Source: an uncultured Flavobacteriales bacterium (GTDB taxonomy: Bacteria > Bacteroidota > Bacteroidia > Flavobacteriales_D > Sanyastnellaceae). Taken from it: a DNA stretch of 64,000 nt. The position numbers and the translations under genes are program-made. Positions within the stretch are counted from its first letter, which is position 1, and the number at the start of each line of letters is the position of its first letter. The notes below the pieces were generated by a model. It did not search any database, was not told the origin of the DNA, and saw only the letters and a program-made list of their open reading frames with translations. The stretch is taken from positions 124,001 to 188,000 of the forward strand of contig CALJFZ010000002.1 of the NCBI GenBank assembly GCA_938074325.1, read 5' to 3'. Positions 1-64,000 of the stretch are shown here, one piece after another.

Positions 1-1564
1 TCCAATTCAATACGTAATTCGCGTACCGGTTTGCACTTCCGAGTTCTGTTGTGATTGACAACGCACCGGGGTTGAATACGTCCTCGCGGAGGTGGAGGTA
101 GTCAAAACCACCGCTCACTTTGAGGTTCAGGTTGGCAATGGGCGAGTAGATGAGCTGAGCATTGCTGATGGAACGATCCTCCGTGGTCTTCCACTTTTTC
201 AATTCACGGACGGCCGTTGGATTCTTTGTTCCGCCCCATTCATCGAACCACAAGAAGTATTCACCGGCTGCGTGCTCAAGGTTGCCGTTGGCGTCGTAAA
301 CGTCCTCCTCGTATCGAACAGGGTAGTAGGGCAGGGCGTTGGACATGGCGTCGCCCAAGCCGCCAGACCAAGCGGCGTCGATGCGGTTGTTTTCTCCTCG
401 GCTCAATGAAGAGCTCAGCAAGACTTTCACCTTGTTCGATGGGCTCCAATCGAGGTTGACACGTCCGCTGGTACGGTCGTAACTGTTTCCGAGGAGGTAA
501 CTTTGGTTGTTGTCCTTGGAAATCCCCGCGTAGAGGTTGTAGCGCTCGCCGCCTTGTCGGACACCGAAGTTGACAGCGTTCTTGTTGCCCACGCCAATCG
601 TTTCATCCACCCAATCGGTGTTGGTTTCAAGGGCGCGTAGGTAGGCTTCACGGCGTGTTTCCGGATCGTCCGCTGCTGACGTCATGTTGGGCAACCAAAC
701 GTAACCAGTTCCGCCGTCATTTTCCCAAGCTTCTTGCCGAAGGGCGAGGTAGGTCTCGGTGTCCATCATGTTGGGACGGGTGGCCGCTGTGCCTACACCT
801 GCACGTGTGCTGAATTCAAAAGAAGTTCCCTTTTTGCCGCGCTTAGTAGTGATGAGGATGACCCCGTTTGCGCCGCGTGATCCGTAGATGCCTGTAGCTG
901 CTGCATCTTTCAGAATTTCAACAGACTCGATGTCGTTGGGGTTGATGGCTGCGAGGGGGTTGTTGTTCAGTGCACCGCTGTTTCCACGGAGGAAGTATTC
1001 CTGGGTGATTGGGATGCCGTCAACAACGTACAGAGGATCGCCAGCGGCCGAGACCGAAGCAACCCCGCGTACGCGGATCAACGACGGCGCGCCAGCGACG
1101 CCAGACGACTGGCTGACTTGGACCCCTGCGGCTTGGCCTTGAAGGGCAGCCTCGAATGAGGGCGTTTGAACGCCTGTGATTTGCTTGGAATCCACTTTTA
1201 CAATGCTGCCGGTGACCTCTTTTTTGCGCTGTACACCGTAGCCGACCACGACGACGTCTTCAATCAAAACCGCATCATCGGCAAGCGATACGTTCAGGGT
1301 GATGTCTTCATTGCCCATGGTGACCTCCTTGGTTCGGCTGATGTAACCGATGTAGGAGAATTGTACCGAGTGGGTTCCAGGTGTCAACTGCAGGACATAG
1401 CCACCATCAGCATCGGTGAATTGGCCATTGGTCCCATCGGCTACAACCGAGGCGCCGGGCAAAGGATTGCCGCTGGAATCTGAAATCGTACCTCGTAAAG
1501 ACTGCGCTTGGGAAGCGAGCGTCAAACCGAAGGCGGCGATCAGCGTAAAAGTGAATTTGGTCAT
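1..1564 (-). CDS. SusC/RagA-type TonB-linked outer membrane receptor, N-terminal 521 residues (cut by left edge)
   Basis: Reading the minus strand from ATG at 1564, the frame stays open to base 1, so the gene leaves the window. Residues 1-21 form a signal peptide (MTKFTFTLIAAFGLTLASQA). About 23-110 is a carboxypeptidase-regulatory-like beta-sandwich (LRGTISDSSGNPLPGASVV), followed by the TonB-dependent plug with the family hallmarks LYVVDGIPI, VEILKDAAATGIYGSRGANG and VILITTKRG. The first barrel strands follow. In this family the receptor imports oligosaccharides with a SusD lipoprotein, which would lie just left of the window. It follows a secreted amylase gene on the same strand, 71 bases away and with its own promoter, so uptake of alpha-glucan oligosaccharides is inferred. 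The substrate itself cannot be read from this fragment. Confidence 0.93.
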   Translation of the reverse strand, partial: MTKFTFTLIAAFGLTLASQAQSLRGTISDSSGNPLPGASVVADGTNGQFTDADGGYVLQLTPGTHSVQFSYIGYISRTKEVTMGNEDITLNVSLADDAVLIEDVVVVGYGVQRKKEVTGSIVKVDSKQITGVQTPSFEAALQGQAAGVQVSQSSGVAGAPSLIRVRGVASVSAAGDPLYVVDGIPITQEYFLRGNSGALNNNPLAAINPNDIESVEILKDAAATGIYGSRGANGVILITTKRGKKGTSFEFSTRAGVGTAATRPNMMDTETYLALRQEAWENDGGTGYVWLPNMTSAADDPETRREAYLRALETNTDWVDETIGVGNKNAVNFGVRQGGERYNLYAGISKDNNQSYLLGNSYDRTSGRVNLDWSPSNKVKVLLSSSLSRGENNRIDAAWSGGLGDAMSNALPYYPVRYEEDVYDANGNLEHAAGEYFLWFDEWGGTKNPTAVRELKKWKTTEDRSISNAQLIYSPIANLNLKVSGGFDYLHLREDVFNPGALSITTELGSANRYANYVLNW

Positions 1565-1583
1565 CGAATTCGATTTAGTGGGT

Positions 1584-1614
1584 CGAAGGTAAGAAGTGGT
1601 AGGTGTATTTTCAA
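1584..1614 (-). promoter_or_regulatory. Bacteroidota-type promoter of the SusC-like gene
   Basis: On the minus strand there is a TTG (1614-1612), a 20-base spacer and TACCTTCG (1591-1584), one base off the TAnnTTTG consensus. The start codon is 20 bases further on. It suggests the receptor can be transcribed separately from the amylase gene upstream. Confidence 0.5.
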
Positions 1615-1635
1615 CACGAAGTAATTCGTGACTTG

Positions 1636-4458
1636 TCAACGGTTGTTGGCAAGTACAACTCTTGTGGTATACGTGGTCGTGTCGGATGAGGCCCGTACCG
1701 TGTACACACCCATGGGCAAGCCTGCTGCGTCGATGGCAACGGTGTGGCTTCCGATTCCGGATGCAATGGAGCAATCCGCCCCCACGTTGCGTCCTTTTAG
1801 ATCATAGACCTCAATGTCAGCGGGATTTACTTGCTCTGGGTAGGCGATGGAAAATATTCCGGCGGTGGGATTCGGATAAGCGCTCACCGCGATGGCCTGC
1901 TGAGTCGGCTGTGCGATAGCAGAAGGGAAGTTGACCGGTTGGTCTACGTAAACATGGTATTCCCCTGGTTGGAACGACATGAATGCACCGACATCGGATA
2001 CATTCAGGGCTTCTCCAGTGAAGTAGTCGTACCATGTTCCTGTATGCTGGAAGCCTGGAATCATGCTCAACTCCGTGACGCGAAAGTTCGCTGCCACCAC
2101 GGCATTCATGTTGTCGCCATTGAGGTGGAGGCGCTTGCCGTAGCCGCCTACGTCCCAATTGAAATTGCTTCCCTGGAACGGATCGGGGTACTCCATTTTC
2201 AATTGGCACAATCCAGAGATGACTTGGTGGATTCGGTAGCGGTTGGGGTTATCGCGGTAGTCCCAACGGACGGGCTTGACTTCACTACGGCAGTCCTCGC
2301 TGATGGTCACACCGTCGCTGCAGGTGTTGATGCTGTAATCGTACCCAAGTTCCTCGAATTGCCAGAGCATTTTGGGGCCCGGCAATAGAATGTTGAAGCA
2401 TTGGATGGCTTCTTGTCGCGCCAATGCGGTGTTCAAATCGGTCACTTGGTATCCACCATCGCCGTTGCCGTATTGCAGGGTCTTGTACATCAAACGCTCT
2501 TCGTCGTGGCTCTCAGGGTATGAAACCACACCGGGGTTGGACATGCTTTGGGATTGGTAGCTGGCCCATGATAAATCGGATGCGTAGCCCATGGACGCTT
2601 CGTTGTAATCGTGCGTGGCGTTCGCCCAGACCATGAATCCATCGTTGACCAAGGTTTGGTTTTCCGACAAATCCACCCAGTGCTCCAGGATCATGTAGAC
2701 GTCGTCCTGATCCTGCCAAACGTGGTTGGCGTACTCATTCAATAGGTTGATGCGGTTTTGATCGTATTGCCAAGCGTTGCCTGGTGTTTGCGTCATGCCT
2801 TTCGAAAAGTCGAGGCGGTAACCGTCGATGTGGTATTCGTCGACCCAGTATTTCAAGGCGCGTTTCATGAAGTATTTCGTAGCGGGGCTATCGTGGTTCC
2901 AGTCGAAGAACCACGTTTCCGGGCTGGGCGATACTTCATTGAACCAGGGGTTGTCTGCGGCGGGTTGGAAGGACGAGGCATTCCAATACATTTTGAGGAA
3001 GGGGTTGGGGTAATCTGCGTGGTTCAACACCACGTCCAAAATGACCGCAATGCCCCGGTCGTGGCACGCGTCGATCAACGCCTTGAACGCCGCTTTGTCT
3101 CCGTAGGCCTTGTCCAACGCCATGTAGAATGTCGGGTTGTAGCCCCAGCTGTCGTTTCCATTGAACTCATTGACCGGCATGAATTCGATGGCATTGATTC
3201 CCAGTCGGTCCAAATAATCCAATGTATCCAAGATGGTTTGGTAGTTTCTTTCTTCAGTGAAGTCGCGAACCAACAATTCGTAAATCACCAACGACGATTT
3301 GTTTGGACGTTCGAAATCTTGGTCGGTCCATTCAAAGTCAGGTGCACCGGGCTGCAAGACTGAGACGGGCGTATTTTCCGTCAACATGTTCGGAAAAGCG
3401 GGCATGTTCGGATACGTGTCCTCCGAAATCCACTGGTCGTTCCAAGGGTCCAAAACGACCTCGGTGTACGGGTCGGCCACGCGCATGTCGTCCGGCATGA
3501 TGTGGTAGTGGAACCGGTAAGTCTGCCCGGCTTCCAGCCCGTCCAATTCGATCCAATGTTTGTTGCCGTCCGGTGTTTGGGTCATCAAATAATCGATGCT
3601 CAGCTGCCAATCATTGAAATCACCGACTACGAATACGAATTCCTTGCCGGGTGCGTGGAGTTGGAGGTAGGCGCTGGTTACTGATGGGTAATGAATGCCG
3701 TCTTCGAATCCGGCAGAGGGCCAGCCTGTCACAGCGCTTTCCGGGAGAACGGCAATGCTCGCTTCGTCGCTCGCTTGAGCACTGCCCGTGTTTCCAATTA
3801 AGGCGAGGTTGTATTGTCCGGATTCCGTCGCTTGGAATTCATACTCCAGCGTTGTTCCGGAAGCGGTTGCGACCATTTCGCCGTTGATTTCCAGGCTCAA
3901 ATCACACGATTCACTTGCTTGGCCTAAAACCGTTAACGATTCTCCGATTTCAAGAACGGCGTAACCGTTATCAGGTGTTTGCAATGAAGTGCTGAAGGTG
4001 CCGCTGCTGACCTCGAAGAAGATATCTGAACCGTCCGCATTGCGTCCGACAAGCGAACCTGTACTGTTGCGGAATACCATGGCCAAGCTCTCCACCGTTT
4101 CTCCCGCGTCGAGTTGGTAGTATTCACTCAGCGTCAGTCCATTGAAATCAAAGGTGTGCACGCCATTGCCTTCTGGGTTCATGAGCGCGTCTGCATCGGC
4201 AGTGCCCCAAGCGGTCTGAACATTCTGCCAATCGCTTGGTCCAGAACTGTTGCTCGTAATCACCCCAGTGTGTATGTAGACGGGAATAACACCTTGGAGT
4301 TCTCCGTTGCCCAGTGCGCTGTTGTAGTACAAGGTCACTTGGTCTTCAACCGTCGGAAAGGCGGGCTCAGTCCATACCACTTGCGACTGAACGCTTGCAA
4401 CGATTGTGAACAGGGTCACTGTCATGCTGACCCGTTGGAAAAGTGAAGCAATGCTCAT
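1636..4458 (-). CDS. Secreted GH13 alpha-amylase-type enzyme with T9SS sorting domain
   Basis: A 940-residue extracellular alpha-glucan hydrolase. The chosen start (MSIASLFQRVSMTV...) gives a signal peptide ending near VASVQS and overlaps the stop of the CotH gene by 4 bases (ATGA); the longer open frame upstream has no plausible leader. N-terminal immunoglobulin-like and E-set (CBM48-like) modules precede a GH13 barrel with all four conserved regions: DVVLNH, GYRLDF (nucleophile D550), ILEHW (acid/base E592) and SHDEE (stabiliser D652). The C-terminus (AYPNPTAGIFSIAYPEQ onward) is a type A T9SS sorting domain, so the protein should be exported across the outer membrane and perhaps anchored on the cell surface. 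Co-transcription with the CotH gene and the Nudix regulator is likely. Whether it favours starch, pullulan or maltodextrin is not visible. Confidence 0.9.
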   Translation of the reverse strand: MSIASLFQRVSMTVTLFTIVASVQSQVVWTEPAFPTVEDQVTLYYNSALGNGELQGVIPVYIHTGVITSNSSGPSDWQNVQTAWGTADADALMNPEGNGVHTFDFNGLTLSEYYQLDAGETVESLAMVFRNSTGSLVGRNADGSDIFFEVSSGTFSTSLQTPDNGYAVLEIGESLTVLGQASESCDLSLEINGEMVATASGTTLEYEFQATESGQYNLALIGNTGSAQASDEASIAVLPESAVTGWPSAGFEDGIHYPSVTSAYLQLHAPGKEFVFVVGDFNDWQLSIDYLMTQTPDGNKHWIELDGLEAGQTYRFHYHIMPDDMRVADPYTEVVLDPWNDQWISEDTYPNMPAFPNMLTENTPVSVLQPGAPDFEWTDQDFERPNKSSLVIYELLVRDFTEERNYQTILDTLDYLDRLGINAIEFMPVNEFNGNDSWGYNPTFYMALDKAYGDKAAFKALIDACHDRGIAVILDVVLNHADYPNPFLKMYWNASSFQPAADNPWFNEVSPSPETWFFDWNHDSPATKYFMKRALKYWVDEYHIDGYRLDFSKGMTQTPGNAWQYDQNRINLLNEYANHVWQDQDDVYMILEHWVDLSENQTLVNDGFMVWANATHDYNEASMGYASDLSWASYQSQSMSNPGVVSYPESHDEERLMYKTLQYGNGDGGYQVTDLNTALARQEAIQCFNILLPGPKMLWQFEELGYDYSINTCSDGVTISEDCRSEVKPVRWDYRDNPNRYRIHQVISGLCQLKMEYPDPFQGSNFNWDVGGYGKRLHLNGDNMNAVVAANFRVTELSMIPGFQHTGTWYDYFTGEALNVSDVGAFMSFQPGEYHVYVDQPVNFPSAIAQPTQQAIAVSAYPNPTAGIFSIAYPEQVNPADIEVYDLKGRNVGADCSIASGIGSHTVAIDAAGLPMGVYTVRASSDTTTYTTRVVLANNR

Positions 4459-6746
4459 TGTACAATGATTTTCTTGGAAGTGTGTTGATCTAAAGATTGT
4501 TGGTGCAAAACGTAAACCCCGTGAGGCAGGTGATTGATTTGAACCGTTTTGCCAAAACCGGAATTGACGGCAGATCCAGTGCTGCTGTAGAGTTGAAAGT
4601 GTGCCGACTGCCCCAGGTCCAGTGCGCATGGTTGGCTGCAAATGTTCGGTAGCACCGGCGCGGCATCCACCGTCAGGTTTTCGACCGAGTTCGATGCGCC
4701 ATTGGCTGAATTTGGCGTTGGGGGCGTGCTGGAATTCGGGTTGAACCAGACCCATTCTTCGGCGCCATCGTTGATGCGTCCATAACTGAAGTTTGGAAGC
4801 GCATCCGTCCAGTCAACGGCGTCAACTACCCGCCAAATGCCTTCTTCTTTTCGAAACAAATAGGCTTCGTCGCCGCTGCCAGCGAGGGTGAAATTGGTGT
4901 GCAACGGACCGGCTTCGGTATCGTCATCGCACCAGATTATTAAGTGTTGACCGGATTCCAACGTTACGCTGGGCAATGGCCAGCGCCAAGGCTCCATCAA
5001 TCGGTTACTCAGGTGCAAGCCGTTGCAATTGACCGGCCCATCGCCGGTGTTGATCAGCTCAACCCAGTCGCCATCGTTGCCGTTCTCGTCCACGTTGAAC
5101 GCGTCGTTGATGGGCATCACTTCGTTGATGCGCATGGGTGAATTGCTGGGCGTATTCCAAACACGGGTCCAAGAGCAAGGCGATGTTTGTTGGCTCCCTG
5201 CAGGGTCAGTGCTGGTAGCCCTCCAAAACACATCCGTGCCGCCATTCAGGGGGATTTCAGCGTCCCACTGGTGTCCGTGCAGCTCTGCGCCGGAATAACT
5301 CAAAGCGTATACTTCCAAGGTGCCGTCTATTTCGACCTCCGCTTCAAATGACCACCCTGATGTGTTTTCCAACTCCGGAGCCCAACATTTGACATGAAGC
5401 GTGTCATGAGTCACAGGTGATTCCGCCCAACACTGGACAATGGGCGGGGCGTCCGCTTCAACCTCATCCAATTGGATTTCGGCCCAGAACAACCGGGACG
5501 TGGTGTAATCGGAAGGGGAGTGCGCGACATGGCTGCCCCATGCGGATTGGATGGAGTTTTCAAAATCCTCCAGATCAAACCCATAACTCAGCGGATAGTA
5601 GCCATCCTCTGCAACCGCATCGGCCATGAGTTGAATCAACCACTCCCCGCGAGCATCCAGCCATTGGCTTGTATAGTATTCTTGCATCCACCATTGGATG
5701 TACCACGTGAAGCGATCGCGGTAATGGGGGACTTCAAGCAATCGCGTGTAAAGTGCCCGATCGTTCTCATTGGTCCAATTGTAGATGTCTTGGTCGGTCC
5801 ATTCTCCAAACCACTGGATTCCCATGGTATTATCCATGTCGTAGGGGATGTACATCAACCGGCTGTCGGTGGTGCGTTCGTAGAGGTAGAAATTGTTCTT
5901 GTTGCCGATGTAATTATCCCAATGGCCCAGAAGAATTTCGCCTGCTGCCACCTTCAGGTAGGCGTCGACATCGAAGACTTCCTCGAGGGCACAAGGCAAT
6001 TCCTCCAGCGCTGTGTTATTGAGGATGTCAATGAATTCGGCGAGGCTGCTGTAATCGTCCGATAGGTTGTTGGTCTTGAGTTCGTAAACGCGTTGATTCG
6101 ACCAGCTTGGAGTGAATTTATAGGCATCGGGGTTGCTGCTCACGAAGGCCAAATTGGCCGGATAGGTACATTTCCACAAATTTCCATGGGCGTGATCAAA
6201 ACGTTTTTCGAGCCACTCACCGTCGATGTGTTCCGTATTGGAATAGAGGCCGTAGTAATTGCCGTTGATGTAGAGCTTGACGTGGGTACTCCTGGAGACT
6301 GGTACGCCTGCATCCCTCAAACATTCCCACGAGAGCCGTGCACGCATGGAGCTCGGATCGTTGTGCTCGCCATTTAGGTTCATTTTCTTCAGGCCACTCC
6401 ATGATTGATCATCCTCGAAAGCGTTGAAGGAGACCTTGAATGACTTTTTTGGAGCGCCCCGCGAGGTGTTTCCTCTCAGACGGAAGCCAACGTTTTCAAC
6501 GGTGTCGGAAGCCGTCTCAGTCGTGAAGACAAACGTGGCGGGATGTTCGACATTGGAATACCAATTTTCCTGTGCCATGATCCATCCCATCTCTGAGCAA
6601 GTGATGTGCACCTCCGGAAGGGCCTCACTCGTATAAGCCATCCCGTTTTCAGGGTGCCAATTCGTACCTACCCCTTGAGCCATCGCCCATAGAGGTAGAA
6701 AAAGTGCGAACCACGCTGCGAAAGACGTTCTGAGTATTCTAGTCAT
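4455..6746 (-). CDS. CotH-domain secreted protein with lamin-tail and T9SS domains
   Basis: A 763-residue secreted protein. ATG at 6746 (MTRILRTSFAAWFALF) begins a signal peptide ending at AMAQ; a TTG two codons upstream is less likely. About residues 45-400 match the CotH family, known from spore-coat kinases, with RLRGNTSRG, KKSFKVSF, LNGEHNDPS, YGLYSNTEHID, NKNNFYLY and the acidic YDMDNTMG. A lamin-tail domain starts near residue 538 (MRINEVMPIN, GDWVELIN). The end (FQLYSSTG...LPHGVYVLHQ) is a T9SS sorting domain. The 3' end overlaps the amylase start and the 5' end overlaps the regulator stop, so it sits mid-operon. CotH homologues can be protein kinases or carbohydrate-associated surface proteins; a role in starch handling is inferred from position only. 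Confidence 0.82.
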   Translation of the reverse strand: MTRILRTSFAAWFALFLPLWAMAQGVGTNWHPENGMAYTSEALPEVHITCSEMGWIMAQENWYSNVEHPATFVFTTETASDTVENVGFRLRGNTSRGAPKKSFKVSFNAFEDDQSWSGLKKMNLNGEHNDPSSMRARLSWECLRDAGVPVSRSTHVKLYINGNYYGLYSNTEHIDGEWLEKRFDHAHGNLWKCTYPANLAFVSSNPDAYKFTPSWSNQRVYELKTNNLSDDYSSLAEFIDILNNTALEELPCALEEVFDVDAYLKVAAGEILLGHWDNYIGNKNNFYLYERTTDSRLMYIPYDMDNTMGIQWFGEWTDQDIYNWTNENDRALYTRLLEVPHYRDRFTWYIQWWMQEYYTSQWLDARGEWLIQLMADAVAEDGYYPLSYGFDLEDFENSIQSAWGSHVAHSPSDYTTSRLFWAEIQLDEVEADAPPIVQCWAESPVTHDTLHVKCWAPELENTSGWSFEAEVEIDGTLEVYALSYSGAELHGHQWDAEIPLNGGTDVFWRATSTDPAGSQQTSPCSWTRVWNTPSNSPMRINEVMPINDAFNVDENGNDGDWVELINTGDGPVNCNGLHLSNRLMEPWRWPLPSVTLESGQHLIIWCDDDTEAGPLHTNFTLAGSGDEAYLFRKEEGIWRVVDAVDWTDALPNFSYGRINDGAEEWVWFNPNSSTPPTPNSANGASNSVENLTVDAAPVLPNICSQPCALDLGQSAHFQLYSSTGSAVNSGFGKTVQINHLPHGVYVLHQQSLDQHTSKKIIVQ

Positions 6747-7452
6747 GCTCAATTTGGTCTGGATTGAAACTGAAGAGTTGCGCGGGCTTATGTGTTACTC
6801 CTTGTTGTTTCTCGTCGAGGGGGACGACATGGCTCATCTTCTTGATGTTTTTCCGGAAATTCCGTTTGTCGAACTTTTTTTCCAAGACCGTTTCGTACAG
6901 TTGCTGGAGTTGACTTAGTGTGAATTTTTTGGGGAGCAATTCGAAGCTGATGTGGTGGCTCTCGAGTTGTGTTTGCAGCGCCTCTATGGCACCTGCCAAA
7001 ATGGTGTTGTGGTCGAAAGCGAGGGGCCCAACATCGCCGATGTCAATCCAGTTAACGCCACCAGCAAACGAGGCGGGTTGTGGGTCGTAGTCGTGCAAAC
7101 TGACGAGGCCAAAATAACCAACCGTGATAACGCGTTGGTCGGGCTTGGTCCTGACTGCCCGCAACCACGATCGGTCTTTGTGATCCTTCACACGATTCGG
7201 GTCCCCGTACGCATGAAATTGTTTGAGGTAGACGCCTTGGACCTGGGTCAACTCGTACAATACGCGTTCTGCCGCTTCATGGAGTCCTTCATCCAACAGG
7301 ATCAGGTCGCCGGGCAGTTGGGACATGGGCTGGCCCGATCCATCGCGGTAGGAATCTTCTTTTTGGTTGATCAACAGCACCTTTAGACCGTCGTCATCGT
7401 ACCCAAACAGGACGCAGTCTACGGACAAGTGCAAGGACTCATTGGTTGGCAT
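6739..7452 (-). CDS. NrtR/AraR-like Nudix-related transcriptional regulator
   Basis: A 237-residue two-domain protein. Residues 1-145 form a Nudix fold (DCVLFGYDDDGLKVLLI, PGDLILLDEGLHEAAERVL), and the C-terminal 80 residues look like a winged helix (FTLSQLQQLYETVLEKKFDK RNFRKNIKK). The Nudix box is degenerate: where the catalytic pattern expects E-x7-REUxEE it has D, then ER-V-L-Y-E, so hydrolysis is unlikely. This is the layout of NrtR-family regulators that sense a sugar or nucleotide ligand. It is first in the minus operon with CotH and amylase and divergent from the pfkA-to-GH65 operon, so it probably controls both sides. A TACTTTTG box lies 5 bases before the ATG. Ligand and direction of control are unknown. 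Confidence 0.85.
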   Translation of the reverse strand: MPTNESLHLSVDCVLFGYDDDGLKVLLINQKEDSYRDGSGQPMSQLPGDLILLDEGLHEAAERVLYELTQVQGVYLKQFHAYGDPNRVKDHKDRSWLRAVRTKPDQRVITVGYFGLVSLHDYDPQPASFAGGVNWIDIGDVGPLAFDHNTILAGAIEALQTQLESHHISFELLPKKFTLSQLQQLYETVLEKKFDKRNFRKNIKKMSHVVPLDEKQQGVTHKPAQLFSFNPDQIEHD

Positions 7453-7457
7453 AGTGT

Positions 7458-7465
7458 CAAAAGTA
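7458..7465 (-). promoter_or_regulatory. -7 box of the Nudix regulator gene
   Basis: TACTTTTG on the minus strand, a perfect TAnnTTTG match, ends 5 bases before the ATG at 7452. No clear TTG at the -33 position was found. The short distance implies an mRNA with almost no leader. Confidence 0.45.
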
Positions 7466-7488
7466 CAATAAACCCTGTGCCGATGAAG

Positions 7489-7505
7489 AGTGTATTTATA
7501 ACACT
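7489..7505. promoter_or_regulatory. Imperfect palindrome in the divergent control region (candidate operator)
   Basis: AGTGT at 7489-7493 and ACACT at 7501-7505 form 5-bp arms around a 7-base A/T-rich centre. The site lies between the divergent starts of the Nudix regulator and pfkA, just upstream of the pfkA promoter. It is a candidate binding site for the adjacent regulator; this is inference from location. Confidence 0.3.
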
Positions 7506-7509
7506 TACC

Positions 7510-7541
7510 TTGGGATGATGTGCTATCGCGCCTTAACTTCG
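7510..7541 (+). promoter_or_regulatory. Promoter of the pfkA-GH65 operon
   Basis: TTG at 7510-7512, a 21-base spacer and TAACTTCG at 7534-7541, close to the TAnnTTTG consensus. The pfkA ATG is 40 bases further downstream. Confidence 0.45.
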
Positions 7542-7581
7542 CGGCCGTTCATACGTTGAACGAACAGCTAAAAGCTCTGGA

Positions 7582-8553
7582 ATGAAAAAAATTGCAGTCC
7601 TTACTTCAGGCGGTGATGCACCGGGAATGAATGCCGCGATTCGCGCGGTCGTCCGAACAGCCGTTTACCACGGTTGTGAAGCCGTAGGAGTGTTTCAAGG
7701 ATACCACGGATTGATTGAGGGTGACTTTAAACGCTTGCATGTGCGATCGGTGGCCAAGATCTTGGGCCGTGGAGGAACCATTTTGAAGTCCGCGCGTTGT
7801 GAAGAGTTTCGCACGGAGGAAGGGCGTCGCAAGGCGCACCAAAGCCTCCTCGAAAACGACGTTGACGCGCTGGTCGTTATTGGCGGAAACGGCACCTTTA
7901 CCGGAGCCATGTTGCTTTCGCGTGAAACGGGTTTTCCCATCATAGGATTGCCGGGAACCATTGACAACGACCTCTCCGGTACAGATTTTACGATTGGTTT
8001 CGATACCGCGACCAATACAGTCGTCGAGGCGGTCGATAAGATTCGCGACACGGCAGACAGCCACAACCGACTCTTTTTTGTAGAGGTCATGGGCCGTGAC
8101 AGTGGATTCATTGCTTTGCATGCAGGCATTGCAACCGGTGCTGTTGCCGTCATGACGCCTGAGTCTGGACTTTCCATTGAAGACCTGGTTGAGATTCTGA
8201 ACCTCGGGCAAGCGTCAAATAAGACTTCGAGCATCGTCATCGTAGCAGAGGGTCACCCCGAAGGTGGCGCGTTTGAGATTGCCAAGAAGGTGCATGCCTT
8301 GGACAACAAATACGAAACACGGGTCACCGTTTTGGGTCACTTGCAGCGGGGAGGAGATCCTAGCTGTTCTGACCGTGTGCTTGCTTCCAGAATGGGCGTT
8401 GCTGCTGTAGAAGGCCTGCTTTCTGGGAAGAAGAGTGTCATGGCCGGTGTGGTCAATGATCAGCTCGTTTATTACCCGTTTGAAGAAGCCATCAAGAACA
8501 AAACCGCATCGTTGGAAGACGAAGTGCGCATTGCCAAAATACTATCCATCTAA
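7582..8553 (+). CDS. pfkA: 6-phosphofructokinase
   Basis: Cytosolic enzyme making fructose-1,6-bisphosphate from fructose-6-phosphate. At 323 residues it has the bacterial ATP-PFK length and motifs: LTSGGDAPGMNAAIR at the N-terminus, RGGTILKSAR, PGTIDNDL with the catalytic aspartate, EVMGRDSG and VLGHLQRGG. Gly104, which marks ATP rather than pyrophosphate use, is present, but position 103 is Asn (GGNGT) where the E. coli enzyme has the Mg-ATP-binding Asp (GGDGS). It is first of five genes (pfkA, gap, kinase, pgmB, GH65) with gaps of 6-24 bases, so glycolysis is tied here to maltose breakdown. The ATG at 7582 starts exactly at the conserved MKKIAVLTSGG. Confidence 0.96.
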   Translation: MKKIAVLTSGGDAPGMNAAIRAVVRTAVYHGCEAVGVFQGYHGLIEGDFKRLHVRSVAKILGRGGTILKSARCEEFRTEEGRRKAHQSLLENDVDALVVIGGNGTFTGAMLLSRETGFPIIGLPGTIDNDLSGTDFTIGFDTATNTVVEAVDKIRDTADSHNRLFFVEVMGRDSGFIALHAGIATGAVAVMTPESGLSIEDLVEILNLGQASNKTSSIVIVAEGHPEGGAFEIAKKVHALDNKYETRVTVLGHLQRGGDPSCSDRVLASRMGVAAVEGLLSGKKSVMAGVVNDQLVYYPFEEAIKNKTASLEDEVRIAKILSI

Positions 8554-8568
8554 CCGCAAAGAATTTAA

Positions 8569-9558
<990 letters not shown>

Positions 9559-9582
9559 GTCTCGAACGAAAACCTCATAATT

Positions 9583-10440
9583 GTGAAGATTTTAATAGCA
9601 GATAGCGGTTCCACCAAATGCGATTGGATGGTGATTGACGGGCAGGGGACCAACCTGTCTGAATTCCATACGATGGGATTCAATCCATATTTCCATGACG
9701 CGGATTTGGTGGAGTCGAAAATGCGCGAGTCCGAAGAGGCAATGGCCTTGGCCAATGAAGTGAGCAAGGTCTACTTCTATGGCGCTGGCAGCAGTTCAGA
9801 AGCACTGTGTTCAGTGATCAGAGAGGGCTTGGAGCGGGTCTTCACGCAAGCAAATGTGCATGTGGGGCATGATTTGGACGGTGCGGCTTACAGCACGTAC
9901 GCCGGTGAACCTGCCATCACGTGCATCATTGGCACGGGGTCCAATTCCTGCTACTTCGATGGTTCCACTGCATCGGAGGAGGTGCCGGCTCTCGCTTACA
10001 TCTTAGGCGATGAAGCGAGTGGCTCTTGGTTTGGTAAGCGCCTCCTGTCCCTCCACCTGTATCATAAGTTGGATCCGGTCGTGGATGCTGATTTCGTGAG
10101 CACGTTCGGATTTTCCAAAGATGACATTGTCAACCGGGTCTACCAGGAACCGAATGCCAATGTCTTTTTGGCTTCTTTCATGACATTCATTGGTCGCCAC
10201 CAAGAAGTGCCCCAAGTCATTTCGTTGCTAGAAGAGGGCTTCCAAGCGTTCATTGACGTTCATGTCAAATGTTACGAGAACTACAAGGAAGTGCCTGTGC
10301 ATTTCGTGGGTTCTGTAGCCTACCACTTCCAACCGGTGTTGCGCCACGTGTGCGAGCGCGAAGGCATTTCGGTGGGCCAAATCATCAAGCGGCCCATCGA
10401 TGGGCTGGCCAATTACCACGTCCAGTACATCCTGAATTGA
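9583..10440 (+). CDS. BadF/BadG-family sugar kinase (N-acetylglucosamine or glucose kinase-like)
   Basis: A 285-residue ASKHA-fold ATPase of the BadF/BadG/BcrA/BcrD family. GTG at 9583 is the only start that leaves the first phosphate loop ADSGSTKCDW intact. The second phosphate motif is GTGSNSCYF, followed by the family signature YILGDEASGSWFGKRLL. Members of this length in Bacteroidota are usually named N-acetylglucosamine kinases. It lies between gap and pgmB and upstream of a GH65 phosphorylase. Phosphorolysis of maltose releases one free glucose, so a glucose kinase activity would complete the operon; that is inference, and no other glucokinase is visible in the window. Confidence 0.8.
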   Translation: MKILIADSGSTKCDWMVIDGQGTNLSEFHTMGFNPYFHDADLVESKMRESEEAMALANEVSKVYFYGAGSSSEALCSVIREGLERVFTQANVHVGHDLDGAAYSTYAGEPAITCIIGTGSNSCYFDGSTASEEVPALAYILGDEASGSWFGKRLLSLHLYHKLDPVVDADFVSTFGFSKDDIVNRVYQEPNANVFLASFMTFIGRHQEVPQVISLLEEGFQAFIDVHVKCYENYKEVPVHFVGSVAYHFQPVLRHVCEREGISVGQIIKRPIDGLANYHVQYILN

Positions 10441-10446
10441 TTGCAT

Positions 10447-11100
10447 ATGGCTGAGATTCGCGCGTGCATTTTTGATTTGGATGGTGTCATCGTGGACACG
10501 GCTTCGCATCATTTTGTTGCGTGGCAAAATCTCGCGGAAGAACTGGGCGTTCCCTTTTCTGCTGAGGACAATGAAAGTTTGAAAGGCGTCTCGCGTGTTG
10601 ACAGCCTGGAGTACATTCTGAAAAAGGGAGGGCTCGTACTCGACCCAGCGACCAAAGTTCAGTTGATGGACCGCAAAAACGCCCATTACCTGGAATTGGC
10701 CGGCAAAACAAGCCCGTCTGATGCCCTACCGGGCGTTGTAGCACTAATCCATGAATTGAAGGCATTGGGCATCAAGGTCGCGTTGGGTTCTTCATCGAAG
10801 AATGCAGAGATGATTTTGACGCGGCTCGCGCTGTTGGATGCGTTTGATACGCTCGTTGATGGCAATCACATTACGCTTTCGAAGCCAGACCCTGAGGTGT
10901 TCCTCATGGGGGCAAAGGCGCTCGGCCTCGACCCTGCAGAGTGTTTGGTATTCGAGGACGCGCAATCCGGCATCGACGCGGCCAATGCGGGCGGATTCCC
11001 TGTCATTGGAATCGGACAGCTAAAGGCGCTGACCGGCGCAGCTGCCGTAATTGACGGTTTTTCCAGCAAAACATGGAATGACATCCTCGGACTCCTCTAA
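10447..11100 (+). CDS. pgmB: Beta-phosphoglucomutase (HAD family)
   Basis: Converts beta-glucose-1-phosphate to glucose-6-phosphate. The 217 residues show HAD motif I FDLDGVIVDTA (nucleophile and acid/base aspartates), a helical cap, motif II LGSSSKNA, the motif III lysine in LSKPDPEVF and motif IV VFEDAQSGIDAA. The ATG at 10447 is preferred over a TTG two codons upstream. Placement directly before a GH65 phosphorylase, which makes beta-glucose-1-phosphate, is the classic maltose-phosphorolysis arrangement. Confidence 0.93.
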   Translation: MAEIRACIFDLDGVIVDTASHHFVAWQNLAEELGVPFSAEDNESLKGVSRVDSLEYILKKGGLVLDPATKVQLMDRKNAHYLELAGKTSPSDALPGVVALIHELKALGIKVALGSSSKNAEMILTRLALLDAFDTLVDGNHITLSKPDPEVFLMGAKALGLDPAECLVFEDAQSGIDAANAGGFPVIGIGQLKALTGAAAVIDGFSSKTWNDILGLL

Positions 11101-11118
11101 AACCCAATCCCACGTCCT

Positions 11119-13404
11119 ATGCCTGAGTTGGTAGATCAATGGAAACTCGGAATAGCGGAATGGCAATCCGATGCCGTCCAGCGCTATGAGTCAATTCTGT
11201 CCATCGGAAATGGGCGCATCGGTCAACGTGCCAATTTTGAAGAATCGTTCTCGGGTGAGACTCTGCAGGGTTCATACCTGGCGGGTGTTTATTACCCGGA
11301 CAAAACGAAAGTAGGGTGGTGGAAGAACGGATACCCCGAGTATTTCGCGAAGGTGCTCAATTCCACGAACTGGATTGGCATCCAAGTGGCCATAGACGGT
11401 GAAACCTTGGATTTGGCCCGAGCTCAGTCGGTCGATTCCTTTGTCTGGGAGATGGACATGCGCGAAGGCGTTTTGAGGAGGACGTTCGCTGCGACCCTTC
11501 AAAATGGGGCGTATGTAGAGGTGGAGGCGGAACGATTCTGTTCCATGGACAACCAAGAGTTGGGCTGCATCCAGTACACTGTAAAGGCCCCGGGCCGCGA
11601 AGTCACTTTAGTGCCCTATTTGGATGCGGGGGTGACCAATGCCGATAGCAATTGGAACGATGCGTTTTGGGATGTGAAAGAAGTTGCCAACCGAGGACGC
11701 AATCAAGCCTTCACCTCGGCGTCGACTCATAAAACGGAGTTCGGTGCAGCGTTTGCGATGACGACCCGTGCTGAAAAGCACACGGCGAACGGAACGGAGG
11801 CAATTGAAAGCAATAATAACATCCAAACTGAACTGAAAGCATCCGTTGTCTATTCGGCGAAACTTGCTCAAGGGGAGGCGCTACGTGTGAATAAATGGGT
11901 GGGCATTTGCACAACGCTTCGGCATTCAACTTCTGAATTGGTAGCTGCTGCCTTTGCGCACAGTGAGCTAGCGTCCAAGACGCCATGGGAGGAATTGAAG
12001 GCCTCACACACCGCTAGTTGGTCGCAAATCTGGGACCAAGCGGACATTGTGATTGAAGGGGATGTCGCATCCCAACAGGCCATTCGGTTCAACATCTTTC
12101 ACCTGAACCAGACGTACCGAGGTGACGATGACCGCCTGAACATTGGGCCCAAAGGATTTACAGGTGAGAAGTACGGTGGGGCCAGCTACTGGGATACCGA
12201 AGCCTATTGCATTCCATTCTATTTGGCGGGCCACAAAAAGGACGTGGCCAGGCAACTGCTAGTCTATCGCTTTAACCATTTGTCAAAAGCCATTGAAAAT
12301 GCCGAAAAACTCGGGTTTTCTGACGGTGCAGCTCTTTACCCCATGGTCACCATGAACGGGGAAGAGTGTCACAACGAATGGGAAATCACCTTCGAGGAGA
12401 TTCACCGAAACGGAGCGATGGCGTATGCCATTTGGAATTATGTGAATTACACAGGCGACGCCGATTACCTACGCACCCACGGATTCGCCGTTTTGCTCGG
12501 AGTTGGTCGATTCTGGAAGCAGCGCATCCAATACTCTGAGCACAGAGGTGCTTATGTGATGTTGGGGGTAACCGGGCCCAACGAATACGAGAACAACGTC
12601 AACAACAATTGGTACACCAATTACCTCGCTGCTTGGTGCATGCACTATGCGGTTGAGGTCGCCCGTCAATTGAAAGGTGATCACCCCGACGATTGGAAGC
12701 GATTGGTTGACGAATTTTCAATTTCGGAATCGGAATTGTTCAATACTTGGGAGGCAATTGCGGCGCAAATCTACCTGCCGCAATTGGAGGGTTCGGACGT
12801 GCGCCTGCAGCAAGATGGCTTTATGGATAAGGAGCAGTTGTCCGTAGACCAATTGCCTGCGAATCAGCGCCCTATCAACCAAAAATGGAGCTGGGATAGA
12901 ATCTTGCGTTCTATATTCATCAAGCAAGCGGACGTCCTGCAAGGAATGTACTTTTTCTGGGACGATTTCACCGAGAAAGAACACCGTGCAAACTACGATT
13001 TCTATGAGCCGAAGACGGTCCACGAATCGAGCCTGTCCCCATGTGTACACAGCATCATTGCTGTGCGACTGGGCAAGATGGACGACGGGTACAAGCATTA
13101 TTTACGCACGTCTCGCCTTGATTTGGATGACTACAACAAGGAAGTTCACGAAGGCCTTCATATTACCTCTATGGCAGGAACGTGGCTCTCTGTGGTAGAA
13201 GGCTTCGGAGGATTTCGTGTCCGCGATGGTCGACCTTGCTTCTCAGGGACGCTTCCAGAAGCTTGGGACGGACTTCAATTCAAAGTCAATTTCCGCGAAC
13301 GCTTGCTGCAGGTGTCGGTTCGTGGAAGTGGGACCGAAGTCAGCCTGCTGGAGGGCGAGCCGTTGGAAGTAGAGGTGAACGGCCAAGTGACCGGCCTATC
13401 TTAA
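11119..13404 (+). CDS. GH65 glycoside phosphorylase, probably maltose phosphorylase
   Basis: A 761-residue inverting phosphorylase of family GH65 without signal peptide, so cytosolic. It has the (alpha/alpha)6-barrel motif SYWDTEAY (residues 357-363), the general acid in VTGPNEYENN (Glu489, where many relatives have GPDEY) and the phosphate-binding HESSLSPCVHS. The expected reaction is maltose plus phosphate to glucose and beta-glucose-1-phosphate. The operon partners pgmB, kinase, pfkA and gap process both products, and a secreted amylase is encoded divergently. Trehalose, kojibiose or nigerose phosphorylase are possible alternatives within the family. It is last in the operon; its end lies 7 bases from a convergent gene and no hairpin terminator is evident. 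Confidence 0.92.
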   Translation: MPELVDQWKLGIAEWQSDAVQRYESILSIGNGRIGQRANFEESFSGETLQGSYLAGVYYPDKTKVGWWKNGYPEYFAKVLNSTNWIGIQVAIDGETLDLARAQSVDSFVWEMDMREGVLRRTFAATLQNGAYVEVEAERFCSMDNQELGCIQYTVKAPGREVTLVPYLDAGVTNADSNWNDAFWDVKEVANRGRNQAFTSASTHKTEFGAAFAMTTRAEKHTANGTEAIESNNNIQTELKASVVYSAKLAQGEALRVNKWVGICTTLRHSTSELVAAAFAHSELASKTPWEELKASHTASWSQIWDQADIVIEGDVASQQAIRFNIFHLNQTYRGDDDRLNIGPKGFTGEKYGGASYWDTEAYCIPFYLAGHKKDVARQLLVYRFNHLSKAIENAEKLGFSDGAALYPMVTMNGEECHNEWEITFEEIHRNGAMAYAIWNYVNYTGDADYLRTHGFAVLLGVGRFWKQRIQYSEHRGAYVMLGVTGPNEYENNVNNNWYTNYLAAWCMHYAVEVARQLKGDHPDDWKRLVDEFSISESELFNTWEAIAAQIYLPQLEGSDVRLQQDGFMDKEQLSVDQLPANQRPINQKWSWDRILRSIFIKQADVLQGMYFFWDDFTEKEHRANYDFYEPKTVHESSLSPCVHSIIAVRLGKMDDGYKHYLRTSRLDLDDYNKEVHEGLHITSMAGTWLSVVEGFGGFRVRDGRPCFSGTLPEAWDGLQFKVNFRERLLQVSVRGSGTEVSLLEGEPLEVEVNGQVTGLS

Positions 13405-13411
13405 AGGTGCA

Positions 13412-14089
13412 TCATTCTGGATCACTGAGGCCCCACATGCTGTTGGGCGCTCCTGGGGTTCCTCCCAGGACAAGAGAAAATGTCCAAGCATCCGCTGCTG
13501 CATTGTCCAGTCCCGTGTCCATCCATTCCAAACTCGGCCCTTGGCCATCGGGTTGTGCCACCCACCCGTCATCATCTTCATACGGGATGGATTGAACGAC
13601 CTGGTTGTCAGGCGAACGGAGTTCGATGGTTTCACCGGTGTTATTCAGGCCTTCACCGCTGTTCCACTGACCGGACGCGGCGCCAGAAGGTAAGACGGTC
13701 ATCAACGTGTCTAGATTTCGAGCCACGGTGAAAAAGCCAAAAGCAGGAATGGAGTCTTCGGGATCAAACGAGAAAGTGATGGCTTCACTTAATTTCCAGC
13801 CTGCTAGTGCAACACCTTGCGAAGAAGGATTGTACAACTCGAGAAATTCCCAATCGCTGTCGTTTCCTTGTGATGAATGGGGATTGTAGTGGATTTCCGA
13901 TATGTGCAGTGTCGGAAAGGCATCGGGGGCATCGGTGCATTCATTTCCGTAATGAACCAATAAGGTTAGTAGGTCTTGCAGATCGACACCGTTGTCCCCG
14001 TTTAAATCTCCTGTACACTGGGCGATTCCAATGTGCGCTCCGGCCAAAAGGGGGAGGATGGCCAATCCTTTTCGTTCTATTCTCCTCAT
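13412..14089 (-). CDS. Secreted dockerin-like plus lamin-tail domain protein
   Basis: A 225-residue exported protein of unknown function. A signal peptide (about 1-24, ending GIAQ) is followed at once by a single dockerin-like EF-hand segment (CTGDLNGDNGVDLQDLLTLL) and then a lamin-tail domain (LHISEIHYNP, DWEFLELYNPSS, LAGWKLSE, TGETIELRSPD). No T9SS sorting domain is visible, so export beyond the periplasm is uncertain. The same calcium-loop module ends the large cysteine-rich protein at 44948, and a lamin-tail domain also occurs in the CotH protein at 4455. It converges on the GH65 gene and is separated from xth by 90 bases. Confidence 0.75.
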   Translation of the reverse strand: MRRIERKGLAILPLLAGAHIGIAQCTGDLNGDNGVDLQDLLTLLVHYGNECTDAPDAFPTLHISEIHYNPHSSQGNDSDWEFLELYNPSSQGVALAGWKLSEAITFSFDPEDSIPAFGFFTVARNLDTLMTVLPSGAASGQWNSGEGLNNTGETIELRSPDNQVVQSIPYEDDDGWVAQPDGQGPSLEWMDTGLDNAAADAWTFSLVLGGTPGAPNSMWGLSDPE

Positions 14090-14179
14090 GCGTTCTCTGT
14101 TTGGAGGACAAACAACGCACGCATTGAATATGGCTAACCGCCAAAATCAACGGCCGAGGATCACTGCTTCACGTTTGTG

Positions 14180-14956
14180 CTAGGCAGAAACAACAATGGA
14201 AACGGGGCAATGATCCGATCCTAAAACGTCGGTATGGATGGCTGGATGAGATAAACGAGGCATCAAGCGTTCGCTCGCGAGGACATAGTCGAGGCGCCAT
14301 CCGACATTTTTTTCGCGTGCACCACCTCGGTAGCTCCACCACGAATACTTCACCTCTTCAGGGTGCGCAGCACGCCATGTGTCGCGCAGATTTGCGCCCT
14401 GCAGCAAGCTCGTCATACCGTCGATCTCATCTTGTGTGTAGCCGGGTGTTTTGTTGTAGTTGGCATCGGGCCGAGCCAAATCAATTCGCTGATGTGCGAC
14501 GTTCAGATCGCCGGTAACGATGACCGGTTTATCCGCATCGAGCGCTTGAATGTAGGCGAGAAAAGCACGGTCCCATTCTTTCCGAAACGGCAATCGTTTC
14601 AAGCCGGAAGAGGAGTTGGGGGTGTAAACCGTGATGAAATGAAAATCATCAAATTCGGCCCTTAAGACGCGGCCTTCTTGGTCAAGATCTTCAACCCCGA
14701 TGCCTGATTCAACGGTGATTGGCTTGCTCTTCGAGAGTATCGCCGTTCCGGAGTAGCCTTTTTTTACGGCGGAGCTTGAATGGACCTCATACCCGTCCAA
14801 TCCTTCGAGTCCGAACAAGGCTTCACGCACCTGGTCGTCTTGGGCCTTTGTTTCTTGGATGCCGATGACGTCCGGCCCCAGTTCATTCAGGATGTTTCCG
14901 AAATCCTTTTTCACAACGGCTCTGATGCCGTTGACGTTCCAAGACATGACTTTCAT
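14180..14956 (-). CDS. xth: Exodeoxyribonuclease III
   Basis: Apurinic/apyrimidinic endonuclease and 3'-exonuclease of base-excision repair. The 258 residues match the ExoIII family throughout: MSWNVNGIRA, IGIQETKAQ with the metal-binding Glu, TVYTPNSS, GDLNVAHQ, GWRLDYVLAS and the catalytic GSDHCPV. Its ATG overlaps the stop of the preceding transferase-like gene by 4 bases (ATGA), so the two are translationally coupled. Confidence 0.95.
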   Translation of the reverse strand: MKVMSWNVNGIRAVVKKDFGNILNELGPDVIGIQETKAQDDQVREALFGLEGLDGYEVHSSSAVKKGYSGTAILSKSKPITVESGIGVEDLDQEGRVLRAEFDDFHFITVYTPNSSSGLKRLPFRKEWDRAFLAYIQALDADKPVIVTGDLNVAHQRIDLARPDANYNKTPGYTQDEIDGMTSLLQGANLRDTWRAAHPEEVKYSWWSYRGGAREKNVGWRLDYVLASERLMPRLSHPAIHTDVLGSDHCPVSIVVSA

Positions 14957-16035
14957 ACAGGAGGGATTTTATCAATGCGGGTAGACCAAAGTTGAATGTG
15001 TTCAATGATTTCCGAGAGGCTGCCTTCGGCAATCGGAACACCGTACTCCATCAAATGGCTTATGTAGGTTTGGTCGTCCCCAAATTCACGGGCCTGCTCG
15101 AGGTTGATAAAGTGTTGTTCATCGGGACAAGGATGCACATGGGTTAGCACATAGGCATCGCGTTCCGCGCAGAATCCCACAATGCACATGCCATCCAGGT
15201 CATGCCCCAGTTCGAGCACCCATGGCAGGTGGAGGAATCGATCTTTCCACAAGGGCATGTAGCCCATGCTGAAATAGGGGTAGTACCATGTTTTTGCAGG
15301 AATGTGTTCTTCCTTTAGAGCGCCGGATAACTGATGCATGGCCATCCGGAGTCGATGCGCAACACTGAGTTCTCGTTTGAAGTTGGCGTATTTCCCCCAG
15401 CGCTTGCTCGGGGTGTAATACTCCATTTCGCCCAACTTAAGTTTGTAGTCGAATGCGGACGGTAAATCCAGCACATAACCTGGATAATACCATTTTCTGC
15501 CCGTTTGCTGACCGTACTCGATTTCTTTGAGCATGGTGTATACGCCTAAACTATACTGGTCGTATTCAGCGTCATACAGCGCTAACAGGGAGGCCATGGA
15601 ACGGTCTCCAAGGTCGAAATACGACACGGCAATCAGCCGGTCACCATCATAGACGCAGACCTCTTGGGTGTCAAATACCGTTGAGTGAAAACCCGCGTGG
15701 AGGTATTCGTCCAAGGTCTCGTGAATGAAGCCTTTGAAACGTCCTTTGTGGGCAGCGTAGAGGCGCTGCCTGCTCTGGCTGATTTTTGCTGGCCCGATGG
15801 CCACAGTGAATGCTTTTTCAACCTTGCGCTTGACTTTGCGCTGAGATTTACTCAAGGCGTGTTTGTCCATGTCCAAACGGATGTTGACCACTGAATACAC
15901 TTTGGCATCAATGCACAACAAATCCATTTTGTAGAGCATCACGGAACCTCGGAACCAACCGGAGGCCAGGTACTGATCATAACGCGTGTGCGTCAGCTTG
16001 CGCGGAAAATGGGTTTGGACGAGCACAGCGTGCAA
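14953..16035 (-). CDS. Arginyl/leucyl-tRNA-protein transferase-like protein (ATE/Bpt family)
   Basis: About 360 residues resembling aminoacyl-tRNA-protein transferases that add an N-terminal destabilising residue. Family landmarks are the N-terminal YDQYLASGWFR (usually Y-x2-L-x3-G-x-R), IRLDMDKHALSKSQRKVKR, YLHAGFHS, then the GNAT-like core VSYFDLGDRSMASLLALYD, SLGVYTMLKEIEYG and KWYYPGYVLD with FDYKLKLGEMEYY. It is divergent and longer than classic Bpt. The TTG at 16035 lies 1 base after the SPFH stop; GTG at 16026 is the alternative start. Its partner adaptor ClpS is encoded 3 kb away. Donor amino acid and substrates are unknown. Confidence 0.72.
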   Translation of the reverse strand: MHAVLVQTHFPRKLTHTRYDQYLASGWFRGSVMLYKMDLLCIDAKVYSVVNIRLDMDKHALSKSQRKVKRKVEKAFTVAIGPAKISQSRQRLYAAHKGRFKGFIHETLDEYLHAGFHSTVFDTQEVCVYDGDRLIAVSYFDLGDRSMASLLALYDAEYDQYSLGVYTMLKEIEYGQQTGRKWYYPGYVLDLPSAFDYKLKLGEMEYYTPSKRWGKYANFKRELSVAHRLRMAMHQLSGALKEEHIPAKTWYYPYFSMGYMPLWKDRFLHLPWVLELGHDLDGMCIVGFCAERDAYVLTHVHPCPDEQHFINLEQAREFGDDQTYISHLMEYGVPIAEGSLSEIIEHIQLWSTRIDKIPPV

Positions 16036-16036
16036 A

Positions 16037-17032
16037 TTAATCCTTGGTCGCTTGCATCAATTCCTTAAGTCCACCAACGCTGCTCATGAGTCCACTGGCT
16101 TCGTATGGCATGAAGACGGTTTTGCTGCCAGCACCTCCTTCTTTGAGGACTTGCTCGATGGTTTCGATGTACTTCACGGCAATCAGGTACTGCGTTGGGT
16201 CTGCTTTCGTGTCTGCAACCGCATAGGCGATTTTTTGAATGGCCTCTGCTTCTGCCTCAGCCACTGCTAAACGTGCCGTCGCTTCACCTTCCGCCTTCAA
16301 AATGCGGGCTTGCTTTTCGCCTTCTGCCTGGTTGATGTCGGCCCCTTTTTGTCCTTCGGCTTCCAAAATAGCAGCACGCTTGGTTCCTTCAGCCTCGATG
16401 ATTTGAGCTCGGCGCGTTCGTTCGGCACGCATTTGCTTTTCCATGGCCTCCTTGATGTCCACAGGTGGGTTGATGTCTTGCAGTTCCACTCGGTTGACCT
16501 TGACGCCCCATTTGTTGGTCGCTTCATCGAGGATGGCGCGCAACTTCATGTTGATGGTATCACGCGATGTCAAACATTCGTCAAGTTCCAATTCCCCAAT
16601 GACATTGCGGAGTGTAGTCTGGGTCAATTTCTCAATCGCGTTCGGGAGGTTGTTGATCTCGTATACAGCTTTGACCGGGTCGGTGATTTGAAAGTAGATC
16701 AGGGCATTGATCTCGGTCACGACGTTGTCCTTGGTGATGACGCCTTGTTTCGGGAAATCAAAAACGGTTTCGCGCAAGTCCACCCGGTCTTTCAGCTTGA
16801 ATTGAACGACTTTTTGACCGTTTGGTCGTTCAGCAATGATGCGCCAAGCAATCTCCCTTGGCCGGTCGATGATGGGGATGATGACGTTGATGCCTGCCGT
16901 GAGGGTTGTACGGTATTTGCCCAATCGTTCAATGACCATGGATTCGCTTTGGCGTACGATGCGCACGCCTTTGACGATGATCACAGTTGCGAACAGAAAA
17001 AAGAGAGTAGCTAAGACGGTTGTGGCAGTCAT
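16037..17032 (-). CDS. SPFH/Band-7 membrane protein (QmcA-like)
   Basis: A 331-residue membrane-anchored stomatin/prohibitin-type scaffold. The chosen ATG (MTATTVLATLFFLF) gives one N-terminal membrane helix and overlaps the NfeD stop by 4 bases; longer frames upstream only read through nfeD. The SPFH core includes VRIVRQSESMVIERLGKY, DNVVTEINALIYFQI and GVKVNRVELQDINPP, followed by a long charged Ala/Glu coiled coil (AEGTKRAAILEAEGQK). Pairing with a NfeD protein is the universal arrangement for this family, which is linked to membrane quality control and microdomains. Confidence 0.92.
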   Translation of the reverse strand: MTATTVLATLFFLFATVIIVKGVRIVRQSESMVIERLGKYRTTLTAGINVIIPIIDRPREIAWRIIAERPNGQKVVQFKLKDRVDLRETVFDFPKQGVITKDNVVTEINALIYFQITDPVKAVYEINNLPNAIEKLTQTTLRNVIGELELDECLTSRDTINMKLRAILDEATNKWGVKVNRVELQDINPPVDIKEAMEKQMRAERTRRAQIIEAEGTKRAAILEAEGQKGADINQAEGEKQARILKAEGEATARLAVAEAEAEAIQKIAYAVADTKADPTQYLIAVKYIETIEQVLKEGGAGSKTVFMPYEASGLMSSVGGLKELMQATKD

Positions 17033-17487
17033 GAGGATGCAGTTTTCAATGAAACGATAAGGGTATTGCTTTCTACTTGATTTACGATGACAATCTGGCC
17101 CGTCTTCGCAGCGTCTGCTTGCTCGCGGTTCAACAGCTCGGCCCTCCAGTCGTCGCCGTCGACTTTGCAACGGCCCAGGCCTGATTGAGCGTCGAAACTT
17201 TCTGTGACGATGCATTCTCGCCCGAGTAGTGCATCCACACCCGATAGGCGCTCGCTGCCATTGAATCCAATTTTCAATGCAAACGGACGCAGGAACACGA
17301 AAGCAACCAACGCCGTCAACGCGGCGGTGACCAATTGAGCTTCAAAAGAGAAGTCAATGTAGGCCGCTATTGCACCACCAAAACTTCCAAGCCCCAGACA
17401 AGCGAGCACGAACCCAGGTACAAATACCTCCAAAACCATCAAGGCCAGTCCAGCGGCGAGCCACAATTGCCAATTTTCCCATACCAT
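17029..17487 (-). CDS. NfeD-family membrane protein
   Basis: A 152-residue short NfeD/YbbK protein. Residues 1-80 contain three or four hydrophobic segments (LAAGLALMVLEVFVPGFVLA, GLGSFGGAIAAYI, ALTALVAFVFLRPFA); the rest is the soluble OB-fold (LLGRECIVTESF, GRCKVDGDDWRAEL). It acts with the overlapping SPFH protein, probably at the inner membrane. A near-consensus TAACTTTC box sits 5 bases before the ATG, suggesting this pair starts a transcription unit that may extend through the transferase and xth. Confidence 0.9.
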   Translation of the reverse strand: MVWENWQLWLAAGLALMVLEVFVPGFVLACLGLGSFGGAIAAYIDFSFEAQLVTAALTALVAFVFLRPFALKIGFNGSERLSGVDALLGRECIVTESFDAQSGLGRCKVDGDDWRAELLNREQADAAKTGQIVIVNQVESNTLIVSLKTASS

Positions 17488-17492
17488 ACCGC

Positions 17493-17500
17493 GAAAGTTA
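17493..17500 (-). promoter_or_regulatory. -7-like box before nfeD
   Basis: TAACTTTC on the minus strand, one base off TAnnTTTG, placed 5 bases before the ATG at 17487. Confidence 0.35.
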
Positions 17501-17508
17501 AGGCGAAT

Positions 17509-18165
17509 TCACTTTCGACCTGAGAGCTCTTTTAGCAAGCGTTCATGCACCTGGAGAACCTGAGGCAACAAGGCATTTTCGGCGTTGTTGTCCAATGCGA
17601 AATGCGCGTGTTGGGCTCGCTTCTTGTCCGTCCATTGCCGCTGAATTCGATTGCGGATTTCGTCAGGAGCGACGCCTAGTCGGTGAGCGGCACGGTGAAC
17701 CCGCAAGTCCTCGTCGGCTTGAACGGTGATGATCCGTGCGCAGTCCACGTGGGTACCGCTCTCGAACAGAATGGCGGCCTCTCGCACAACGTACTCCACG
17801 GAAGGATGACGGGATTGTTGGGCGTGCCATCGATTGAAGTCCAATTGAACGAGTGGATGGACCTCTGCATTCAATGCGTTCAGCCCCGTTGGATTATCGA
17901 ATACTGCAGAAGCCAGAGCTGCCCGATTGATGTCAATGAGGGAGCCGTTCTCAACCACCCCGCAAGCCTGGCCGAAGGTCGCTACGACCCAATTCCTCAG
18001 CTCGGGATGTCGGCGGTAGCAAGATTTGGCAACCTCATCCGCGTTGAACGTTGGGACCCCGAGGGATTGAAAGATTTTTGCCACGGTTGATTTCCCACTC
18101 CCAATGCCGCCCGTAAGTCCAATGACGGGTGATAGCTCTGTCGATCGTGTGGAAAAGTCATCCAT
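17509..18165 (-). CDS. coaE: Dephospho-CoA kinase
   Basis: Last step of coenzyme A synthesis: ATP-dependent phosphorylation of the dephospho-CoA ribose. The 218 residues contain the P-loop GLTGGIGSGKSTVAKIF, the substrate motif FNADEVAKSCY, LNAEVHPLV, the REAAILFESG segment and IQRQWTDKKR. The ATG at 18165 is preferred to a start six codons upstream because a CACCTTTG box ends 4 bases before it. Divergent from rpe with 44 bases between the starts. Confidence 0.95.
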   Translation of the reverse strand: MDDFSTRSTELSPVIGLTGGIGSGKSTVAKIFQSLGVPTFNADEVAKSCYRRHPELRNWVVATFGQACGVVENGSLIDINRAALASAVFDNPTGLNALNAEVHPLVQLDFNRWHAQQSRHPSVEYVVREAAILFESGTHVDCARIITVQADEDLRVHRAAHRLGVAPDEIRNRIQRQWTDKKRAQHAHFALDNNAENALLPQVLQVHERLLKELSGRK

Positions 18166-18169
18166 GGTG

Positions 18170-18177
18170 CAAAGGTG
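18170..18177 (-). promoter_or_regulatory. -7-like box before coaE
   Basis: CACCTTTG on the minus strand, four bases before the coaE ATG, one of a series of similar boxes in this window. Confidence 0.35.
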
Positions 18178-18197
18178 ATTCAATATCGCGAATGCCT

Positions 18198-18205
18198 GAC
18201 CTTTG
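18198..18205 (+). promoter_or_regulatory. -7-like box before rpe
   Basis: GACCTTTG, four bases before the rpe ATG at 18210. It is one base off TAnnTTTG. Confidence 0.35.
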
Positions 18206-18209
18206 CTGC

Positions 18210-18863
18210 ATGCAACACCTCATAGCCCCCTCCATCTTGGCCGCCGATTTCGCCAATTTGCAACGCGACATTGAACTTGTCAATGCATCCGAGGCGGATT
18301 GGTTTCACTTAGACGTAATGGATGGGGTGTTTGTGCCGAACATCAGCTTTGGTATGCCTGTGATAAAGGCCATTGCCCAACACGCCAAGAAACCCTTGGA
18401 TGTCCATTTGATGATCGTTGATCCCGATCGTTACATCGAGGAATTCAAAAACCTGGGTGCAGATGTTTTGACTGTTCACTACGAAGCTTGCACGCATTTG
18501 CATCGTACGGTTCAGTCCATTCAGACGCACGGCATGAAAGCAGGCGTGGCGTTGAATCCGCACACTCCGGTTGAGGGGTTGAAGGACATCATTGAGGACG
18601 TAGATCTCGTTTGTTTGATGTCGGTTAACCCTGGTTTTGGTGGTCAAAAATTCATTGAGCGCACCTACGACAAAGTGCGTGCTTTGCGCAAGATGATCGA
18701 CGATTCAACGTCGTGTGCACTGATTGAAATTGACGGGGGAGTGGGGCCTGAAAACTGGGAGAAACTGGTAGACGCCGGCGCAAATGTGCTCGTGGCCGGC
18801 TCCTCAACATTTAGAGCCTCCGACCCGCACGCAGCCGTGCGGAAAATGAAAGGAATGCAATAA
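18210..18863 (+). CDS. rpe: Ribulose-phosphate 3-epimerase
   Basis: Interconverts ribulose-5-phosphate and xylulose-5-phosphate in the pentose phosphate pathway. The 217-residue TIM barrel begins IAPSILAADFANL and carries the metal/catalytic motifs WFHLDVMDGVFVPN, LDVHLMI, VHYEA, MSVNPGFGGQKF and EIDGGVG. The start at 18210 matches the family N-terminus; the codons upstream would only lengthen it with unrelated sequence. It converges on clpS with 6 bases between stops. Confidence 0.96.
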   Translation: MQHLIAPSILAADFANLQRDIELVNASEADWFHLDVMDGVFVPNISFGMPVIKAIAQHAKKPLDVHLMIVDPDRYIEEFKNLGADVLTVHYEACTHLHRTVQSIQTHGMKAGVALNPHTPVEGLKDIIEDVDLVCLMSVNPGFGGQKFIERTYDKVRALRKMIDDSTSCALIEIDGGVGPENWEKLVDAGANVLVAGSSTFRASDPHAAVRKMKGMQ

Positions 18864-18869
18864 AGCAGG

Positions 18870-19202
18870 TTAAGCTTCGATTTCCGCGGTGAGGTCAGCC
18901 TTCAGAAGCTTAGTGCACCGCGGTTCCAATTCATCGTACGTTCCGCTCATCACGGTGCACTTCCCTTTGAAGTGAACGAGCAAGGCACACTGCTCCGCCT
19001 GGTTTGAGTCGTGTCCACACACTGCAATCAACATTTCGATGACATGATCAAATGTGTTGTGTTCATCGTTGTACAATACCAAGTTGAAACCTGCACTCTC
19101 GACCGTCTCTAAAACAGGGTCTACTGCAACCTGCTCCAGGGTGTCACTGTTGACGAGCGTTCCCGAAGGACGCTGGGAGTTCTTGAATACTCGTGGCTTC
19201 AT
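18870..19202 (-). CDS. clpS: ATP-dependent Clp protease adaptor ClpS
   Basis: A 110-residue adaptor that hands N-degron substrates to ClpAP. The core shows the type N-end-rule binding pattern FNLVLYNDEHNTFDHVIEML (Asn-Asp before the helix) and later CALLVHFKGKCTVMSGTYDEL. The N-terminal about 35 residues are a flexible extension as in other ClpS proteins. ATG at 19202 was chosen over an upstream TTG; a TATTTTTG box ends 6 bases before it. A transferase of the ATE/Bpt family, which creates ClpS substrates, is encoded nearby at 14953. Confidence 0.93.
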   Translation of the reverse strand: MKPRVFKNSQRPSGTLVNSDTLEQVAVDPVLETVESAGFNLVLYNDEHNTFDHVIEMLIAVCGHDSNQAEQCALLVHFKGKCTVMSGTYDELEPRCTKLLKADLTAEIEA

Positions 19203-19208
19203 ATGCGA

Positions 19209-19216
19209 CAAAAATA
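19209..19216 (-). promoter_or_regulatory. -7 box before clpS
   Basis: TATTTTTG on the minus strand, a perfect TAnnTTTG match, six bases before the clpS ATG. Confidence 0.45.
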
Positions 19217-19279
19217 GACCAATGTGGGCAGGCTGTGCACATTAGGAGAACAAAGGTCACATCAGAGGGTTCTAATTGC

Positions 19280-19966
19280 ATGAATAAAGCCAAGGTGTTG
19301 TTAGTCGCACCCAAGGGTGCACCAGAGAATGGTGAAGTTACCCTTGCATTGTCCAATTTGGGATACGAGGTGAGTAGCACCTCTACTCCAGAGGAGACGG
19401 TTATGACGGCGTTCGAGGAAGAGGCTCAAGCAGTGATTTGGCCGGAGGGGCTGAACGAGGAGTCAGCTTGGTCCCGGGTACGGAACATTTTGGAATCCCG
19501 TAGCCCTCTTATTTCTGTATCCTCGAGTCTAAGCCTTAATAACAACGCCGAGGACACAGCCGGCAACGCCGACGATCTAACGTCTCCACTTACAACTGTT
19601 GAGGCGCTGATAGCACAACTTGAACACATTGGAGCCACCAAAGCCGGTAAGCACCAATTCTACACCAAAGTGGGCAACAAGCTTCGCCGCATTGAGCTGA
19701 GCGAAATTCGGTACATACAGGTTGAAGGCAAATACAGCGCTATCCAACTCGCATCTCGTCAATATCACGTGAAAGCGTCCCTCAAGGACTTGCTCATGAT
19801 TTTGGCATCTGAGGATTTTGTCCGGGTAAGCCGCAACTTCGTGGTCAACCTGAATCACATCGACCACATCGATGTGTACCAAAGCACGGTTCACGTAGCA
19901 GGTGAAGACGTTCCTGTGAGCCGGACATACAAAGACAACCTCATGAAAAACGTCCGACTTCTTTAA
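19280..19966 (+). CDS. LytTR DNA-binding regulator with degenerate receiver-like N-terminus
   Basis: A 228-residue regulator. The C-terminal 105 residues form a LytTR domain (HQFYTKVGNKLRRIELSEI, IRYIQVEGKYSAIQL, FVRVSRNFVVNLNHID, VPVSRTYKDNLMK). The N-terminal about 100 residues follow the alternating pattern of a receiver (KAKVLLVAP, NLGYEV, AVIWPEG) but lack the acidic pair and the phospho-acceptor aspartate, so it is unlikely to be phosphorylated in the usual way. No histidine kinase is adjacent. ATG at 19280 begins the receiver-like fold; earlier codons run into the clpS promoter. It lies 45 bases upstream of glnS, which has its own promoter. Confidence 0.83.
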   Translation: MNKAKVLLVAPKGAPENGEVTLALSNLGYEVSSTSTPEETVMTAFEEEAQAVIWPEGLNEESAWSRVRNILESRSPLISVSSSLSLNNNAEDTAGNADDLTSPLTTVEALIAQLEHIGATKAGKHQFYTKVGNKLRRIELSEIRYIQVEGKYSAIQLASRQYHVKASLKDLLMILASEDFVRVSRNFVVNLNHIDHIDVYQSTVHVAGEDVPVSRTYKDNLMKNVRLL

Positions 19967-19978
19967 GGCCGGAGGTGT

Positions 19979-20007
19979 TTGATTGGCAGAGGGAGGCGTT
20001 AACTTTG
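19979..20007 (+). promoter_or_regulatory. Promoter of glnS
   Basis: TTG at 19979-19981, 18-base spacer, TAACTTTG at 20000-20007. The ATG follows 4 bases later, so the transcript is probably leaderless. Confidence 0.5.
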
Positions 20008-20011
20008 TAGT

Positions 20012-21694
20012 ATGGCAGACTCCTCCACAGGAACGGATGATGCGCCAAAGCGGGCGCTGAATTTCATTGAACAAAAAATTGAAGCGGACATCGCTGCTGG
20101 AAAGCACGGTGGCGAGGTTCACACGCGCTTTCCTCCTGAACCCAATGGGTACCTTCACATTGGCCATGCCAAGGCCATCTGCGTAAGCTTTGGACTGGCC
20201 CAGCAATATGGGGGGAAAACCAACCTGCGGTTTGACGACACCAACCCGGAGAAGGAAAGCGTTGAGTACGTCAATGCCATTCGCGAAGACATCGCTTGGC
20301 TTGGGTTTGATTGGAACGGAGGCGAATATTACACAAGCGATTATTTCCAACAGCTTTACGATTACGCCTGTGATTTGATTCGAAAAGGTCTTGCCTACGC
20401 GGACGATCAGACTGCTGAGGAGATTGCCTATCAAAAAGGGGCGCCTGGAAAACCCGGCGAAAACAGTCCATTCCGCGACCGTTCCGTTGATGAGAATCTG
20501 CGCCTCTTTGAAGAAATGAAGGCGGGCAAATGCCAAGAAGGTGCACGGGTTTTGAGGGCTAAAATTGACATGGCTCACGACAACATGCTGATGCGTGACC
20601 CGGTCATCTACCGTGTTAAGTTTATTGAGCACCACCGAACGGGCAATGATTGGGTCATTTATCCCATGTATGATTTTGCCCACGGTCAATCGGATTCAAT
20701 CGAGCGCATTTCGCACAGCTTGTGTTCATTGGAATTTGAGAACCACCGCCCACTTTATAACTGGTTCATTGAGGCGTTGGGGATCTACCCCAGCGAACAA
20801 ACGGAATTTGCCCGGCTGAACCTCAACTATACCATCATGTCCAAGCGAAAGTTGCTGCGGTTGGTGGAGGAGGGGGTTGTCGATGGTTGGGATGATCCTC
20901 GTATGCCCACCATTTCAGGTCTTCGCCGTCGTGGGTATACGCCGGAAAGCATTCGTGTATTTGCCGATCGTGTCGGTGTGGCGAAGCGTAATAATACCAT
21001 CGATGTAAGCCTTCTGGAGTGGTCGTTGCGCGATGATTTGAACCGGCGAGCACCGCGTGTTATGGCGGTTTTAGATCCGATCCGGCTGGTTGTTCTGAAT
21101 TACCCTGCAGGTGAAACGGAGATGTTGACGACTGTGAACAACCCCGAAGATGAATCTGCCGGAACGCGTGAAATTCCCTTTGGTCGGGAGCTGTGGATGG
21201 AGGCAGAAGATTTCCGGGTGGATGTCAACAAGAAATGGTTCCGACTTGCGCCTGGTCGCACCGTGCGGTTGAAATCTGCGTACATCGTAGAGTACGTCGA
21301 TCACATAGAGGATGAAAATGGAAAGGTGACCGAAGTGCACGTGAACTACATTCCAAACAGTCGCAGCGGGCAAGATACTTCGGGCGTGAAGCCCAAAGGA
21401 ACGTTGCATTGGGTGAGTGCAGAGCACGCTCAAGACGCGGAGGTGCGGCTCTATGATCGGTTATTCAAGGAAGAATCGCCAGAGGCGAACGGGGATTTCA
21501 TGGATGCCTTGAACCCAGAGAGCCTGAGCATTCTAAAAGGGTGTAAGATTGAGCCTTCGTTGGCCGAAGCTCAGGTTGGGACCGTGTTCCAATTCACCCG
21601 CTTGGGTTACTTCACCTTGGATTCGAAGTACAGCGGTCTCGGTGCGCCTGTTTTCAACCGCGCCGTTACGTTGAAGGACGGTTGGAAGGGTTGA
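20012..21694 (+). CDS. glnS: Glutaminyl-tRNA synthetase
   Basis: Class I synthetase charging tRNA-Gln. The 560 residues have the GlnRS signature FPPEPNGYLHIGHAKAI (HIGH), FDDTNPEKE, the KMSKS-type loop YTIMSKRKL, RMPTISGLRRRGYTP and the C-terminal anticodon-binding barrels (ELWMEAEDF, WFRLAPGRTVRLK). FPPEPNG and the GlnRS-specific GLRRRGY argue against GltX. It ends one base before the convergent cca stop, with no room for a terminator hairpin. Confidence 0.97.
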   Translation: MADSSTGTDDAPKRALNFIEQKIEADIAAGKHGGEVHTRFPPEPNGYLHIGHAKAICVSFGLAQQYGGKTNLRFDDTNPEKESVEYVNAIREDIAWLGFDWNGGEYYTSDYFQQLYDYACDLIRKGLAYADDQTAEEIAYQKGAPGKPGENSPFRDRSVDENLRLFEEMKAGKCQEGARVLRAKIDMAHDNMLMRDPVIYRVKFIEHHRTGNDWVIYPMYDFAHGQSDSIERISHSLCSLEFENHRPLYNWFIEALGIYPSEQTEFARLNLNYTIMSKRKLLRLVEEGVVDGWDDPRMPTISGLRRRGYTPESIRVFADRVGVAKRNNTIDVSLLEWSLRDDLNRRAPRVMAVLDPIRLVVLNYPAGETEMLTTVNNPEDESAGTREIPFGRELWMEAEDFRVDVNKKWFRLAPGRTVRLKSAYIVEYVDHIEDENGKVTEVHVNYIPNSRSGQDTSGVKPKGTLHWVSAEHAQDAEVRLYDRLFKEESPEANGDFMDALNPESLSILKGCKIEPSLAEAQVGTVFQFTRLGYFTLDSKYSGLGAPVFNRAVTLKDGWKG

Positions 21695-23122
21695 TCAGTT
21701 TTTGGGGGTAAGCCCCATGTCGGACGCCAACTGGAGCATGAGCGCCCTTGCGGGCGCGTGCTCATTGGGAATGTCACCTTCGAGAATGGCTTCCTTGATG
21801 GCGTTTTTCAAATCACCGATGGGCCGGCTGGGTGGAATGCCGAACGTTTCCATGATTTCCTCTCCCGATATCGGCGGCTGAAAATTCCGGAGGTTGTCTT
21901 TTTCCTCCACATCCTTGAGCTTCTGGACGACAATGTCATAGTTCGCGAGGTAACGCTTCACCCGGGACTCATTCTTGGATGTGATATCGGCCCGACAGAG
22001 CACCATCAGCGCGTCGATGTCATCTCCCGCATCGAATAGCAGCCTGCGCACCGCACTGTCAGTGATTTGGTTTTTGGTCAAGGCGATGGGACGGAGGTGC
22101 AGGAGAACCAGCTTTTGAACAAACTTCATTTTGTGGTCCAATGGCAGCTTCATCCGCTTGAAGATTTTGGGCACCATGCGGGCTCCTTTGTCCTCGTGAC
22201 CGTGAAACGTCCAACCGTGGTTTTTCTGGAATCGTTTGGTCGCCGGTTTGGCGATGTCGTGCATGATGGCGGCCCATCTCAGCCAAAGGTCGTCGGAGAC
22301 TTTTGCTACATTGTCGAGCACCTCAAGCGTGTGGTAGAAATTGTCTTTATGGCCAATTCCATCTCGCCATTCTACGCCCTTGAGCGCCTCCATTTCAGGG
22401 AAGATAAGTTCGATTAAGCCACACTTATCCAGCAGTTTAAATCCTGTTGAAGGCCGGGGGCTCAGGATGATTTTATGCAGTTCAGTGTGAATCCTTTCCT
22501 GGCTGATGATTTCCATTCTTCCCGCATTCCGTTGAATGGAAGACAGATTCGATTCCGTGATGCGAAAATTGAGTTGAGTGGCAAAGCGAATCGCTCGAAG
22601 CATCCTCAATGGATCATCACTGAAGGTGATGTCAGGGTCAAGCGGTGTTTGAATGCAGCGGTCTTCCAAGTCTCGAACCCCGTTGAAGGGATCAACAAGA
22701 TCGCCAAATGTTTCGGCATTCAGGCTGATGGCTAGGGCGTTGATCGTGAAATCCCGGCGGTTTTGGTCGTCCTCAATTGTGCCATCCTCTACGATGGGCT
22801 TACGGCTCCCGCGTTCGTAGGATTCTTTGCGTGCTCCGACAAACTCCACTTCCCAATCCCTGTAACGAAACATGGCCGTGCCGAAGTTCTTGAAGACCGT
22901 GACCTTGCCCGCTTTGAGTGCGTCTGATGCCGACCGCGCCAAATCAATTCCGCTGCCTTCGACCACAATGTCAATGTCTTTACAACGGCGTTGCAACAAC
23001 AAGTCACGCACAAATCCGCCAATGGCAAACGCAGATTTCCCTTGTTCGTCAGCAATTTCCCCAATGGTGCGAAACAACGGGTGATTCAAGTGGGCCGAGT
23101 AATTCATGGCTTCAGCTGACAT
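21695..23122 (-). CDS. cca: CCA-adding tRNA nucleotidyltransferase with HD domain
   Basis: Class II polymerase-beta-type enzyme that adds or repairs the tRNA 3' CCA end. The tRNA gene at 34478 has no encoded CCA, consistent with need for it. In 475 residues it shows the head motif [12 protein letters not shown], the metal site DIDIVVEG, the [10 protein letters not shown] motif, [19 protein letters not shown], and a C-terminal HD domain ([11 protein letters not shown]). ATG at 23122 is supported by a TACCTTTG box 4 bases upstream; a second ATG five codons later is possible. Confidence 0.93.
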
Positions 23123-23126
23123 GGAG

Positions 23127-23134
23127 CAAAGGTA
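23127..23134 (-). promoter_or_regulatory. -7 box before cca
   Basis: TACCTTTG on the minus strand, a perfect TAnnTTTG match, exactly 4 bases before the ATG at 23122. Confidence 0.45.
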
Positions 23135-23140
23135 ACGGGA

Positions 23141-23737
23141 TTAACTCCTCAGGATGCGCATACGCCCCTCATTGTCAAAGTGGACCATCATGGACGCCTG
23201 GTCAGAGTTCAACTCAGTTCGTTTGTGTTCGCCCGGGTAGTCTACGGCGTTGACAATTTCCCCATTGACCTCAGCGAAGGTGCGAGGGGTTGGTTGCTTC
23301 GCCAGGTTAGCACTGGTGGATGCCAACGGTCGGCCGATGCCTGCGATCATGAATGCCAGGTAGGGATCGCTAACAAGTCGTACGGCGATGGATCCGTCCT
23401 CTCGCACCATGCCGGGAGCGAAGACGTAACGGCATTGCGGGTTCAAGATTCCGACCAACGTTACCGGGCGGTCACTCACCTCAAGCAGTTCCCATGCCGC
23501 TTCGGGCAGATGAGGCAGGAGGTGTTCCAATTCCCCTTCTGAATCGACCAACATGAGCAATGTTTCCGTGCGGTTCCGTTGCTTGATATCAAAGATTCGG
23601 TCGACTCCTTTCTCCGATGTTGAATCTGCTGCCAGTCCCCAAACCGTATCCGTGGCATGCAAAACGACCCCTTCACCTCGCAATGTCTTCACTGCATTGA
23701 GTGCGTCGGAGTGCCAATTGGGCCTCTTTTTAGCCAT
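23141..23737 (-). CDS. tsaC: Threonylcarbamoyl-AMP synthase (Sua5/YrdC family)
   Basis: First enzyme of the t6A tRNA modification: threonine, bicarbonate and ATP give threonylcarbamoyl-AMP. The 198-residue YrdC domain shows GEGVVLHATDTVWGLAAD, the KQRNRTETLLMLV basic motif, SDRPVTLVG, IAVRLVSDPYLAFM and RPLASTSANLA. There is no C-terminal Sua5 domain, so it is the short TsaC form. ATG at 23737 overlaps the purC stop by 8 bases; the longer frame only re-reads purC. It is last of phoH-purC-tsaC. Confidence 0.9.
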   Translation of the reverse strand: MAKKRPNWHSDALNAVKTLRGEGVVLHATDTVWGLAADSTSEKGVDRIFDIKQRNRTETLLMLVDSEGELEHLLPHLPEAAWELLEVSDRPVTLVGILNPQCRYVFAPGMVREDGSIAVRLVSDPYLAFMIAGIGRPLASTSANLAKQPTPRTFAEVNGEIVNAVDYPGEHKRTELNSDQASMMVHFDNEGRMRILRS

Positions 23738-24680
23738 GAGTCTTGATCCATTTGGCCACGGCTGCGTCGATGTCTGCAACCAAATCTGAAGTCGCGTTGC
23801 GCTCAAACGGTTGACCGGTGACTTGCTCGTACAAGCCCACGTACCGGTCGGTGACTTCCTGAATGAAGGAGTCGGGCATTTCGGGAACCGTTTGTCCTTC
23901 CAATCCCATGAAGTCGTGGGCCATGAGCCACTCCCGAACGAATTCCTTGCTCAGCTGCTTCTGTTGTTCACCGCGTTCCTGGCGGTCTTCGTAGCCGTCA
24001 GCAATGAAGTAGCGCGAACTGTCTGGGGTATGAATTTCATCGATCAGGTAGAGTTCGCCGTCCCGCAATCCAAATTCATATTTCGTATCCACCAATATCA
24101 AGCCACGCTCTTTAGCCATTTCTGTTCCTCGCTGAAACAGCGATCGGGTGACCCGCTCAAGTTCACTGTACAGTTCAGGAGAAACGATTTGACGGGCGAG
24201 GATGTCTGCCTTGCTGATGTCTTCATCGTGTCCTTCTTCTGCCTTGGTCGCGGGGGTAATGATGGGCGTCGGAAAGCGGTCGTGTTCCCTCATACCTTCT
24301 GGAAGGGGTACGCCGCAGAGCTCACGCTTTCCGCTTTTGTACGTGCGCCATGCGTGGCCTGTCAGGTAGCCGCGGATGACCATTTCAAGGCGAATGGGCT
24401 CGCATGCGTGGCCGATGGTAACCTGTGGGTGGGGGGTGTCGATTTTCCAAGTGGGAACGATGTCAGACACTGCATCGAGGAAATAACTGGCAATGCCGTT
24501 TAGCACCTGCCCTTTGAAGGGAATGGGCTTGGGCAAGATCACGTCGAATGCGCTGATGCGGTCGGACACCACAGCAACAATCTTGTCTTCGGCGATGGAA
24601 TACATGTCACGTACTTTCCCGTGGTAAGCTTTGGTTTGACTTGGGAATTCAAACCGAGAGGCGTGCAAGGATTGGCTCAT
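23730..24680 (-). CDS. purC: SAICAR synthetase
   Basis: Purine synthesis enzyme joining aspartate to CAIR. It has 316 residues, the longer form seen in Bacteroidota and yeast. Motifs include [23 protein letters not shown], the substrate region [25 protein letters not shown] and [14 protein letters not shown]. The start overlaps the phoH stop by 4 bases (ATGA), and the end overlaps tsaC, so the three genes are translationally coupled. Confidence 0.95.
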
Positions 24681-25639
24681 GCTTTGGTGGGTGAGGTTTC
24701 TTCTGATTTTTCAAAAGCAGCAATGACCGCTTTGACTAAGCGGTGACGGATAACATCCGATCCGTCGAGTTGGATAAAGGAAATGCCCTCGATGTTGGGC
24801 AGAACGCGGCGAGCATATTTCAGACCCGAGGCTTGTTTATGCGGCAAGTCAATTTGAGATGCATCGCCCGTCACGACGAATTTTGCTTCCTTTCCCATGC
24901 GGGTGAGGAACATTTTTATCTGCGCGACGGTCGTGTTTTGGGCTTCATCAAGGATGACAAATGCCTTGTCCAGGGTTCGCCCTCTCATGAATGCGAGCGG
25001 GGCGATTTCTATGACCCCCTTTTCCAGGTAATCGGCGACTTTGTCGAAGGGTAACATGTCGGTTAAAGCGTCGTACAGCGGTTGCAAATAGGGGTCGAGC
25101 TTTTCCTTCAAGTCTCCCGGAAGAAAGCCGAGGTTTTCTCCGGCTTCAACAGCGGGACGTGTCAAGATGATTTTTTTGACGCGCTTGTCCTTGAGCGCAG
25201 CAACGGCCATGGCCACGGCAGTGTATGTTTTGCCCGTTCCAGCAGGACCGATGGCGAAGACCATGTCGTCTTGGCGAATTGCATCCACGAGGCGCTGTTG
25301 GTTTCGGCTGCGAGCAATGATTCGGTTTCCATTGGGGCCGTAGACCAGCGTATCGTCTTTTTTGGACTGGGACATGACCTCACTTTCCTCCGATCCGAGG
25401 AGTTTGTGAATGGAGTCTTCTCCCAATTCATTGAAGCGTTCGATGTGCCACAAAACCATGCGCATGACTTCTTCGAATCGGCCAATGTCCTCGATGGCCC
25501 CTTGCGCAATGATGGTTTCCCCGCGCGTGACGAGGTGCAATTTGGGGAATGCACTTTTAAGGATGCGCCAATTGGCGTTTTCCACTCCTAAAAGCAACAA
25601 CGGATCAACACCTTGAATGGATATCTCTTTCTTTTGCAT
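24677..25639 (-). CDS. phoH: PhoH-like ATPase
   Basis: A 320-residue cytosolic P-loop ATPase linked to RNA metabolism. The N-terminal part resembles a KH-like module (about 1-85); the ATPase domain has Walker A GPAGTGKT at 131-138, [19 protein letters not shown], Walker [13 protein letters not shown] and [14 protein letters not shown] at 25639 is chosen because a TATTTTTG promoter box lies 9 bases upstream and the family starts with such a short leader. It heads the phoH-purC-tsaC unit and is divergent from the SAM-hydrolase-like gene. Confidence 0.94.
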
Positions 25640-25648
25640 GTGCGGATA

Positions 25649-25682
25649 CAAAAATAGGTTCCCCACCTTTGCAAAATGCCAA
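25649..25682 (-). promoter_or_regulatory. Promoter of phoH-purC-tsaC
   Basis: On the minus strand a TTG (25682-25680), a 23-base spacer and a perfect TATTTTTG -7 box (25656-25649), 9 bases before the phoH ATG. The -33 element lies inside the start of the divergent gene. Confidence 0.45.
25664..25671 (+). promoter_or_regulatory. -7-like box before the SAM hydrolase-like gene
   Basis: CACCTTTG, four bases before the ATG at 25676; same spacing as at coaE, rpe, glnS and cca. Confidence 0.35.
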
Positions 25683-26494
25683 TCGTAACGCTTACATCTG
25701 ACTTTGGTTTGGACAGCCATTATACCGCTGTCATCAAAGGTGCGCTGTACAAGCGCGTAGAGGACGTACGCATCGTGGATATCTCACATCGCATCCGAAA
25801 GTTTGATGCAGTAGAAGCGGCATTTGTGTTGCGTTCGGTGTACCATGAATTCCCTGAGGGTAGCATCCATTTGATTTGCGTTCGCAGCGCCGAAACTCCG
25901 GAAAGTCCGCACCGGTTGGTTCGCCTCGACGGGCATTATTTCATCGGGGCCGATACAGGCGTATTTCGGCTGCTTTCGGATAAGCAGCCCGAAGGCGTTT
26001 TTGATTTCTCAGGGTTGAATATGGACGTAGCGGCACCTACGTTTCCTGAGCGAGAAGTATTTGTTCCAGCAGCAGCACATTTGGCAAGAGGAGGAAAGGA
26101 AGATTTGATTGGACGTTCCACCGGCGGCCTCAAGGAAGCCCAGCCCCGCAGACTGAGTTACGATCAGGATTGCCTGGTCGGACACGTGGTCTACATCGAT
26201 GACTACGGGAATGTGATCACCAATATTTCCCGGCAGGCCTTCAAGGAATTCGGCAAAGGGCGCCCTTTTGAGATCCAACTCCGAACAAGCCGCATGTCCA
26301 TCCAGAAGATTTCGGAGCATTACGAAGACGTCCAAGTGGGAAAGGAGGTGGCCGTATTTAATTCTGCCGGCTTGCTCGAAATCGCCATGAACAACCACAG
26401 CGCTCCGGGCAATCGAGGAGGGGCGGACGCGTTGTTGGGTTTGAAGCGGGACCAAGCGGTGCGCATTCAATTCGATTCAGGAAGCCTTTTGTGA
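25676..26494 (+). CDS. SAM hydrolase / SAM-hydroxide adenosyltransferase (DUF62 family)
   Basis: A 272-residue protein of the DUF62 family, whose members hydrolyse S-adenosylmethionine to adenosine and methionine and are related to chlorinase and fluorinase. The start ITLTSDFG-type motif is present as [13 protein letters not shown], then [19 protein letters not shown], and the C-terminal [14 protein letters not shown], the substrate-contact region, and [13 protein letters not shown]. It lacks the inserted loop of the fluorinases as far as I can see. Its stop overlaps the next start (TGATG). Confidence 0.85.
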
Positions 26495-26778
26495 TGATTC
26501 TGCGGATCGTGAAAATGGAATTTAAGTCGGAATCAGTCTCCGCGTTCGATGCTCTTTTTAAGCAAGTACACGCCAAGATCGAAGCCATGCCCGGGTGCAG
26601 TCGGGTGCAAATTTTGAAAGGAATTGATAACCCTTGCCTCCGCACTACGCTGAGTTGGTGGGAGCGCCCGGAAGATTTGGAAGCGTACCGGCGTTCTGAA
26701 TTGTTCGGCCAAGTCTGGCCTGAAACAAAGGCGATGTTCCAATCATCTCCGGTGGCTTGGTCTACGGATTGGCCTTAA
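26494..26778 (+). CDS. Antibiotic biosynthesis monooxygenase (ABM) domain protein
   Basis: A 94-residue single ABM/dimeric ferredoxin-like domain: ILRIVKMEF, FDALFKQVHAKIEAMPGCSR, DNPCLRTTLSWWERPEDLEA and YRRSELFGQVW. Such small proteins include quinol monooxygenases and heme-degrading enzymes, but many have no known reaction, and no cofactor residue decides it here. ATG at 26494 overlaps the previous stop; GTG at 26491 is an alternative. It lies 13 bases before the GldF-GldG fusion. Confidence 0.72.
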   Translation: MILRIVKMEFKSESVSAFDALFKQVHAKIEAMPGCSRVQILKGIDNPCLRTTLSWWERPEDLEAYRRSELFGQVWPETKAMFQSSPVAWSTDWP

Positions 26779-26791
26779 CTTCGCTGTTACG

Positions 26792-29266
26792 ATGCTCGCA
26801 CTGGTTCGCAAGGAATTTCAAGCCTTTTTCAGCACCCTGTTGGGGTACGTTGTTGTATCTATTTTTTTGCTGTTGGCCGGGCTTTTTTTGTGGGTGTTCC
26901 CGGGCGAAACCAACGTCTTTGACGCAGGACAGGCCTCATTGGAGTCATTTTTCGTCCTCGCGCCTTGGGTGCTCATGATCGTGGTGCCCGCCATCACGAT
27001 GCGCAGTTTTTCAGAGGAGTACAGAACCGGAACCATGGAATTGCTGGCCACCAAGCCCATTTCTCCACTGGGCATTGTCGTCGCCAAATTCGCCGGTGCC
27101 TTTTCCGTCCTTGTTTTTGCCTTGTTGCCCACGTGTCTGTTCATCCCCATCATCGGGTGGTTGGGGCAGCCTATGTGGAATTTTGATGCAGGCGCATTGA
27201 AGGGAAGCTACATTGGATTGATCCTGATCAGTGCGGCCTTCACCTCGATTGGCGTGGCGGTCTCGGCGTGTTCGCGCAATCCCCTTGTGGCATACCTCGC
27301 CACGATGGTGCTCCTGGTATTCGGATTCATCGGCTTCACGGCATTGGCCAGTTTTGATTGGTTGGGAGCGTATGATTTGTTGTTCGGTCAAATCGGAATG
27401 AGCGTGCATTACCAGGCCATGAGTCGAGGACTGCTGGATTCCAGTGATTTGCTGTATTTCCTCGGCGTGTCTTCGGGCTTTTTGTGGCTTGCTCGTTGGG
27501 CCTTCATTGCTCAGCGTATTCGGTCAAAGGGATTGGCATTGGAATGGGGGCTTGGCACATGCATCCTTGTTGTGGCTGCTTGGGGGTTGTCGTGGGCATC
27601 CTTCCAAATCGACTTCACCGAAGAGAAGCGATTCACCATGACGGAGTCGACACAAGACTTGCTTCGCGGGTTAGAGGATGAGTTGTTCGTCACATGCTAT
27701 TTGTCAGGTGAATTTCCTGCCCAATGGAAGCGTTTGGAGCGCGCGATTCGTTACCAATTGGAGGACATGGCATCCACCACGGAAGGAAACCTCCGGTTTC
27801 AATTTGTGGACATCTATGAGGTTGATGACCGCCAAACCATTGGACAGAACGAGGAGAAGCTTTTGGAACAAGGGTTGAGTTATTCCCGCATTGCCTTTTC
27901 GGAATCCGGAGCGCAAGCTTTTAAAACCATTTGGCCCGCGGCGCTCATTTCGTATCGCGGCAAGACCGAACCGGTGCAGTTTTTCCGTTCAGAGATTCCT
28001 GAACCCACAGAGTCCATGATTCAAGGATCCATTAATTCCTTGGAATACGAATTGACGCGTGCGATTCGCAAATTGATTGCAATGGACAGACCGCGCATCG
28101 CCATCATCGAAGGTCACGGAGAACTTGGGGAGGCGGAAACGGCAGACTTTGTCATGGACTTGGAAACCGACTACGATGTGTTCAACGTCGAGATTGATGG
28201 TCAACTGGGCATTTTATCTGAACGCATCGATGGAATGACCCGCCGAGTCAACCGGTTTGATTTGGCCATCGTGGCCAAGCCCGATTCGGCGTTTGACCCC
28301 AAAGATCAGGTTATTCTGGACCAATTCATCATGAACGGGGGCAATGTTCTCTGGCTGGTTGATCCCATCGACGTGGATTTGGACAGTTTGGCGCTGAATT
28401 CAATGACCACTGGTGTAACAAATGAACTGGGAATCTACGATCAGTTGTTCCAGTACGGCGTGCGCTTTAACCGGAACCTCGTAATCGACTTGCAATGCGC
28501 TCCCATCGTCATGGGCGCTGGTCCGCTGGGAAACCAGCAAAACATGCAAATCTTCAATTGGTACTTTGCACCTGTTGCCATGCCGTTGGGGACTAGTCAT
28601 CCCATCACGACCAACCTCGATCCAGTCAAGTTTGATTTCGCCTCCCGATTGGATACGGTGGATGTCGGTGGAAATCTGAAGAAAACCGTGTTGCTTTCCT
28701 CCTCTGAAATGGCCAGGGAATACAAGGCACCGGTGCGTGTTTCGAGCAATATTGTGGAATTGGAGCCCGCCTATTTCAGCCAGAATTCCCTTCCCAATCA
28801 GCCGCTCGCAGTGTTAATTGAAGGGGAATTCGAATCCGCTTTCCAGCACCGGCTGCCCGACACGCTCAAAAATGACCCGGGCTTTGCTTTCCAGACCACC
28901 AGCGTTCCTACTGCTCAGATCATGATTGGTGACGGTGATATCATCCGAAATCAAGTCAAGGAAGGTCCGAATGGCCCGATGATTCTTCCATTGGGGTACG
29001 ATCGCAATGCACGTCGCGTGATTTATGACAACAAAGAGTTTTTACGCAACGCCGTCAGCTACCTATTGGACGAGTCGGCTTCCATTTCAGTTCGCTCTCG
29101 GACCATTGTGCTGAGGCCTTTGAACGCGGAGAAGTTGCGAAATGAACGCTTGGGGTGGCAGGTCACAGCAATGGGGTTGCCCATTGCACTGGTTGCTTTG
29201 CTTGGTTGGGTCTTTACTTGGCGGCGCAAGAATCGGTTTGCTAAACCATTTAATTCAGCCGCATAA
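26792..29266 (+). CDS. gldFG: Fused GldF-GldG type ABC-2 permease and auxiliary protein
   Basis: An 824-residue membrane protein joining two proteins that are separate in Flavobacterium. Residues 1-240 are an ABC-2 permease with six hydrophobic segments (LLGYVVVSIFLLLAGLFL, MIVVPAITMRSFSEEYRTGT with the typical cytosolic motif, LVAYLATMVLLVFGFIGFTA). Residues 240-824 match GldG: one helix (LGTCILVVAAWGLSWASF), the DFTEEKRFTMTEST segment, a large extracytoplasmic domain (RIAIIEGHGELGE, NGGNVLWLVDP) and a final helix (MGLPIALVALLGWVFTW). The ATPase partner (GldA-like) is not in the window. Homologues serve gliding motility or an uncharacterised exporter; which applies here is open. Confidence 0.87.
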   Translation: MLALVRKEFQAFFSTLLGYVVVSIFLLLAGLFLWVFPGETNVFDAGQASLESFFVLAPWVLMIVVPAITMRSFSEEYRTGTMELLATKPISPLGIVVAKFAGAFSVLVFALLPTCLFIPIIGWLGQPMWNFDAGALKGSYIGLILISAAFTSIGVAVSACSRNPLVAYLATMVLLVFGFIGFTALASFDWLGAYDLLFGQIGMSVHYQAMSRGLLDSSDLLYFLGVSSGFLWLARWAFIAQRIRSKGLALEWGLGTCILVVAAWGLSWASFQIDFTEEKRFTMTESTQDLLRGLEDELFVTCYLSGEFPAQWKRLERAIRYQLEDMASTTEGNLRFQFVDIYEVDDRQTIGQNEEKLLEQGLSYSRIAFSESGAQAFKTIWPAALISYRGKTEPVQFFRSEIPEPTESMIQGSINSLEYELTRAIRKLIAMDRPRIAIIEGHGELGEAETADFVMDLETDYDVFNVEIDGQLGILSERIDGMTRRVNRFDLAIVAKPDSAFDPKDQVILDQFIMNGGNVLWLVDPIDVDLDSLALNSMTTGVTNELGIYDQLFQYGVRFNRNLVIDLQCAPIVMGAGPLGNQQNMQIFNWYFAPVAMPLGTSHPITTNLDPVKFDFASRLDTVDVGGNLKKTVLLSSSEMAREYKAPVRVSSNIVELEPAYFSQNSLPNQPLAVLIEGEFESAFQHRLPDTLKNDPGFAFQTTSVPTAQIMIGDGDIIRNQVKEGPNGPMILPLGYDRNARRVIYDNKEFLRNAVSYLLDESASISVRSRTIVLRPLNAEKLRNERLGWQVTAMGLPIALVALLGWVFTWRRKNRFAKPFNSAA

Positions 29267-29275
29267 TTTCATTTC

Positions 29276-30283
29276 ATGCACAAGAATCTACGTCTGTTTT
29301 ACCTCTTGATTTTGGTTACCGCAGTGGCTGCAGGTGTTCGTTACATGGACCTCAAAGAAGCTGCGGATATCACCCGTACCGCTGAATCCTCCGAGTTTGC
29401 GGTCCAGGACACATCGTTGGTGGACAAAATCTTCATTGCAGATAAGGACGGAAATTCTGCGCTGTTGGAGCGAACAGGTGAGCGTTACTGGAAGTTGAAT
29501 GGGCTGCACTTCGCTCGAAAAGATGCGGTGGATTTATTGCTGAAAACCTTCAAGCGTGCCCGTGTTCAGCGACCGGTGCCAAAGGCTGAGTTGGATAACG
29601 TCAACCGATTGTTGGCAGGCCGAGGAAAGAAAGTTGAGATCTACCAGGGGGGAGACCGTCCTGTAAAGACTTGGTACATAGGCACCTCAACTCAAAATCA
29701 CACCGGTACCTACATGGTGCTCGCGGACGAGAATGGCCAACTCGCAGCGGAGCCGTTCATCGTTCACATGGAAGGATTCACGGGATTCCTGTCTACCCGT
29801 TTTTTCACGGAGGAACGAGAGTGGAGGTACACGGGGGTGTTCGATTATCCAGGGGCTTCCCTTAATAAAGTCGAAATCGAATCGGTGGATGCCCAAAAGG
29901 TCTATTCTATTGCCTCGGATTCAGCAGGAGTTATTTCGGTGACGGGTGGAAGGCTGGTCAATCGAATGGACACTCTTTTTTGGCAGGACCGATTCAATTT
30001 GTTCCGGAAAGTGCACCTTGAAACGTACAACAACCACTTGACTGAAACCGCTCAGGATAGCCTCCTGAATCGGGCCACACCGGCATTCAATCTGCGGGCT
30101 TGGTCCGAAGGTGATTCTGTGCCCAATCAGATCTCCCTCTACTGGAAGGCACCCGTTTCAGATACCTACGATGACAACGGAAACCTCAACCAGTGGGACG
30201 GTGCGCGCATGTACGCAGCGTACAAGGGAGAGGTGGTCTTGGTTCAGCGGTTTGTCTTTGATCCGCTTTTGCAAGGCCTCTAA
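29276..30283 (+). CDS. Membrane-anchored DUF4340-like partner of the GldFG protein
   Basis: A 335-residue protein with one N-terminal membrane helix (FYLLILVTAVAAGVRYM) and an extracytoplasmic beta-rich body. The repeated pattern of residue comparison strands (YWKLNGLHFARKDAVDLLL, RPVKTWYIGT) resembles DUF4340, a family regularly found behind ABC-2 permease and GldG genes. It starts 9 bases after that gene, so co-expression is very likely. The molecular role is unknown. The end overlaps the convergent GT2 gene by 4 bases. Confidence 0.62.
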   Translation: MHKNLRLFYLLILVTAVAAGVRYMDLKEAADITRTAESSEFAVQDTSLVDKIFIADKDGNSALLERTGERYWKLNGLHFARKDAVDLLLKTFKRARVQRPVPKAELDNVNRLLAGRGKKVEIYQGGDRPVKTWYIGTSTQNHTGTYMVLADENGQLAAEPFIVHMEGFTGFLSTRFFTEEREWRYTGVFDYPGASLNKVEIESVDAQKVYSIASDSAGVISVTGGRLVNRMDTLFWQDRFNLFRKVHLETYNNHLTETAQDSLLNRATPAFNLRAWSEGDSVPNQISLYWKAPVSDTYDDNGNLNQWDGARMYAAYKGEVVLVQRFVFDPLLQGL

Positions 30284-31305
30284 GGCAGAGGAACGTTTCG
30301 GATATTGCCTATGGTGGAATCCCTCCGCTGAAGCACCCGGACGGTGACGAATTCAAGCAGCAAGCCTTTTCCATAACCACTCAACTGCACAAAACCCGCT
30401 AACACAGCCAACCGCGCTATGCGCAAATTTCGGGTGGTCCAAGCTGCATGGTAAAACACACCGACTGTCCACGATAACAGGGGGGTTACAAAGGTCCATG
30501 CCCAAAAGTTGAGGCCAAAAGCGAATAAAGCCACAACCACGGGAATCAGTAGCAGAGTGTAGAGGAAGAATCCAACTGGCGCCCAGTGCAGCAACTTCAA
30601 CTCCTGCGGATAGAATTTTTGGATGTTGATCCGAGCCCGTCCAAAGAACTCTACCTGAGAACGAAACTGCCGAAATGACGTTCGGCGTTTGTGGTAGACG
30701 AATGCGGATGGAATGAGGTCGGATCGCAAGCCGTGCTCTTGCAGGCGAAGCGAGAACTCAATGTCCTCTCCTTTGACAGAAATCTTGTACCCACCGCTGA
30801 CATTCCACGCTTTGCGGGAGATGCCCATGTTGAAAGAGCGGGGATGAAAGGTGCCCACATGCTTCTTACCGCCTCGTATACCCCCTGTAGTGAGGGGCGA
30901 AGTCATCGAATAGCTGATGGCCTTTTGCCAAGGCGAAAAATCTGGCGACGCTGCATCTGGGCCTCCGAAGACATCGGTTTCAGGGTGTGCATCCAAATGG
31001 GCGTTTATCGCCTCAAAATAATGGGGAGGAATGATGCAATCAGAGTCAAAAACAATCATCCAATCACCCTTGGCACGCTCGAATCCGTAATTGCGGGCAA
31101 ATCCTTGCCGTTCATTCTCCTTATAGAAATACCGGACATTCAACTTATCTGCGTAGCCGTTTACAATGTGCTCTGCTTTGAGATTGCTGCCATCCTCCAC
31201 CACGATCACTTCAAAATCGGAAAACGATTGAAGCGTCAACGAAGCAAGAAGCTCGTCGATTTCTTCAGGACGATTGTAAAGCGGAACGATGACGGAGTAT
31301 TTCAT
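30280..31305 (-). CDS. Family 2 glycosyltransferase, membrane associated
   Basis: A 341-residue GT-A fold enzyme. The N-terminus has SVIVPLYNRPEEIDELLASL, VVEDGS (nucleotide site), the DxD-type metal motif VFDSDC and later GEDIEFSLRLQEHG (the ED catalytic segment). Two to three hydrophobic segments near the C-terminus (VGFFLYTLLLIPVVVALFAF, WAWTFVTPLLSWTVGVFYHA) place it at the inner membrane. The sugar donor and acceptor, for example a cell-surface polysaccharide or lipid, cannot be told. It stands alone between two plus-strand units. Confidence 0.85.
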   Translation of the reverse strand: MKYSVIVPLYNRPEEIDELLASLTLQSFSDFEVIVVEDGSNLKAEHIVNGYADKLNVRYFYKENERQGFARNYGFERAKGDWMIVFDSDCIIPPHYFEAINAHLDAHPETDVFGGPDAASPDFSPWQKAISYSMTSPLTTGGIRGGKKHVGTFHPRSFNMGISRKAWNVSGGYKISVKGEDIEFSLRLQEHGLRSDLIPSAFVYHKRRTSFRQFRSQVEFFGRARINIQKFYPQELKLLHWAPVGFFLYTLLLIPVVVALFAFGLNFWAWTFVTPLLSWTVGVFYHAAWTTRNLRIARLAVLAGFVQLSGYGKGLLLEFVTVRVLQRRDSTIGNIRNVPLP

Positions 31306-31365
31306 ACCAAAGGAGATGGACCGAAATTAACGTTGAAACGAACGGGAAGAGGAATGGCCGGCCGC

Positions 31366-31373
31366 TATATTTG
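31366..31373 (+). promoter_or_regulatory. -7 box before paaJ
   Basis: TATATTTG, a perfect TAnnTTTG match, 20 bases before the ATG at 31394. The nearest upstream TTG (31333-31335) is 30 bases away, too far to be a normal -33 element. Confidence 0.4.
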
Positions 31374-31393
31374 AATCCTACAGCGTGAATAAT

Positions 31394-32596
31394 ATGGATG
31401 CATTTATCGTAGATGGAGTTCGAACTCCCATTGGAAATTTTGGCGGAACATTGTCCCCCGTACGAGCCGATGACCTCGCGGCGCACGTGCTTCGTGAATT
31501 GCTCAACCGCAACGACAACTTGGATTCCATGTCCATTGCAGATGTGCTGATGGGGTGCGCAAACCAAGCAGGTGAAGACAATCGGAACATCGCGCGCATG
31601 GCATCGCTCCTGGCGGGCTACCCGCATCAAGTTCCTGGTGAAACCGTCAACCGACTGTGCGCCTCAGGAATGGCAGCTGCTGTGAATGCTGCGAGAATGG
31701 TAGCATCTGGAGAGGGCTCGGTGGTGGTCGCGGGCGGAGTGGAGCACATGACCCGTGGTCCTTGGGTCATGTCGAAGGCATCCAAGGCATTTGGACGCGA
31801 CAGTGCATTGCACGATTCAAGTTTTGGTTGGAGGTTCATCAATCCAAAGATGGAAGCGCTTTACGGCGTAGATGGGATGGGGCAAACAGCGGAAAACTTG
31901 GTGGATATGTATGGGATTTCGCGAGAAGACCAAGATGCATTCGCTGCATGGTCACAGCAAAAAGCCAACGCGGCAAGGGATGCTTTGGCGGAGGAAATTG
32001 TTTCAGTGTCCATTCCGCGTCGCAAACAAGAAGATTTGGTTTTTGACCAAGATGAGTTCGTCAAGCCGTCAACAACCCAGGAAGGTCTGTCAAAGCTTAG
32101 GGCCGCTTTTCGATCCAACGGGACAGTCACAGCGGGTAATGCCTCGGGCTTAAACGATGGAGCTGCAGCCCTCTTGCTTGCATCAGAGGCAGGTTTGAAA
32201 AAGCAGGGGTTGACTCCGATGACGCGGATTGTGTCATCAGGCGTTGTTGGGGTAGAGCCGCGCATCATGGGAATTGGGCCGGTAGGAGCATCCAAACTCG
32301 CACTCGAACGTGCAGGGTTGGATTTGAAAGATGTGGATCACATTGAATTGAACGAGGCCTTTGCGGCTCAAGCTCTGGCGTGTACCCGGGCCATGGGGCT
32401 TGAGGACAATGATCCGCGCGTAAACCCCCAAGGCGGTGCCATTGCCCTTGGACACCCGCTTGGTATGACGGGCGCTCGGTTGTTGCTCACCGCTTCCCGC
32501 CAACTCGTACGCCGCAAGCAGAAGTACGCCTTGGTCACACTGTGTATTGGAGTGGGGCAGGGATATGCGGTGGTACTGGAGAATTCACAAGCCTGA
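31394..32596 (+). CDS. paaJ: Thiolase, 3-oxoadipyl-CoA type (PaaJ/PcaF-like)
   Basis: A 400-residue acyl-CoA C-acetyltransferase that thiolytically splits 3-oxoacyl-CoA. Active-site elements are NRLCASGMAAA (nucleophile Cys), HIELNEAFAAQAL (Asn-Glu), GGAIALGHPLG (His) and CIGVGQG (second Cys). The segments CANQAGEDNRNIARMASLLAG and GWRFINPKMEALYGVD are typical of the PaaJ/PcaF branch that handles 3-oxoadipyl-CoA in phenylacetate or protocatechuate breakdown. The next gene is PaaY-like and paaZ is in the same window, which supports phenylacetate. A general acetoacetyl-CoA thiolase remains possible. GTG at 31385 is an alternative start. Confidence 0.86.
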   Translation: MDAFIVDGVRTPIGNFGGTLSPVRADDLAAHVLRELLNRNDNLDSMSIADVLMGCANQAGEDNRNIARMASLLAGYPHQVPGETVNRLCASGMAAAVNAARMVASGEGSVVVAGGVEHMTRGPWVMSKASKAFGRDSALHDSSFGWRFINPKMEALYGVDGMGQTAENLVDMYGISREDQDAFAAWSQQKANAARDALAEEIVSVSIPRRKQEDLVFDQDEFVKPSTTQEGLSKLRAAFRSNGTVTAGNASGLNDGAAALLLASEAGLKKQGLTPMTRIVSSGVVGVEPRIMGIGPVGASKLALERAGLDLKDVDHIELNEAFAAQALACTRAMGLEDNDPRVNPQGGAIALGHPLGMTGARLLLTASRQLVRRKQKYALVTLCIGVGQGYAVVLENSQA

Positions 32597-32604
32597 TCAA
32601 AGCT

Positions 32605-33204
32605 ATGATTCAATCTTTCAAAGGCATGGTTCCAGTGGTGCATGCGTCATCCTACATTCATCCATTGGCAGTTGTCATTGGGCATGTAACGATTGGCCCA
32701 CGATGTTACATCGGCCCCGGTGCAGTGTTGCGAGGGGATTGGGGGAAGATCATCCTCGAAGCCGGTTGCAATGTTCAGGAGAACGCGGTGCTGCACATGT
32801 TTCCGAAAGACGAGGTTCACCTGTGCGAAGGGGCTCACATTGGCCATGGTGCCATGATCCACGGTGCTACCATTGGAAGACAGGCCATGGTGGGCATGAA
32901 TGCGGTTGTACTGGACCACGCCAAAGTCGGTGCTGAAAGCATGGTAGGCGCTTTGGCCATGGTCAAGGCCCGGTCCGAATGGGAACCACGGAGCCTCATT
33001 GTTGGAAATCCCGCGAAAAAAATTGGAGATGTTTCGGATGAAATGATCGCTCATAAAATAGAAGGCACAGCCTTGTACCAAGCCCTGCCTGCGGACATGT
33101 TGGAACATGCCGAGGAAGTGCCTCCTATGCGTAATGACACTCCGGATCGAGTGGCTGATTTCCCGGATTTTGAAACGTGGCAGGAACGCCGTTTAAAGCC
33201 TTGA
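32605..33204 (+). CDS. paaY: PaaY-type hexapeptide-repeat thioesterase / gamma-carbonic-anhydrase-like protein
   Basis: A 199-residue left-handed beta-helix protein. Repeats of the [LIV]-G-x4 type run through VVIGHVTIGPRCYIGPGAVL, and the metal-binding histidines lie in AHIGHGAMIHGATIGRQAM and near HMFPKDE. VVHASSYIHPLA at the start and VGALAMVKA match PaaY, a thioesterase that removes dead-end CoA thioesters in phenylacetate degradation. It begins 8 bases after paaJ. Plain gamma-carbonic anhydrase-like proteins are the alternative. Confidence 0.83.
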   Translation: MIQSFKGMVPVVHASSYIHPLAVVIGHVTIGPRCYIGPGAVLRGDWGKIILEAGCNVQENAVLHMFPKDEVHLCEGAHIGHGAMIHGATIGRQAMVGMNAVVLDHAKVGAESMVGALAMVKARSEWEPRSLIVGNPAKKIGDVSDEMIAHKIEGTALYQALPADMLEHAEEVPPMRNDTPDRVADFPDFETWQERRLKP

Positions 33205-33205
33205 T

Positions 33206-33964
33206 GTGGGAAGGAACGGTCGCAGAAAAGTCGTTTTTAAGCAGTTCGAGGTGCGAGATGAGCACAGTGCCATGAAGGTGGGTACAGATGCTTTATTGCT
33301 GGCAACCTGGGCAAGTCTTGATGGTGCGTGTCGGATATTGGATGCGGGCACAGGCTGCGGCATCATTGCCCTGATGGCGGCACAACGCGCCCAACAGGCA
33401 GTAGTGGTGGGAGTGGAGTTGGAACCTGAGGCCGTGACTCAGGCAAGGAATAATGCAGAAAGAAGTCCCTTTTCCGATAGGGTCAGCATCATTGCATCCT
33501 CCATTCAGTCCTTCGCCTCCGAACCATTGAACCAAGGGGTTTTTGATTCTTTTTTGATCAACCCGCCATTTTTCCATGGGAAGCCCAAGTCGCCCGACCC
33601 CGCACGGAATTTGGCGCGGCACGACGATGCATTGCCGTTACAAGATTTGGTTGTCTCGGCCAGAAAATTGCTGCGTGAACGAGGCCAATTGCAAATCGTA
33701 TGGCCGTTCGACCGATGGGAGGAGCTTAAAGAAGAAGCCCAAAGGGCGGGATTTCAATTGGTTCGCTTCGCCACTGTTCAAGGGCGACCTGAAACCGAGG
33801 TGACGCGTGTGCTCAGCCAATGGTGTTCATCGGGCAATGCAGACGTTGAGCCCGAAAAGGAAGTGATTTGTATAGAGCAAGGACAACGGAATGACGGTCC
33901 GCCCCGGCACACATCGCGCTACAAGGAGCTGCTGGGAGATTTTGTGGTAGACTGGCCAGCCTGA
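33206..33964 (+). CDS. trmN6: tRNA1(Val) adenine-37 N6-methyltransferase
   Basis: A 252-residue SAM-dependent methyltransferase. The N-terminus FKQFEVRDEHSAMKVGTDAL is characteristic of TrmN6 (YfiC), followed by motif I LDAGTGCGIIALM, GVELEPEAV and the N6-adenine catalytic motif INPPFF. GTG at 33206 is the only start that keeps this N-terminus, and it overlaps the stretch TGATGTG right after the paaY stop. It is third in the paaJ-paaY-trmN6 unit although it has no link to phenylacetate. Confidence 0.9.
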   Translation: MGRNGRRKVVFKQFEVRDEHSAMKVGTDALLLATWASLDGACRILDAGTGCGIIALMAAQRAQQAVVVGVELEPEAVTQARNNAERSPFSDRVSIIASSIQSFASEPLNQGVFDSFLINPPFFHGKPKSPDPARNLARHDDALPLQDLVVSARKLLRERGQLQIVWPFDRWEELKEEAQRAGFQLVRFATVQGRPETEVTRVLSQWCSSGNADVEPEKEVICIEQGQRNDGPPRHTSRYKELLGDFVVDWPA

Positions 33965-33974
33965 CTGGTATGGT

Positions 33975-34367
33975 TCAGGCTCCCAAGACTTGTTTCAAGC
34001 GATCGACCTGTGCAGCCCACAATTCTTTTGCGTCGTCAATCTCGTCTTCTTCAGCAAAGTCAGTAACAACCAGCGCAGTGTCTCCAGTCAGGTCGTCAAT
34101 TTTGATGCGGAACTCGAAGAAACTGTTGATCCCTTCTTCCTCGTCCTCGAGCCATCGAAACTTCGCAAACTCGTCGCGTTTTTTGGAGATGAGTCGGGCG
34201 CTTTCTTCGCTGCCGTCCCAGATGAAGATGTGGACGTCCTTCTTGATGTTGACGTCATCACAAAACCATTCCGACAAACCGCTTGGGGTGCTGAAAATGT
34301 TAAAGAGCACACCCTTCGAGCTATTGATTGGGATTTCAATCTGAAATTTTTCTTTCTCCATCTCCAT
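33975..34367 (-). CDS. START-like (SRPBCC superfamily) domain protein
   Basis: About 130 residues forming one START-like/AHSA1-type domain: KFQIEIPINSSKGVLFNIFS, PSGLSEWFCDDVNI, IFIWDGSEESARL and DTALVVTDFAEEDE. Small proteins of this pattern are widespread and nearly universal in Bacteroidota but have no assigned function. ATG at 34367 or 34361 both fit; the open frame extends further upstream without a good leader. Its end is 10 bases from the convergent trmN6 stop. Confidence 0.75.
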   Translation of the reverse strand: MEMEKEKFQIEIPINSSKGVLFNIFSTPSGLSEWFCDDVNIKKDVHIFIWDGSEESARLISKKRDEFAKFRWLEDEEEGINSFFEFRIKIDDLTGDTALVVTDFAEEDEIDDAKELWAAQVDRLKQVLGA

Positions 34368-34477
34368 AAAATCGGGATTAGCAAGATACTTCAAATCGAA
34401 GCAACTGAAGGGGCAATTAGTGAAATTTGTAGGCCTTACAGAGATTCTATTCTTGTGAACTATATTTGCGCCCGCTT

Positions 34478-34551
34478 GGCGGGATAGCTCAGCCGGTTAG
34501 AGCGCAGGATTCATAATCCTGAGGTCGAGAGTTCGAGTCTCTCTCCCGCTA
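34478..34551 (+). tRNA. tRNA-Met (anticodon CAU), elongator type
   Basis: A 74-base cloverleaf: acceptor 34478-34484 with 34544-34550 (one G-U pair at the end), D arm with AGCCGGTTA loop, anticodon stem CAGGA/TCCTG around TTCATAA (anticodon CAT at 34512-34514), variable AGGTC, T arm GAGAG-TTCGAGT-CTCTC, discriminator A. No encoded CCA. It lacks the C1-A72 mismatch and the GGG/CCC stem of an initiator tRNA. Lysidine-type tRNA-Ile cannot be fully excluded because it shares the CAT anticodon. Confidence 0.93.
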
Positions 34552-34557
34552 CGACTA

Positions 34558-34587
34558 AAAGCCATCAACTTCGGTTGGTGGCTTTTT
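34558..34587 (+). terminator. Rho-independent terminator after tRNA-Met
   Basis: Arms 34558-34569 and 34574-34585 pair over 12 positions (one G-T) around a TTCG loop and run into TTTTT. It lies 6 bases after the tRNA. Confidence 0.85.
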
Positions 34588-34807
34588 CATTTTTAGCGTG
34601 TCAAACGGGTACGATTGGAGAAGAAGGGGCCCAATTGACATCCTGAGAGGTGCAGATGAATGAACCTTTTTCAACAGGTTGCGGGAAGTGTCATTGGTAC
34701 AGTTTATTTTCGCTGCGCCCTAATGTTTTGGCACTTCTTAGGCGACCTATTGCATCGCGTAAAATTTACCGTGCAGCGCCACCTATACCTTTGACCTGAT
34801 TGTTTCG
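34588..34807 (+). promoter_or_regulatory. Intergenic control region of the beta-glucan operon with -7 box
   Basis: About 220 bases between the tRNA terminator and the phosphorylase gene. TACCTTTG at 34786-34793 matches TAnnTTTG exactly and lies 14 bases before the ATG at 34808. The only nearby TTG (34750-34752) is too far for a -33 element, which may point to activator-dependent transcription. I see no other gene; a 46-codon open frame inside it was not accepted. Confidence 0.45.
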
Positions 34808-37800
34808 ATGAGCCATACTCAGCAAACAAAAACCATATACCTGGGCGACCAGCCCGTCAATGCCAGTTCGGAAAATGTAACTGGTCAAGAGACCATCCTG
34901 GATGGCGAGACGTATTACAAGATTGGCGAAGTCGACAAAATGCGGCCTTTCTTCATGAGCATTGTTTCCCACTCGGATCATTGGATGTTCATTTCCAGTA
35001 CCGGTGGTCTGACCGCCGGGCGCATAAACAGTGACAATGCTCTGTTTCCGTATTACACGGATGATAAAATCACTGAGTCATTCGATCATACGGGGAGTAA
35101 GACAATAGCTATTGTTAAGCAGGGGGGGCGTAATTTACTCTGGGAGCCGTTTTCTGGGCAGCACCGAGGCGTCTACCGCGTCGAACGAAACCTCTACAAA
35201 AATGCCTACGGCAACAAAGTCATTTTTGAAGAAATAAACCACGATTTGGCCCTGGCTTTCCAGTATCAGTGGGCTCCGAGTGAGCATTTTGGATTTAGAA
35301 GGCAAGCGAAGTTGACTTCCCTTTCTAAAGAAGCCATCGAGGTGAGTCTGCTTGACGGTGTTCAGAATATTTTGCCCTTTGGTGTGCCAGAGGGCTTGCA
35401 AGGAGGCGCGAGCAACCTGGTAGACGCATACAAAAAGTGCGAATTGGAAGCTGGGGTTCTCGGTGTTTTCGCGCTGAGTGCCATTATTTCTGACAAGGCA
35501 GAACCCAGTGAGGCGCTCAAAGCAAACGTGGCGTACGCGTTGGGCTTGGACAACCCGAAGGTTCTCCTGTCGTCCAAGCAGGTTTCAGCATTTCGACAAG
35601 GTCACTCCATTCACAACGAAGTAGACGTCAAGGCCGAACGCGGCGCTTATTTTGTTCAGACCGAATTGGCGATTGCCCCGGGAGCTGTCAAGCAGTGGTC
35701 CATTGTCGCCAACCTCAGTCAATCAGTGAGCGATGTCATTCGCCTAAGTGAAGAACTGAAAGACCCTGTGGCCATGGCTGCCGCGTTGGACGCCAACATT
35801 GAACAGGGTACGCAGCAACTCATTGGGTTGATTGCGGCGAGCGATGGCTTGCAGTTGACAGCGGACCGCCGGCGCAACATTCGCCACTTTGCAAACACCA
35901 TGTTCAACGTCATGCGTGGGGGCATTTTTGATGAGAATTACAAGATCGAACGCCAGGATTTCATGGCGTACATCGATCAAGCCAATCACAAGGTCTTTTT
36001 CAAAAAGGCCGATAAAATGGCGGCTTGGCCTGAAGAGTTTGACTTGTTTTTCTTGCAAGAGCAAGCCAGTGCAGATGATGACCTCAATTTCAAGCGGCTC
36101 TGTGCTGAATACTTGCCGTTGAAGTTTAGCCGGCGGCACGGCGATCCAAGTCGACCGTGGAATAAATTCTCCATCAACCTCCGTAATGCAGATGATGGTT
36201 CGAAGATTTTAGATTACCAAGGCAATTGGCGCGATATCTTCCAGAACTGGGAAGCGCTGGTGCACTCCTATCCTGAGTTCATCGAGGGCATGGTCTTCAA
36301 ATTTTTGAATGCCACCACATTCGACGGTTACAATCCATACCGCGTGTTCAAGGATGGGTTTGAATGGGAGACCATCGAGCCGGACAACCCGTGGTCCTAT
36401 ATCGGCTACTGGGGGGATCACCAGATCATCTACCTCCAAAAGTTTTTGGAGTTTATGCAGGCGTACTTCCCTGAAAAGCTTGAAAGCTACTTCGACAACG
36501 ACTCGTTTGTGTACGCTAACGTGCCCTACCGCATCAAGCCATACGAGGCATTGCTGGAAGACCCGAAGAACACCATTGACTTTGATCACGAACGCGAGTC
36601 CAAGGTTCAATTCAAAAAAGACGAGATCGGGGGAGATGGAGCGCTCCTGCGCGAGACTCACGTATTCATTTACAAAGTGAATTTCGTCGAGAAAATCATG
36701 GCCACCATGATGGCAAAGATTGCCAACTTCATTCCTGAGGGGGGCATTTGGATGAACACGCAGCGACCAGAGTGGAACGATGCGAACAATGCATTGGTCG
36801 GGAACGGCGTGTCGATGGTAACGCTGTATTACTTGCGCCGATTTATGGTGTTCTTCCACGAAATACTTGCAAAGAGCGAGCACAAAGAAGTGCAGATTTC
36901 GACAGAGCTGCTCGATTGCTTCGTGCGCATGAAAGCAACGCTGGAGGCACACGCTGCAGAAGGGGCGGTGACCAACGCCGAACGCCGTTCTATTCTGGAC
37001 GGGCTTGGTAAAGCGGCAAGCGATTACCGTCAGGCGATTTACGACAGCGATTTCTCTGGCAAGAAGTCCGGTTTGGTCTTGGATGATTTACGCGCATTCA
37101 TGGCGACGACAATTGCTCATCTGGAGCATTCAATTGCTGCCAACAAACGAGCGGATGGATTGTACCATGCGTACAACCTGATGACGGTCGAATCCGATGG
37201 GGGAGTGGCCATTTCTTACCTGCCAGAAATGCTGGAGGGTCAGGTGGCTGTGCTGAGTTCAGGCTTGCTGGGATCATCCGAAAGTCTTGAGGTATTGGAT
37301 GCATTGAAGTCCAGTGCGCTCTTCCGTGAAGACCAATACAGTTACATCTTGTATCCAAACAAGTCGTTGCCTCGCTTCTTGGACAAGAACAACATCGACG
37401 CTGCTGCGGTGGATCAGTCCGAGCTGTTGAAACGCTTGCTTTCCGAGGGCAATACAGATATCCTGGTCAAGGATTGCAAAGGAGGCTACCACTTCAATGG
37501 CAATTTCCACAATGTCAAGGCGTTGCGCGCGGCCCTTCAAAAGCTACCGGAAGCTTATGGAAAACTGGTTGCCGCTGAACAAGCTCAAATCGAAGCCATC
37601 TACGAGGAGAACTTCAATCACAAGGCGTTCACAGGACGATCTGGAACATTCTTCGGATACGAGGGGTTGGGGTCAATTTATTGGCACATGGTTTCCAAAC
37701 TTCGACTCGCCGCTTTTGAGGTAACGAAAGCTGCAGTTGAGGCTGAAGAATCCAGTGATGTTGTGGGGCGTTTATTCGATCATTATTTCGAAATCAACGC

Positions 37801-38263
37801 GGGAATTGGTGCGCACAAGTCGCCCGATTTATATGGAGCGTTCCCAACAGATCCATACTCGCACACACCGGGCGGCAAAGGAGCTCAACAACCGGGTATG
37901 ACCGGCCAAGTAAAGGAAGACCTGTTGTGTCGTTTCGGAGAACTCGGCGTTCGTGTGAACGAGGGGCAATTGGAATTTGACCGAAGGATGATGCACAGCG
38001 AGGAATTCCTGAGCAACCCTGAAACATTCCATTACGTTGACGTTCATCAGGTGGCCCAATCCATCGAACTCGCGAGCGATAGTTTGGTCTACACGGTGTG
38101 CCAAGTTCCAGTTGTTCACCAGAGAGGCGAAAACGCCGGAATCGATGTGCATTTCAGCAACGGCCAGCAAGAGCGGGTGGAAGGGCTGCAGATTGATCGC
38201 ACCACAAGTCAGCAGATTTTTAGAAGAACAGGAGAGGTCGTACGGTTGACAGTTACTGCATAA
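34808..38263 (+). CDS. Beta-1,3-glucan phosphorylase-like enzyme, GH149/GH94 type
   Basis: An 1151-residue protein with no signal peptide, hence cytosolic. The fold is that of GH94-like inverting phosphorylases: an N-terminal beta-sandwich (GRINSDNALFPYYTDDKITE, RNLYKNAYGNKVIFEEI), an (alpha/alpha)6 barrel with the catalytic-Asp motif RPEWNDANNALVGNG (Asp658) and a C-terminal segment AQQPGMTGQVKEDLL (about 1030-1045). Length and context match family GH149, known beta-1,3-oligoglucan phosphorylases, rather than the roughly 800-residue cellobiose phosphorylases. It would convert laminarin oligosaccharides plus phosphate to alpha-glucose-1-phosphate. Four genes follow within 2-18 bases: GH17, GH30 fusion, symporter, GH17. 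GH161 or another linkage is the main alternative. It is first in the operon. Confidence 0.8.
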   Translation: MSHTQQTKTIYLGDQPVNASSENVTGQETILDGETYYKIGEVDKMRPFFMSIVSHSDHWMFISSTGGLTAGRINSDNALFPYYTDDKITESFDHTGSKTIAIVKQGGRNLLWEPFSGQHRGVYRVERNLYKNAYGNKVIFEEINHDLALAFQYQWAPSEHFGFRRQAKLTSLSKEAIEVSLLDGVQNILPFGVPEGLQGGASNLVDAYKKCELEAGVLGVFALSAIISDKAEPSEALKANVAYALGLDNPKVLLSSKQVSAFRQGHSIHNEVDVKAERGAYFVQTELAIAPGAVKQWSIVANLSQSVSDVIRLSEELKDPVAMAAALDANIEQGTQQLIGLIAASDGLQLTADRRRNIRHFANTMFNVMRGGIFDENYKIERQDFMAYIDQANHKVFFKKADKMAAWPEEFDLFFLQEQASADDDLNFKRLCAEYLPLKFSRRHGDPSRPWNKFSINLRNADDGSKILDYQGNWRDIFQNWEALVHSYPEFIEGMVFKFLNATTFDGYNPYRVFKDGFEWETIEPDNPWSYIGYWGDHQIIYLQKFLEFMQAYFPEKLESYFDNDSFVYANVPYRIKPYEALLEDPKNTIDFDHERESKVQFKKDEIGGDGALLRETHVFIYKVNFVEKIMATMMAKIANFIPEGGIWMNTQRPEWNDANNALVGNGVSMVTLYYLRRFMVFFHEILAKSEHKEVQISTELLDCFVRMKATLEAHAAEGAVTNAERRSILDGLGKAASDYRQAIYDSDFSGKKSGLVLDDLRAFMATTIAHLEHSIAANKRADGLYHAYNLMTVESDGGVAISYLPEMLEGQVAVLSSGLLGSSESLEVLDALKSSALFREDQYSYILYPNKSLPRFLDKNNIDAAAVDQSELLKRLLSEGNTDILVKDCKGGYHFNGNFHNVKALRAALQKLPEAYGKLVAAEQAQIEAIYEENFNHKAFTGRSGTFFGYEGLGSIYWHMVSKLRLAAFEVTKAAVEAEESSDVVGRLFDHYFEINAGIGAHKSPDLYGAFPTDPYSHTPGGKGAQQPGMTGQVKEDLLCRFGELGVRVNEGQLEFDRRMMHSEEFLSNPETFHYVDVHQVAQSIELASDSLVYTVCQVPVVHQRGENAGIDVHFSNGQQERVEGLQIDRTTSQQIFRRTGEVVRLTVTA

Positions 38264-38273
38264 CGTCAAGGCC

Positions 38274-39560
38274 ATGTGGATTTTCTCAAAATCGAATCCT
38301 AGATTCGTGAATCGGGCTTCTAGAGTCAGCGGCGTGCTTGCAGGTGCGGCTTTGACATTCGGGGTCTTTCTGTCCGCTTGCGGGCAACCAAAACCTAACC
38401 CAACCATGGACACACCATCTGCAGCTCAGTTACTCGGAAATCCGGATTATCCCGCCATCTCATACGGTGGGTACCGCGATGTCAGTCGTTCAGTACAACC
38501 GACTATCGAGGAATTGAAGGAAGACATGCGCATCCTCCACGCCATGGGCATACGGATCCTGCGAACGTACAACGTGCAGTTGCCTCACGCATCCAATGTT
38601 GTCAAGGCCATAGCAGCCCTGAAAGAGGAAGATGAGTCTTTTGAGATGTACGTGATGCTGGGGGCCTGGATTGATTGCAAAGGAGCGTGGACCGATTCCC
38701 CAGACCACAGCGTAGAAGATGCGTTGTCCAACGAAGCGGAAATTCTTCGGGCTGTTTCGCTCACTCAAAAATTTCCGGACATCATCAAGGTTATCGCGGT
38801 TGGGAACGAAGCGATGGTGCATTGGGCCGCTTCTTACTTTGTCGGACCCGAAGTCATTTTGGGATGGGTCAACTACCTGCAGGGATTGAAGCGTCAAGGC
38901 AAATTGCCTCAAGACCTCTGGGTCACCAGTTCAGACAACTTTGCGTCATGGGGAGGCGGTGGATCTGAGTACCATAACGATGACTTGGTTGCATTGGTCG
39001 ACGCCGTTGATTATGTGTCGATGCACACGTACCCTTTCCATGACACCCATTACAATCCTTCGTTTTGGCGGAATGATTCACTCGTCGCAAAGGGCGCCGT
39101 GGAACGTGCGATGGAGCGGGCCGTCGACTACAGCAAAGACCAATACCAACGGGTGGTTCGCTATGTCCATGCTATTGACCCAGAGAAGGCCGTTCACATC
39201 GGTGAAACGGGCTGGGCAAGCGTGTCAGATGGATTTTACGGTCCTGAGGGTTCACGTGCTGCAGACGAATACAAACAGGCGCTGTTCTACCAAGGGATGC
39301 GGGATTGGACCCAATCTGAAGGCATCAGTTGTTTCTATTTCGAAGCATTTGACGAACCCTGGAAGAGTGCTGTGAATCCGACCGATTCCGAAAACCATTT
39401 CGGCTTGTTCACGGTCAAAGGCGAGGCGAAGTTTGCGTTGTGGCCCCTGGTCGACTCAGGTGTTTTTGTAGGGCTCAGCCGAGATGGGATGCCCATAGAG
39501 AAAACGTATTCCGGTGAACGCGAATTGCTGGATCGCCATGTCCTTTTACCCGTTCAGTGA
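38274..39560 (+). CDS. Lipoprotein glycoside hydrolase, GH17-like beta-1,3-glucanase
   Basis: A 428-residue protein with a lipoprotein signal (AGAALTFGVFLSACG, lipobox LSAC near residue 36), so anchored in the outer or inner membrane envelope. The TIM barrel shows the GH17/clan-A pattern: IRILRTYNVQLP, the acid/base in IAVGNEAMVHW (Glu179), MHTYPFHDTHY and the nucleophile in HIGETGWAS (Glu311), then CFYFEAFDEPWK. The expected action is endo- or exo-cleavage of beta-1,3-glucan. It starts 10 bases after the phosphorylase gene and ends 3 bases before the GH30 fusion. Beta-1,3-glucan transglycosylase is an alternative within the family. Confidence 0.84.
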   Translation: MWIFSKSNPRFVNRASRVSGVLAGAALTFGVFLSACGQPKPNPTMDTPSAAQLLGNPDYPAISYGGYRDVSRSVQPTIEELKEDMRILHAMGIRILRTYNVQLPHASNVVKAIAALKEEDESFEMYVMLGAWIDCKGAWTDSPDHSVEDALSNEAEILRAVSLTQKFPDIIKVIAVGNEAMVHWAASYFVGPEVILGWVNYLQGLKRQGKLPQDLWVTSSDNFASWGGGGSEYHNDDLVALVDAVDYVSMHTYPFHDTHYNPSFWRNDSLVAKGAVERAMERAVDYSKDQYQRVVRYVHAIDPEKAVHIGETGWASVSDGFYGPEGSRAADEYKQALFYQGMRDWTQSEGISCFYFEAFDEPWKSAVNPTDSENHFGLFTVKGEAKFALWPLVDSGVFVGLSRDGMPIEKTYSGERELLDRHVLLPVQ

Positions 39561-39563
39561 ACC

Positions 39564-42071
39564 ATGATTACAAACAAGAAATCTAGCCAAAAGCAAAATC
39601 CCCAATGGTTCGTGGCCGTGGTGGTTCTGCTATTGCTGAGCGCATGCACCTCGAAATCAACCACTCGGTCCTGGGTTGAGCAAGGATCCATCCACACGGA
39701 ACAAGGGCCATTTTTCATCCGAGGTATCTGTTACCATCCAGTTCCAGCGGGAGACACCCTGCGGAGTTTTGACCGCATCGAAGAAGATTTGGAGCTGATG
39801 CATTTGGCGGGTATCAACACCATTCGTGTGTACGAGCCGATTGCTTCCAAGTCTGTTCTTGATGCCATTCATGCGGCCGGACTTAAGGTCATTGTTGGCT
39901 TCGGATACAACCAAGGAGGCGTCTACGATATTCAATCGGGAACATTTGTTGACTACGTTCGGAGGTTCAAGGCGCATCCTGCAATCCTGCTTTGGGAACT
40001 GGGAAACGAGTACAACTACCATCCGGAATGGTTTGACGGCGATATCGATGTGTGGTATTCTGCGTTGTCGAATGCTGCAGACGCGATCCACCAAGCAGAC
40101 GCAGATCACCCGGTGGCTACAGCGCACGGGGAAGTGCCTACCGATGAGTTGCTCGCTCAACTGGGCAACATCGATGTGTGGGGATTGAATGTGTACCGTT
40201 GGGATGTCTCCTACACCGCATGGAAGGATTTTGCGGCTAAAAGCGAGAAGGCCATGTACTTTTCAGAGCTTGGTGCAGATAGTTACATGGCAGCAGGCGC
40301 TGGTGAATACAAGGCTGGGGAGAACCAGCAGGCCCAAGCAGACGCTACGCGAAAATTATTGGAACCCATTCTCTCTGATTCTTGCGGTGCCGCCGGCGCG
40401 GTCGTTTTCTCATTCACCGACGGTTGGTGGAAGGCGGGCAATCCAGAGCAACAAGATGTGGGAGGCTGGGCGCCAGAAAGCAGCGGTGTTCCTTACGACG
40501 GAGCTCCTAATGAGGAATACTGGGGGATTGTCGACATAGACCGCGAGCCAAAGGCTGCATATGGCGTGGTTCAGTCATTGTTCAAAAAGCATAACTCTTC
40601 GCGTATGAAGGACGTATATTTCCAAAAGCGGGTGTTTCAAACCAGTCGCAAAGGAGGGCGGTTCCACGAAGTCCCTCAATCCAAATTGGATGACTGGGAG
40701 CGACCACAATCCAATGGTCAGGAGGAAATCCGAATTCAAATTCATGCTGATCAACGAAAGCAGACCATCGAAGGGTTTGGGGGGTCTTTTACCGATGCCT
40801 CTGCCTACCTCGTTCACCAGCTAAGTCCGACTCAGCGGAAGAACATCATGGAAGCATATTTCGGAGAGGAAGGCGCGAATTACAGCCTCACACGCACCCA
40901 CATGAATTCGTGTGATTTCTCGCGTTTTCATTACAGTTATGCCACAGTAGAAGGGGATTTGAACCTAGAGCACTTTAACATCGATCAGGACTTGGAATTC
41001 ATCTTCCCCATGATCAAGTCTGCCCAAGAAATTTCAAAGGACGGTTTTCACTTGATTGCATCCCCGTGGACGGCGCCACCTTGGATGAAGGACAACAACG
41101 ATTGGGTAGGAGGACGACTGCTGAAGGAGATGCAACCTACATGGGCGCAATTCTTCGTGAAATATGCCCAAGCATGCGAAGCGAATGGCATCCCTTTGTG
41201 GGGGTTCACGGTTGAAAACGAGCCCCATGGCAATGGCGACAATTGGGAAAGCATGCTCTACAGCCCAGACGAAATGACGGAATTCGTCGAAAAGCATTTG
41301 GGCCCGGCTCTCGCGTCCAATGACTTCGGACATCTGAATGTTTTGGGGTACGATCAAAACCGCGCTGGCTTGCATGAATGGACGGAGTCGATGTACCGAG
41401 ATTCAACAAGTGCCAAGCATTTCGCGGGAACAGCTGTGCACTGGTACGAGAGCACGTACGACTATTTTCCGGATGCCCTCGATAGCGCGCATGAGGCCGC
41501 GCCGGAAAAGCTGTTGATTCAAACGGAAGGCTGCATTGATGCAGAGGTACCCGTGTGGCAAGATGACGATTGGTACTGGCGTAAGGAAGCCACGGACTGG
41601 GGATTTACCTGGCGAGAGGAAGACAAAAAATACCTGCATCCAAAGTACGCTCCTGTCAATCGCTACGCCCGAGACATCATAGGTTGCTTGAATCACTGGG
41701 TAAACGGTTGGGTGGATTGGAACATGGTCCTTGACCGGCAAGGCGGCCCCAACTGGTTCAAAAACTGGTGCATCGCTCCGGTCATTGTGGATCCGGAGCA
41801 AGATGAAGTCTACTTCACTCCACTTTACGATGTCATGTGCCACTTTAGCAAGTTCATCCGCCCCGGTGCAACCATATTGGCCAGTGAGTGCGGCGATTCC
41901 GAAGTGATGACTGTGGCCTCGGAAAATACCGATGGTTCGTACACGGTAGTCTGCTTCAATCCCGGGGATGAACCACGACACGTACGCATTGACGGCATCT
42001 CGCAAGGATTCGGATTTGTCCTCGATGCGCAAGCGTTGCAAACGATTGTTCTAACCCCAATCAAAAACTAG
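39564..42071 (+). CDS. Two-domain lipoprotein: GH2/GH5-like domain fused to GH30 beta-glucanase
   Basis: An 835-residue lipoprotein (VVVLLLLSACTSK) carrying two separate catalytic barrels. Residues 35-345 resemble the TIM barrel of GH2/GH5 enzymes: FFIRGICYHPV, NTIRVYEPIA, the acid/base in LWELGNEYN (Glu149) and nucleophile in YFSELGADSY (Glu235). Residues 390-835 are GH30: TIEGFGGSFTDASAYL, ASPWTAPPWMKD, acid/base in TVENEPHG (Glu553), nucleophile in IQTEGCIDAE (Glu655) and a C-terminal beta-sandwich. GH30 members cleave beta-1,6- or beta-1,3-glucose links, so this could remove laminarin branches while the first domain cuts another bond. All four catalytic carboxylates are present. Position 3 bases behind the GH17 gene shows co-expression. 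Confidence 0.87.
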   Translation: MITNKKSSQKQNPQWFVAVVVLLLLSACTSKSTTRSWVEQGSIHTEQGPFFIRGICYHPVPAGDTLRSFDRIEEDLELMHLAGINTIRVYEPIASKSVLDAIHAAGLKVIVGFGYNQGGVYDIQSGTFVDYVRRFKAHPAILLWELGNEYNYHPEWFDGDIDVWYSALSNAADAIHQADADHPVATAHGEVPTDELLAQLGNIDVWGLNVYRWDVSYTAWKDFAAKSEKAMYFSELGADSYMAAGAGEYKAGENQQAQADATRKLLEPILSDSCGAAGAVVFSFTDGWWKAGNPEQQDVGGWAPESSGVPYDGAPNEEYWGIVDIDREPKAAYGVVQSLFKKHNSSRMKDVYFQKRVFQTSRKGGRFHEVPQSKLDDWERPQSNGQEEIRIQIHADQRKQTIEGFGGSFTDASAYLVHQLSPTQRKNIMEAYFGEEGANYSLTRTHMNSCDFSRFHYSYATVEGDLNLEHFNIDQDLEFIFPMIKSAQEISKDGFHLIASPWTAPPWMKDNNDWVGGRLLKEMQPTWAQFFVKYAQACEANGIPLWGFTVENEPHGNGDNWESMLYSPDEMTEFVEKHLGPALASNDFGHLNVLGYDQNRAGLHEWTESMYRDSTSAKHFAGTAVHWYESTYDYFPDALDSAHEAAPEKLLIQTEGCIDAEVPVWQDDDWYWRKEATDWGFTWREEDKKYLHPKYAPVNRYARDIIGCLNHWVNGWVDWNMVLDRQGGPNWFKNWCIAPVIVDPEQDEVYFTPLYDVMCHFSKFIRPGATILASECGDSEVMTVASENTDGSYTVVCFNPGDEPRHVRIDGISQGFGFVLDAQALQTIVLTPIKN

Positions 42072-42076
42072 TCCCC

Positions 42077-43507
42077 ATGCAAGAATTGGCTTCATCCTCT
42101 CCGTCCAAATCCCAAGGCGTTTCCCTCGGACAAAAGGTCGCCTTCGGGTTCGGAATGCTGGCGAACCAGATGTTTCCCGCAGCCTTGGGTGTGTTCATCA
42201 TCGTGTTGGTCCAGGATCTTGGGTTTGCCGCCATGTTGTGGGGCATCATTCAATTCTTGCCCCGCATTTTCGACGCTATCACCGACCCCATCATGGGATT
42301 CATTTCGGACAACACCCGTTCGAAATACGGACGCCGACGGCAATACGTATTCATCGGCGCATTGCTCATGGGCATCGCATACATTGCCATGTGGCAATTG
42401 CACAAAGGGGATGGGGTCGTTTATAATTTCATCTATTTCTTGAGCTGGTCCCTCGTCTTCTATTTAGGACTTACCATATTCAGTGTTCCCTACGTAGCCA
42501 TGGGCTATGAGATCAGTGAAGATTTCCATGAACGGACTGAAATCATGGCCGTCGCCCAGTTCATTGGCCAATGGGCTTGGGTTATCGCTCCTTGGTTTTG
42601 GGTCATTTTATACGACCCGGCTTGGTTTCCGGAGGGGGCCGACCAAGGCGTTCGAGATTTGTCCATCTGGGTGGCCATTCCGTGCACACTGTTTGCCTTG
42701 ATTCCTGCCTTGTTCATCAAGAGCGAGTCAACTCTGGATCGGACGGATTTTTTGCCCATTAGCTTCAAGCAAGTAACGAGCAGTGTCAGGGATATTTTCA
42801 CCTCCGCATTTGAAGCTTTTCGCATTAAACAATTCCGTCAAATAGCGGGTGCTACATTCTTGATTTTCAACTCTTTCAATGTTATAGCTGCGTATACGTT
42901 CTTGATCATTGTCCACTACCTGTTCAATAGCGATCCAGCGAGCGCGGGGAATTGGCCTGCCTTGCACGGTTCGGTCGGTGCTTTGGTGACTACGTTCCTC
43001 GTGATTCCGCTGGTCACACGCATGTCAAAGCGCATGGGAAAGAAGAAGGCGTTCATTGTCTCTCAGCTTATTTCTATCATCGGGTATGTGTTGTTCTGGT
43101 TCTTGTTTGTCCCCGGTAAGCCTTATTTGTTCCTCTATGCCCTGCCTTTCCATTCATTTGGAATAGGGAGTCTATTCACGATTATGATGAGTATGACAGC
43201 GGATGTCTGCGACCTGGACGAACTCCAGACGGGCAAACGGCGCGAAGGTGTATTGGGAGCGGTGTATTGGTGGATGGTCAAATTGGGCTTTGGCATCGCC
43301 GCACTGCTCGGTGGAACCATTTTATCCCTGGTAGGTTTTGATGCGTCGAACGTGACGGAATCGGCTGTTACAGGCATGCGCTTGTTCTATACGTTTTTGC
43401 CGATAGCAGGTGTGGTTGGAGCTGTTTTGATTATGAAGAATTACGACATCACCGAGGCCAGAGCAGAAGAAATTAAGGCTGAGCTGATGAAAAAACGAGC
43501 GAATTAG
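42077..43507 (+). CDS. GPH-type sugar:cation symporter (MFS superfamily)
   Basis: A 476-residue inner-membrane transporter with about 12 hydrophobic segments. The family motif after helix 2 is clear: FDAITDPIMGFISDNTRSKYGRR (helix 2-3 loop), with VPYVAMGYEIS and, in the second half, RREGVLGAVYWWMVKLG. These are features of the glycoside-pentoside-hexuronide symporters. Inside this operon it should bring beta-glucan oligosaccharides or glucose into the cytosol, where the phosphorylase and the second GH17 act. There is no SusC/SusD pair here, so outer-membrane passage must use another route. Confidence 0.9.
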   Translation: MQELASSSPSKSQGVSLGQKVAFGFGMLANQMFPAALGVFIIVLVQDLGFAAMLWGIIQFLPRIFDAITDPIMGFISDNTRSKYGRRRQYVFIGALLMGIAYIAMWQLHKGDGVVYNFIYFLSWSLVFYLGLTIFSVPYVAMGYEISEDFHERTEIMAVAQFIGQWAWVIAPWFWVILYDPAWFPEGADQGVRDLSIWVAIPCTLFALIPALFIKSESTLDRTDFLPISFKQVTSSVRDIFTSAFEAFRIKQFRQIAGATFLIFNSFNVIAAYTFLIIVHYLFNSDPASAGNWPALHGSVGALVTTFLVIPLVTRMSKRMGKKKAFIVSQLISIIGYVLFWFLFVPGKPYLFLYALPFHSFGIGSLFTIMMSMTADVCDLDELQTGKRREGVLGAVYWWMVKLGFGIAALLGGTILSLVGFDASNVTESAVTGMRLFYTFLPIAGVVGAVLIMKNYDITEARAEEIKAELMKKRAN

Positions 43508-43525
43508 AAATAAACTTTTTCAGTC

Positions 43526-44410
43526 ATGTCTTTCCGAAAAGAGCAAGTCCTATCGTTGACCGGTGCACAAGTCAACTCGCTTGAAAAAGGTGCCTTACGA
43601 GAAAAAAGTAGGTCCCTTCTCAATGGTAAAATTCACGGCATCTGCTTCAGTCCTTATGAGGGAGAGCAGGAGCCTGGTGACGAAATTTCTGAATCGCAGG
43701 TTCGTAGGAAACTCGAACTTTTAAAGCCCTACACGAATTGGATCCGGGTCTTTTCGTGCACTGAAGGCAACGAAATGATTCCGCGACTGGCAAAGGAATG
43801 CGGTTTTCAGACCCTCGTAGGTGCCTGGCTCGGAGAAGATTTGGAAAAGAATGAAGTGGAAGTGGCTGCCCTTGTTGCCCTCGCCAAATCAGGGTATGTA
43901 GATGTGGCAGCAGTCGGTAATGAAGTCATGTACCGTGGAGAGCTTGAAGAAAGTGAACTTATTGGGTACATCGAGCAAGTCAAATCCGCAATCCCTGAAA
44001 TTCCTGTTGGGTACGTAGACGCATATTACGAGTTTACTGATCGCCCGGCAATAACCGATGCTTGTGACGTGATCCTCGCCAACTGTTATCCATATTGGGA
44101 GGGATGTTCTATTGAGTATTCCCTACTCTATATGAAGCAGATGTATTATCAGGCTGTGCAAGCAGCACAAGGGAAGAGGGTTATCATTACAGAGACGGGC
44201 TGGCCAAGTGAGGGTGAGGCCTTGGGCGATGGCGTTCCGGGGTACGAAAACGCGCTGAAGTACTTCGTCAATGCTCAGGTATGGTCAGCGACAGAGGGCA
44301 TTGAAATGTTCTATTTCTCATCGTTTGACGAGGCCTGGAAAGTAGGGTCAGAAGGCAGTGTGGGTGCGTATTGGGGACTTTGGAACCAGCACGAGGACTT
44401 GAAATTTTGA
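43526..44410 (+). CDS. GH17-like beta-1,3-glucanase without signal peptide
   Basis: A 294-residue compact GH17 barrel: ICFSPYEGEQEPGDEIS, WIRVFSCTEGNE, acid/base in AAVGNEVMYRGE (Glu133), NCYPYWEGC, nucleophile in VIITETGWPSEGE (Glu223) and FYFSSFDEAWK. ITETGWPS is the classic GH17 signature, closer to it than the lipoprotein at 38274. No signal peptide or lipobox is seen, so it is probably cytosolic and would trim imported oligosaccharides for the phosphorylase. It is last in the operon, 18 bases after the symporter, and is followed by a terminator. Confidence 0.86.
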   Translation: MSFRKEQVLSLTGAQVNSLEKGALREKSRSLLNGKIHGICFSPYEGEQEPGDEISESQVRRKLELLKPYTNWIRVFSCTEGNEMIPRLAKECGFQTLVGAWLGEDLEKNEVEVAALVALAKSGYVDVAAVGNEVMYRGELEESELIGYIEQVKSAIPEIPVGYVDAYYEFTDRPAITDACDVILANCYPYWEGCSIEYSLLYMKQMYYQAVQAAQGKRVIITETGWPSEGEALGDGVPGYENALKYFVNAQVWSATEGIEMFYFSSFDEAWKVGSEGSVGAYWGLWNQHEDLKF

Positions 44411-44429
44411 CGCTTTTTCAGGGCATAAA

Positions 44430-44453
44430 AAAAGGGGCACAGGCCCCTTTTCT
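44430..44453. terminator. Terminator between the beta-glucan operon and the RRM gene, likely bidirectional
   Basis: AAAAGGGGC and GCCCCTTTT pair around a 4-base loop. A-tract on the left and T-tract on the right allow use by the plus operon and by the minus-strand RRM gene ending at 44471. Confidence 0.85.
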
Positions 44454-44470
44454 TGTGTCAAGAATATTGA

Positions 44471-44722
44471 TTAGCGACGCTCACGTGCTTCGCTTTCGTT
44501 GCAACGAATGGCGCGTCCCATCAAGTCTTTTCCTTCCATGGCCTCAAGGGCAGCCTCGGCTTCCTCTTGGTTCGGCATTTCAACAAAGCCAAATCCTCGG
44601 CTTCGTCCGGTTTCTCGATCGTGGATGACTTTGGCTCGTTCGACTTCTCCATGAGCTTCGAACGCTTCTCTCAGGGCTAAGTCATCAACTCCCCAAGCGA
44701 GATTTCCTACAAATATATTCAC
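44471..44722 (-). CDS. RNA-recognition-motif (RRM) protein
   Basis: An 83-residue single RRM of the small bacterial type that binds RNA, often cold-induced. RNP2 is NIFVGNLAW at the N-terminus and RNP1 is RSRGFGFVEMP; EAAEAL-like helix 2 is AEAALEAMEGKDL, and the tail is charged (SEARERR). GTG at 44722 is taken as start because it places RNP2 at residue 2 as in the family and no in-frame ATG exists nearby; a TAACTTTG promoter lies 18 bases upstream. Confidence 0.92.
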   Translation of the reverse strand: MNIFVGNLAWGVDDLALREAFEAHGEVERAKVIHDRETGRSRGFGFVEMPNQEEAEAALEAMEGKDLMGRAIRCNESEARERR

Positions 44723-44740
44723 GTGTACTGAATTAAAGGG

Positions 44741-44773
44741 CAAAGTTAGGTGCTGGGAAGGCGCGCCGAACAA
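44741..44773 (-). promoter_or_regulatory. Promoter of the RRM gene
   Basis: Minus-strand TTG (44773-44771), 22-base spacer, perfect TAACTTTG (44748-44741), 18 bases before the GTG start. Confidence 0.5.
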
Positions 44774-44915
44774 CTTTTCCAAGAAAAATGTAACCTGCAC
44801 CAATAACGCCACGTACGAAGGCAGGAACAATGTTATCTACAACACAAGAAAGGCGTTAATCGAGTGAATATTTGTCTCAATTGTCAGTTTGCTTTATTTA
44901 GTCGTTGATTTTTTG

Positions 44916-44923
44916 TATCTTTA
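44916..44923 (+). promoter_or_regulatory. -7-like box of the cysteine-rich repeat protein
   Basis: TATCTTTA in an A/T-rich stretch, 24 bases before the ATG at 44948, one base off TAnnTTTG. A TTTG at 44888-44891 is 24 bases upstream, slightly long for a -33 element. Confidence 0.35.
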
Positions 44924-44947
44924 TTTAGAATTATCACTGCACGATCC

Positions 44948-47854
44948 ATGCGATTTCTTTTTACCCTCCTCCTAGCGTTACCGCTTTTGACCCAAGCTCA
45001 ATTGTGTTCTGAGCCTTCTCCTATCTCTTACACAGGATTTGGAGCGCAACAGACTCAGGCCGATTTGCTGCCGGATGCAAATTTCCTTGATGGGCTCAAC
45101 AACTCATCATATTGGTCATTGGGTTCAGGTATCAGCGACAATAACCTTTGCGTTCAAGGCAACAGCGACGTGACCACCTTCTTGGGTGTGAAGCTTCGCA
45201 ATGCCGTTGCACCCAACGACAACCCAACCAGCGCAGGAGCTGTCTACTTCGTTGAGCCTGGTTTTAGTCCTGAGGTCCAAGGGGGTGACGCTGGCAATGG
45301 CCCCGAAGCAAAGTGGAACATCCTGATGTATGCAGGCATAGAAAACGCCGCTTTCGACAGCGTTGATGTGATCTTGCACATCGACTTCGACCCTTGCTTC
45401 AACTACCAGGAGGAGGATATGTACTCGATTAACATCGGCGAGGCATTCGATTCGAATCCATTTACGCAAGCGCAGGATTTCTCGAGTTTTGGAATCAATA
45501 CCAACATGGGCTCATCCGAGATCGCCAACTTGAACCCCGCAGGAACAGGCTTTGATGCGACAGTAGAAGGTTTCTACACCTTCGCGGTTGAGGTCAAGAA
45601 TAATTGCGGGACCCGCAAAATGTGGAATGAAATTACTGTTTACGTTCAGTCTGAGACAACCGCTTCGGGTGATGCTGCTGCAGATACAGATGGCAACGGC
45701 ATTTTCGATGACAACGATGTAGTAGGATGCCAGAATGACCAGGCTTGCAATTATGATTGTACCGCTACCATCAATAACGGATGTGACTTCGTTTCATGTT
45801 CTGGTTGTACGGTTGCAAATGCTTGCAACTACAACCCTGAAGCAACCGTTGCAGATGCGGCATCGTGTACGTATCCGTTGGATCTATATGGCGCCACCCA
45901 TTTTGATTGCGATGGCAATTGCATCAACGATGCGGATGGGGATGGCGTTTGCGACGAAGACGAGGTAACCGGATGCCAGGATGCATCGGCTTGCAACTAC
46001 AGCGCAGCTGCTACAGATGCTGGAAACTGCTCTTATCCGGCTACTGCGTTGGATTGCGATGGGAACTGCCTGAACGATGCTGATGCGGATGGTGTGTGCG
46101 ATGAATTTGAAGTGCTTGGCTGTACGGACGAGGGTGCATGCAACTTTAACGAATTGGCAACAGATGACGACGCCTCCTGTGAGTACACTAGCTGCGCTGG
46201 CTGTGCCATTGCTCAAGCATGCAACTACGACAACACTGCAACCATCAGTTCAGCTGTCTGCTTGTTTGCAGGGAACTGTGACACATGCTCTGGAGAGCAG
46301 GATGGAACTGGCACGGTGATCAGCGGCGACAGCGACGGAGATGGTGTATGCGATGCGGACGAAGTGCTTGGATGTACAAACCCCGCAGCCCCTAACTTCA
46401 GCATTCAGGCTACGGAAGACGACGGCTCATGCATTTCTGTTTCTTTCGGATGCATGATTCCTATTGATTGCAACTATGACTCGAGCGCAACATACTTCGA
46501 CATCACAGCGTGCTCGCCTGAAAACGGCGGTTCAACTGCGTGCGCCGCTACAGGAGGTTCGCCTCTTCCTTTCGGCATGATCACGACTTGTCAGATTGCA
46601 TCTGCATGCAACTACGGCGAGGAAGGAGATTGTGAATGGGCTTCTTGCGTAGGATGTATGAACCCCGATGGCTGTGATTACGACGAAAACAACATTTATC
46701 CTGTAGCATGTGATTATTCATGCTATGGTTGCACCAACTCAGATGCAGATAACTACGACGCCACTTCAACGGCCGATGATGGTTCGTGTGTGGTTAGCGG
46801 ATGCACGGTAACTACTGCTTGCAATTACGACATGGACGCCACTACGAATGACGGTTCATGTGAATTCGATAGTTGCGCAGGGTGCATGGATGCCACGGCT
46901 TGTAACTTCGATGCCACTGCTACATTGAACTTGACGTTGGCATGCGATTACCCTGAGACCGCTTACGATTGCGACGGGAATTGCCTGAACGATGCGGATA
47001 GCGATGGTGTCTGTGACGAATTCGAAGTCGCAGGATGTACCGATGCTGATGCGTGTAACTTCGACGGGGGCGCAACGGATGAAAACGGTACTTGCACCTA
47101 TCCCTCAACCGACTACGTTGATTGTGCAGGCAACTGCCTGACTGATGAAGATGAGGACGGTGTCTGTGACGAGGTCGAAGTCTTCGGGTGTGATATTTCA
47201 ACTGCCTGCAACTACGATGCCTTGGCAACGGAGAACGATGGATCTTGTGAATACTCATCTTGTGCAGGTTGCATGGACGAGACTGCGTGCAACTACGATG
47301 CAACGGCGACATTGAACAATGCTTTGTCTTGTGAATACATTCCTGCTGGATGGGATGATTGCGAACAGACCATTTGCACAGATAACGATGCAGACGGGAT
47401 TTGTGATTTTGACGAGCCAGCAGACTGCATTGGTGAATTCAACGCTCCTTCTCTGAGTTTGGACGCAGTTGTCGAAACAGCCGTTGAGGTTTCCCTTTGG
47501 TCGGCTACGTCCTTCGCTGGCGACGCTTCCGACGACACGGGCGTGGCTACATCAGAGTACGTTGATTATGCCGGTCGATTGAACGATGGACGCTATCATG
47601 TAACACGTGTTTACACTGTGACAGATGTGTGTGCCAACAGTTCCAACATTGCTCAACTCATCGTTGCAGACGACAGCCACACTGCGGGCTGTACGAACGC
47701 AAACGCAACGAACTATGATGCGAACGCGATCAACGACAACGGTACATGTGATTACTCACCTGCATGTTTGGGTGATTTGAACCTGGATAACATTGTCGGT
47801 ACATCTGACTTGCTCATCTTGTTGAGCTCATTCGGTCTGCCTTGCTCAGAATAA
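44948..47854 (+). CDS. Secreted cysteine-rich repeat protein with C-terminal dockerin-like module
   Basis: A 968-residue exported protein of unknown function. After a signal peptide (MRFLFTLLLALPLLTQA) comes a 230-residue non-repetitive domain. From about residue 258 to 940 run some 16 degenerate repeats of the form GCTDxxACNYxxxATxxDGSCEY, many followed by DCDGNCLNDADxDGVCDExEV, an acidic calcium-loop like thrombospondin type 3 repeats. Cysteines are dense and regularly spaced, so many disulfides and calcium ions are likely. A beta-sandwich-like stretch lies near 830-890. The last 30 residues (CLGDLNLDNIVGTSDLLILL) are one dockerin-like EF-hand; there is no T9SS sorting domain. The gene is monocistronic with its own terminator. 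A structural surface or matrix role is inferred. Confidence 0.85.
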   Translation: MRFLFTLLLALPLLTQAQLCSEPSPISYTGFGAQQTQADLLPDANFLDGLNNSSYWSLGSGISDNNLCVQGNSDVTTFLGVKLRNAVAPNDNPTSAGAVYFVEPGFSPEVQGGDAGNGPEAKWNILMYAGIENAAFDSVDVILHIDFDPCFNYQEEDMYSINIGEAFDSNPFTQAQDFSSFGINTNMGSSEIANLNPAGTGFDATVEGFYTFAVEVKNNCGTRKMWNEITVYVQSETTASGDAAADTDGNGIFDDNDVVGCQNDQACNYDCTATINNGCDFVSCSGCTVANACNYNPEATVADAASCTYPLDLYGATHFDCDGNCINDADGDGVCDEDEVTGCQDASACNYSAAATDAGNCSYPATALDCDGNCLNDADADGVCDEFEVLGCTDEGACNFNELATDDDASCEYTSCAGCAIAQACNYDNTATISSAVCLFAGNCDTCSGEQDGTGTVISGDSDGDGVCDADEVLGCTNPAAPNFSIQATEDDGSCISVSFGCMIPIDCNYDSSATYFDITACSPENGGSTACAATGGSPLPFGMITTCQIASACNYGEEGDCEWASCVGCMNPDGCDYDENNIYPVACDYSCYGCTNSDADNYDATSTADDGSCVVSGCTVTTACNYDMDATTNDGSCEFDSCAGCMDATACNFDATATLNLTLACDYPETAYDCDGNCLNDADSDGVCDEFEVAGCTDADACNFDGGATDENGTCTYPSTDYVDCAGNCLTDEDEDGVCDEVEVFGCDISTACNYDALATENDGSCEYSSCAGCMDETACNYDATATLNNALSCEYIPAGWDDCEQTICTDNDADGICDFDEPADCIGEFNAPSLSLDAVVETAVEVSLWSATSFAGDASDDTGVATSEYVDYAGRLNDGRYHVTRVYTVTDVCANSSNIAQLIVADDSHTAGCTNANATNYDANAINDNGTCDYSPACLGDLNLDNIVGTSDLLILLSSFGLPCSE
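45683..47755 (+). repeat. About 16 degenerate Cys/Asp-rich coding repeats
   Basis: Within the 44948 gene the unit GC-[TQ]-D-x2-AC-N-[YF]-x4-AT-x3-G-x-C-x-Y recurs, in two lengths: short units of about 25-30 residues and long units of about 50 residues that include DCDGNC and DGVCDE. One copy of the same unit appears in the 62707 gene (GCTDANAANFNIDATYNDGS). Confidence 0.85.
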
Positions 47855-47890
47855 CAAGCGACAGGACCAACTTAACCAACCAAAAGCAAC

Positions 47891-47915
47891 AAGGCCCGCT
47901 CATAGCGGGCCTTTT
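47891..47915 (+). terminator. Rho-independent terminator of the cysteine-rich gene
   Basis: GGCCCGCT (47893-47900) pairs with AGCGGGCC (47904-47911) around CAT, preceded by AA and followed by TTTT. It may also serve the convergent thioredoxin-like gene in the other direction. Confidence 0.85.
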
Positions 47916-47940
47916 GTTTTGCAACACTTGCGTGGTCTAA

Positions 47941-49425
47941 TTAATAGGGGATGCCCTTTCGTTCCATCTCTTCCAGACGCCCAAGGATGTCGCCAAGTTG
48001 TTCCGCACCAATTTGCTTCCCTATGATTTTCTTGTTTTTATCCAGCAACAGCACTTTGGGCGTTGCGAAGACATCAAACGTAGTTCGGAAGTTGAGGCTT
48101 TTGAGTGTCGTGACTCCACTGTAGATCAAGGTTGACGCACTGTCTTGCGCATTGATAAGGGGGTTGTCGCTGACGTTGATCCAATCCGTGTATTCATTCT
48201 TTTCGACAAACTCCTGCCAGGGTTCGGGCTCGAAATCATTGCCAATGGCAAAAATCTCCAATCCTTTGGGATGCCATTCCTTGTAGAGCTCCTTGTATTT
48301 CGGCAGCTCTTTCTTACAATGCCCACAGGTGCTTTCCCAAATCAGCACGGCGATGTATTTCGCTTCAACGTCGTACAGGGATACCCATTGCTCTTGATCC
48401 AGACCAGGCAGAATGATGTTGGGAATGATGCTGCCGCATTGGCTGTCGCGCAGTTCATTCGCTCGGTCAATGACCTTTTGCAACTGCTCTTCTGACATCC
48501 AAACTGCTTGGCCAGTTTGGTAATAAGTGTCGATCATATGGACGAACACCTTGTCCATGCACATCACCTGAGACGATTCAGAATTGAAGGTGATGTAATG
48601 CGTGATGTACTTGAACATCTCATCATTGCCTTTTGCTTTTGCGATAAGCCGATCTGCCGAATTCAAAAGCGTGTCGGGTACCTGAGGCAAAACACGTGTC
48701 CAGTAATTGTCCAGGAATTGATGAAAGCTGCCGTCGTGGACCAACCGAGGGTCTTCAAAATCAACCCGGTCCCAGTAATGATCTAAGTACCATCGGTACT
48801 GAAGTTCTTGGGCATTTGCGATGTTTTTGGGCGCTTCTGGGATGGTCGGCTCCAAAACCATGTTCAAGTATTTCGCGAACAATTTGTCGCTTTCCTCACT
48901 GAGAATGCGTTGTTGTTCAGCAGCAACTTCCTCACCCAATTCGGTAAGGACTTTTCTTGCTGCCGCGACCTGCTCCGGGCTGGCCGTCGAGTCACCGAGC
49001 ATTTGCTCATTGGGAGCTGCGATGGCTCGTCTTTGGCTTATGAAGTTCAAGAATGCGTAAAAAACTCGATTCTCCTCGCTTTCAATGACTTCGACATGCT
49101 TCGTAGGGTCGCTGGCTTTGGTCTTGATTACGATGTCCTCTGTAACGGCCATGAATTCGAAATACTTCGGCCCGGGAATCACGATGGCATGCTTGCCACA
49201 CTTTTCAAAAGGCTGCCCTGGGAACTGCAAATGTCCGGAAGCATCGGTGATGGTCGTATCCGCGTAGTACAGCTTGTTGCCGTAGTAATGTGCCAAGTAC
49301 ACGGTGTCATTGTTCAGTCCTTCGACTGTAACATCGATGGTGTACTCAGGGCTGGATTGGGCCATGCCACTGACAAAAATCATTCCGGACCAAATCGCAA
49401 GGGCGAACTGTTTAAATGCTTTCAT
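47941..49425 (-). CDS. Exported thioredoxin-like protein with DUF4369/DUF5106-type N-terminal parts
   Basis: A 494-residue protein. The ATG at 49425 gives a signal peptide (MKAFKQFALAIWSGMIFV...GMAQ). Residues 25-120 are a beta-rich DUF4369-like domain (VEGLNNDTVYLAHYYGNKLY), then an all-helical middle part like DUF5106 (about 120-330) and a TlpA-type thioredoxin domain with the active pair in WESTCGHCKKELPKY and the cis-proline region FDVFATPKVLLLD. Such proteins act as periplasmic thiol-disulfide reductases in Bacteroidota. The abundant secreted cysteine-rich protein encoded next door, tail to tail, would be a natural client; that is inference. Confidence 0.85.
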   Translation of the reverse strand: MKAFKQFALAIWSGMIFVSGMAQSSPEYTIDVTVEGLNNDTVYLAHYYGNKLYYADTTITDASGHLQFPGQPFEKCGKHAIVIPGPKYFEFMAVTEDIVIKTKASDPTKHVEVIESEENRVFYAFLNFISQRRAIAAPNEQMLGDSTASPEQVAAARKVLTELGEEVAAEQQRILSEESDKLFAKYLNMVLEPTIPEAPKNIANAQELQYRWYLDHYWDRVDFEDPRLVHDGSFHQFLDNYWTRVLPQVPDTLLNSADRLIAKAKGNDEMFKYITHYITFNSESSQVMCMDKVFVHMIDTYYQTGQAVWMSEEQLQKVIDRANELRDSQCGSIIPNIILPGLDQEQWVSLYDVEAKYIAVLIWESTCGHCKKELPKYKELYKEWHPKGLEIFAIGNDFEPEPWQEFVEKNEYTDWINVSDNPLINAQDSASTLIYSGVTTLKSLNFRTTFDVFATPKVLLLDKNKKIIGKQIGAEQLGDILGRLEEMERKGIPY

Positions 49426-49458
49426 CGTCGTCTGTGTATTGTAAATCAGAGTAGATTT

Positions 49459-49466
49459 CAAAAATA
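49459..49466 (-). promoter_or_regulatory. -7 box of the thioredoxin-like gene
   Basis: TATTTTTG on the minus strand, a perfect match, with a 33-base gap to the ATG at 49425. Confidence 0.4.
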
Positions 49467-49560
49467 ACGGCGCCTATCACCGTATCTCGGTTGATAGGCA
49501 CGGTCTTTCTCAACAAGTACATGACAATAACCGTACCGAGATGGAAAAGATTACTGCGTG

Positions 49561-49590
49561 AAAAAAAAAGGCCTGCAGATGCAGGCCTTT
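49561..49590 (-). terminator. Rho-independent terminator of the 49615 gene
   Basis: A perfect 10-bp stem, AAAGGCCTGC (49567-49576) with GCAGGCCTTT (49581-49590), loop AGAT, and a run of nine A on the plus strand that reads as U on the minus-strand transcript. Confidence 0.88.
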
Positions 49591-49614
49591 CTAAATTCAA
49601 TATGGTTTTGTTGC

Positions 49615-50511
49615 TTATCGCTGGATAACCAATCGTTGCGTAGAACGCTTCTCACCAGCGTTTACTTCCAAGAAGTAAATGCCATTGTCGAGGTCCAATT
49701 CAATGGTTTCCCCTCGGTTCATGTTGTTGACTACTTGTTCGTGTACCAACTGTCCGTTCAACGCATGAACTCGGATCATGGCATTGTCAGGTTGTCCTTG
49801 CAAGTTGATGTAAGTCGAAGCAGGGTTTGGACCGAAAGTGAATGCAATGTCTTCACTCGGCTGATCGATGCTTGCCGGTACAGAAAGGTTGATGTCGTCG
49901 ACATAGTAGTTGCCTACTGTGGTGCCGTCACCATAACCGAAGAAGTTAACGCCTCCGAATGGGGAGTCGAACATGAAGCTTCCCACTTCCGTTCCTGCAA
50001 TGGTCACTGTAATCATGTCATTATCTAAGTCGATCAAATGCGAAACTTCGAACCACTCTTCAATTGGGAAGGTTCCTGATCCGACAGTCGCACCGTCCAT
50101 AACGATTTGGAGGTCGCCGGTGAAAGCGAACGTCACGTCAAATGCCCATCCTACGCCAGGTGCTTGGTCTTCCTGAACATTGTAGTAAGCGGAGTTTCCA
50201 TCTGTGACGTACATCCACCAAGATCCCACGTAGACGCCTTCGTCCAAACCAGCGAGCATGACCACATCCAATGGTCCTCCAGTTGCCGAACCGGCAAAAA
50301 TGTGTAATGAGTTCGAGCCGGTGTTTGCGTAATCACTGCTGATTGGGGCGTCTTCTGCAGTGCCGTCACCCGAGCCACTCCAAGTAATCCAAACGGGACT
50401 ATCGGTTACGTAATCGCCAGCGGCGAAGCCCTCAAAACCTTCTTCGTAAAGGGTTTGACCAATGGCTGAAAATGAAAAAGCAAGACCTGCTAAGAGTAAA
50501 AAATTCTTCAT
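49615..50511 (-). CDS. Secreted T9SS cargo protein with concanavalin-like domain
   Basis: A 298-residue exported protein of unknown function. Signal peptide MKNFLLLAGLAFSFSAIGQ, then a beta-sandwich domain of about 185 residues (YEEGFEGFAAGDYV, SNSLHIFAG, GSWWMYVTDGNSAYYN, WFEVSHLIDLDNDMI, YYVDDINLS) that resembles concanavalin-type or MAM-like carbohydrate-binding folds. The final 80 residues (FTFGPNPASTYINLQG, IRVHALNGQLV, GIYFLEVNAG) are a T9SS type A sorting domain. It forms a single-gene unit with its own terminator. The ligand is unknown. Confidence 0.82.
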   Translation of the reverse strand: MKNFLLLAGLAFSFSAIGQTLYEEGFEGFAAGDYVTDSPVWITWSGSGDGTAEDAPISSDYANTGSNSLHIFAGSATGGPLDVVMLAGLDEGVYVGSWWMYVTDGNSAYYNVQEDQAPGVGWAFDVTFAFTGDLQIVMDGATVGSGTFPIEEWFEVSHLIDLDNDMITVTIAGTEVGSFMFDSPFGGVNFFGYGDGTTVGNYYVDDINLSVPASIDQPSEDIAFTFGPNPASTYINLQGQPDNAMIRVHALNGQLVHEQVVNNMNRGETIELDLDNGIYFLEVNAGEKRSTQRLVIQR

Positions 50512-50581
50512 GCGCTTTGTGTTTATCGTAGTGGCAATTTAATGAATTCACTTGACAAATCCTCGGAAGCTTCGCGGGTAT

Positions 50582-50589
50582 TAAATTCG
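50582..50589 (+). promoter_or_regulatory. -7-like box before the DUF2797 gene
   Basis: TAAATTCG, one base off TAnnTTTG, four bases before the ATG at 50594. Confidence 0.35.
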
Positions 50590-50593
50590 AATC

Positions 50594-51424
50594 ATGCAAT
50601 GGGAAGGAAATCTGAGGAAGTTGAACACAGGCAATTCGCCTACTGAGGAAGGCCATGTGCGCTATGCTTTGCCAGGTGCGGATGTGTTGGACGCCCTCCC
50701 TCCAGTTGAAATGAATCCGCTTGTTGGGAGGTATGTGTCGTTGCAATTCACCGGTGCAATCCATTGCCGTGTTACCGGTCGGCAAATCAAAAAAGCTTAC
50801 GGGGAAGGCATGTCCTACCAGGCTTGGATGGAGCATCCCACGGCTACTCCCTCCATCCTTCGACCGGAATTAAGCCGAATTCACGAAGGGGTGGCGCTGC
50901 GGGACTTCGAGTGGGAGCAACGCCACCACAATCAGCCGCATTACGTGTACATCAGCCAAACGGGAGGTTTCAAGGTGGGGGTTACACGAACGACCAACAA
51001 GCCCTTTCGATGGCACGACCAAGGAGCCGTAGCTGCCGTGGTGATTGCAGAAACGCCATACCGCCAACTTGCTGGCCTGCTAGAAGTAGAATTAAAAGAA
51101 ATCATTTCCGACAAAACAAACTACCGGAAGATGCTCCAAAGAGTGGAGCCCGACGAAGCGGAGTTGGAGGAATGGAAAGAGACGTGTTTCGACCACCTCG
51201 GTTTGGATGAATTCGAACCGTTCTTGCTAGATGAAGCTCCGTCCATCTTTGATTATCCTGTTTTGAATTACCCTGACAAGGTGACCTCTGTGAACTTGGA
51301 TAAAGTTCCGGAAATATCCGGAAGGCTCGAGGGCATCAAAGGGCAATACCTACTTTTCGAAGGCGGTCGCGTCTTCAACGTGAGACGCCACACGGGCTAC
51401 CGCGTGGTTCTCGAAATTCGGTAA
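50594..51424 (+). CDS. DUF2797 family protein
   Basis: A 276-residue protein of the DUF2797 family, which has no established activity. Typical segments are ISLQFTG-like VSLQFTGAIHCRVTGR, the central HYVYISQTGGFKVGVTR followed by RWHDQGAVAAVVIAETPYR, which resembles a GIY-YIG-like fold, and LAGLLEVELKEIISDKTNYR. Seven cysteine/histidine positions that form a zinc site in some relatives are only partly present (CRVTGR, CFDHLG). It ends next to the convergent yqgE stop with no gap. Confidence 0.8.
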   Translation: MQWEGNLRKLNTGNSPTEEGHVRYALPGADVLDALPPVEMNPLVGRYVSLQFTGAIHCRVTGRQIKKAYGEGMSYQAWMEHPTATPSILRPELSRIHEGVALRDFEWEQRHHNQPHYVYISQTGGFKVGVTRTTNKPFRWHDQGAVAAVVIAETPYRQLAGLLEVELKEIISDKTNYRKMLQRVEPDEAELEEWKETCFDHLGLDEFEPFLLDEAPSIFDYPVLNYPDKVTSVNLDKVPEISGRLEGIKGQYLLFEGGRVFNVRRHTGYRVVLEIR

Positions 51425-52003
51425 TTAGTTCATGGAAGGGTCCACCGGGGCATTGGCGATGTGCTCGAAACCGTCGCCCATGCCGTTGATCAACGATTTC
51501 CACATCTCCTCATCATTGGCGTGTGTGTCCATGATGCGCTCCACCGATGCATCCGTAATGAACCACGATCGGCTTTTGATTTCATCGTCCAGTTGCCCGG
51601 GAGTCCATCCGGCGTAGCCGATGAAGAAGCGAAGTCTTCCCTCTAAGTCGTGTCCCTCGCTTAACATGTTTCTGACCCATTCGAAATCACCTCCCATGAA
51701 CAAGCCCGGCTTCACTGCAATGGCGTCAGGTGCATCTGGAACCGTGTGCAGGTAGTACAAGTTGGAGTTTTTAACCGGGCCTCCAAGGCTCAACCTGCAT
51801 TGCACGGTGGGCAAATCATCGAGCAATTCGTTCAGCCCCACTTCAATGAAGTTGTTGAGCACAAAACCAAAAGAGCCTTCTTCGTTGTGCTCGCAAATCA
51901 AAATTGCTTTGCGGCCGAAGTGAGGGTCGTCCATAAAAGGCTCAGCGAGCAGTACCTTTCCAGCCTCGGCTATTCCGGTAGAAGATGGGGTGAACCGAAT
52001 CAT
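51425..52003 (-). CDS. YqgE/AlgH family protein (DUF179)
   Basis: A 192-residue protein of the UPF0301/YqgE family. Features: GKVLLAEPFMDDPHFGRKAI, the highly conserved GSFGFVLNN, LSLGGPVKNSNLYYLH, FMGGDFEWVRNML and FFIGYAGWTPGQLDDEI. Function is unclear in all species. ATG at 52003 matches the family start better than the TTG nine codons upstream; GAACTTTG lies 5 bases before it. Confidence 0.92.
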   Translation of the reverse strand: MIRFTPSSTGIAEAGKVLLAEPFMDDPHFGRKAILICEHNEEGSFGFVLNNFIEVGLNELLDDLPTVQCRLSLGGPVKNSNLYYLHTVPDAPDAIAVKPGLFMGGDFEWVRNMLSEGHDLEGRLRFFIGYAGWTPGQLDDEIKSRSWFITDASVERIMDTHANDEEMWKSLINGMGDGFEHIANAPVDPSMN

Positions 52004-52045
52004 CCCCACAAAGTTCAGATTTTTGCGCAATATTTAAAAGACAAC

Positions 52046-53833
52046 ATGCCGCTAATCACCCGCCTTAACTCCTTCGTTTTGACAGCCGCGCTTCTGGTGG
52101 CAGAAGTGGTCCTCGGTCAATCTTCATCTTCATCGGATCCGGCAGTCGATTTTTCGGACAACCGGACCCCGACATGGCAGGAGACCGTTGCCGCCTTTGA
52201 AGCCCTGGCCGAGCTTCATCCTCTCGCACATTTCATCGAGGTCGGGATGAGCGATGTTGGGCGTCCCATCCATGCCTTCATCTTGAGCAATCAGGGAGGC
52301 GCCATCGGTTCGCTTGCTGAATTGCGAAGTCTTCGCGGTAGCAACGCGGAGAAATTGGGCTTGCTGGTCAACAACGCCATCCACCCGGGCGAACCATGTG
52401 GTGTGGATGCTTCAGTTGCCTGGTTGCGGGAGTTGATGGGGGATGACATAGCGCTGAAGCGGGTGCTTGAAACCATGGACATAGCCGTTATTCCCATGTA
52501 CAATGTAGGAGGGGCGTTGAATCGAAATTGCTGCACCCGCACGAACCAAGATGGCCCAGAAGAATATGGCTTTCGTGGAAATGCACTGAACCTGGATTTG
52601 AATCGGGATTTTATCAAAATGGATTCGCGCAATGCCTTTGCCTTTGTCAATTTGTTTCAGGCGTTTGCTCCGGATGTGTTCATCGACACCCACACGACCA
52701 ACGGTGCGGATTATCCGTATGAAATGACCCTGATCGCTACCCAACCAGACAAAGCCGGCCCTGTGATTGGTCCCTTCATTCGAAATGAAATGGGGCCCGC
52801 ATTGTATGCGTCGATGGATGAGCGTAGCGTTCCAATGAGTCCCTACGTGTACTCCATGGACGAGACGCCCGAATCCGGCATCAGAGGGTTTCTCGAGACA
52901 CCGAGGTACAGCACGGGTTACGGCGTTTTGTTTGGTGCGATCGGATTTACTGCAGAGGCGCACATGCTCAAACCATTTCCTGTGCGGGTGCATGCGACCA
53001 AGCAATTCATTGAATCAACAGTGAGTTACATGGTGCTTCACACGAACAGGATTCGCCAGATTCGACAAGAGGAAAAAATGCGGTGGAAGAATGCAACAGA
53101 AGTTCCCGTGCGATGGGGCTTGACAGACAACTTTGAAGAAATTGAATTCCAAGGCTATGCCTCACGCAAGGAAGTCAGCCCAGTGACGGGAGAGCTTCGG
53201 CTCAAGTACGATCGCACTTCGACATGGGAGCGAGTCATTCCTTACTACAACGAGTACGATGCGGTGCAGGTGACGACCATTCCAGCGTTTTGGGTTGTTC
53301 CCCAAGCTTGGCGGGAAGTCATTGAGCGATTGCGTGCAAATGGCGTACACCTCGAACCCATTCCAACGGATACTACCATGGCACTCCGGGTGGGTGAAAT
53401 CAAGGGGTTCCAGTCATCATCAAGGCCTTACGAAGGCCACCACATGAACAAGGTGAGCCAAGTTCAATGGGAGGTCCAGCCCATTCAATTGTTTGCGGGT
53501 GATTTTGTGGTGCCCGCGGACCAAGCCTCACTTCGATTCCTGTGCGAAGTATTGGATCCTCAAGCGCATGACTCTTATTTCACCTGGAATTTTTTCGACA
53601 GTGCCATGCAGCAGAAAGAACATTTCAGTGCTTATGTTTTCGAAGAAACGGCCCGAGATATGCTTGAAGGCGATTCGCTATTGCGCATGCAATTTGAAAT
53701 GGCAGTGGAAGCGGATGAATCTTTGAAAAACAGTGCTTCGTCCCAGCTTAATTGGTTGTACAGGGCATCAAAGCATTACGAAGGGACGGTGAATCGGTAT
53801 CCCGTTTACAAATCCTTGGCAGACCGGCAATGA
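52046..53833 (+). CDS. Exported M14 zinc carboxypeptidase
   Basis: A 595-residue secreted metallopeptidase. The ATG at 52046 opens a signal peptide (LNSFVLTAALLVAEVVLGQ); the longer frame reads back through yqgE. Zinc ligands are His113 and Glu116 in NAIHPGEPCG and His216 in IDTHTTNGAD; the catalytic Glu304 is in FTAEAHML. NLDLNRDFIK is the substrate-binding Arg region. The C-terminal 250 residues are a beta-rich domain. The enzyme trims C-terminal residues from peptides or cell-wall stem peptides in the periplasm or outside; specificity is not readable. Its stop overlaps the next start (ATGA). Confidence 0.87.
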   Translation: MPLITRLNSFVLTAALLVAEVVLGQSSSSSDPAVDFSDNRTPTWQETVAAFEALAELHPLAHFIEVGMSDVGRPIHAFILSNQGGAIGSLAELRSLRGSNAEKLGLLVNNAIHPGEPCGVDASVAWLRELMGDDIALKRVLETMDIAVIPMYNVGGALNRNCCTRTNQDGPEEYGFRGNALNLDLNRDFIKMDSRNAFAFVNLFQAFAPDVFIDTHTTNGADYPYEMTLIATQPDKAGPVIGPFIRNEMGPALYASMDERSVPMSPYVYSMDETPESGIRGFLETPRYSTGYGVLFGAIGFTAEAHMLKPFPVRVHATKQFIESTVSYMVLHTNRIRQIRQEEKMRWKNATEVPVRWGLTDNFEEIEFQGYASRKEVSPVTGELRLKYDRTSTWERVIPYYNEYDAVQVTTIPAFWVVPQAWREVIERLRANGVHLEPIPTDTTMALRVGEIKGFQSSSRPYEGHHMNKVSQVQWEVQPIQLFAGDFVVPADQASLRFLCEVLDPQAHDSYFTWNFFDSAMQQKEHFSAYVFEETARDMLEGDSLLRMQFEMAVEADESLKNSASSQLNWLYRASKHYEGTVNRYPVYKSLADRQ

Positions 53834-54759
53834 ATCCGAAAGGCGTCACTCGGCAATTGCTTCAATTTCCCAGTCGGTTTCTCCGGGCTAGCCATCAGTT
53901 TGGGCGCATGGTTCGCAGGGATGTCGTGGGGATGACCCCGGAACAAATCCGCACAACCCTTGATGCGGTCGCTCGCCTTTATCCGGGACATTTTAATGTG
54001 GCCTTCGAGCGAGTGGAAGTGGCTGGTGTTCCTTGCGGCCACTTATACCCCCGACATGCGAAAGCTAAGTCCGTGCGAATGGTGCTCGCCCACGGTGGCG
54101 GCTTTGCCTTCGGCAGCGCATTGACGCACCGTGCATTTGCATCGGCACTCGTTCACGCACTGCAGTGCCAAGTTTGGATTCCCGACTACCGGCTGGCACC
54201 CGAATATCCGTTTCCGACTCCACTTGAAGATGTGATGGCGGCCACTGCTGCTCTGGCAACTTCCGGCGACAAGGTGTGGCTTATGGGCGATAGTGCTGGG
54301 GGGAATTTGGCCTTGTCAACGGCCTTGGAACTTAATCGCAAGAGCCCGAACGCCATCACAGGGATAGGGTTGTTTTCTCCTTGGCTGGATCTGCGTCCAC
54401 AATCGGAAAGCAATCAATTGGCGCACACAGCTACGAGTCCTTTTGAACGCCTCGACATGGTTGAATATGCAGCCCATTACCTTCATGGGCAAAGCGCTGA
54501 ACACCCGCTGGCTGACCCGCTTTCAGGAGACTTGAAATCCCTTCAACGCGTTTACATTGAGGCCTCTGAAGCGGAGTATTTGTACCCTGATGCACTGCGT
54601 GCGCATCGAGAAATGACCGCTGCAGGAGTGCAGACGGCCTGGAGGAAGGAGAAGCGGGCATTGCACGGCTGGCAACTTTTTCCCGATGTTTTGCCAGAGG
54701 CACGACGAAGCATTTCAGCGTTTTGCGAATTCGTCGAGTCAGTTGAGGCTACGCTCTAG
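53830..54759 (+). CDS. Alpha/beta hydrolase, hormone-sensitive-lipase (HSL) type
   Basis: A 309-residue esterase-like protein. The oxyanion motif HGGGFAFGS, the nucleophile elbow MGDSAGGNLA (Ser), the HSL-type DYRLAPEYPFP, and the acid/His pair in YIEASEAEYLYPDAL and RALHGWQLF are all present. The ATG at 53830 overlaps the peptidase stop by 4 bases, so the two genes are coupled. Such enzymes act on short-chain esters or drugs; no natural substrate is suggested. The 3' end overlaps the convergent aminotransferase by 11 bases. Confidence 0.87.
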   Translation: MNPKGVTRQLLQFPSRFLRASHQFGRMVRRDVVGMTPEQIRTTLDAVARLYPGHFNVAFERVEVAGVPCGHLYPRHAKAKSVRMVLAHGGGFAFGSALTHRAFASALVHALQCQVWIPDYRLAPEYPFPTPLEDVMAATAALATSGDKVWLMGDSAGGNLALSTALELNRKSPNAITGIGLFSPWLDLRPQSESNQLAHTATSPFERLDMVEYAAHYLHGQSAEHPLADPLSGDLKSLQRVYIEASEAEYLYPDALRAHREMTAAGVQTAWRKEKRALHGWQLFPDVLPEARRSISAFCEFVESVEATL

Positions 54760-55930
54760 CCTCAATGACATCCACTATGGTCGACAATGCGGCCTGTAGG
54801 TCTTCATCATTGATGTTCAACGGTGGTGCGATGCGGAATGCATCCGGTGTGCTCAAGAAATAGAAGAGCAGTACGCCGCGCTCGAGGCAGGTTTGAACCA
54901 CACGATTCACCTGTTCAGCTGACCCCAGTTCCACGGCGATGTACAGACCTTTACGGCGAAGGGCGATCACATTGCTGCAATCGAGGAGCGTGGATTCAAT
55001 TTTCTTCCCTACGGCTTCCACGCGGTCCCAATTGGTCTGTTTCAAAAGTTTGCTTGCTACAGCAGAAGCCGCACACGGAACAGGGTGACCGCCGAAAGTT
55101 GTGATGTGCCCCAAGGACGGGGAATGGGCAAATTGCTGCAGGTGCTTCCTTGAGGAGACCAGGGCACCCATGGGCATTCCGCCCCCGAGCGCTTTACCCA
55201 AACACAAGTGATCGGGCACGATTTGAAAATGCTCAAAGGCAAAGGCCTTCCCCGTTCGTCCAAATCCACATTGAATCTCATCCAATATCAAGTGAGCACC
55301 CGTTTCTGTGCAGCGATTCCTAAGCTTGGAGATCCAGTCCGAATCCGGAATGCGAATTCCGGCATCGCCTTGGATGGTCTCAACTAAAACACCTGCGGTC
55401 TGCTCGTCAATCAACTCCAGTGAAGCGTGATCGTTCCATTCCAACAACTCAATTCCGCCAACCAGCGGCTGAAATGGGGCTTTTCGTTCGGCATTGGAGC
55501 TCACGGAAAGTGCGCCGAAAGTGTTGCCGTGATATCCGCCTTTGAAGGCAATGATCTTTTGCCGGTGCGTGGTACGTCGGACCAACTTCATTGCCGCATC
55601 GATTGCCTCAGCACCCGAATTCACAAAATACACGGAGTCAAGATTGATAGGAAGCAAATCGAGCAACGCTATTGCCGCTTCGTCCTGTGCGGATTGCCGC
55701 ATTTCGCCGTACACCATGACGTGCAGATGTTTGTCCACCTGCTCGTGAATGGCTTGGGTGATCTCGGGGTGGGAGTGGCCGAACGAACTGGCGCCTATGC
55801 CCGAGATGAAATCGATTACGCTGCTCCCGTTATCGAGGAAGAGGCGCGATCCTTTCGCATGGGTCACGCGTAAGTCGAGTGGGTATAAGGTGGTTTGAGC
55901 CAACCCGTCGTTCAGCAATGGTTCACTCAT
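54749..55930 (-). CDS. Class III PLP aminotransferase (ornithine/acetylornithine type)
   Basis: A 393-residue PLP enzyme. Motifs: FISGIGASSFGHSHPEI, VYFVNSGAEAIDAAMKL (phosphate site), IIAFKGGYHGNTFGALSVSS, ILDEIQCGFGRTG (Asp to pyridine N) and the Schiff-base LCLGKALGGGMPMGA (Lys246). The start MSEPLL at 55930 overlaps the GH92 stop (ATGA), which settles it against the ATG four codons upstream. Family members use ornithine, acetylornithine, lysine or beta-alanine; this sequence does not decide. It ends a four-gene coupled chain starting at paaZ. Confidence 0.88.
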   Translation of the reverse strand: MSEPLLNDGLAQTTLYPLDLRVTHAKGSRLFLDNGSSVIDFISGIGASSFGHSHPEITQAIHEQVDKHLHVMVYGEMRQSAQDEAAIALLDLLPINLDSVYFVNSGAEAIDAAMKLVRRTTHRQKIIAFKGGYHGNTFGALSVSSNAERKAPFQPLVGGIELLEWNDHASLELIDEQTAGVLVETIQGDAGIRIPDSDWISKLRNRCTETGAHLILDEIQCGFGRTGKAFAFEHFQIVPDHLCLGKALGGGMPMGALVSSRKHLQQFAHSPSLGHITTFGGHPVPCAASAVASKLLKQTNWDRVEAVGKKIESTLLDCSNVIALRRKGLYIAVELGSAEQVNRVVQTCLERGVLLFYFLSTPDAFRIAPPLNINDEDLQAALSTIVDVIEARA

Positions 55931-58900
55931 GGCGTTGTGCATTCGATGCTCAATTCGTCGAGGAAGGTCCAGCTTGGATTGCCTGCTCCTAAATGTCCAG
56001 CTGGGAGTGGGCCGTGGTTTTTAACGGAGAACCGCAAAAACCGCGCTCTTACCTCATTTTCGATGATAAAATCATGCCGGATGGGTTCTTCGATGCCTTG
56101 ATCCACTGAGTGGGATGCTGTACCGTATGCGTTCCAGTTCTCTCCGTCCAAACTCCATTCTACGTCCAGCCGTTCCGGCAAGAAAATCCATGGACGAATG
56201 TCGCGCAGCGCACCGAGTCGGACTTTCTGCACTTGGTTGATGCCCTTCAAATCAACTTGTCCGACGATATCTTCTCCCCAGAATCCTTGCCAATCTCCTG
56301 TTTGAAATTGGTTCCCGCCCTCAATGCCATCAATTAGCGCTTGGCTTCCGCCGGCTGCGTACTGAGTGCTGTATGGCGTGGTTAAAGTCAGTTCGAAAGG
56401 ATGGTCAACCTGTTTCAATTGGTGAGAAACGGAGCTCGATGTCAATCCTTCCTTCCGCGACCGGGCATAAATAACCACCGATTCGGTAAGGGTCAATTCA
56501 GATGTGTACTCCTTCCAATTCAAAGTGCTAACCTTGGTCCGTGCACCCCACGGAACAAGCGCGTACTCAATCACCAATCCGTCAGGCTGTTGTGTAGAGA
56601 TGTTCACCTCACATATCTCTCGGAAAGTGCGCGGTGCGTTGATCACAGGCACGGGAACAAAATCTTCATCGTTCCAATTTTCCTGAGGCCATGAAGTGGG
56701 ATCTGTTCCAAAGTCCGAAGGGACTTCACTGCACGTGAAAACGAGTTCGCCTCCTCGAAGCAAGTCACCCTTCATCATATTGGAGGACATGGATTGGGAC
56801 AGGCCTTGGTAGCTCCACGAGAGCTCATCGACATAGGAGCCCTTTCCTTTGCGAAGGACGGTGAGTTGAGCGCGACCTGGTTGACCGCTTGGAGCAGGTG
56901 TTACGGTCACCCGGTCAAACATCGGAGCACCTACAATGACCTGGTCACTTCCCGGTGTAACCGGGTACATCCCTAAGGCACTCCACACGTACCATGCACT
57001 CATTTGACCGCAGTCTTCGTTGCCAGACAAACCATCAGGCTCGGCGGTATACAGCGTTCCGCAGATTTCGTTCGTCAACTCGGCTGTTCGATGGTGTTGG
57101 CCGACAAAAGGATAGAGGTAGGCCATGTGATGGCTGGGCTCGTTGCCATGTGCATATTGACCGATCAACCCGGTAATGTCGGCTTGGTCTCTTCCCGTCG
57201 TTTGGCTGTCTGCGGAAAACATGGAGTCCAACAAGTGCGCATAGGCTTCGGGGCCGCCCACCATTTCGACGTGGCCATTGATGTCGTGTGGCACGAAGAA
57301 GTTGTACTGCCAGCCGTTGGCTTCGGTGTAATTGAAATTCACTTCTTTCGGATCAAATTCCTCCAACCATGCCGCGCTCCGCTTGGGCTGAAAAAATCCG
57401 GATTCAGGGTTGAAGAGGTTTCGGTAGCTCAAGGCACGAAGTCGGAATCGCTCATCTGCTCTTGATGCATTTTCTGTGTCCAATTTCGAGGCAAAGTGGG
57501 AGATGCATGCGTCATCAAACGCATACTCCAGAGTCTTTGAAACGGACTCATGCTCTTTATCGAGTGGGATGTAACCCAAATCAGCGTATGATTCCAGTCC
57601 CAAGTGGGCGCTGTCTGCGGCTTGGAGCATGGCCTCCAATGCGAGTGCTTTATCAAAATCGCCCACGTTCCAAGATTCGGCATCCGCTATGACAGGGATG
57701 CTGTGGTAGCCAATCATACAACCGGTGTAATTGGCGGCCAATTCCCACACCGGCAATTGTCCACCTTGCTTGTACATGCGCAGCATGGTGCGAACAAAGT
57801 CCCTCGACCGTTCAGGTTCGATCCAATTCATGAGGGGATGCAAGGCACGGAACGTATCCCACAGTGAAAAGACGGTGTAGTGGTTGCCTTCATCCGCGTC
57901 AAGTTGATGGATTTGGAGATCTGTTCCGCGGTACATTCCATTTGCATCGTTGGCCAGATTGGGCGCTGTCATGGAATGGTAGAGCGCGGTATAGAAAATG
58001 GTCTGCTCTTCTGCACTCCCACCTTTTGCATCTATCCTCTGGAGTTGTTCATCCCATGCATCAGCAGCGGCTTGTCGGTAAGCCTCAAAAGAGGATTGCG
58101 TTGCCTCAGCTGCCAGGTTTTCCAATGCCCCTTCGATGCTCACGAAACTCAATGCGACTTCGGCATTCAGTTCATCGATGACGCCAAAATCTGCCGCGAA
58201 TACCGGAACGTATTCCACCTCTTGAAGGAGGTCGCCCTCGGGGGAGTACCCCACGTTATTGACCTCGGTTAATTGGTCCCTCCACTCGAAAGGCCGATCA
58301 AATCGGGCCGCAAAGTACACGTGTTGCTCTCTGGCCCAGTTGTCTGAAACACGGTGGCCCACCAGTGTGGAGTCGTTTAACGGGTAGATGCTATAGTGAA
58401 TCAAATTATCTCGGTGCTGCATGTCCACAATGAGCGTGAGCGTGTCCGGTTCATCCAAGCGATAGCGGTGAATGCCTACCCTTGGAGTCGTGGTCAAATC
58501 TGCACGCAGATTCTGGTCAGCGAGGTGGACACTGTAAAAACCTGCCTCGGCCTCCTCGGACGCGTGTGAGAAACGGCTTGAATAACGTTCTGACCAATTG
58601 GCTGCACCCGAGCGAAACTGAGTGCAAGGGGCGAATAGGATGTCTCCATAATCGGATACGCCCGTTCCCTGCAAGTGGGTGTGACTGAATCCGTAGATCG
58701 TTGAGTCGCTGTAATGGTAACCGCCGCATCCGTCCCATCCAGTAAGCCGCGTGTCGGGGCTCAATTGGACCATGCCGAAGGGCGATGTGGCCCCCGGATA
58801 GGTGTGGCCATGGCCGCCCGTACCAATGAATGGGTCAACCCGCTGGTGATACGGCGGGAGCTCTTCGCTGCAGCCGATGAGCAACAAGGCGCCCAAGAGC

Positions 58901-58938
58901 ACGGAAAGGATTGAAAAAGGAGGGTAGTGCAATTTCAT
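55927..58938 (-). CDS. GH92 exo-alpha-mannosidase lipoprotein
   Basis: A 1003-residue lipoprotein (LLGALLLIGCSEE, lipobox Cys about residue 23) of family GH92, calcium-dependent exo-acting alpha-mannosidases that trim N-glycans or mannans. Diagnostic stretches: VDPFIGTGGHGHTYPGA, GGYHYSDSTIYGFSHTHLQG, SLWDTFRALHPL, ANYTGCMIGYHS, GNEPSHHMAYLYPFVG and SGNEDCGQMSAWY with the catalytic acid. The C-terminal 270 residues add chitobiase-like and F5/8-type beta modules (YALVPWGA, KVRLGALRDIRPW). ATG at 58938 overlaps the S41 stop by 4 bases. Linkage (1,2/1,3/1,4) is not determined. Confidence 0.93.
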   Translation of the reverse strand: MKLHYPPFSILSVLLGALLLIGCSEELPPYHQRVDPFIGTGGHGHTYPGATSPFGMVQLSPDTRLTGWDGCGGYHYSDSTIYGFSHTHLQGTGVSDYGDILFAPCTQFRSGAANWSERYSSRFSHASEEAEAGFYSVHLADQNLRADLTTTPRVGIHRYRLDEPDTLTLIVDMQHRDNLIHYSIYPLNDSTLVGHRVSDNWAREQHVYFAARFDRPFEWRDQLTEVNNVGYSPEGDLLQEVEYVPVFAADFGVIDELNAEVALSFVSIEGALENLAAEATQSSFEAYRQAAADAWDEQLQRIDAKGGSAEEQTIFYTALYHSMTAPNLANDANGMYRGTDLQIHQLDADEGNHYTVFSLWDTFRALHPLMNWIEPERSRDFVRTMLRMYKQGGQLPVWELAANYTGCMIGYHSIPVIADAESWNVGDFDKALALEAMLQAADSAHLGLESYADLGYIPLDKEHESVSKTLEYAFDDACISHFASKLDTENASRADERFRLRALSYRNLFNPESGFFQPKRSAAWLEEFDPKEVNFNYTEANGWQYNFFVPHDINGHVEMVGGPEAYAHLLDSMFSADSQTTGRDQADITGLIGQYAHGNEPSHHMAYLYPFVGQHHRTAELTNEICGTLYTAEPDGLSGNEDCGQMSAWYVWSALGMYPVTPGSDQVIVGAPMFDRVTVTPAPSGQPGRAQLTVLRKGKGSYVDELSWSYQGLSQSMSSNMMKGDLLRGGELVFTCSEVPSDFGTDPTSWPQENWNDEDFVPVPVINAPRTFREICEVNISTQQPDGLVIEYALVPWGARTKVSTLNWKEYTSELTLTESVVIYARSRKEGLTSSSVSHQLKQVDHPFELTLTTPYSTQYAAGGSQALIDGIEGGNQFQTGDWQGFWGEDIVGQVDLKGINQVQKVRLGALRDIRPWIFLPERLDVEWSLDGENWNAYGTASHSVDQGIEEPIRHDFIIENEVRARFLRFSVKNHGPLPAGHLGAGNPSWTFLDELSIECTTP

Positions 58939-60413
58939 GGGCGTTGTTTGGTGTGGGCAGCCTGCCAGTTGAGTGCGGCCTCCAAGACAGGATCCGTTCC
59001 GGATTGGAAATCTGCTGCAGTCTTGGAAATGGGGAAATCCACGAGAAGGGGTGAAGATTCCCACCGAACGGGCTGTTGGGTGAAGTACCTCGCTGACGCC
59101 ACGTTGGCGGCTAGACCTGTTTCTGGTAAAATGACACGGACTGGATTTCCAAACGTTCCGCTGACGCTGCCCATGGGCGGTTCGCCAAATGTTTTACCTC
59201 TGCCCGATCGAATAAACCACGAAGCAATGGAGACGGTGGCCGATGCAGATAAACCGTCGAGAAGGAGCGAAGCCGGACCCTGATAGTTTAGTCGTTTCGA
59301 AGGCCGGATGGACAGATTGAAAGGGACATAGGCAATGGAATCAACGGCGGTTGATGCCAAACTTGCATTCAACGCGCGTAGATTCTTGAGGTAGCTCTTG
59401 GGTGGAACAAGGCCGAACCGATTGGTGCCCCACCGCTCACGCGCTTGAATGCTTCCCTTTATTTGGACGCCTGCGGGCAGTGCGGTGGGTTGTTGAATGA
59501 GGTAGGGGAGCAATTCCGCCATGATGGCGATGTTCCCTCCAGAGTTGCCGCGTAAATCGATGATGACGCCTCGGAAACGATCGCCTTCACGGGATTCCAG
59601 CTTTTTCGCATGCTTGAAGGCAGATTTTAACGATTGACGGAAGAACCGAACGTTATCTGGGTGAAAATGCCCAATCCTGAGGTTGAGTGAAATCAAAGAG
59701 TCCATGTGGTGGATTTCTTCCCATTCAATGGACTCCCCTTGGTTTCGCTCCATGTGCCAAGTGCGGACCTCGGCGTTGTCAATGACCGGAAGTCGGACGA
59801 TTTCACCGGAAGACAATTCAACTGCTAGGGTGTCTGCGATAGAGGCCCCAACGGCAAAAGGAGCGATGTCATTCCAGAGTTTTTCGGCCATCCGTAAACG
59901 AGCCAGCTCCGCATCACCTTCCTGGGACACAAGGGCCAATGCACTCCCTAAAATGGACCTAGCAGGGGTGTTGTTGACCCTCAGTACTTCTTGGCCAATT
60001 GCGGCAGGGTGGTCGGCAATGGCCGTCACGATCAGTCGGTTTTGAACCGTTTTGATTTCCAATGGCAAATGGCCGTATCGCTCGCCTAACTGCGTCGAAA
60101 ATGATTGAAGTGCGATCCCGGTGTGGCTATCCTTTATCGTATTGCTTGTCTTGGCTACCATTTGGGCGGCCGCGAACAATGTGCCCCCACCTGAAAAGGT
60201 CAACTTGGCTTGTTGGAGGGACGCTTCCAACTCCAAAGACGAACAATGTACGTACGGGGACGGATGAATGTCTTGTATCCATTGATACAACGAATCTAAA
60301 TCTCGGTTGATCTGTTCCCCTGAAAACCGGTCCAGTCCGTCAGGATTTTGACCAATTCCAACGAGGGCTGCGGTCAATGAAAGCGACATCAGAAGAAGCG
60401 TTCGAAGCATCAT
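58935..60413 (-). CDS. Exported S41-family peptidase
   Basis: A 492-residue protein with signal peptide (MLRTLLLMSLSLTAALVGIGQ). The C-terminal half is an S41 (C-terminal processing peptidase/tricorn-core) domain: GVIIDLRGNSGGNIAIM and the nucleophile region LDGLSASATVSIA (Ser389). The N-terminal helical part fits the TSP/retinoid-binding-like lead domain of this group; a PDZ module is not evident, VTAIADHPAAIGQEVLRV being the nearest candidate. It should be periplasmic or surface exposed. The start overlaps paaZ and the end overlaps GH92, both by 4 bases. Confidence 0.84.
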   Translation of the reverse strand: MMLRTLLLMSLSLTAALVGIGQNPDGLDRFSGEQINRDLDSLYQWIQDIHPSPYVHCSSLELEASLQQAKLTFSGGGTLFAAAQMVAKTSNTIKDSHTGIALQSFSTQLGERYGHLPLEIKTVQNRLIVTAIADHPAAIGQEVLRVNNTPARSILGSALALVSQEGDAELARLRMAEKLWNDIAPFAVGASIADTLAVELSSGEIVRLPVIDNAEVRTWHMERNQGESIEWEEIHHMDSLISLNLRIGHFHPDNVRFFRQSLKSAFKHAKKLESREGDRFRGVIIDLRGNSGGNIAIMAELLPYLIQQPTALPAGVQIKGSIQARERWGTNRFGLVPPKSYLKNLRALNASLASTAVDSIAYVPFNLSIRPSKRLNYQGPASLLLDGLSASATVSIASWFIRSGRGKTFGEPPMGSVSGTFGNPVRVILPETGLAANVASARYFTQQPVRWESSPLLVDFPISKTAADFQSGTDPVLEAALNWQAAHTKQRP

Positions 60414-62464
60414 TCTTGCTGGTCCCGAAATTTAACCATGGTCAATATCGTGGCGACCGCGACACTTTCTCCTGTCTGGTCGTACATGTCCACCCGGAAC
60501 TTTACAATGCCTTTACGAATGTCTTCCGCGTCGCGTTTTTCCTGCTCGATTTTGTCTTCAACAGTCAAACGAACTCCAACCGTCGTTCCCGGGTAAACGG
60601 GCTTTGTGAAGCGTGCCTGTTCCACCCCATAATTCAGAAGAACAGGCCCCTTCTTCGGATCCACAAACAATCCAGCAGCCTTGCTGAGCAAATAGTAGCC
60701 GTGAGCTACGCGCCCCTCGAAAATCGTTCCGTCCAAGCTGGTCTCATCAACGTGCGCATAGAAATGGTCACCACTGACGTTCGCAAAATTGACGATGTCG
60801 GCTTCCGTCACCGTGTGCTTTGCCGTGGTCACCGTGTGGCCAATAACCAAGTCCTCGAAGTGCTGTTGAAACAAGTGAGGGATAGCCTCGGTTTGGGCGC
60901 TGCCCGGCTGGTATTTTTGAGAGACCGCGGTGAGCATAGTGGGCGAACCTTGAACAGCTGTTCGCTGCATGTAGTGATGAACGCCGCGAACGCCGCCCAT
61001 CTCTTCGCCGCCTCCTGCACGGCCCGGACCACCATGGGTAAGAAGGGGGAGGGGAGATCCGTGGCCCGTTGACTCTTTTGCGCAATCACGGTCCAAAACA
61101 AGAATGCGCCCATGCATGGTGGCGGCACCTCCCACGAATCTTCTCGCTTCTTCGGCATCGTGGCTTACCAACGAACAGCACAATGACCCCTTGCCCTTGT
61201 TGGCCAGTTCTATGGCTTCATCCAGGCTGTTGTAGGGCATCAAAGTCGCCACAGGACCAAAGGCTTCGACTTCATGGCATTGTGTCGCCTGAAGCGGAGC
61301 GTCATTTCGCAGCAACTGTGGCCCGAGGAAGGCATCCGCTGAAACGTTCTCTCCTGACAACGTTGAAGGATGCGCATAAACGTGCTCGGCTTCTTGAAGG
61401 AGCAAGTCCATTTTGGACAAAACCTCGGCTTTTTGATCACGGTTTACCAAGGCTCCCATGCGCACACCCTCTACGCGAGGGTCACCTATTACAGCTTTTG
61501 ACAATGCACCTTTCAGCGCTTCCTGGACCGCGTCAATTTGATTGCTGGGCACAAAGATCCGACGCACAGCTGTGCACTTTTGCCCGCATTTGACGGTCAT
61601 TTCCTTTCGAATCTCCTTAATGAATAAGTCAAATTCAGGGTCACCGGGTTGGACATGCTCTCCTAGAATAGAAGCGTTCAATGAGTCAGCTTCCATGTTG
61701 AAAGGCACGGCATGGGCCAGGAGGTTGGGGTGTGATTTCAGTTTTAACCCCGTCGATGCAGAACCTGTAAAAGTGACGACATCCTGTTCATTGACAAAAT
61801 CCAACATGTTCCGAGCGGGTCCACAGATCAACTGCAATGCGCCCGCCGGAAGAATGTTGGAATGAATGATCTCTTCAGCCACCACTGAGGTTAAATAGCT
61901 CGTCGCAGAAGCGGGCTTGACAACAGCAGGCACCCCTGCCAACCAGTTGACCGCGACCTTCTCGAGCATGCCCCACACAGGGAAATTGAATGCATTGATG
62001 TGCACGGCAACACCTGTTTTGGGTGTAAGGATGTGCTGACCTCCGAAAGATCCACCTTTGCTCAAGGGAATGTAATCTCCATCCAATGCAAAGGGCTGAT
62101 CGCCGAATTGCCTTCGCAAACTGGCATAGCTGAACAGGTTGCCAATGCCTCCCTCAATGTCAATCCAAGCATCAGCTCGGGTTGCACCAGTTGCCCAGCT
62201 CGCTTCGTAGAATTTTTCCTTCACTCTTAGAAGGTGGAGAGCGAGCCGCTTTAACATGAGGCCTCGCTGTTGAAAGCTGAGGTTTCTTAAATTTTTATTG
62301 CCGACTTCCCTGCCAAAGCGCAATACAGATTCAAAATCTAACGCCTCGTTGCTCACATGTGCGTGAACGTCACCGCTGATCGCGTGAAAGATTTCTGTTG
62401 AGTTGGATTTGGAAGGTTGATACCAACGACCTTCTATATAATGCGGAATGGTTCCAGTGCTCAT
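60410..62464 (-). CDS. paaZ: Oxepin-CoA hydrolase / aldehyde dehydrogenase, PaaZ type
   Basis: A 684-residue bifunctional enzyme, the same size as E. coli PaaZ. Residues 1-520 are an aldehyde dehydrogenase (HINAFNFPVWGMLEK, TFTGSASTG, FNMEADSLNA with the general base Glu, KCGQKCTAVRR with nucleophile Cys297). Residues 540-684 are a MaoC-like (R)-hydratase domain (VNFANVSGDHFYAHVD, FEGRVAHGYYLLS with the Asp/His pair). In phenylacetate breakdown it opens the oxepin-CoA ring and oxidises the aldehyde. The other visible paa-like genes, paaJ and paaY, are 28 kb away; paaABCDEK are not in the window. A TAAATTCG box lies 17-24 bases before the ATG. Confidence 0.92.
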   Translation of the reverse strand: MSTGTIPHYIEGRWYQPSKSNSTEIFHAISGDVHAHVSNEALDFESVLRFGREVGNKNLRNLSFQQRGLMLKRLALHLLRVKEKFYEASWATGATRADAWIDIEGGIGNLFSYASLRRQFGDQPFALDGDYIPLSKGGSFGGQHILTPKTGVAVHINAFNFPVWGMLEKVAVNWLAGVPAVVKPASATSYLTSVVAEEIIHSNILPAGALQLICGPARNMLDFVNEQDVVTFTGSASTGLKLKSHPNLLAHAVPFNMEADSLNASILGEHVQPGDPEFDLFIKEIRKEMTVKCGQKCTAVRRIFVPSNQIDAVQEALKGALSKAVIGDPRVEGVRMGALVNRDQKAEVLSKMDLLLQEAEHVYAHPSTLSGENVSADAFLGPQLLRNDAPLQATQCHEVEAFGPVATLMPYNSLDEAIELANKGKGSLCCSLVSHDAEEARRFVGGAATMHGRILVLDRDCAKESTGHGSPLPLLTHGGPGRAGGGEEMGGVRGVHHYMQRTAVQGSPTMLTAVSQKYQPGSAQTEAIPHLFQQHFEDLVIGHTVTTAKHTVTEADIVNFANVSGDHFYAHVDETSLDGTIFEGRVAHGYYLLSKAAGLFVDPKKGPVLLNYGVEQARFTKPVYPGTTVGVRLTVEDKIEQEKRDAEDIRKGIVKFRVDMYDQTGESVAVATILTMVKFRDQQE

Positions 62465-62626
62465 GCAAATTCAATTTGAAGCGAATTTACACAGGAACCT
62501 ACTGTAAATGAGCCAGGAATGACTGGTTGGATTTATTGCTGAATACGCAAGAAAGTGTATATTCGTTTTGTCGTTGAGCCTGCAGTATGCGTCTATGAAT
62601 TTTTTATTAACTTCGACGAAGAAAGT

Positions 62627-62657
62627 TTGGGATTAATGATTAATTACCCTATCTTAG
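62627..62657 (+). promoter_or_regulatory. Promoter of the 62707 gene
   Basis: TTTG/TTG ending at 62629, a 20-base spacer and TATCTTAG (62650-62657), then a 49-base leader. The 242-base gap before this gene holds nothing else recognised. Confidence 0.45.
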
Positions 62658-62706
62658 CTCCAACAGACATCAAATCTTGACCAGAAACATCAAATAATTC
62701 ATTCAA

Positions 62707-63675
62707 ATGAAGAACCTTTTCACACTGGCTGCGGCCTCTTTCCTCGCCTTCGGTGCGAGTGCCAGCAATGTTGAGTTGGTCGTCGAAGCTGTAGATAACG
62801 GCGGCCAAGTAGAAGGTAATACGTACCGCGTTTACGCAGTATTGCCCTCAGCAGAGCATTCTTTGCACGCTGTTTTTGCTGACGGCGAGCACGTATTGAA
62901 CGTGGCGACTACCACAGATTTTTACCAGCACCAATATGGAAGCTTCTCGTCTTTGGACGTGAACGACCAAATCGTTGCATTGGAAGGATCTTTGGCTTAT
63001 GACAGCTGGGTAACTATCGGCGCTACTAATAGCACAAACAACAACCTTTGGACTGTTGGTGTTGATTACAACAACTTCTTGGGCGGTTCTGAATTGACTG
63101 TTACAGACGGTGCTTGGTTCGTGGTTCCTACTGACGTTCAAGCTGCAACTGAGGCTGGCAACCGCGTTTTGCTCATGCAATTGACGACTGACGGCACAGC
63201 TACTGGCATCTTGAATCTCCAGGGTTGGGATGCTGAAGGTGCTGCATGGCGTGCGTACGACTTGACATTCTCTTCTACGGATGCTCAGGTTTTCGGATGC
63301 ACAGATGCAAACGCTGCTAACTTCAACATTGACGCTACTTACAACGACGGTTCTTGCTTTGGCCAGAACAACGGCGATAGCCACGGCTTGTCCAACATTG
63401 ACAACACAACTGAGTGGAACATCTTCCCGAACCCAGTTTTCGAAAGCACGTTCAGCGTAAAGTTCGACCGTGAGTTGAACTTGGGCGGAGAGAACATCGT
63501 TCTCGAAGTAACTGACATGTCAGGTAAGGCTGTGATTTCTCAAGAGATTGCTCAAGAGAACATTGTTGGCGGTAACCGCATTGTTGTAAAGCACGACTTG
63601 GCTGCAGGTAACTACACAGTTTCTGTAATGCACGCGAACTTCAACGACGCACAGAATATTGTTGTTGCAAAGTAA
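62707..63675 (+). CDS. Secreted T9SS cargo protein with one Cys/Asp repeat
   Basis: A 322-residue exported protein of unknown function. Signal peptide MKNLFTLAAASFLAFGASA; a 180-residue beta-rich domain (VELVVEAVDNGG, TYRVYAVLP, DSWVTIGATN, NRVLLMQLTTDG); one copy of the repeat seen in the 44948 protein (GCTDANAANFNIDATYNDGS); then a T9SS sorting domain (WNIFPNPVFESTFSVKF, LEVTDMSGKAV, AAGNYTVSVMHANFND). The codon choice is strikingly uniform (many TTG Leu, GTT/GCT/ACT), as in highly expressed genes. It has its own promoter and a strong terminator, fitting abundant secretion. Confidence 0.82.
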   Translation: MKNLFTLAAASFLAFGASASNVELVVEAVDNGGQVEGNTYRVYAVLPSAEHSLHAVFADGEHVLNVATTTDFYQHQYGSFSSLDVNDQIVALEGSLAYDSWVTIGATNSTNNNLWTVGVDYNNFLGGSELTVTDGAWFVVPTDVQAATEAGNRVLLMQLTTDGTATGILNLQGWDAEGAAWRAYDLTFSSTDAQVFGCTDANAANFNIDATYNDGSCFGQNNGDSHGLSNIDNTTEWNIFPNPVFESTFSVKFDRELNLGGENIVLEVTDMSGKAVISQEIAQENIVGGNRIVVKHDLAAGNYTVSVMHANFNDAQNIVVAK

Positions 63676-63697
63676 TTTTGCTCCAACGTTAATTTTG

Positions 63698-63724
63698 AAA
63701 GGGACCCTTCGGGGTCCCTTTTTT
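63698..63724 (+). terminator. Rho-independent terminator of the 62707 gene
   Basis: AAAGGGACCC and GGGTCCCTTT pair over 10 bp around a TTCG loop and run into TTTTTT. Confidence 0.92.
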
Positions 63725-63753
63725 GTTGTTGTAAGTTTGACCAAACAATTCCA

Positions 63754-64000
63754 TTGAAGTACTTCGCCATCCTTCTTGCGTCTGCACTCTTAGCGTGTGG
63801 ATTACCACAAACATCGTCCGATCCAATACTCATGTCATCACCAGTATTGGGAGATGTCGGCATGCGTACCGCTCGGGTATGGTGCCAATTATCCCCGTCG
63901 TCCTCTGGAGAGCCCGTGACATTGAGTGTGTTGGACTCAGCTTTTCAACGAATATTGGTCCTTCCGATGACCGATCTTGATCTCGGGAATTGTTTTGAAG
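63754..64000 (+). CDS. PhoD-like phosphatase lipoprotein, N-terminal fragment (cut by right edge)
   Basis: A frame opening at TTG 63754 stays open for 82 codons to the end of the window. It begins with a lipoprotein signal (KYFAILLASALLACG, lipobox near residue 14). The following MSSPVLGDVGMRTARVWCQL resembles the N-terminal Ig-like segment of PhoD-type alkaline phosphatases and metallophosphatases in Bacteroidota (G-x-V-x-MR-x-A-x-VW). No ATG start fits the signal peptide, so TTG is used. Identification rests on this short stretch only; the catalytic domain would lie outside. Confidence 0.5.
   Translation, partial: MKYFAILLASALLACGLPQTSSDPILMSSPVLGDVGMRTARVWCQLSPSSSGEPVTLSVLDSAFQRILVLPMTDLDLGNCFE

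Follow-up and report, generated by a model that had tools for sequence, protein, structure and literature searches.

A GH149 operon for predicted laminarin use in an uncultured Flavobacteriales bacterium, with a clan GH-A barrel fused to a GH30 domain

Introduction

Laminarin is one of the sea's major stores of carbon. The closest systems described for its use are the variant 1 or variant B PULs of marine Flavobacteriia (Formosa, Polaribacter, Muricauda, Cd. Prosiliicoccus: GH149-GH0-GH30_1-GH17), which appear in the consulted parts of the literature as a GH149-GH17-GH0-GH30-MFS-GH17 laminarin module (PMC13188888, PMC10108472, PMC6246565). In these accounts the order is GH17A, GH30, MFS and GH17B with GH149 upstream, and an unclassified 'GH0' lies between GH149 and GH30_1. 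Biochemically, FbGH30, FbGH17A and FbGH17B were shown to act on laminarin one after another, debranching and cutting it (PMC6246565), and the activity of the cytosolic GH17 is reported to differ by organism, being that of an exo-beta-1,3-glucosidase in Formosa and of a glucanosyltransglycosylase in Muricauda (PMC6246565, PMC13188888). Modules of this kind are listed among expressed laminarin sinks (PMC10108472). Clusters without susCD, as in the operon described here, have been reported as well: those of Fig. 7C in Kuhaudomlarp 2018, which combine GH149 with beta-1,3-glucanases and GH3 and/or GH30_1 (PMC5827456), and the variant 1 laminarin PUL of the NS4 clade MAG W_MB115 (Sidhu 2023; PMC10108472), the likeness being drawn from their text descriptions.

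Organization of the operon

The window analysed here, a stretch of 64,000 nucleotides, contains five ORFs on the + strand (34808-44410) separated by gaps of 10, 3, 5 and 18 bases (Table 1), in agreement with the five same-strand genes and the gaps of 3-18 bases given in a preliminary description of this DNA. The closing terminator that it proposed was also found, as a downstream hairpin inside a 36-base fold of -15.1 kcal/mol; this hairpin is not among the entries of a consensus terminator scan. The product of the convergent small gene is presumably an RRM RNA-binding protein. No regulator gene was found within the operon.

Table 1. Coordinates of the operon and its flanking features in the window.
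Feature	Position	Strand	Remarks
tRNA-Met	34478-34552		Upstream of operon
Terminator-like hairpin behind tRNA-Met	34557..34586	+	Upstream boundary of operon, 221 bp 5' of first ATG
Gene 1, predicted GH149 beta-1,3-glucan / oligoglucan phosphorylase, 1151 aa	34808..38263	+	NF058639, PDB 6hq6
Gene 2 (GH17a), predicted GH17 endo-laminarinase, lipoprotein (Cys36), 428 aa	38274..39560	+	PDB 6fcg
Gene 3, fused lipoprotein (Cys28), putative clan GH-A barrel + GH30 beta-1,6-glucosidase-like domain, 835 aa	39564..42071	+	
In-frame ATG (Met348) at fusion joint of gene 3	40605..40607	+	
Gene 4, MFS_2 / GPH-like sugar:cation symporter, 476 aa	42077..43507	+	PF13347
Gene 5 (GH17b), GH17, signal peptide none visible, probably cytosolic, 294 aa	43526..44410	+	PF00332
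Terminator hairpin	44430..44451	+	Common to operon and convergent small - strand gene

Phosphorylase, GH17 proteins and symporter

Family assignment supports gene 1 as a predicted GH149 beta-1,3-glucan phosphorylase that would release glucose-1-phosphate. Its protein scores 1727 bits against the curated GH149 equivalog model NF058639 of NCBIfam (cut-off 1150; residues 21-1150) and matches the GH149 structure 6hq6 with 1489 bits over residues 14-1149. The comparison with GH94, GH149 and GH161 called for in the preliminary description thus places it in GH149, the matches to the two other families being very weak (51.4 bits to GH161A 9qqk and 49.8 bits to 9h8v, whose chain is named cellobiose phosphorylase). 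In an alignment with Pro_7066 inspected as far as the His region, the catalytic residues are kept (WND 656-658, RD 475-476 and the phosphate-site His 960), their roles in GH149 being those described in PMC6771811. No signal peptide was seen.

The gene 2 protein falls narrowly below the Pfam GH17 gathering score (27.5 vs 28.2 bits) and was assigned to GH17 because of its match to PDB 6fcg (2e-162, 544 bits, residues 44-426, i.e. over the length of the gene), which we take to be FbGH17A, the structure listing giving the GH17 family. Catalytic motifs are known for GH17, GH30 and clan GH-A, and gene 2 holds GNE and ETGW. Gene 5 passes the Pfam GH17 model PF00332 (51.8 vs 28.2 bits), matches PDB 4wtp (6e-34) and is related to beta-1,3-glucanosyltransferases; no signal peptide is visible at its N-terminus. 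A lipoprotein GH17 and a GH17 without signal peptide had both been anticipated, and the match to 6fcg with the lipobox of gene 2, on the one hand, and the Pfam score and N-terminus of gene 5, on the other, bear this out. For the symporter, gene 4 scores well above the cut-off of PF13347 MFS_2 (204.5 vs 27 bits) and below that of the narrower curated GPH model TIGR00792 (177 vs 231 bits).

The fused lipoprotein

Gene 3 had been read as a lipoprotein with two glycosidase barrels ending in GH30, and this architecture was recovered, with an N-terminal barrel (about residues 33-345) that begins no more than about 15 residues from the lipobox, followed by a GH30 domain at about residues 370-835 (PF02055, 247.9 vs 23 bits; PF17189, 26.4 vs 22 bits). 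The best solved relatives of the GH30 domain are glucosylceramidases, and the model of the endo-1,6 enzyme BT3312 stays below its cut-off (197 vs 700 bits).

On sequence and model comparison, the N-terminal barrel belongs to clan GH-A, close to GH2, GH157 and GH158. The TIM barrel model of GH2 (PF02836) reaches 26 bits in the window (cut-off 21) and E <= 0.01 in 40/40 members of the barrel family. The solved GH2 enzymes carry extra domains, whereas no GH2 N-terminal sugar-binding or Ig-like domain is listed for the barrel of gene 3, which we therefore did not file as GH2. A structure model built from 40 sequences (pLDDT 84.8; a 9-sequence model with a mean pLDDT of 62.3 was discarded) aligns by VIA-align with 6ncw (Z 28.3, 287 aligned, 3.5 A) and with 9g4n, LaGH157 with laminaritriose (Z 28.0, 293 aligned, 3.7 A). 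This clan GH-A barrel fold is shared with the solved structures of LaGH157 (Z 26.9-28.0), GH158(Pro) (profile E 6.5e-12) and the GH2 beta-galacturonidase/glucuronidase. Since GH2, GH157 and GH158 are tied at about 18-21% identity, and other GH-A families may simply be unlisted there, these structures do not settle the family of the barrel. The structure 9FZ9 was not found by name in the literature search, and the viral contigs searched yielded no relatives of the barrel. The barrel, little studied and a usual neighbour of GH149, is a testable candidate enzyme.

The barrel-GH30 fusions form a single clade nested among GH30 proteins without export signal, from which it follows that the fusion would have put GH30 back into export and probably changed its working place in the cell. 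Export of the GH30 enzyme was probably given up first and regained later by gene fusion. No description of the barrel-GH30 fusion was found in the literature searched. At the position of the old GH30 start, 11/11 fused ORFs keep a start-type codon (9 ATG, 2 TTG); in the window this is ATG 40605 (Met348), the place where relatives with a separate, signal-less GH30 gene have its start codon, and the linker residues around it are mostly variable. The fused gene might give two products, an exported lipoprotein and, from the internal start, a cytosolic GH30 of 488 residues (about 56 kDa) like that of the sister species. Beta-1,6 branches would then be taken off in the periplasm and, after import, also from oligosaccharides that are still branched, a reading that we consider improbable.

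Conservation and genomic site

A search for the barrel found 320 loci, of which the closest 80 were taken. In the 44 flanked on either side by 6.5 kb or more, GH149 is present (anywhere in the locus) in 41, the symporter in 42, GH17a in 38, GH17b in 30 and GH30 in 29; the recurrence of the same gene set in relatives indicates that the gene order is not due to chance. The set is not indivisible, since in one member of the genus (L034) both GH17a and GH30 are missing from between GH149 and the symporter. In the genus members seen, the operon occupies one site, after tRNA-Met; some congeners are without it at this site, one of them retaining a GH17 scar. With a single site and at least one absence due to deletion, a mobile element is unsupported.

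Cell location of the lipoproteins

In Bacteroidota, acidic residues after the lipobox Cys are tied to surface export. Our own crude scripts for lipobox, hydrophobicity and acidic residues, used in place of SignalP, place this Cys at residue 36 in gene 2 and 28 in gene 3. At +2..+6, at least three acidic residues occur in none of the lipoproteins of relatives (GH17 0/40, barrel 0/33, GH30 0/23) and in 6/16 proteins of a GH16 comparison set. The laminarinase-like GH16 encoded elsewhere in this genome, on contig C17, has only 2 such residues, which makes it, too, no more than a candidate surface protein. In the available text of Unfried et al., two of their enzymes are "likely residents of the periplasm", many laminarin enzymes being surface-tethered or periplasmic (PMC6246565). 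Debranching and cutting at the cell surface, as first proposed, are thus not supported.

The outer-membrane step

The operon contains neither SusC nor SusD, and no susC/susD pair is adjacent, as had been noted. The nearest SusC above the family cut-off (G000:C2:122466-125498) overlaps the left edge of the window, 33 kb away; its SusCD pair sits among GH13 alpha-amylases in an alpha-glucan locus and was rejected as a partner. Elsewhere in the genome, SusC/SusD lie beside GH3 and the laminarinase-like GH16 (3azx/4dfs matches) on contig C17, and beside PKD and GH5 on contig C3. From their sequences, both loci are candidates for the 'missing' outer-membrane step, for which a porin or a distant SusCD had been suggested. 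Distant candidates therefore exist, but they are not dedicated to the operon, since among 9 congeners without GH149 the C17-type SusC is kept in at least 7 (80-97% identity) and the C3-type in at least 6 (73-91%).

Within the same order, no SusC/SusD was found in 15 GH149-bearing loci (up to 20 kb), and in 14 relatives no SusC among the matches listed (E <= 1e-100) shares a contig with GH149 at a distance of 30 kb or less, some contigs being very short. Within the limits set by flank length, a coarse blastp search detected a SusC/SusD pair in 1/80 loci and a home-made HMM detected SusD in 7/95 loci, edges included. SusC matches from 21 named genomes, an incomplete set given without contig identity, entered none of the counts. 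At 88% completeness of the genome, a gene missing from it may still be present in the organism, and the lack of SusCD in a locus should not be equated with its lack in the pathway.

A predicted pathway for laminarin use

Very likely, the operon is a hydrolytic and phosphorolytic core module for the use of laminarin, a beta-1,3-glucan with beta-1,6 branches, with a candidate SusCD/GH16 locus for the surface step encoded elsewhere. Gene families, their order and conservation, motif-based export signals and the distant SusCD loci were computed here; from these we infer the reactions, the compartments and the co-operation with a distant SusCD. The products of the SusCD/GH16 locus would capture and cleave laminarin at the surface and pass it into the periplasm, where the GH30 domain would take off the beta-1,6-glucose branches, GH17a would then split the remaining beta-1,3 chain into short oligosaccharides and the barrel may trim beta-glucan oligosaccharides. 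The symporter would carry the oligosaccharides into the cytosol; there GH149 would phosphorolyse them to glucose-1-phosphate and GH17b might rearrange or cut their ends. The gene families tested are consistent with the beta-1,3/1,6-glucan target, symporter uptake and cytosolic phosphorolysis of the preliminary description, whose reactions are likewise deduced from families.

Alternatively, the operon could be a self-contained scavenging system, in which small laminari-oligosaccharides made by others diffuse through a porin and SusCD plays no part. Kuhaudomlarp et al. proposed this for Type I clusters without outer-membrane transporter (PMC5827456, in the part consulted), and it would agree with the lack of SusC/SusD within 33 kb in this genome and in the 15 loci of the order, with the lack of a listed SusC near GH149 in the 14 relatives, as well as with the retention of the SusCD loci in congeners without the operon. 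However, laminarin-type GH16, GH3 and GH5 do accompany SusCD loci in this genome, and the export of two glycosidase proteins that together carry three catalytic domains suggests a substrate above general porin size, which makes scavenging unlikely. The substrate itself could also be another beta-glucan (fungal-type beta-1,3/1,6-glucan, paramylon or mixed-linkage glucan), laminarin being incidental, as GH149, GH17 and GH30 alone cannot tell laminarin from other beta-1,3/1,6-glucans. Against this, gene 2 matches over its full length FbGH17A, an enzyme shown on laminarin, and the corresponding Formosa cluster is described as laminarin-induced in the available parts of PMC13188888 and PMC6246565. 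We thus regard a different beta-glucan as very unlikely and favour the laminarin core module with a distant SusCD.

Comparison with described laminarin modules

The operon presents the same families as the variant 1/B PULs, in the same order, and differs from them in that its locus is without GH16 and susCD. Its symporter and GH17b are encoded by separate genes, whereas they are fused in Formosa; conversely, the barrel and GH30 are fused in the operon, unlike in these PULs. From its position in the gene order, we infer that the published GH0 corresponds to the barrel of gene 3. The novelty implied in the preliminary description was not upheld, SusCD-less GH149 clusters being already in print (in the consulted parts of PMC5827456 and PMC10108472). 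The operon itself adds a member to the described laminarin modules, and its one unusual part is the barrel-GH30 fusion.

Gene content and boundaries of the operon

We consider it very likely that the operon is a hydrolytic and phosphorolytic core module for laminarin use, a confidence lowered very slightly because SusCD loci do not track operon presence. ORF calls bore out the five ORFs on a common strand, with the gaps reported in the preliminary description, and the terminator placed at the operon end corresponds to a hairpin (see table). Gene 1, proposed as a GH149 enzyme, scores 1727 bits on the curated NCBIfam GH149 model (cut-off 1150), matches the characterised GH149 reference Pro_7066 (PDB 6hq6) along its full length (1489 bits) and retains the WND and RD motifs and the phosphate-site His, as judged from the alignment with Pro_7066 and motif positions; a Pfam search of this protein gave no match. 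GH149 was far ahead in the comparison with related phosphorylases: GH161 and a cellobiose phosphorylase chain gave weak matches relative to 6hq6, and these assignments were rejected.

The other assignments mostly stood as well. Gene 2 is a GH17 lipoprotein (GH17a) matching PDB 6fcg (2e-162), which we take to be the laminarinase FbGH17A. Gene 3, with its lipobox, is a two-barrel lipoprotein in which GH30 is the second barrel, and gene 5 (GH17b) is a GH17 protein with no signal peptide visible at its N-terminus, its nearest relatives being beta-1,3-glucanosyltransferases. The product of gene 4 is a symporter of the MFS_2 family, but it scores too low to pass the more specific model of the GPH family, to which it had been attributed. 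A 968-residue protein encoded downstream carries many Cys-rich 'GCTD..ACNY' repeats with weak TSP3 similarity; related repeats occur 3′ of the tRNA-Met site in two members of the genus (L183 and L188).

Coordinates of features in the window and in loci of relatives
Feature	Sequence	Position	Remark
Probable alpha-glucan SusCD locus (part), CotH-like protein and GH65-family enzyme	window	1-6752, 11119-13404	SusC, GH13 with T9SS-type tail; also L048
tRNA-Met	window	34478-34552	terminator-like hairpin 3′ of tRNA; upstream boundary of operon
Hairpin	window	44430-44451	downstream end of operon
Cys-rich repeat protein	window	44948-47854	968 residues
GH17b remnant	L181	2204-2326	after tRNA-Met
Split GH149 frame	L040	9485-12962	
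Split GH149 frame	L158		
Split symporter frame	L034	95-1850	

The N-terminal barrel of gene 3

The Pfam GH2 barrel was detected in all 40 members of the barrel family and, more weakly, GH72 in 36 of them (20.5 bits for the window member, cut-off 25.9); the GH2 accessory domains are absent. A structure model based on 40 sequences (mean pLDDT 84.8) matched GH2 (6ncw, Z 28.3), GH157 (9g4n, LaGH157 with laminaritriose, Z 28.0) and many glucuronidases about equally well, at identities of mostly 16-21%, and the top sequence profile was GH158(Pro) (6.5e-12). All 40 barrels share the two Glu expected for clan GH-A, at positions 149 and 235 in the fused protein. Judged by gene position, the barrel is probably the unclassified 'GH0' of published GH149-GH0-GH30_1-GH17 laminarin PULs. 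The GH0 of a GH149-GH0-GH16_3 PUL from a North Sea Aurantivirga MAG is reported to lie in the top tenth of transcripts (PMC10108472). The barrel is the sole exported operon glycosidase seen, together with GH149 and the symporter, in four loci (L034, on a contig shared with L115, and L116, L138 and L158); it therefore seems able to act as the exported enzyme even where GH17a and GH30 are not seen, although these contigs or loci may be incomplete.

Origin of the barrel-GH30 fusion

The window and L082 carry barrel and GH30 as a single ORF, as do 9 of 80 loci (the best 80 of 320), that of L104 being truncated by the contig end; we met no description of this fusion in the literature searched. A 56-row tree of GH30 sequences groups all nine fused rows in a single clade (support 99/97), whose successive sisters, L102 (96/86), L117 (100/99), L119 (90/66) and then a five-member clade, are separate GH30 genes without visible signal peptide, and the separate GH30s further out are mostly exported. 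A lipobox or hydrophobic N-terminus is found in 35 of the 44 separate GH30 genes and neither in nine, one of which (L130) lies elsewhere in the tree with a borderline value. Other lineages have GH30s without the signal too: a published Muricauda GH30_1 is described as having no detectable signal peptide (PMC13188888).

In the simplest order of events, an ancestral exported GH30 would have lost its signal and would later have been joined to an exported barrel, which would have brought it back to the envelope. A single fusion event fits the tree, without being proved by it; repeated splitting of a fused ancestor is a less simple explanation, as it requires more changes. Of 11 fused ORFs, nine have ATG at the joint, at the position where the signal-less GH30 starts, and two, apparently from one species, have TTG. 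With this pair counted once, Met occupies the joint column in 9/10 ORFs, and the seven columns on each side are conserved in 3-9 of 10 (12 of the 14 columns in 4-7), as counted in an ungapped alignment in which one row has an extra upstream residue. The retained start-type codon may leave room for a second, cytosolic product.

Distribution and loss

GH149 was found in 16 of 199 genomes sampled from the order (11 above cut-off), seven of the 16 being from the window's genus, its own genome included, and operon order is maintained within the family wherever contigs permit a view. The gene set is widespread beyond the family. A barrel profile search of genome contigs of 84,980 species yielded 320 relatives, the best 80 of which were kept; in the 44 of these loci whose flanks each extend 6.5 kb or more, GH149 is present in 41, the symporter in 42, GH17a in 38, GH17b in 30 and GH30 in 29, counted anywhere in the locus with identity thresholds set ad hoc. 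Some of the loci outside the family are canonical PULs: a scan of 95 loci showed seven with a SusD at or near their upstream edge, including those of Algibacter, Flaviramulus, Formosa, Tamlana and Polaribacter. Outside Bacteroidota, three Pontiellaceae loci (Kiritimatiellota; L136, L156 and L166) have the barrel together with GH149, GH17, GH30 and the symporter, in a different gene order. Two contigs titled Salinisphaeraceae (L105) and Candidatus Rokubacteria (L109) carry a Flavobacteriales-like operon with 62-86% identity to the window's proteins and are probably mis-binned. The split GH149 and symporter frames (see table) reflect either assembly error or decay.

The upstream methyltransferase and tRNA-Met are conserved in the genus, and the operon site was compared in nine congener stretches, three of them (L182, L186 and L189) too short to judge. 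The start of the operon is present in L185; in L183, L184, L187 and L188, which have the tRNA-Met, no operon protein was found even at E 1. The remnant in L181, 41 codons from the end of GH17b (residues 254-294, 71% identity) with a terminator-like hairpin, is a deletion scar in an operon-less congener. At least one absence in the patchy distribution is therefore a loss and not an original absence.

Location of the enzymes and the outer-membrane step

Acidic residues after the lipobox Cys are linked to surface export in Bacteroidota. By this crude test, at least three at +2 to +6 occur in 6 of 16 GH16 proteins of relatives and in none of 40 GH17a, 33 barrel and 23 GH30 lipoproteins; the window's two lipoproteins have none, but the GH16 on contig C17 of the window's genome has no more than two. 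These sequence features favour a periplasmic place for GH17a and barrel-GH30 over the surface cutting and debranching previously suggested.

The window spans positions 124001-188000 of contig C2. Its genome (2.15 Mb, 59 contigs, 88% complete) encodes three SusC above the family cut-off, each paired with SusD, and 17 weaker SusC matches, mostly to the N-terminal region. The pair at the window's left edge probably serves alpha-glucans, because GH13 alpha-amylases surround it; a CotH-like protein comes next in this locus, with a GH65-family enzyme about 4 kb beyond. The C17 locus reads GH3, CBM48 protein, SusC, SusD, unknown lipoprotein and GH16, with a GH2 on the opposite strand, and its GH16 matches laminarinases. 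On C3, a GH5 and a PKD protein precede SusD and SusC, and a GH3 lies about 2.6 kb off, beyond a penicillin-amidase-like gene. The outer-membrane step thus has candidates encoded outside the operon, as the preliminary description allowed, but among nine congeners without GH149 the C17-type SusC is retained in at least seven and the C3-type in at least six, which argues against a dedicated partnership. In 14 GH149 genomes, no listed SusC (E <= 1e-100) shares a contig with GH149 at a distance of 30 kb or less; the nearest among those listed are at 34 kb (G146) and 37 kb (G113). Several of these contigs are short, however (e.g., G056, 3.5 kb; G160, 4 kb).

Comparison with known systems

The module, its main enzyme activities, the MFS transporter and susCD-less forms are already in print. 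The periplasmic place favoured for the window's lipoproteins agrees with the likely location given for two laminarin enzymes by Unfried et al. (PMC6246565). The C17 locus is like the published variant A laminarin PUL in having both GH3 and GH16 with a SusCD pair.
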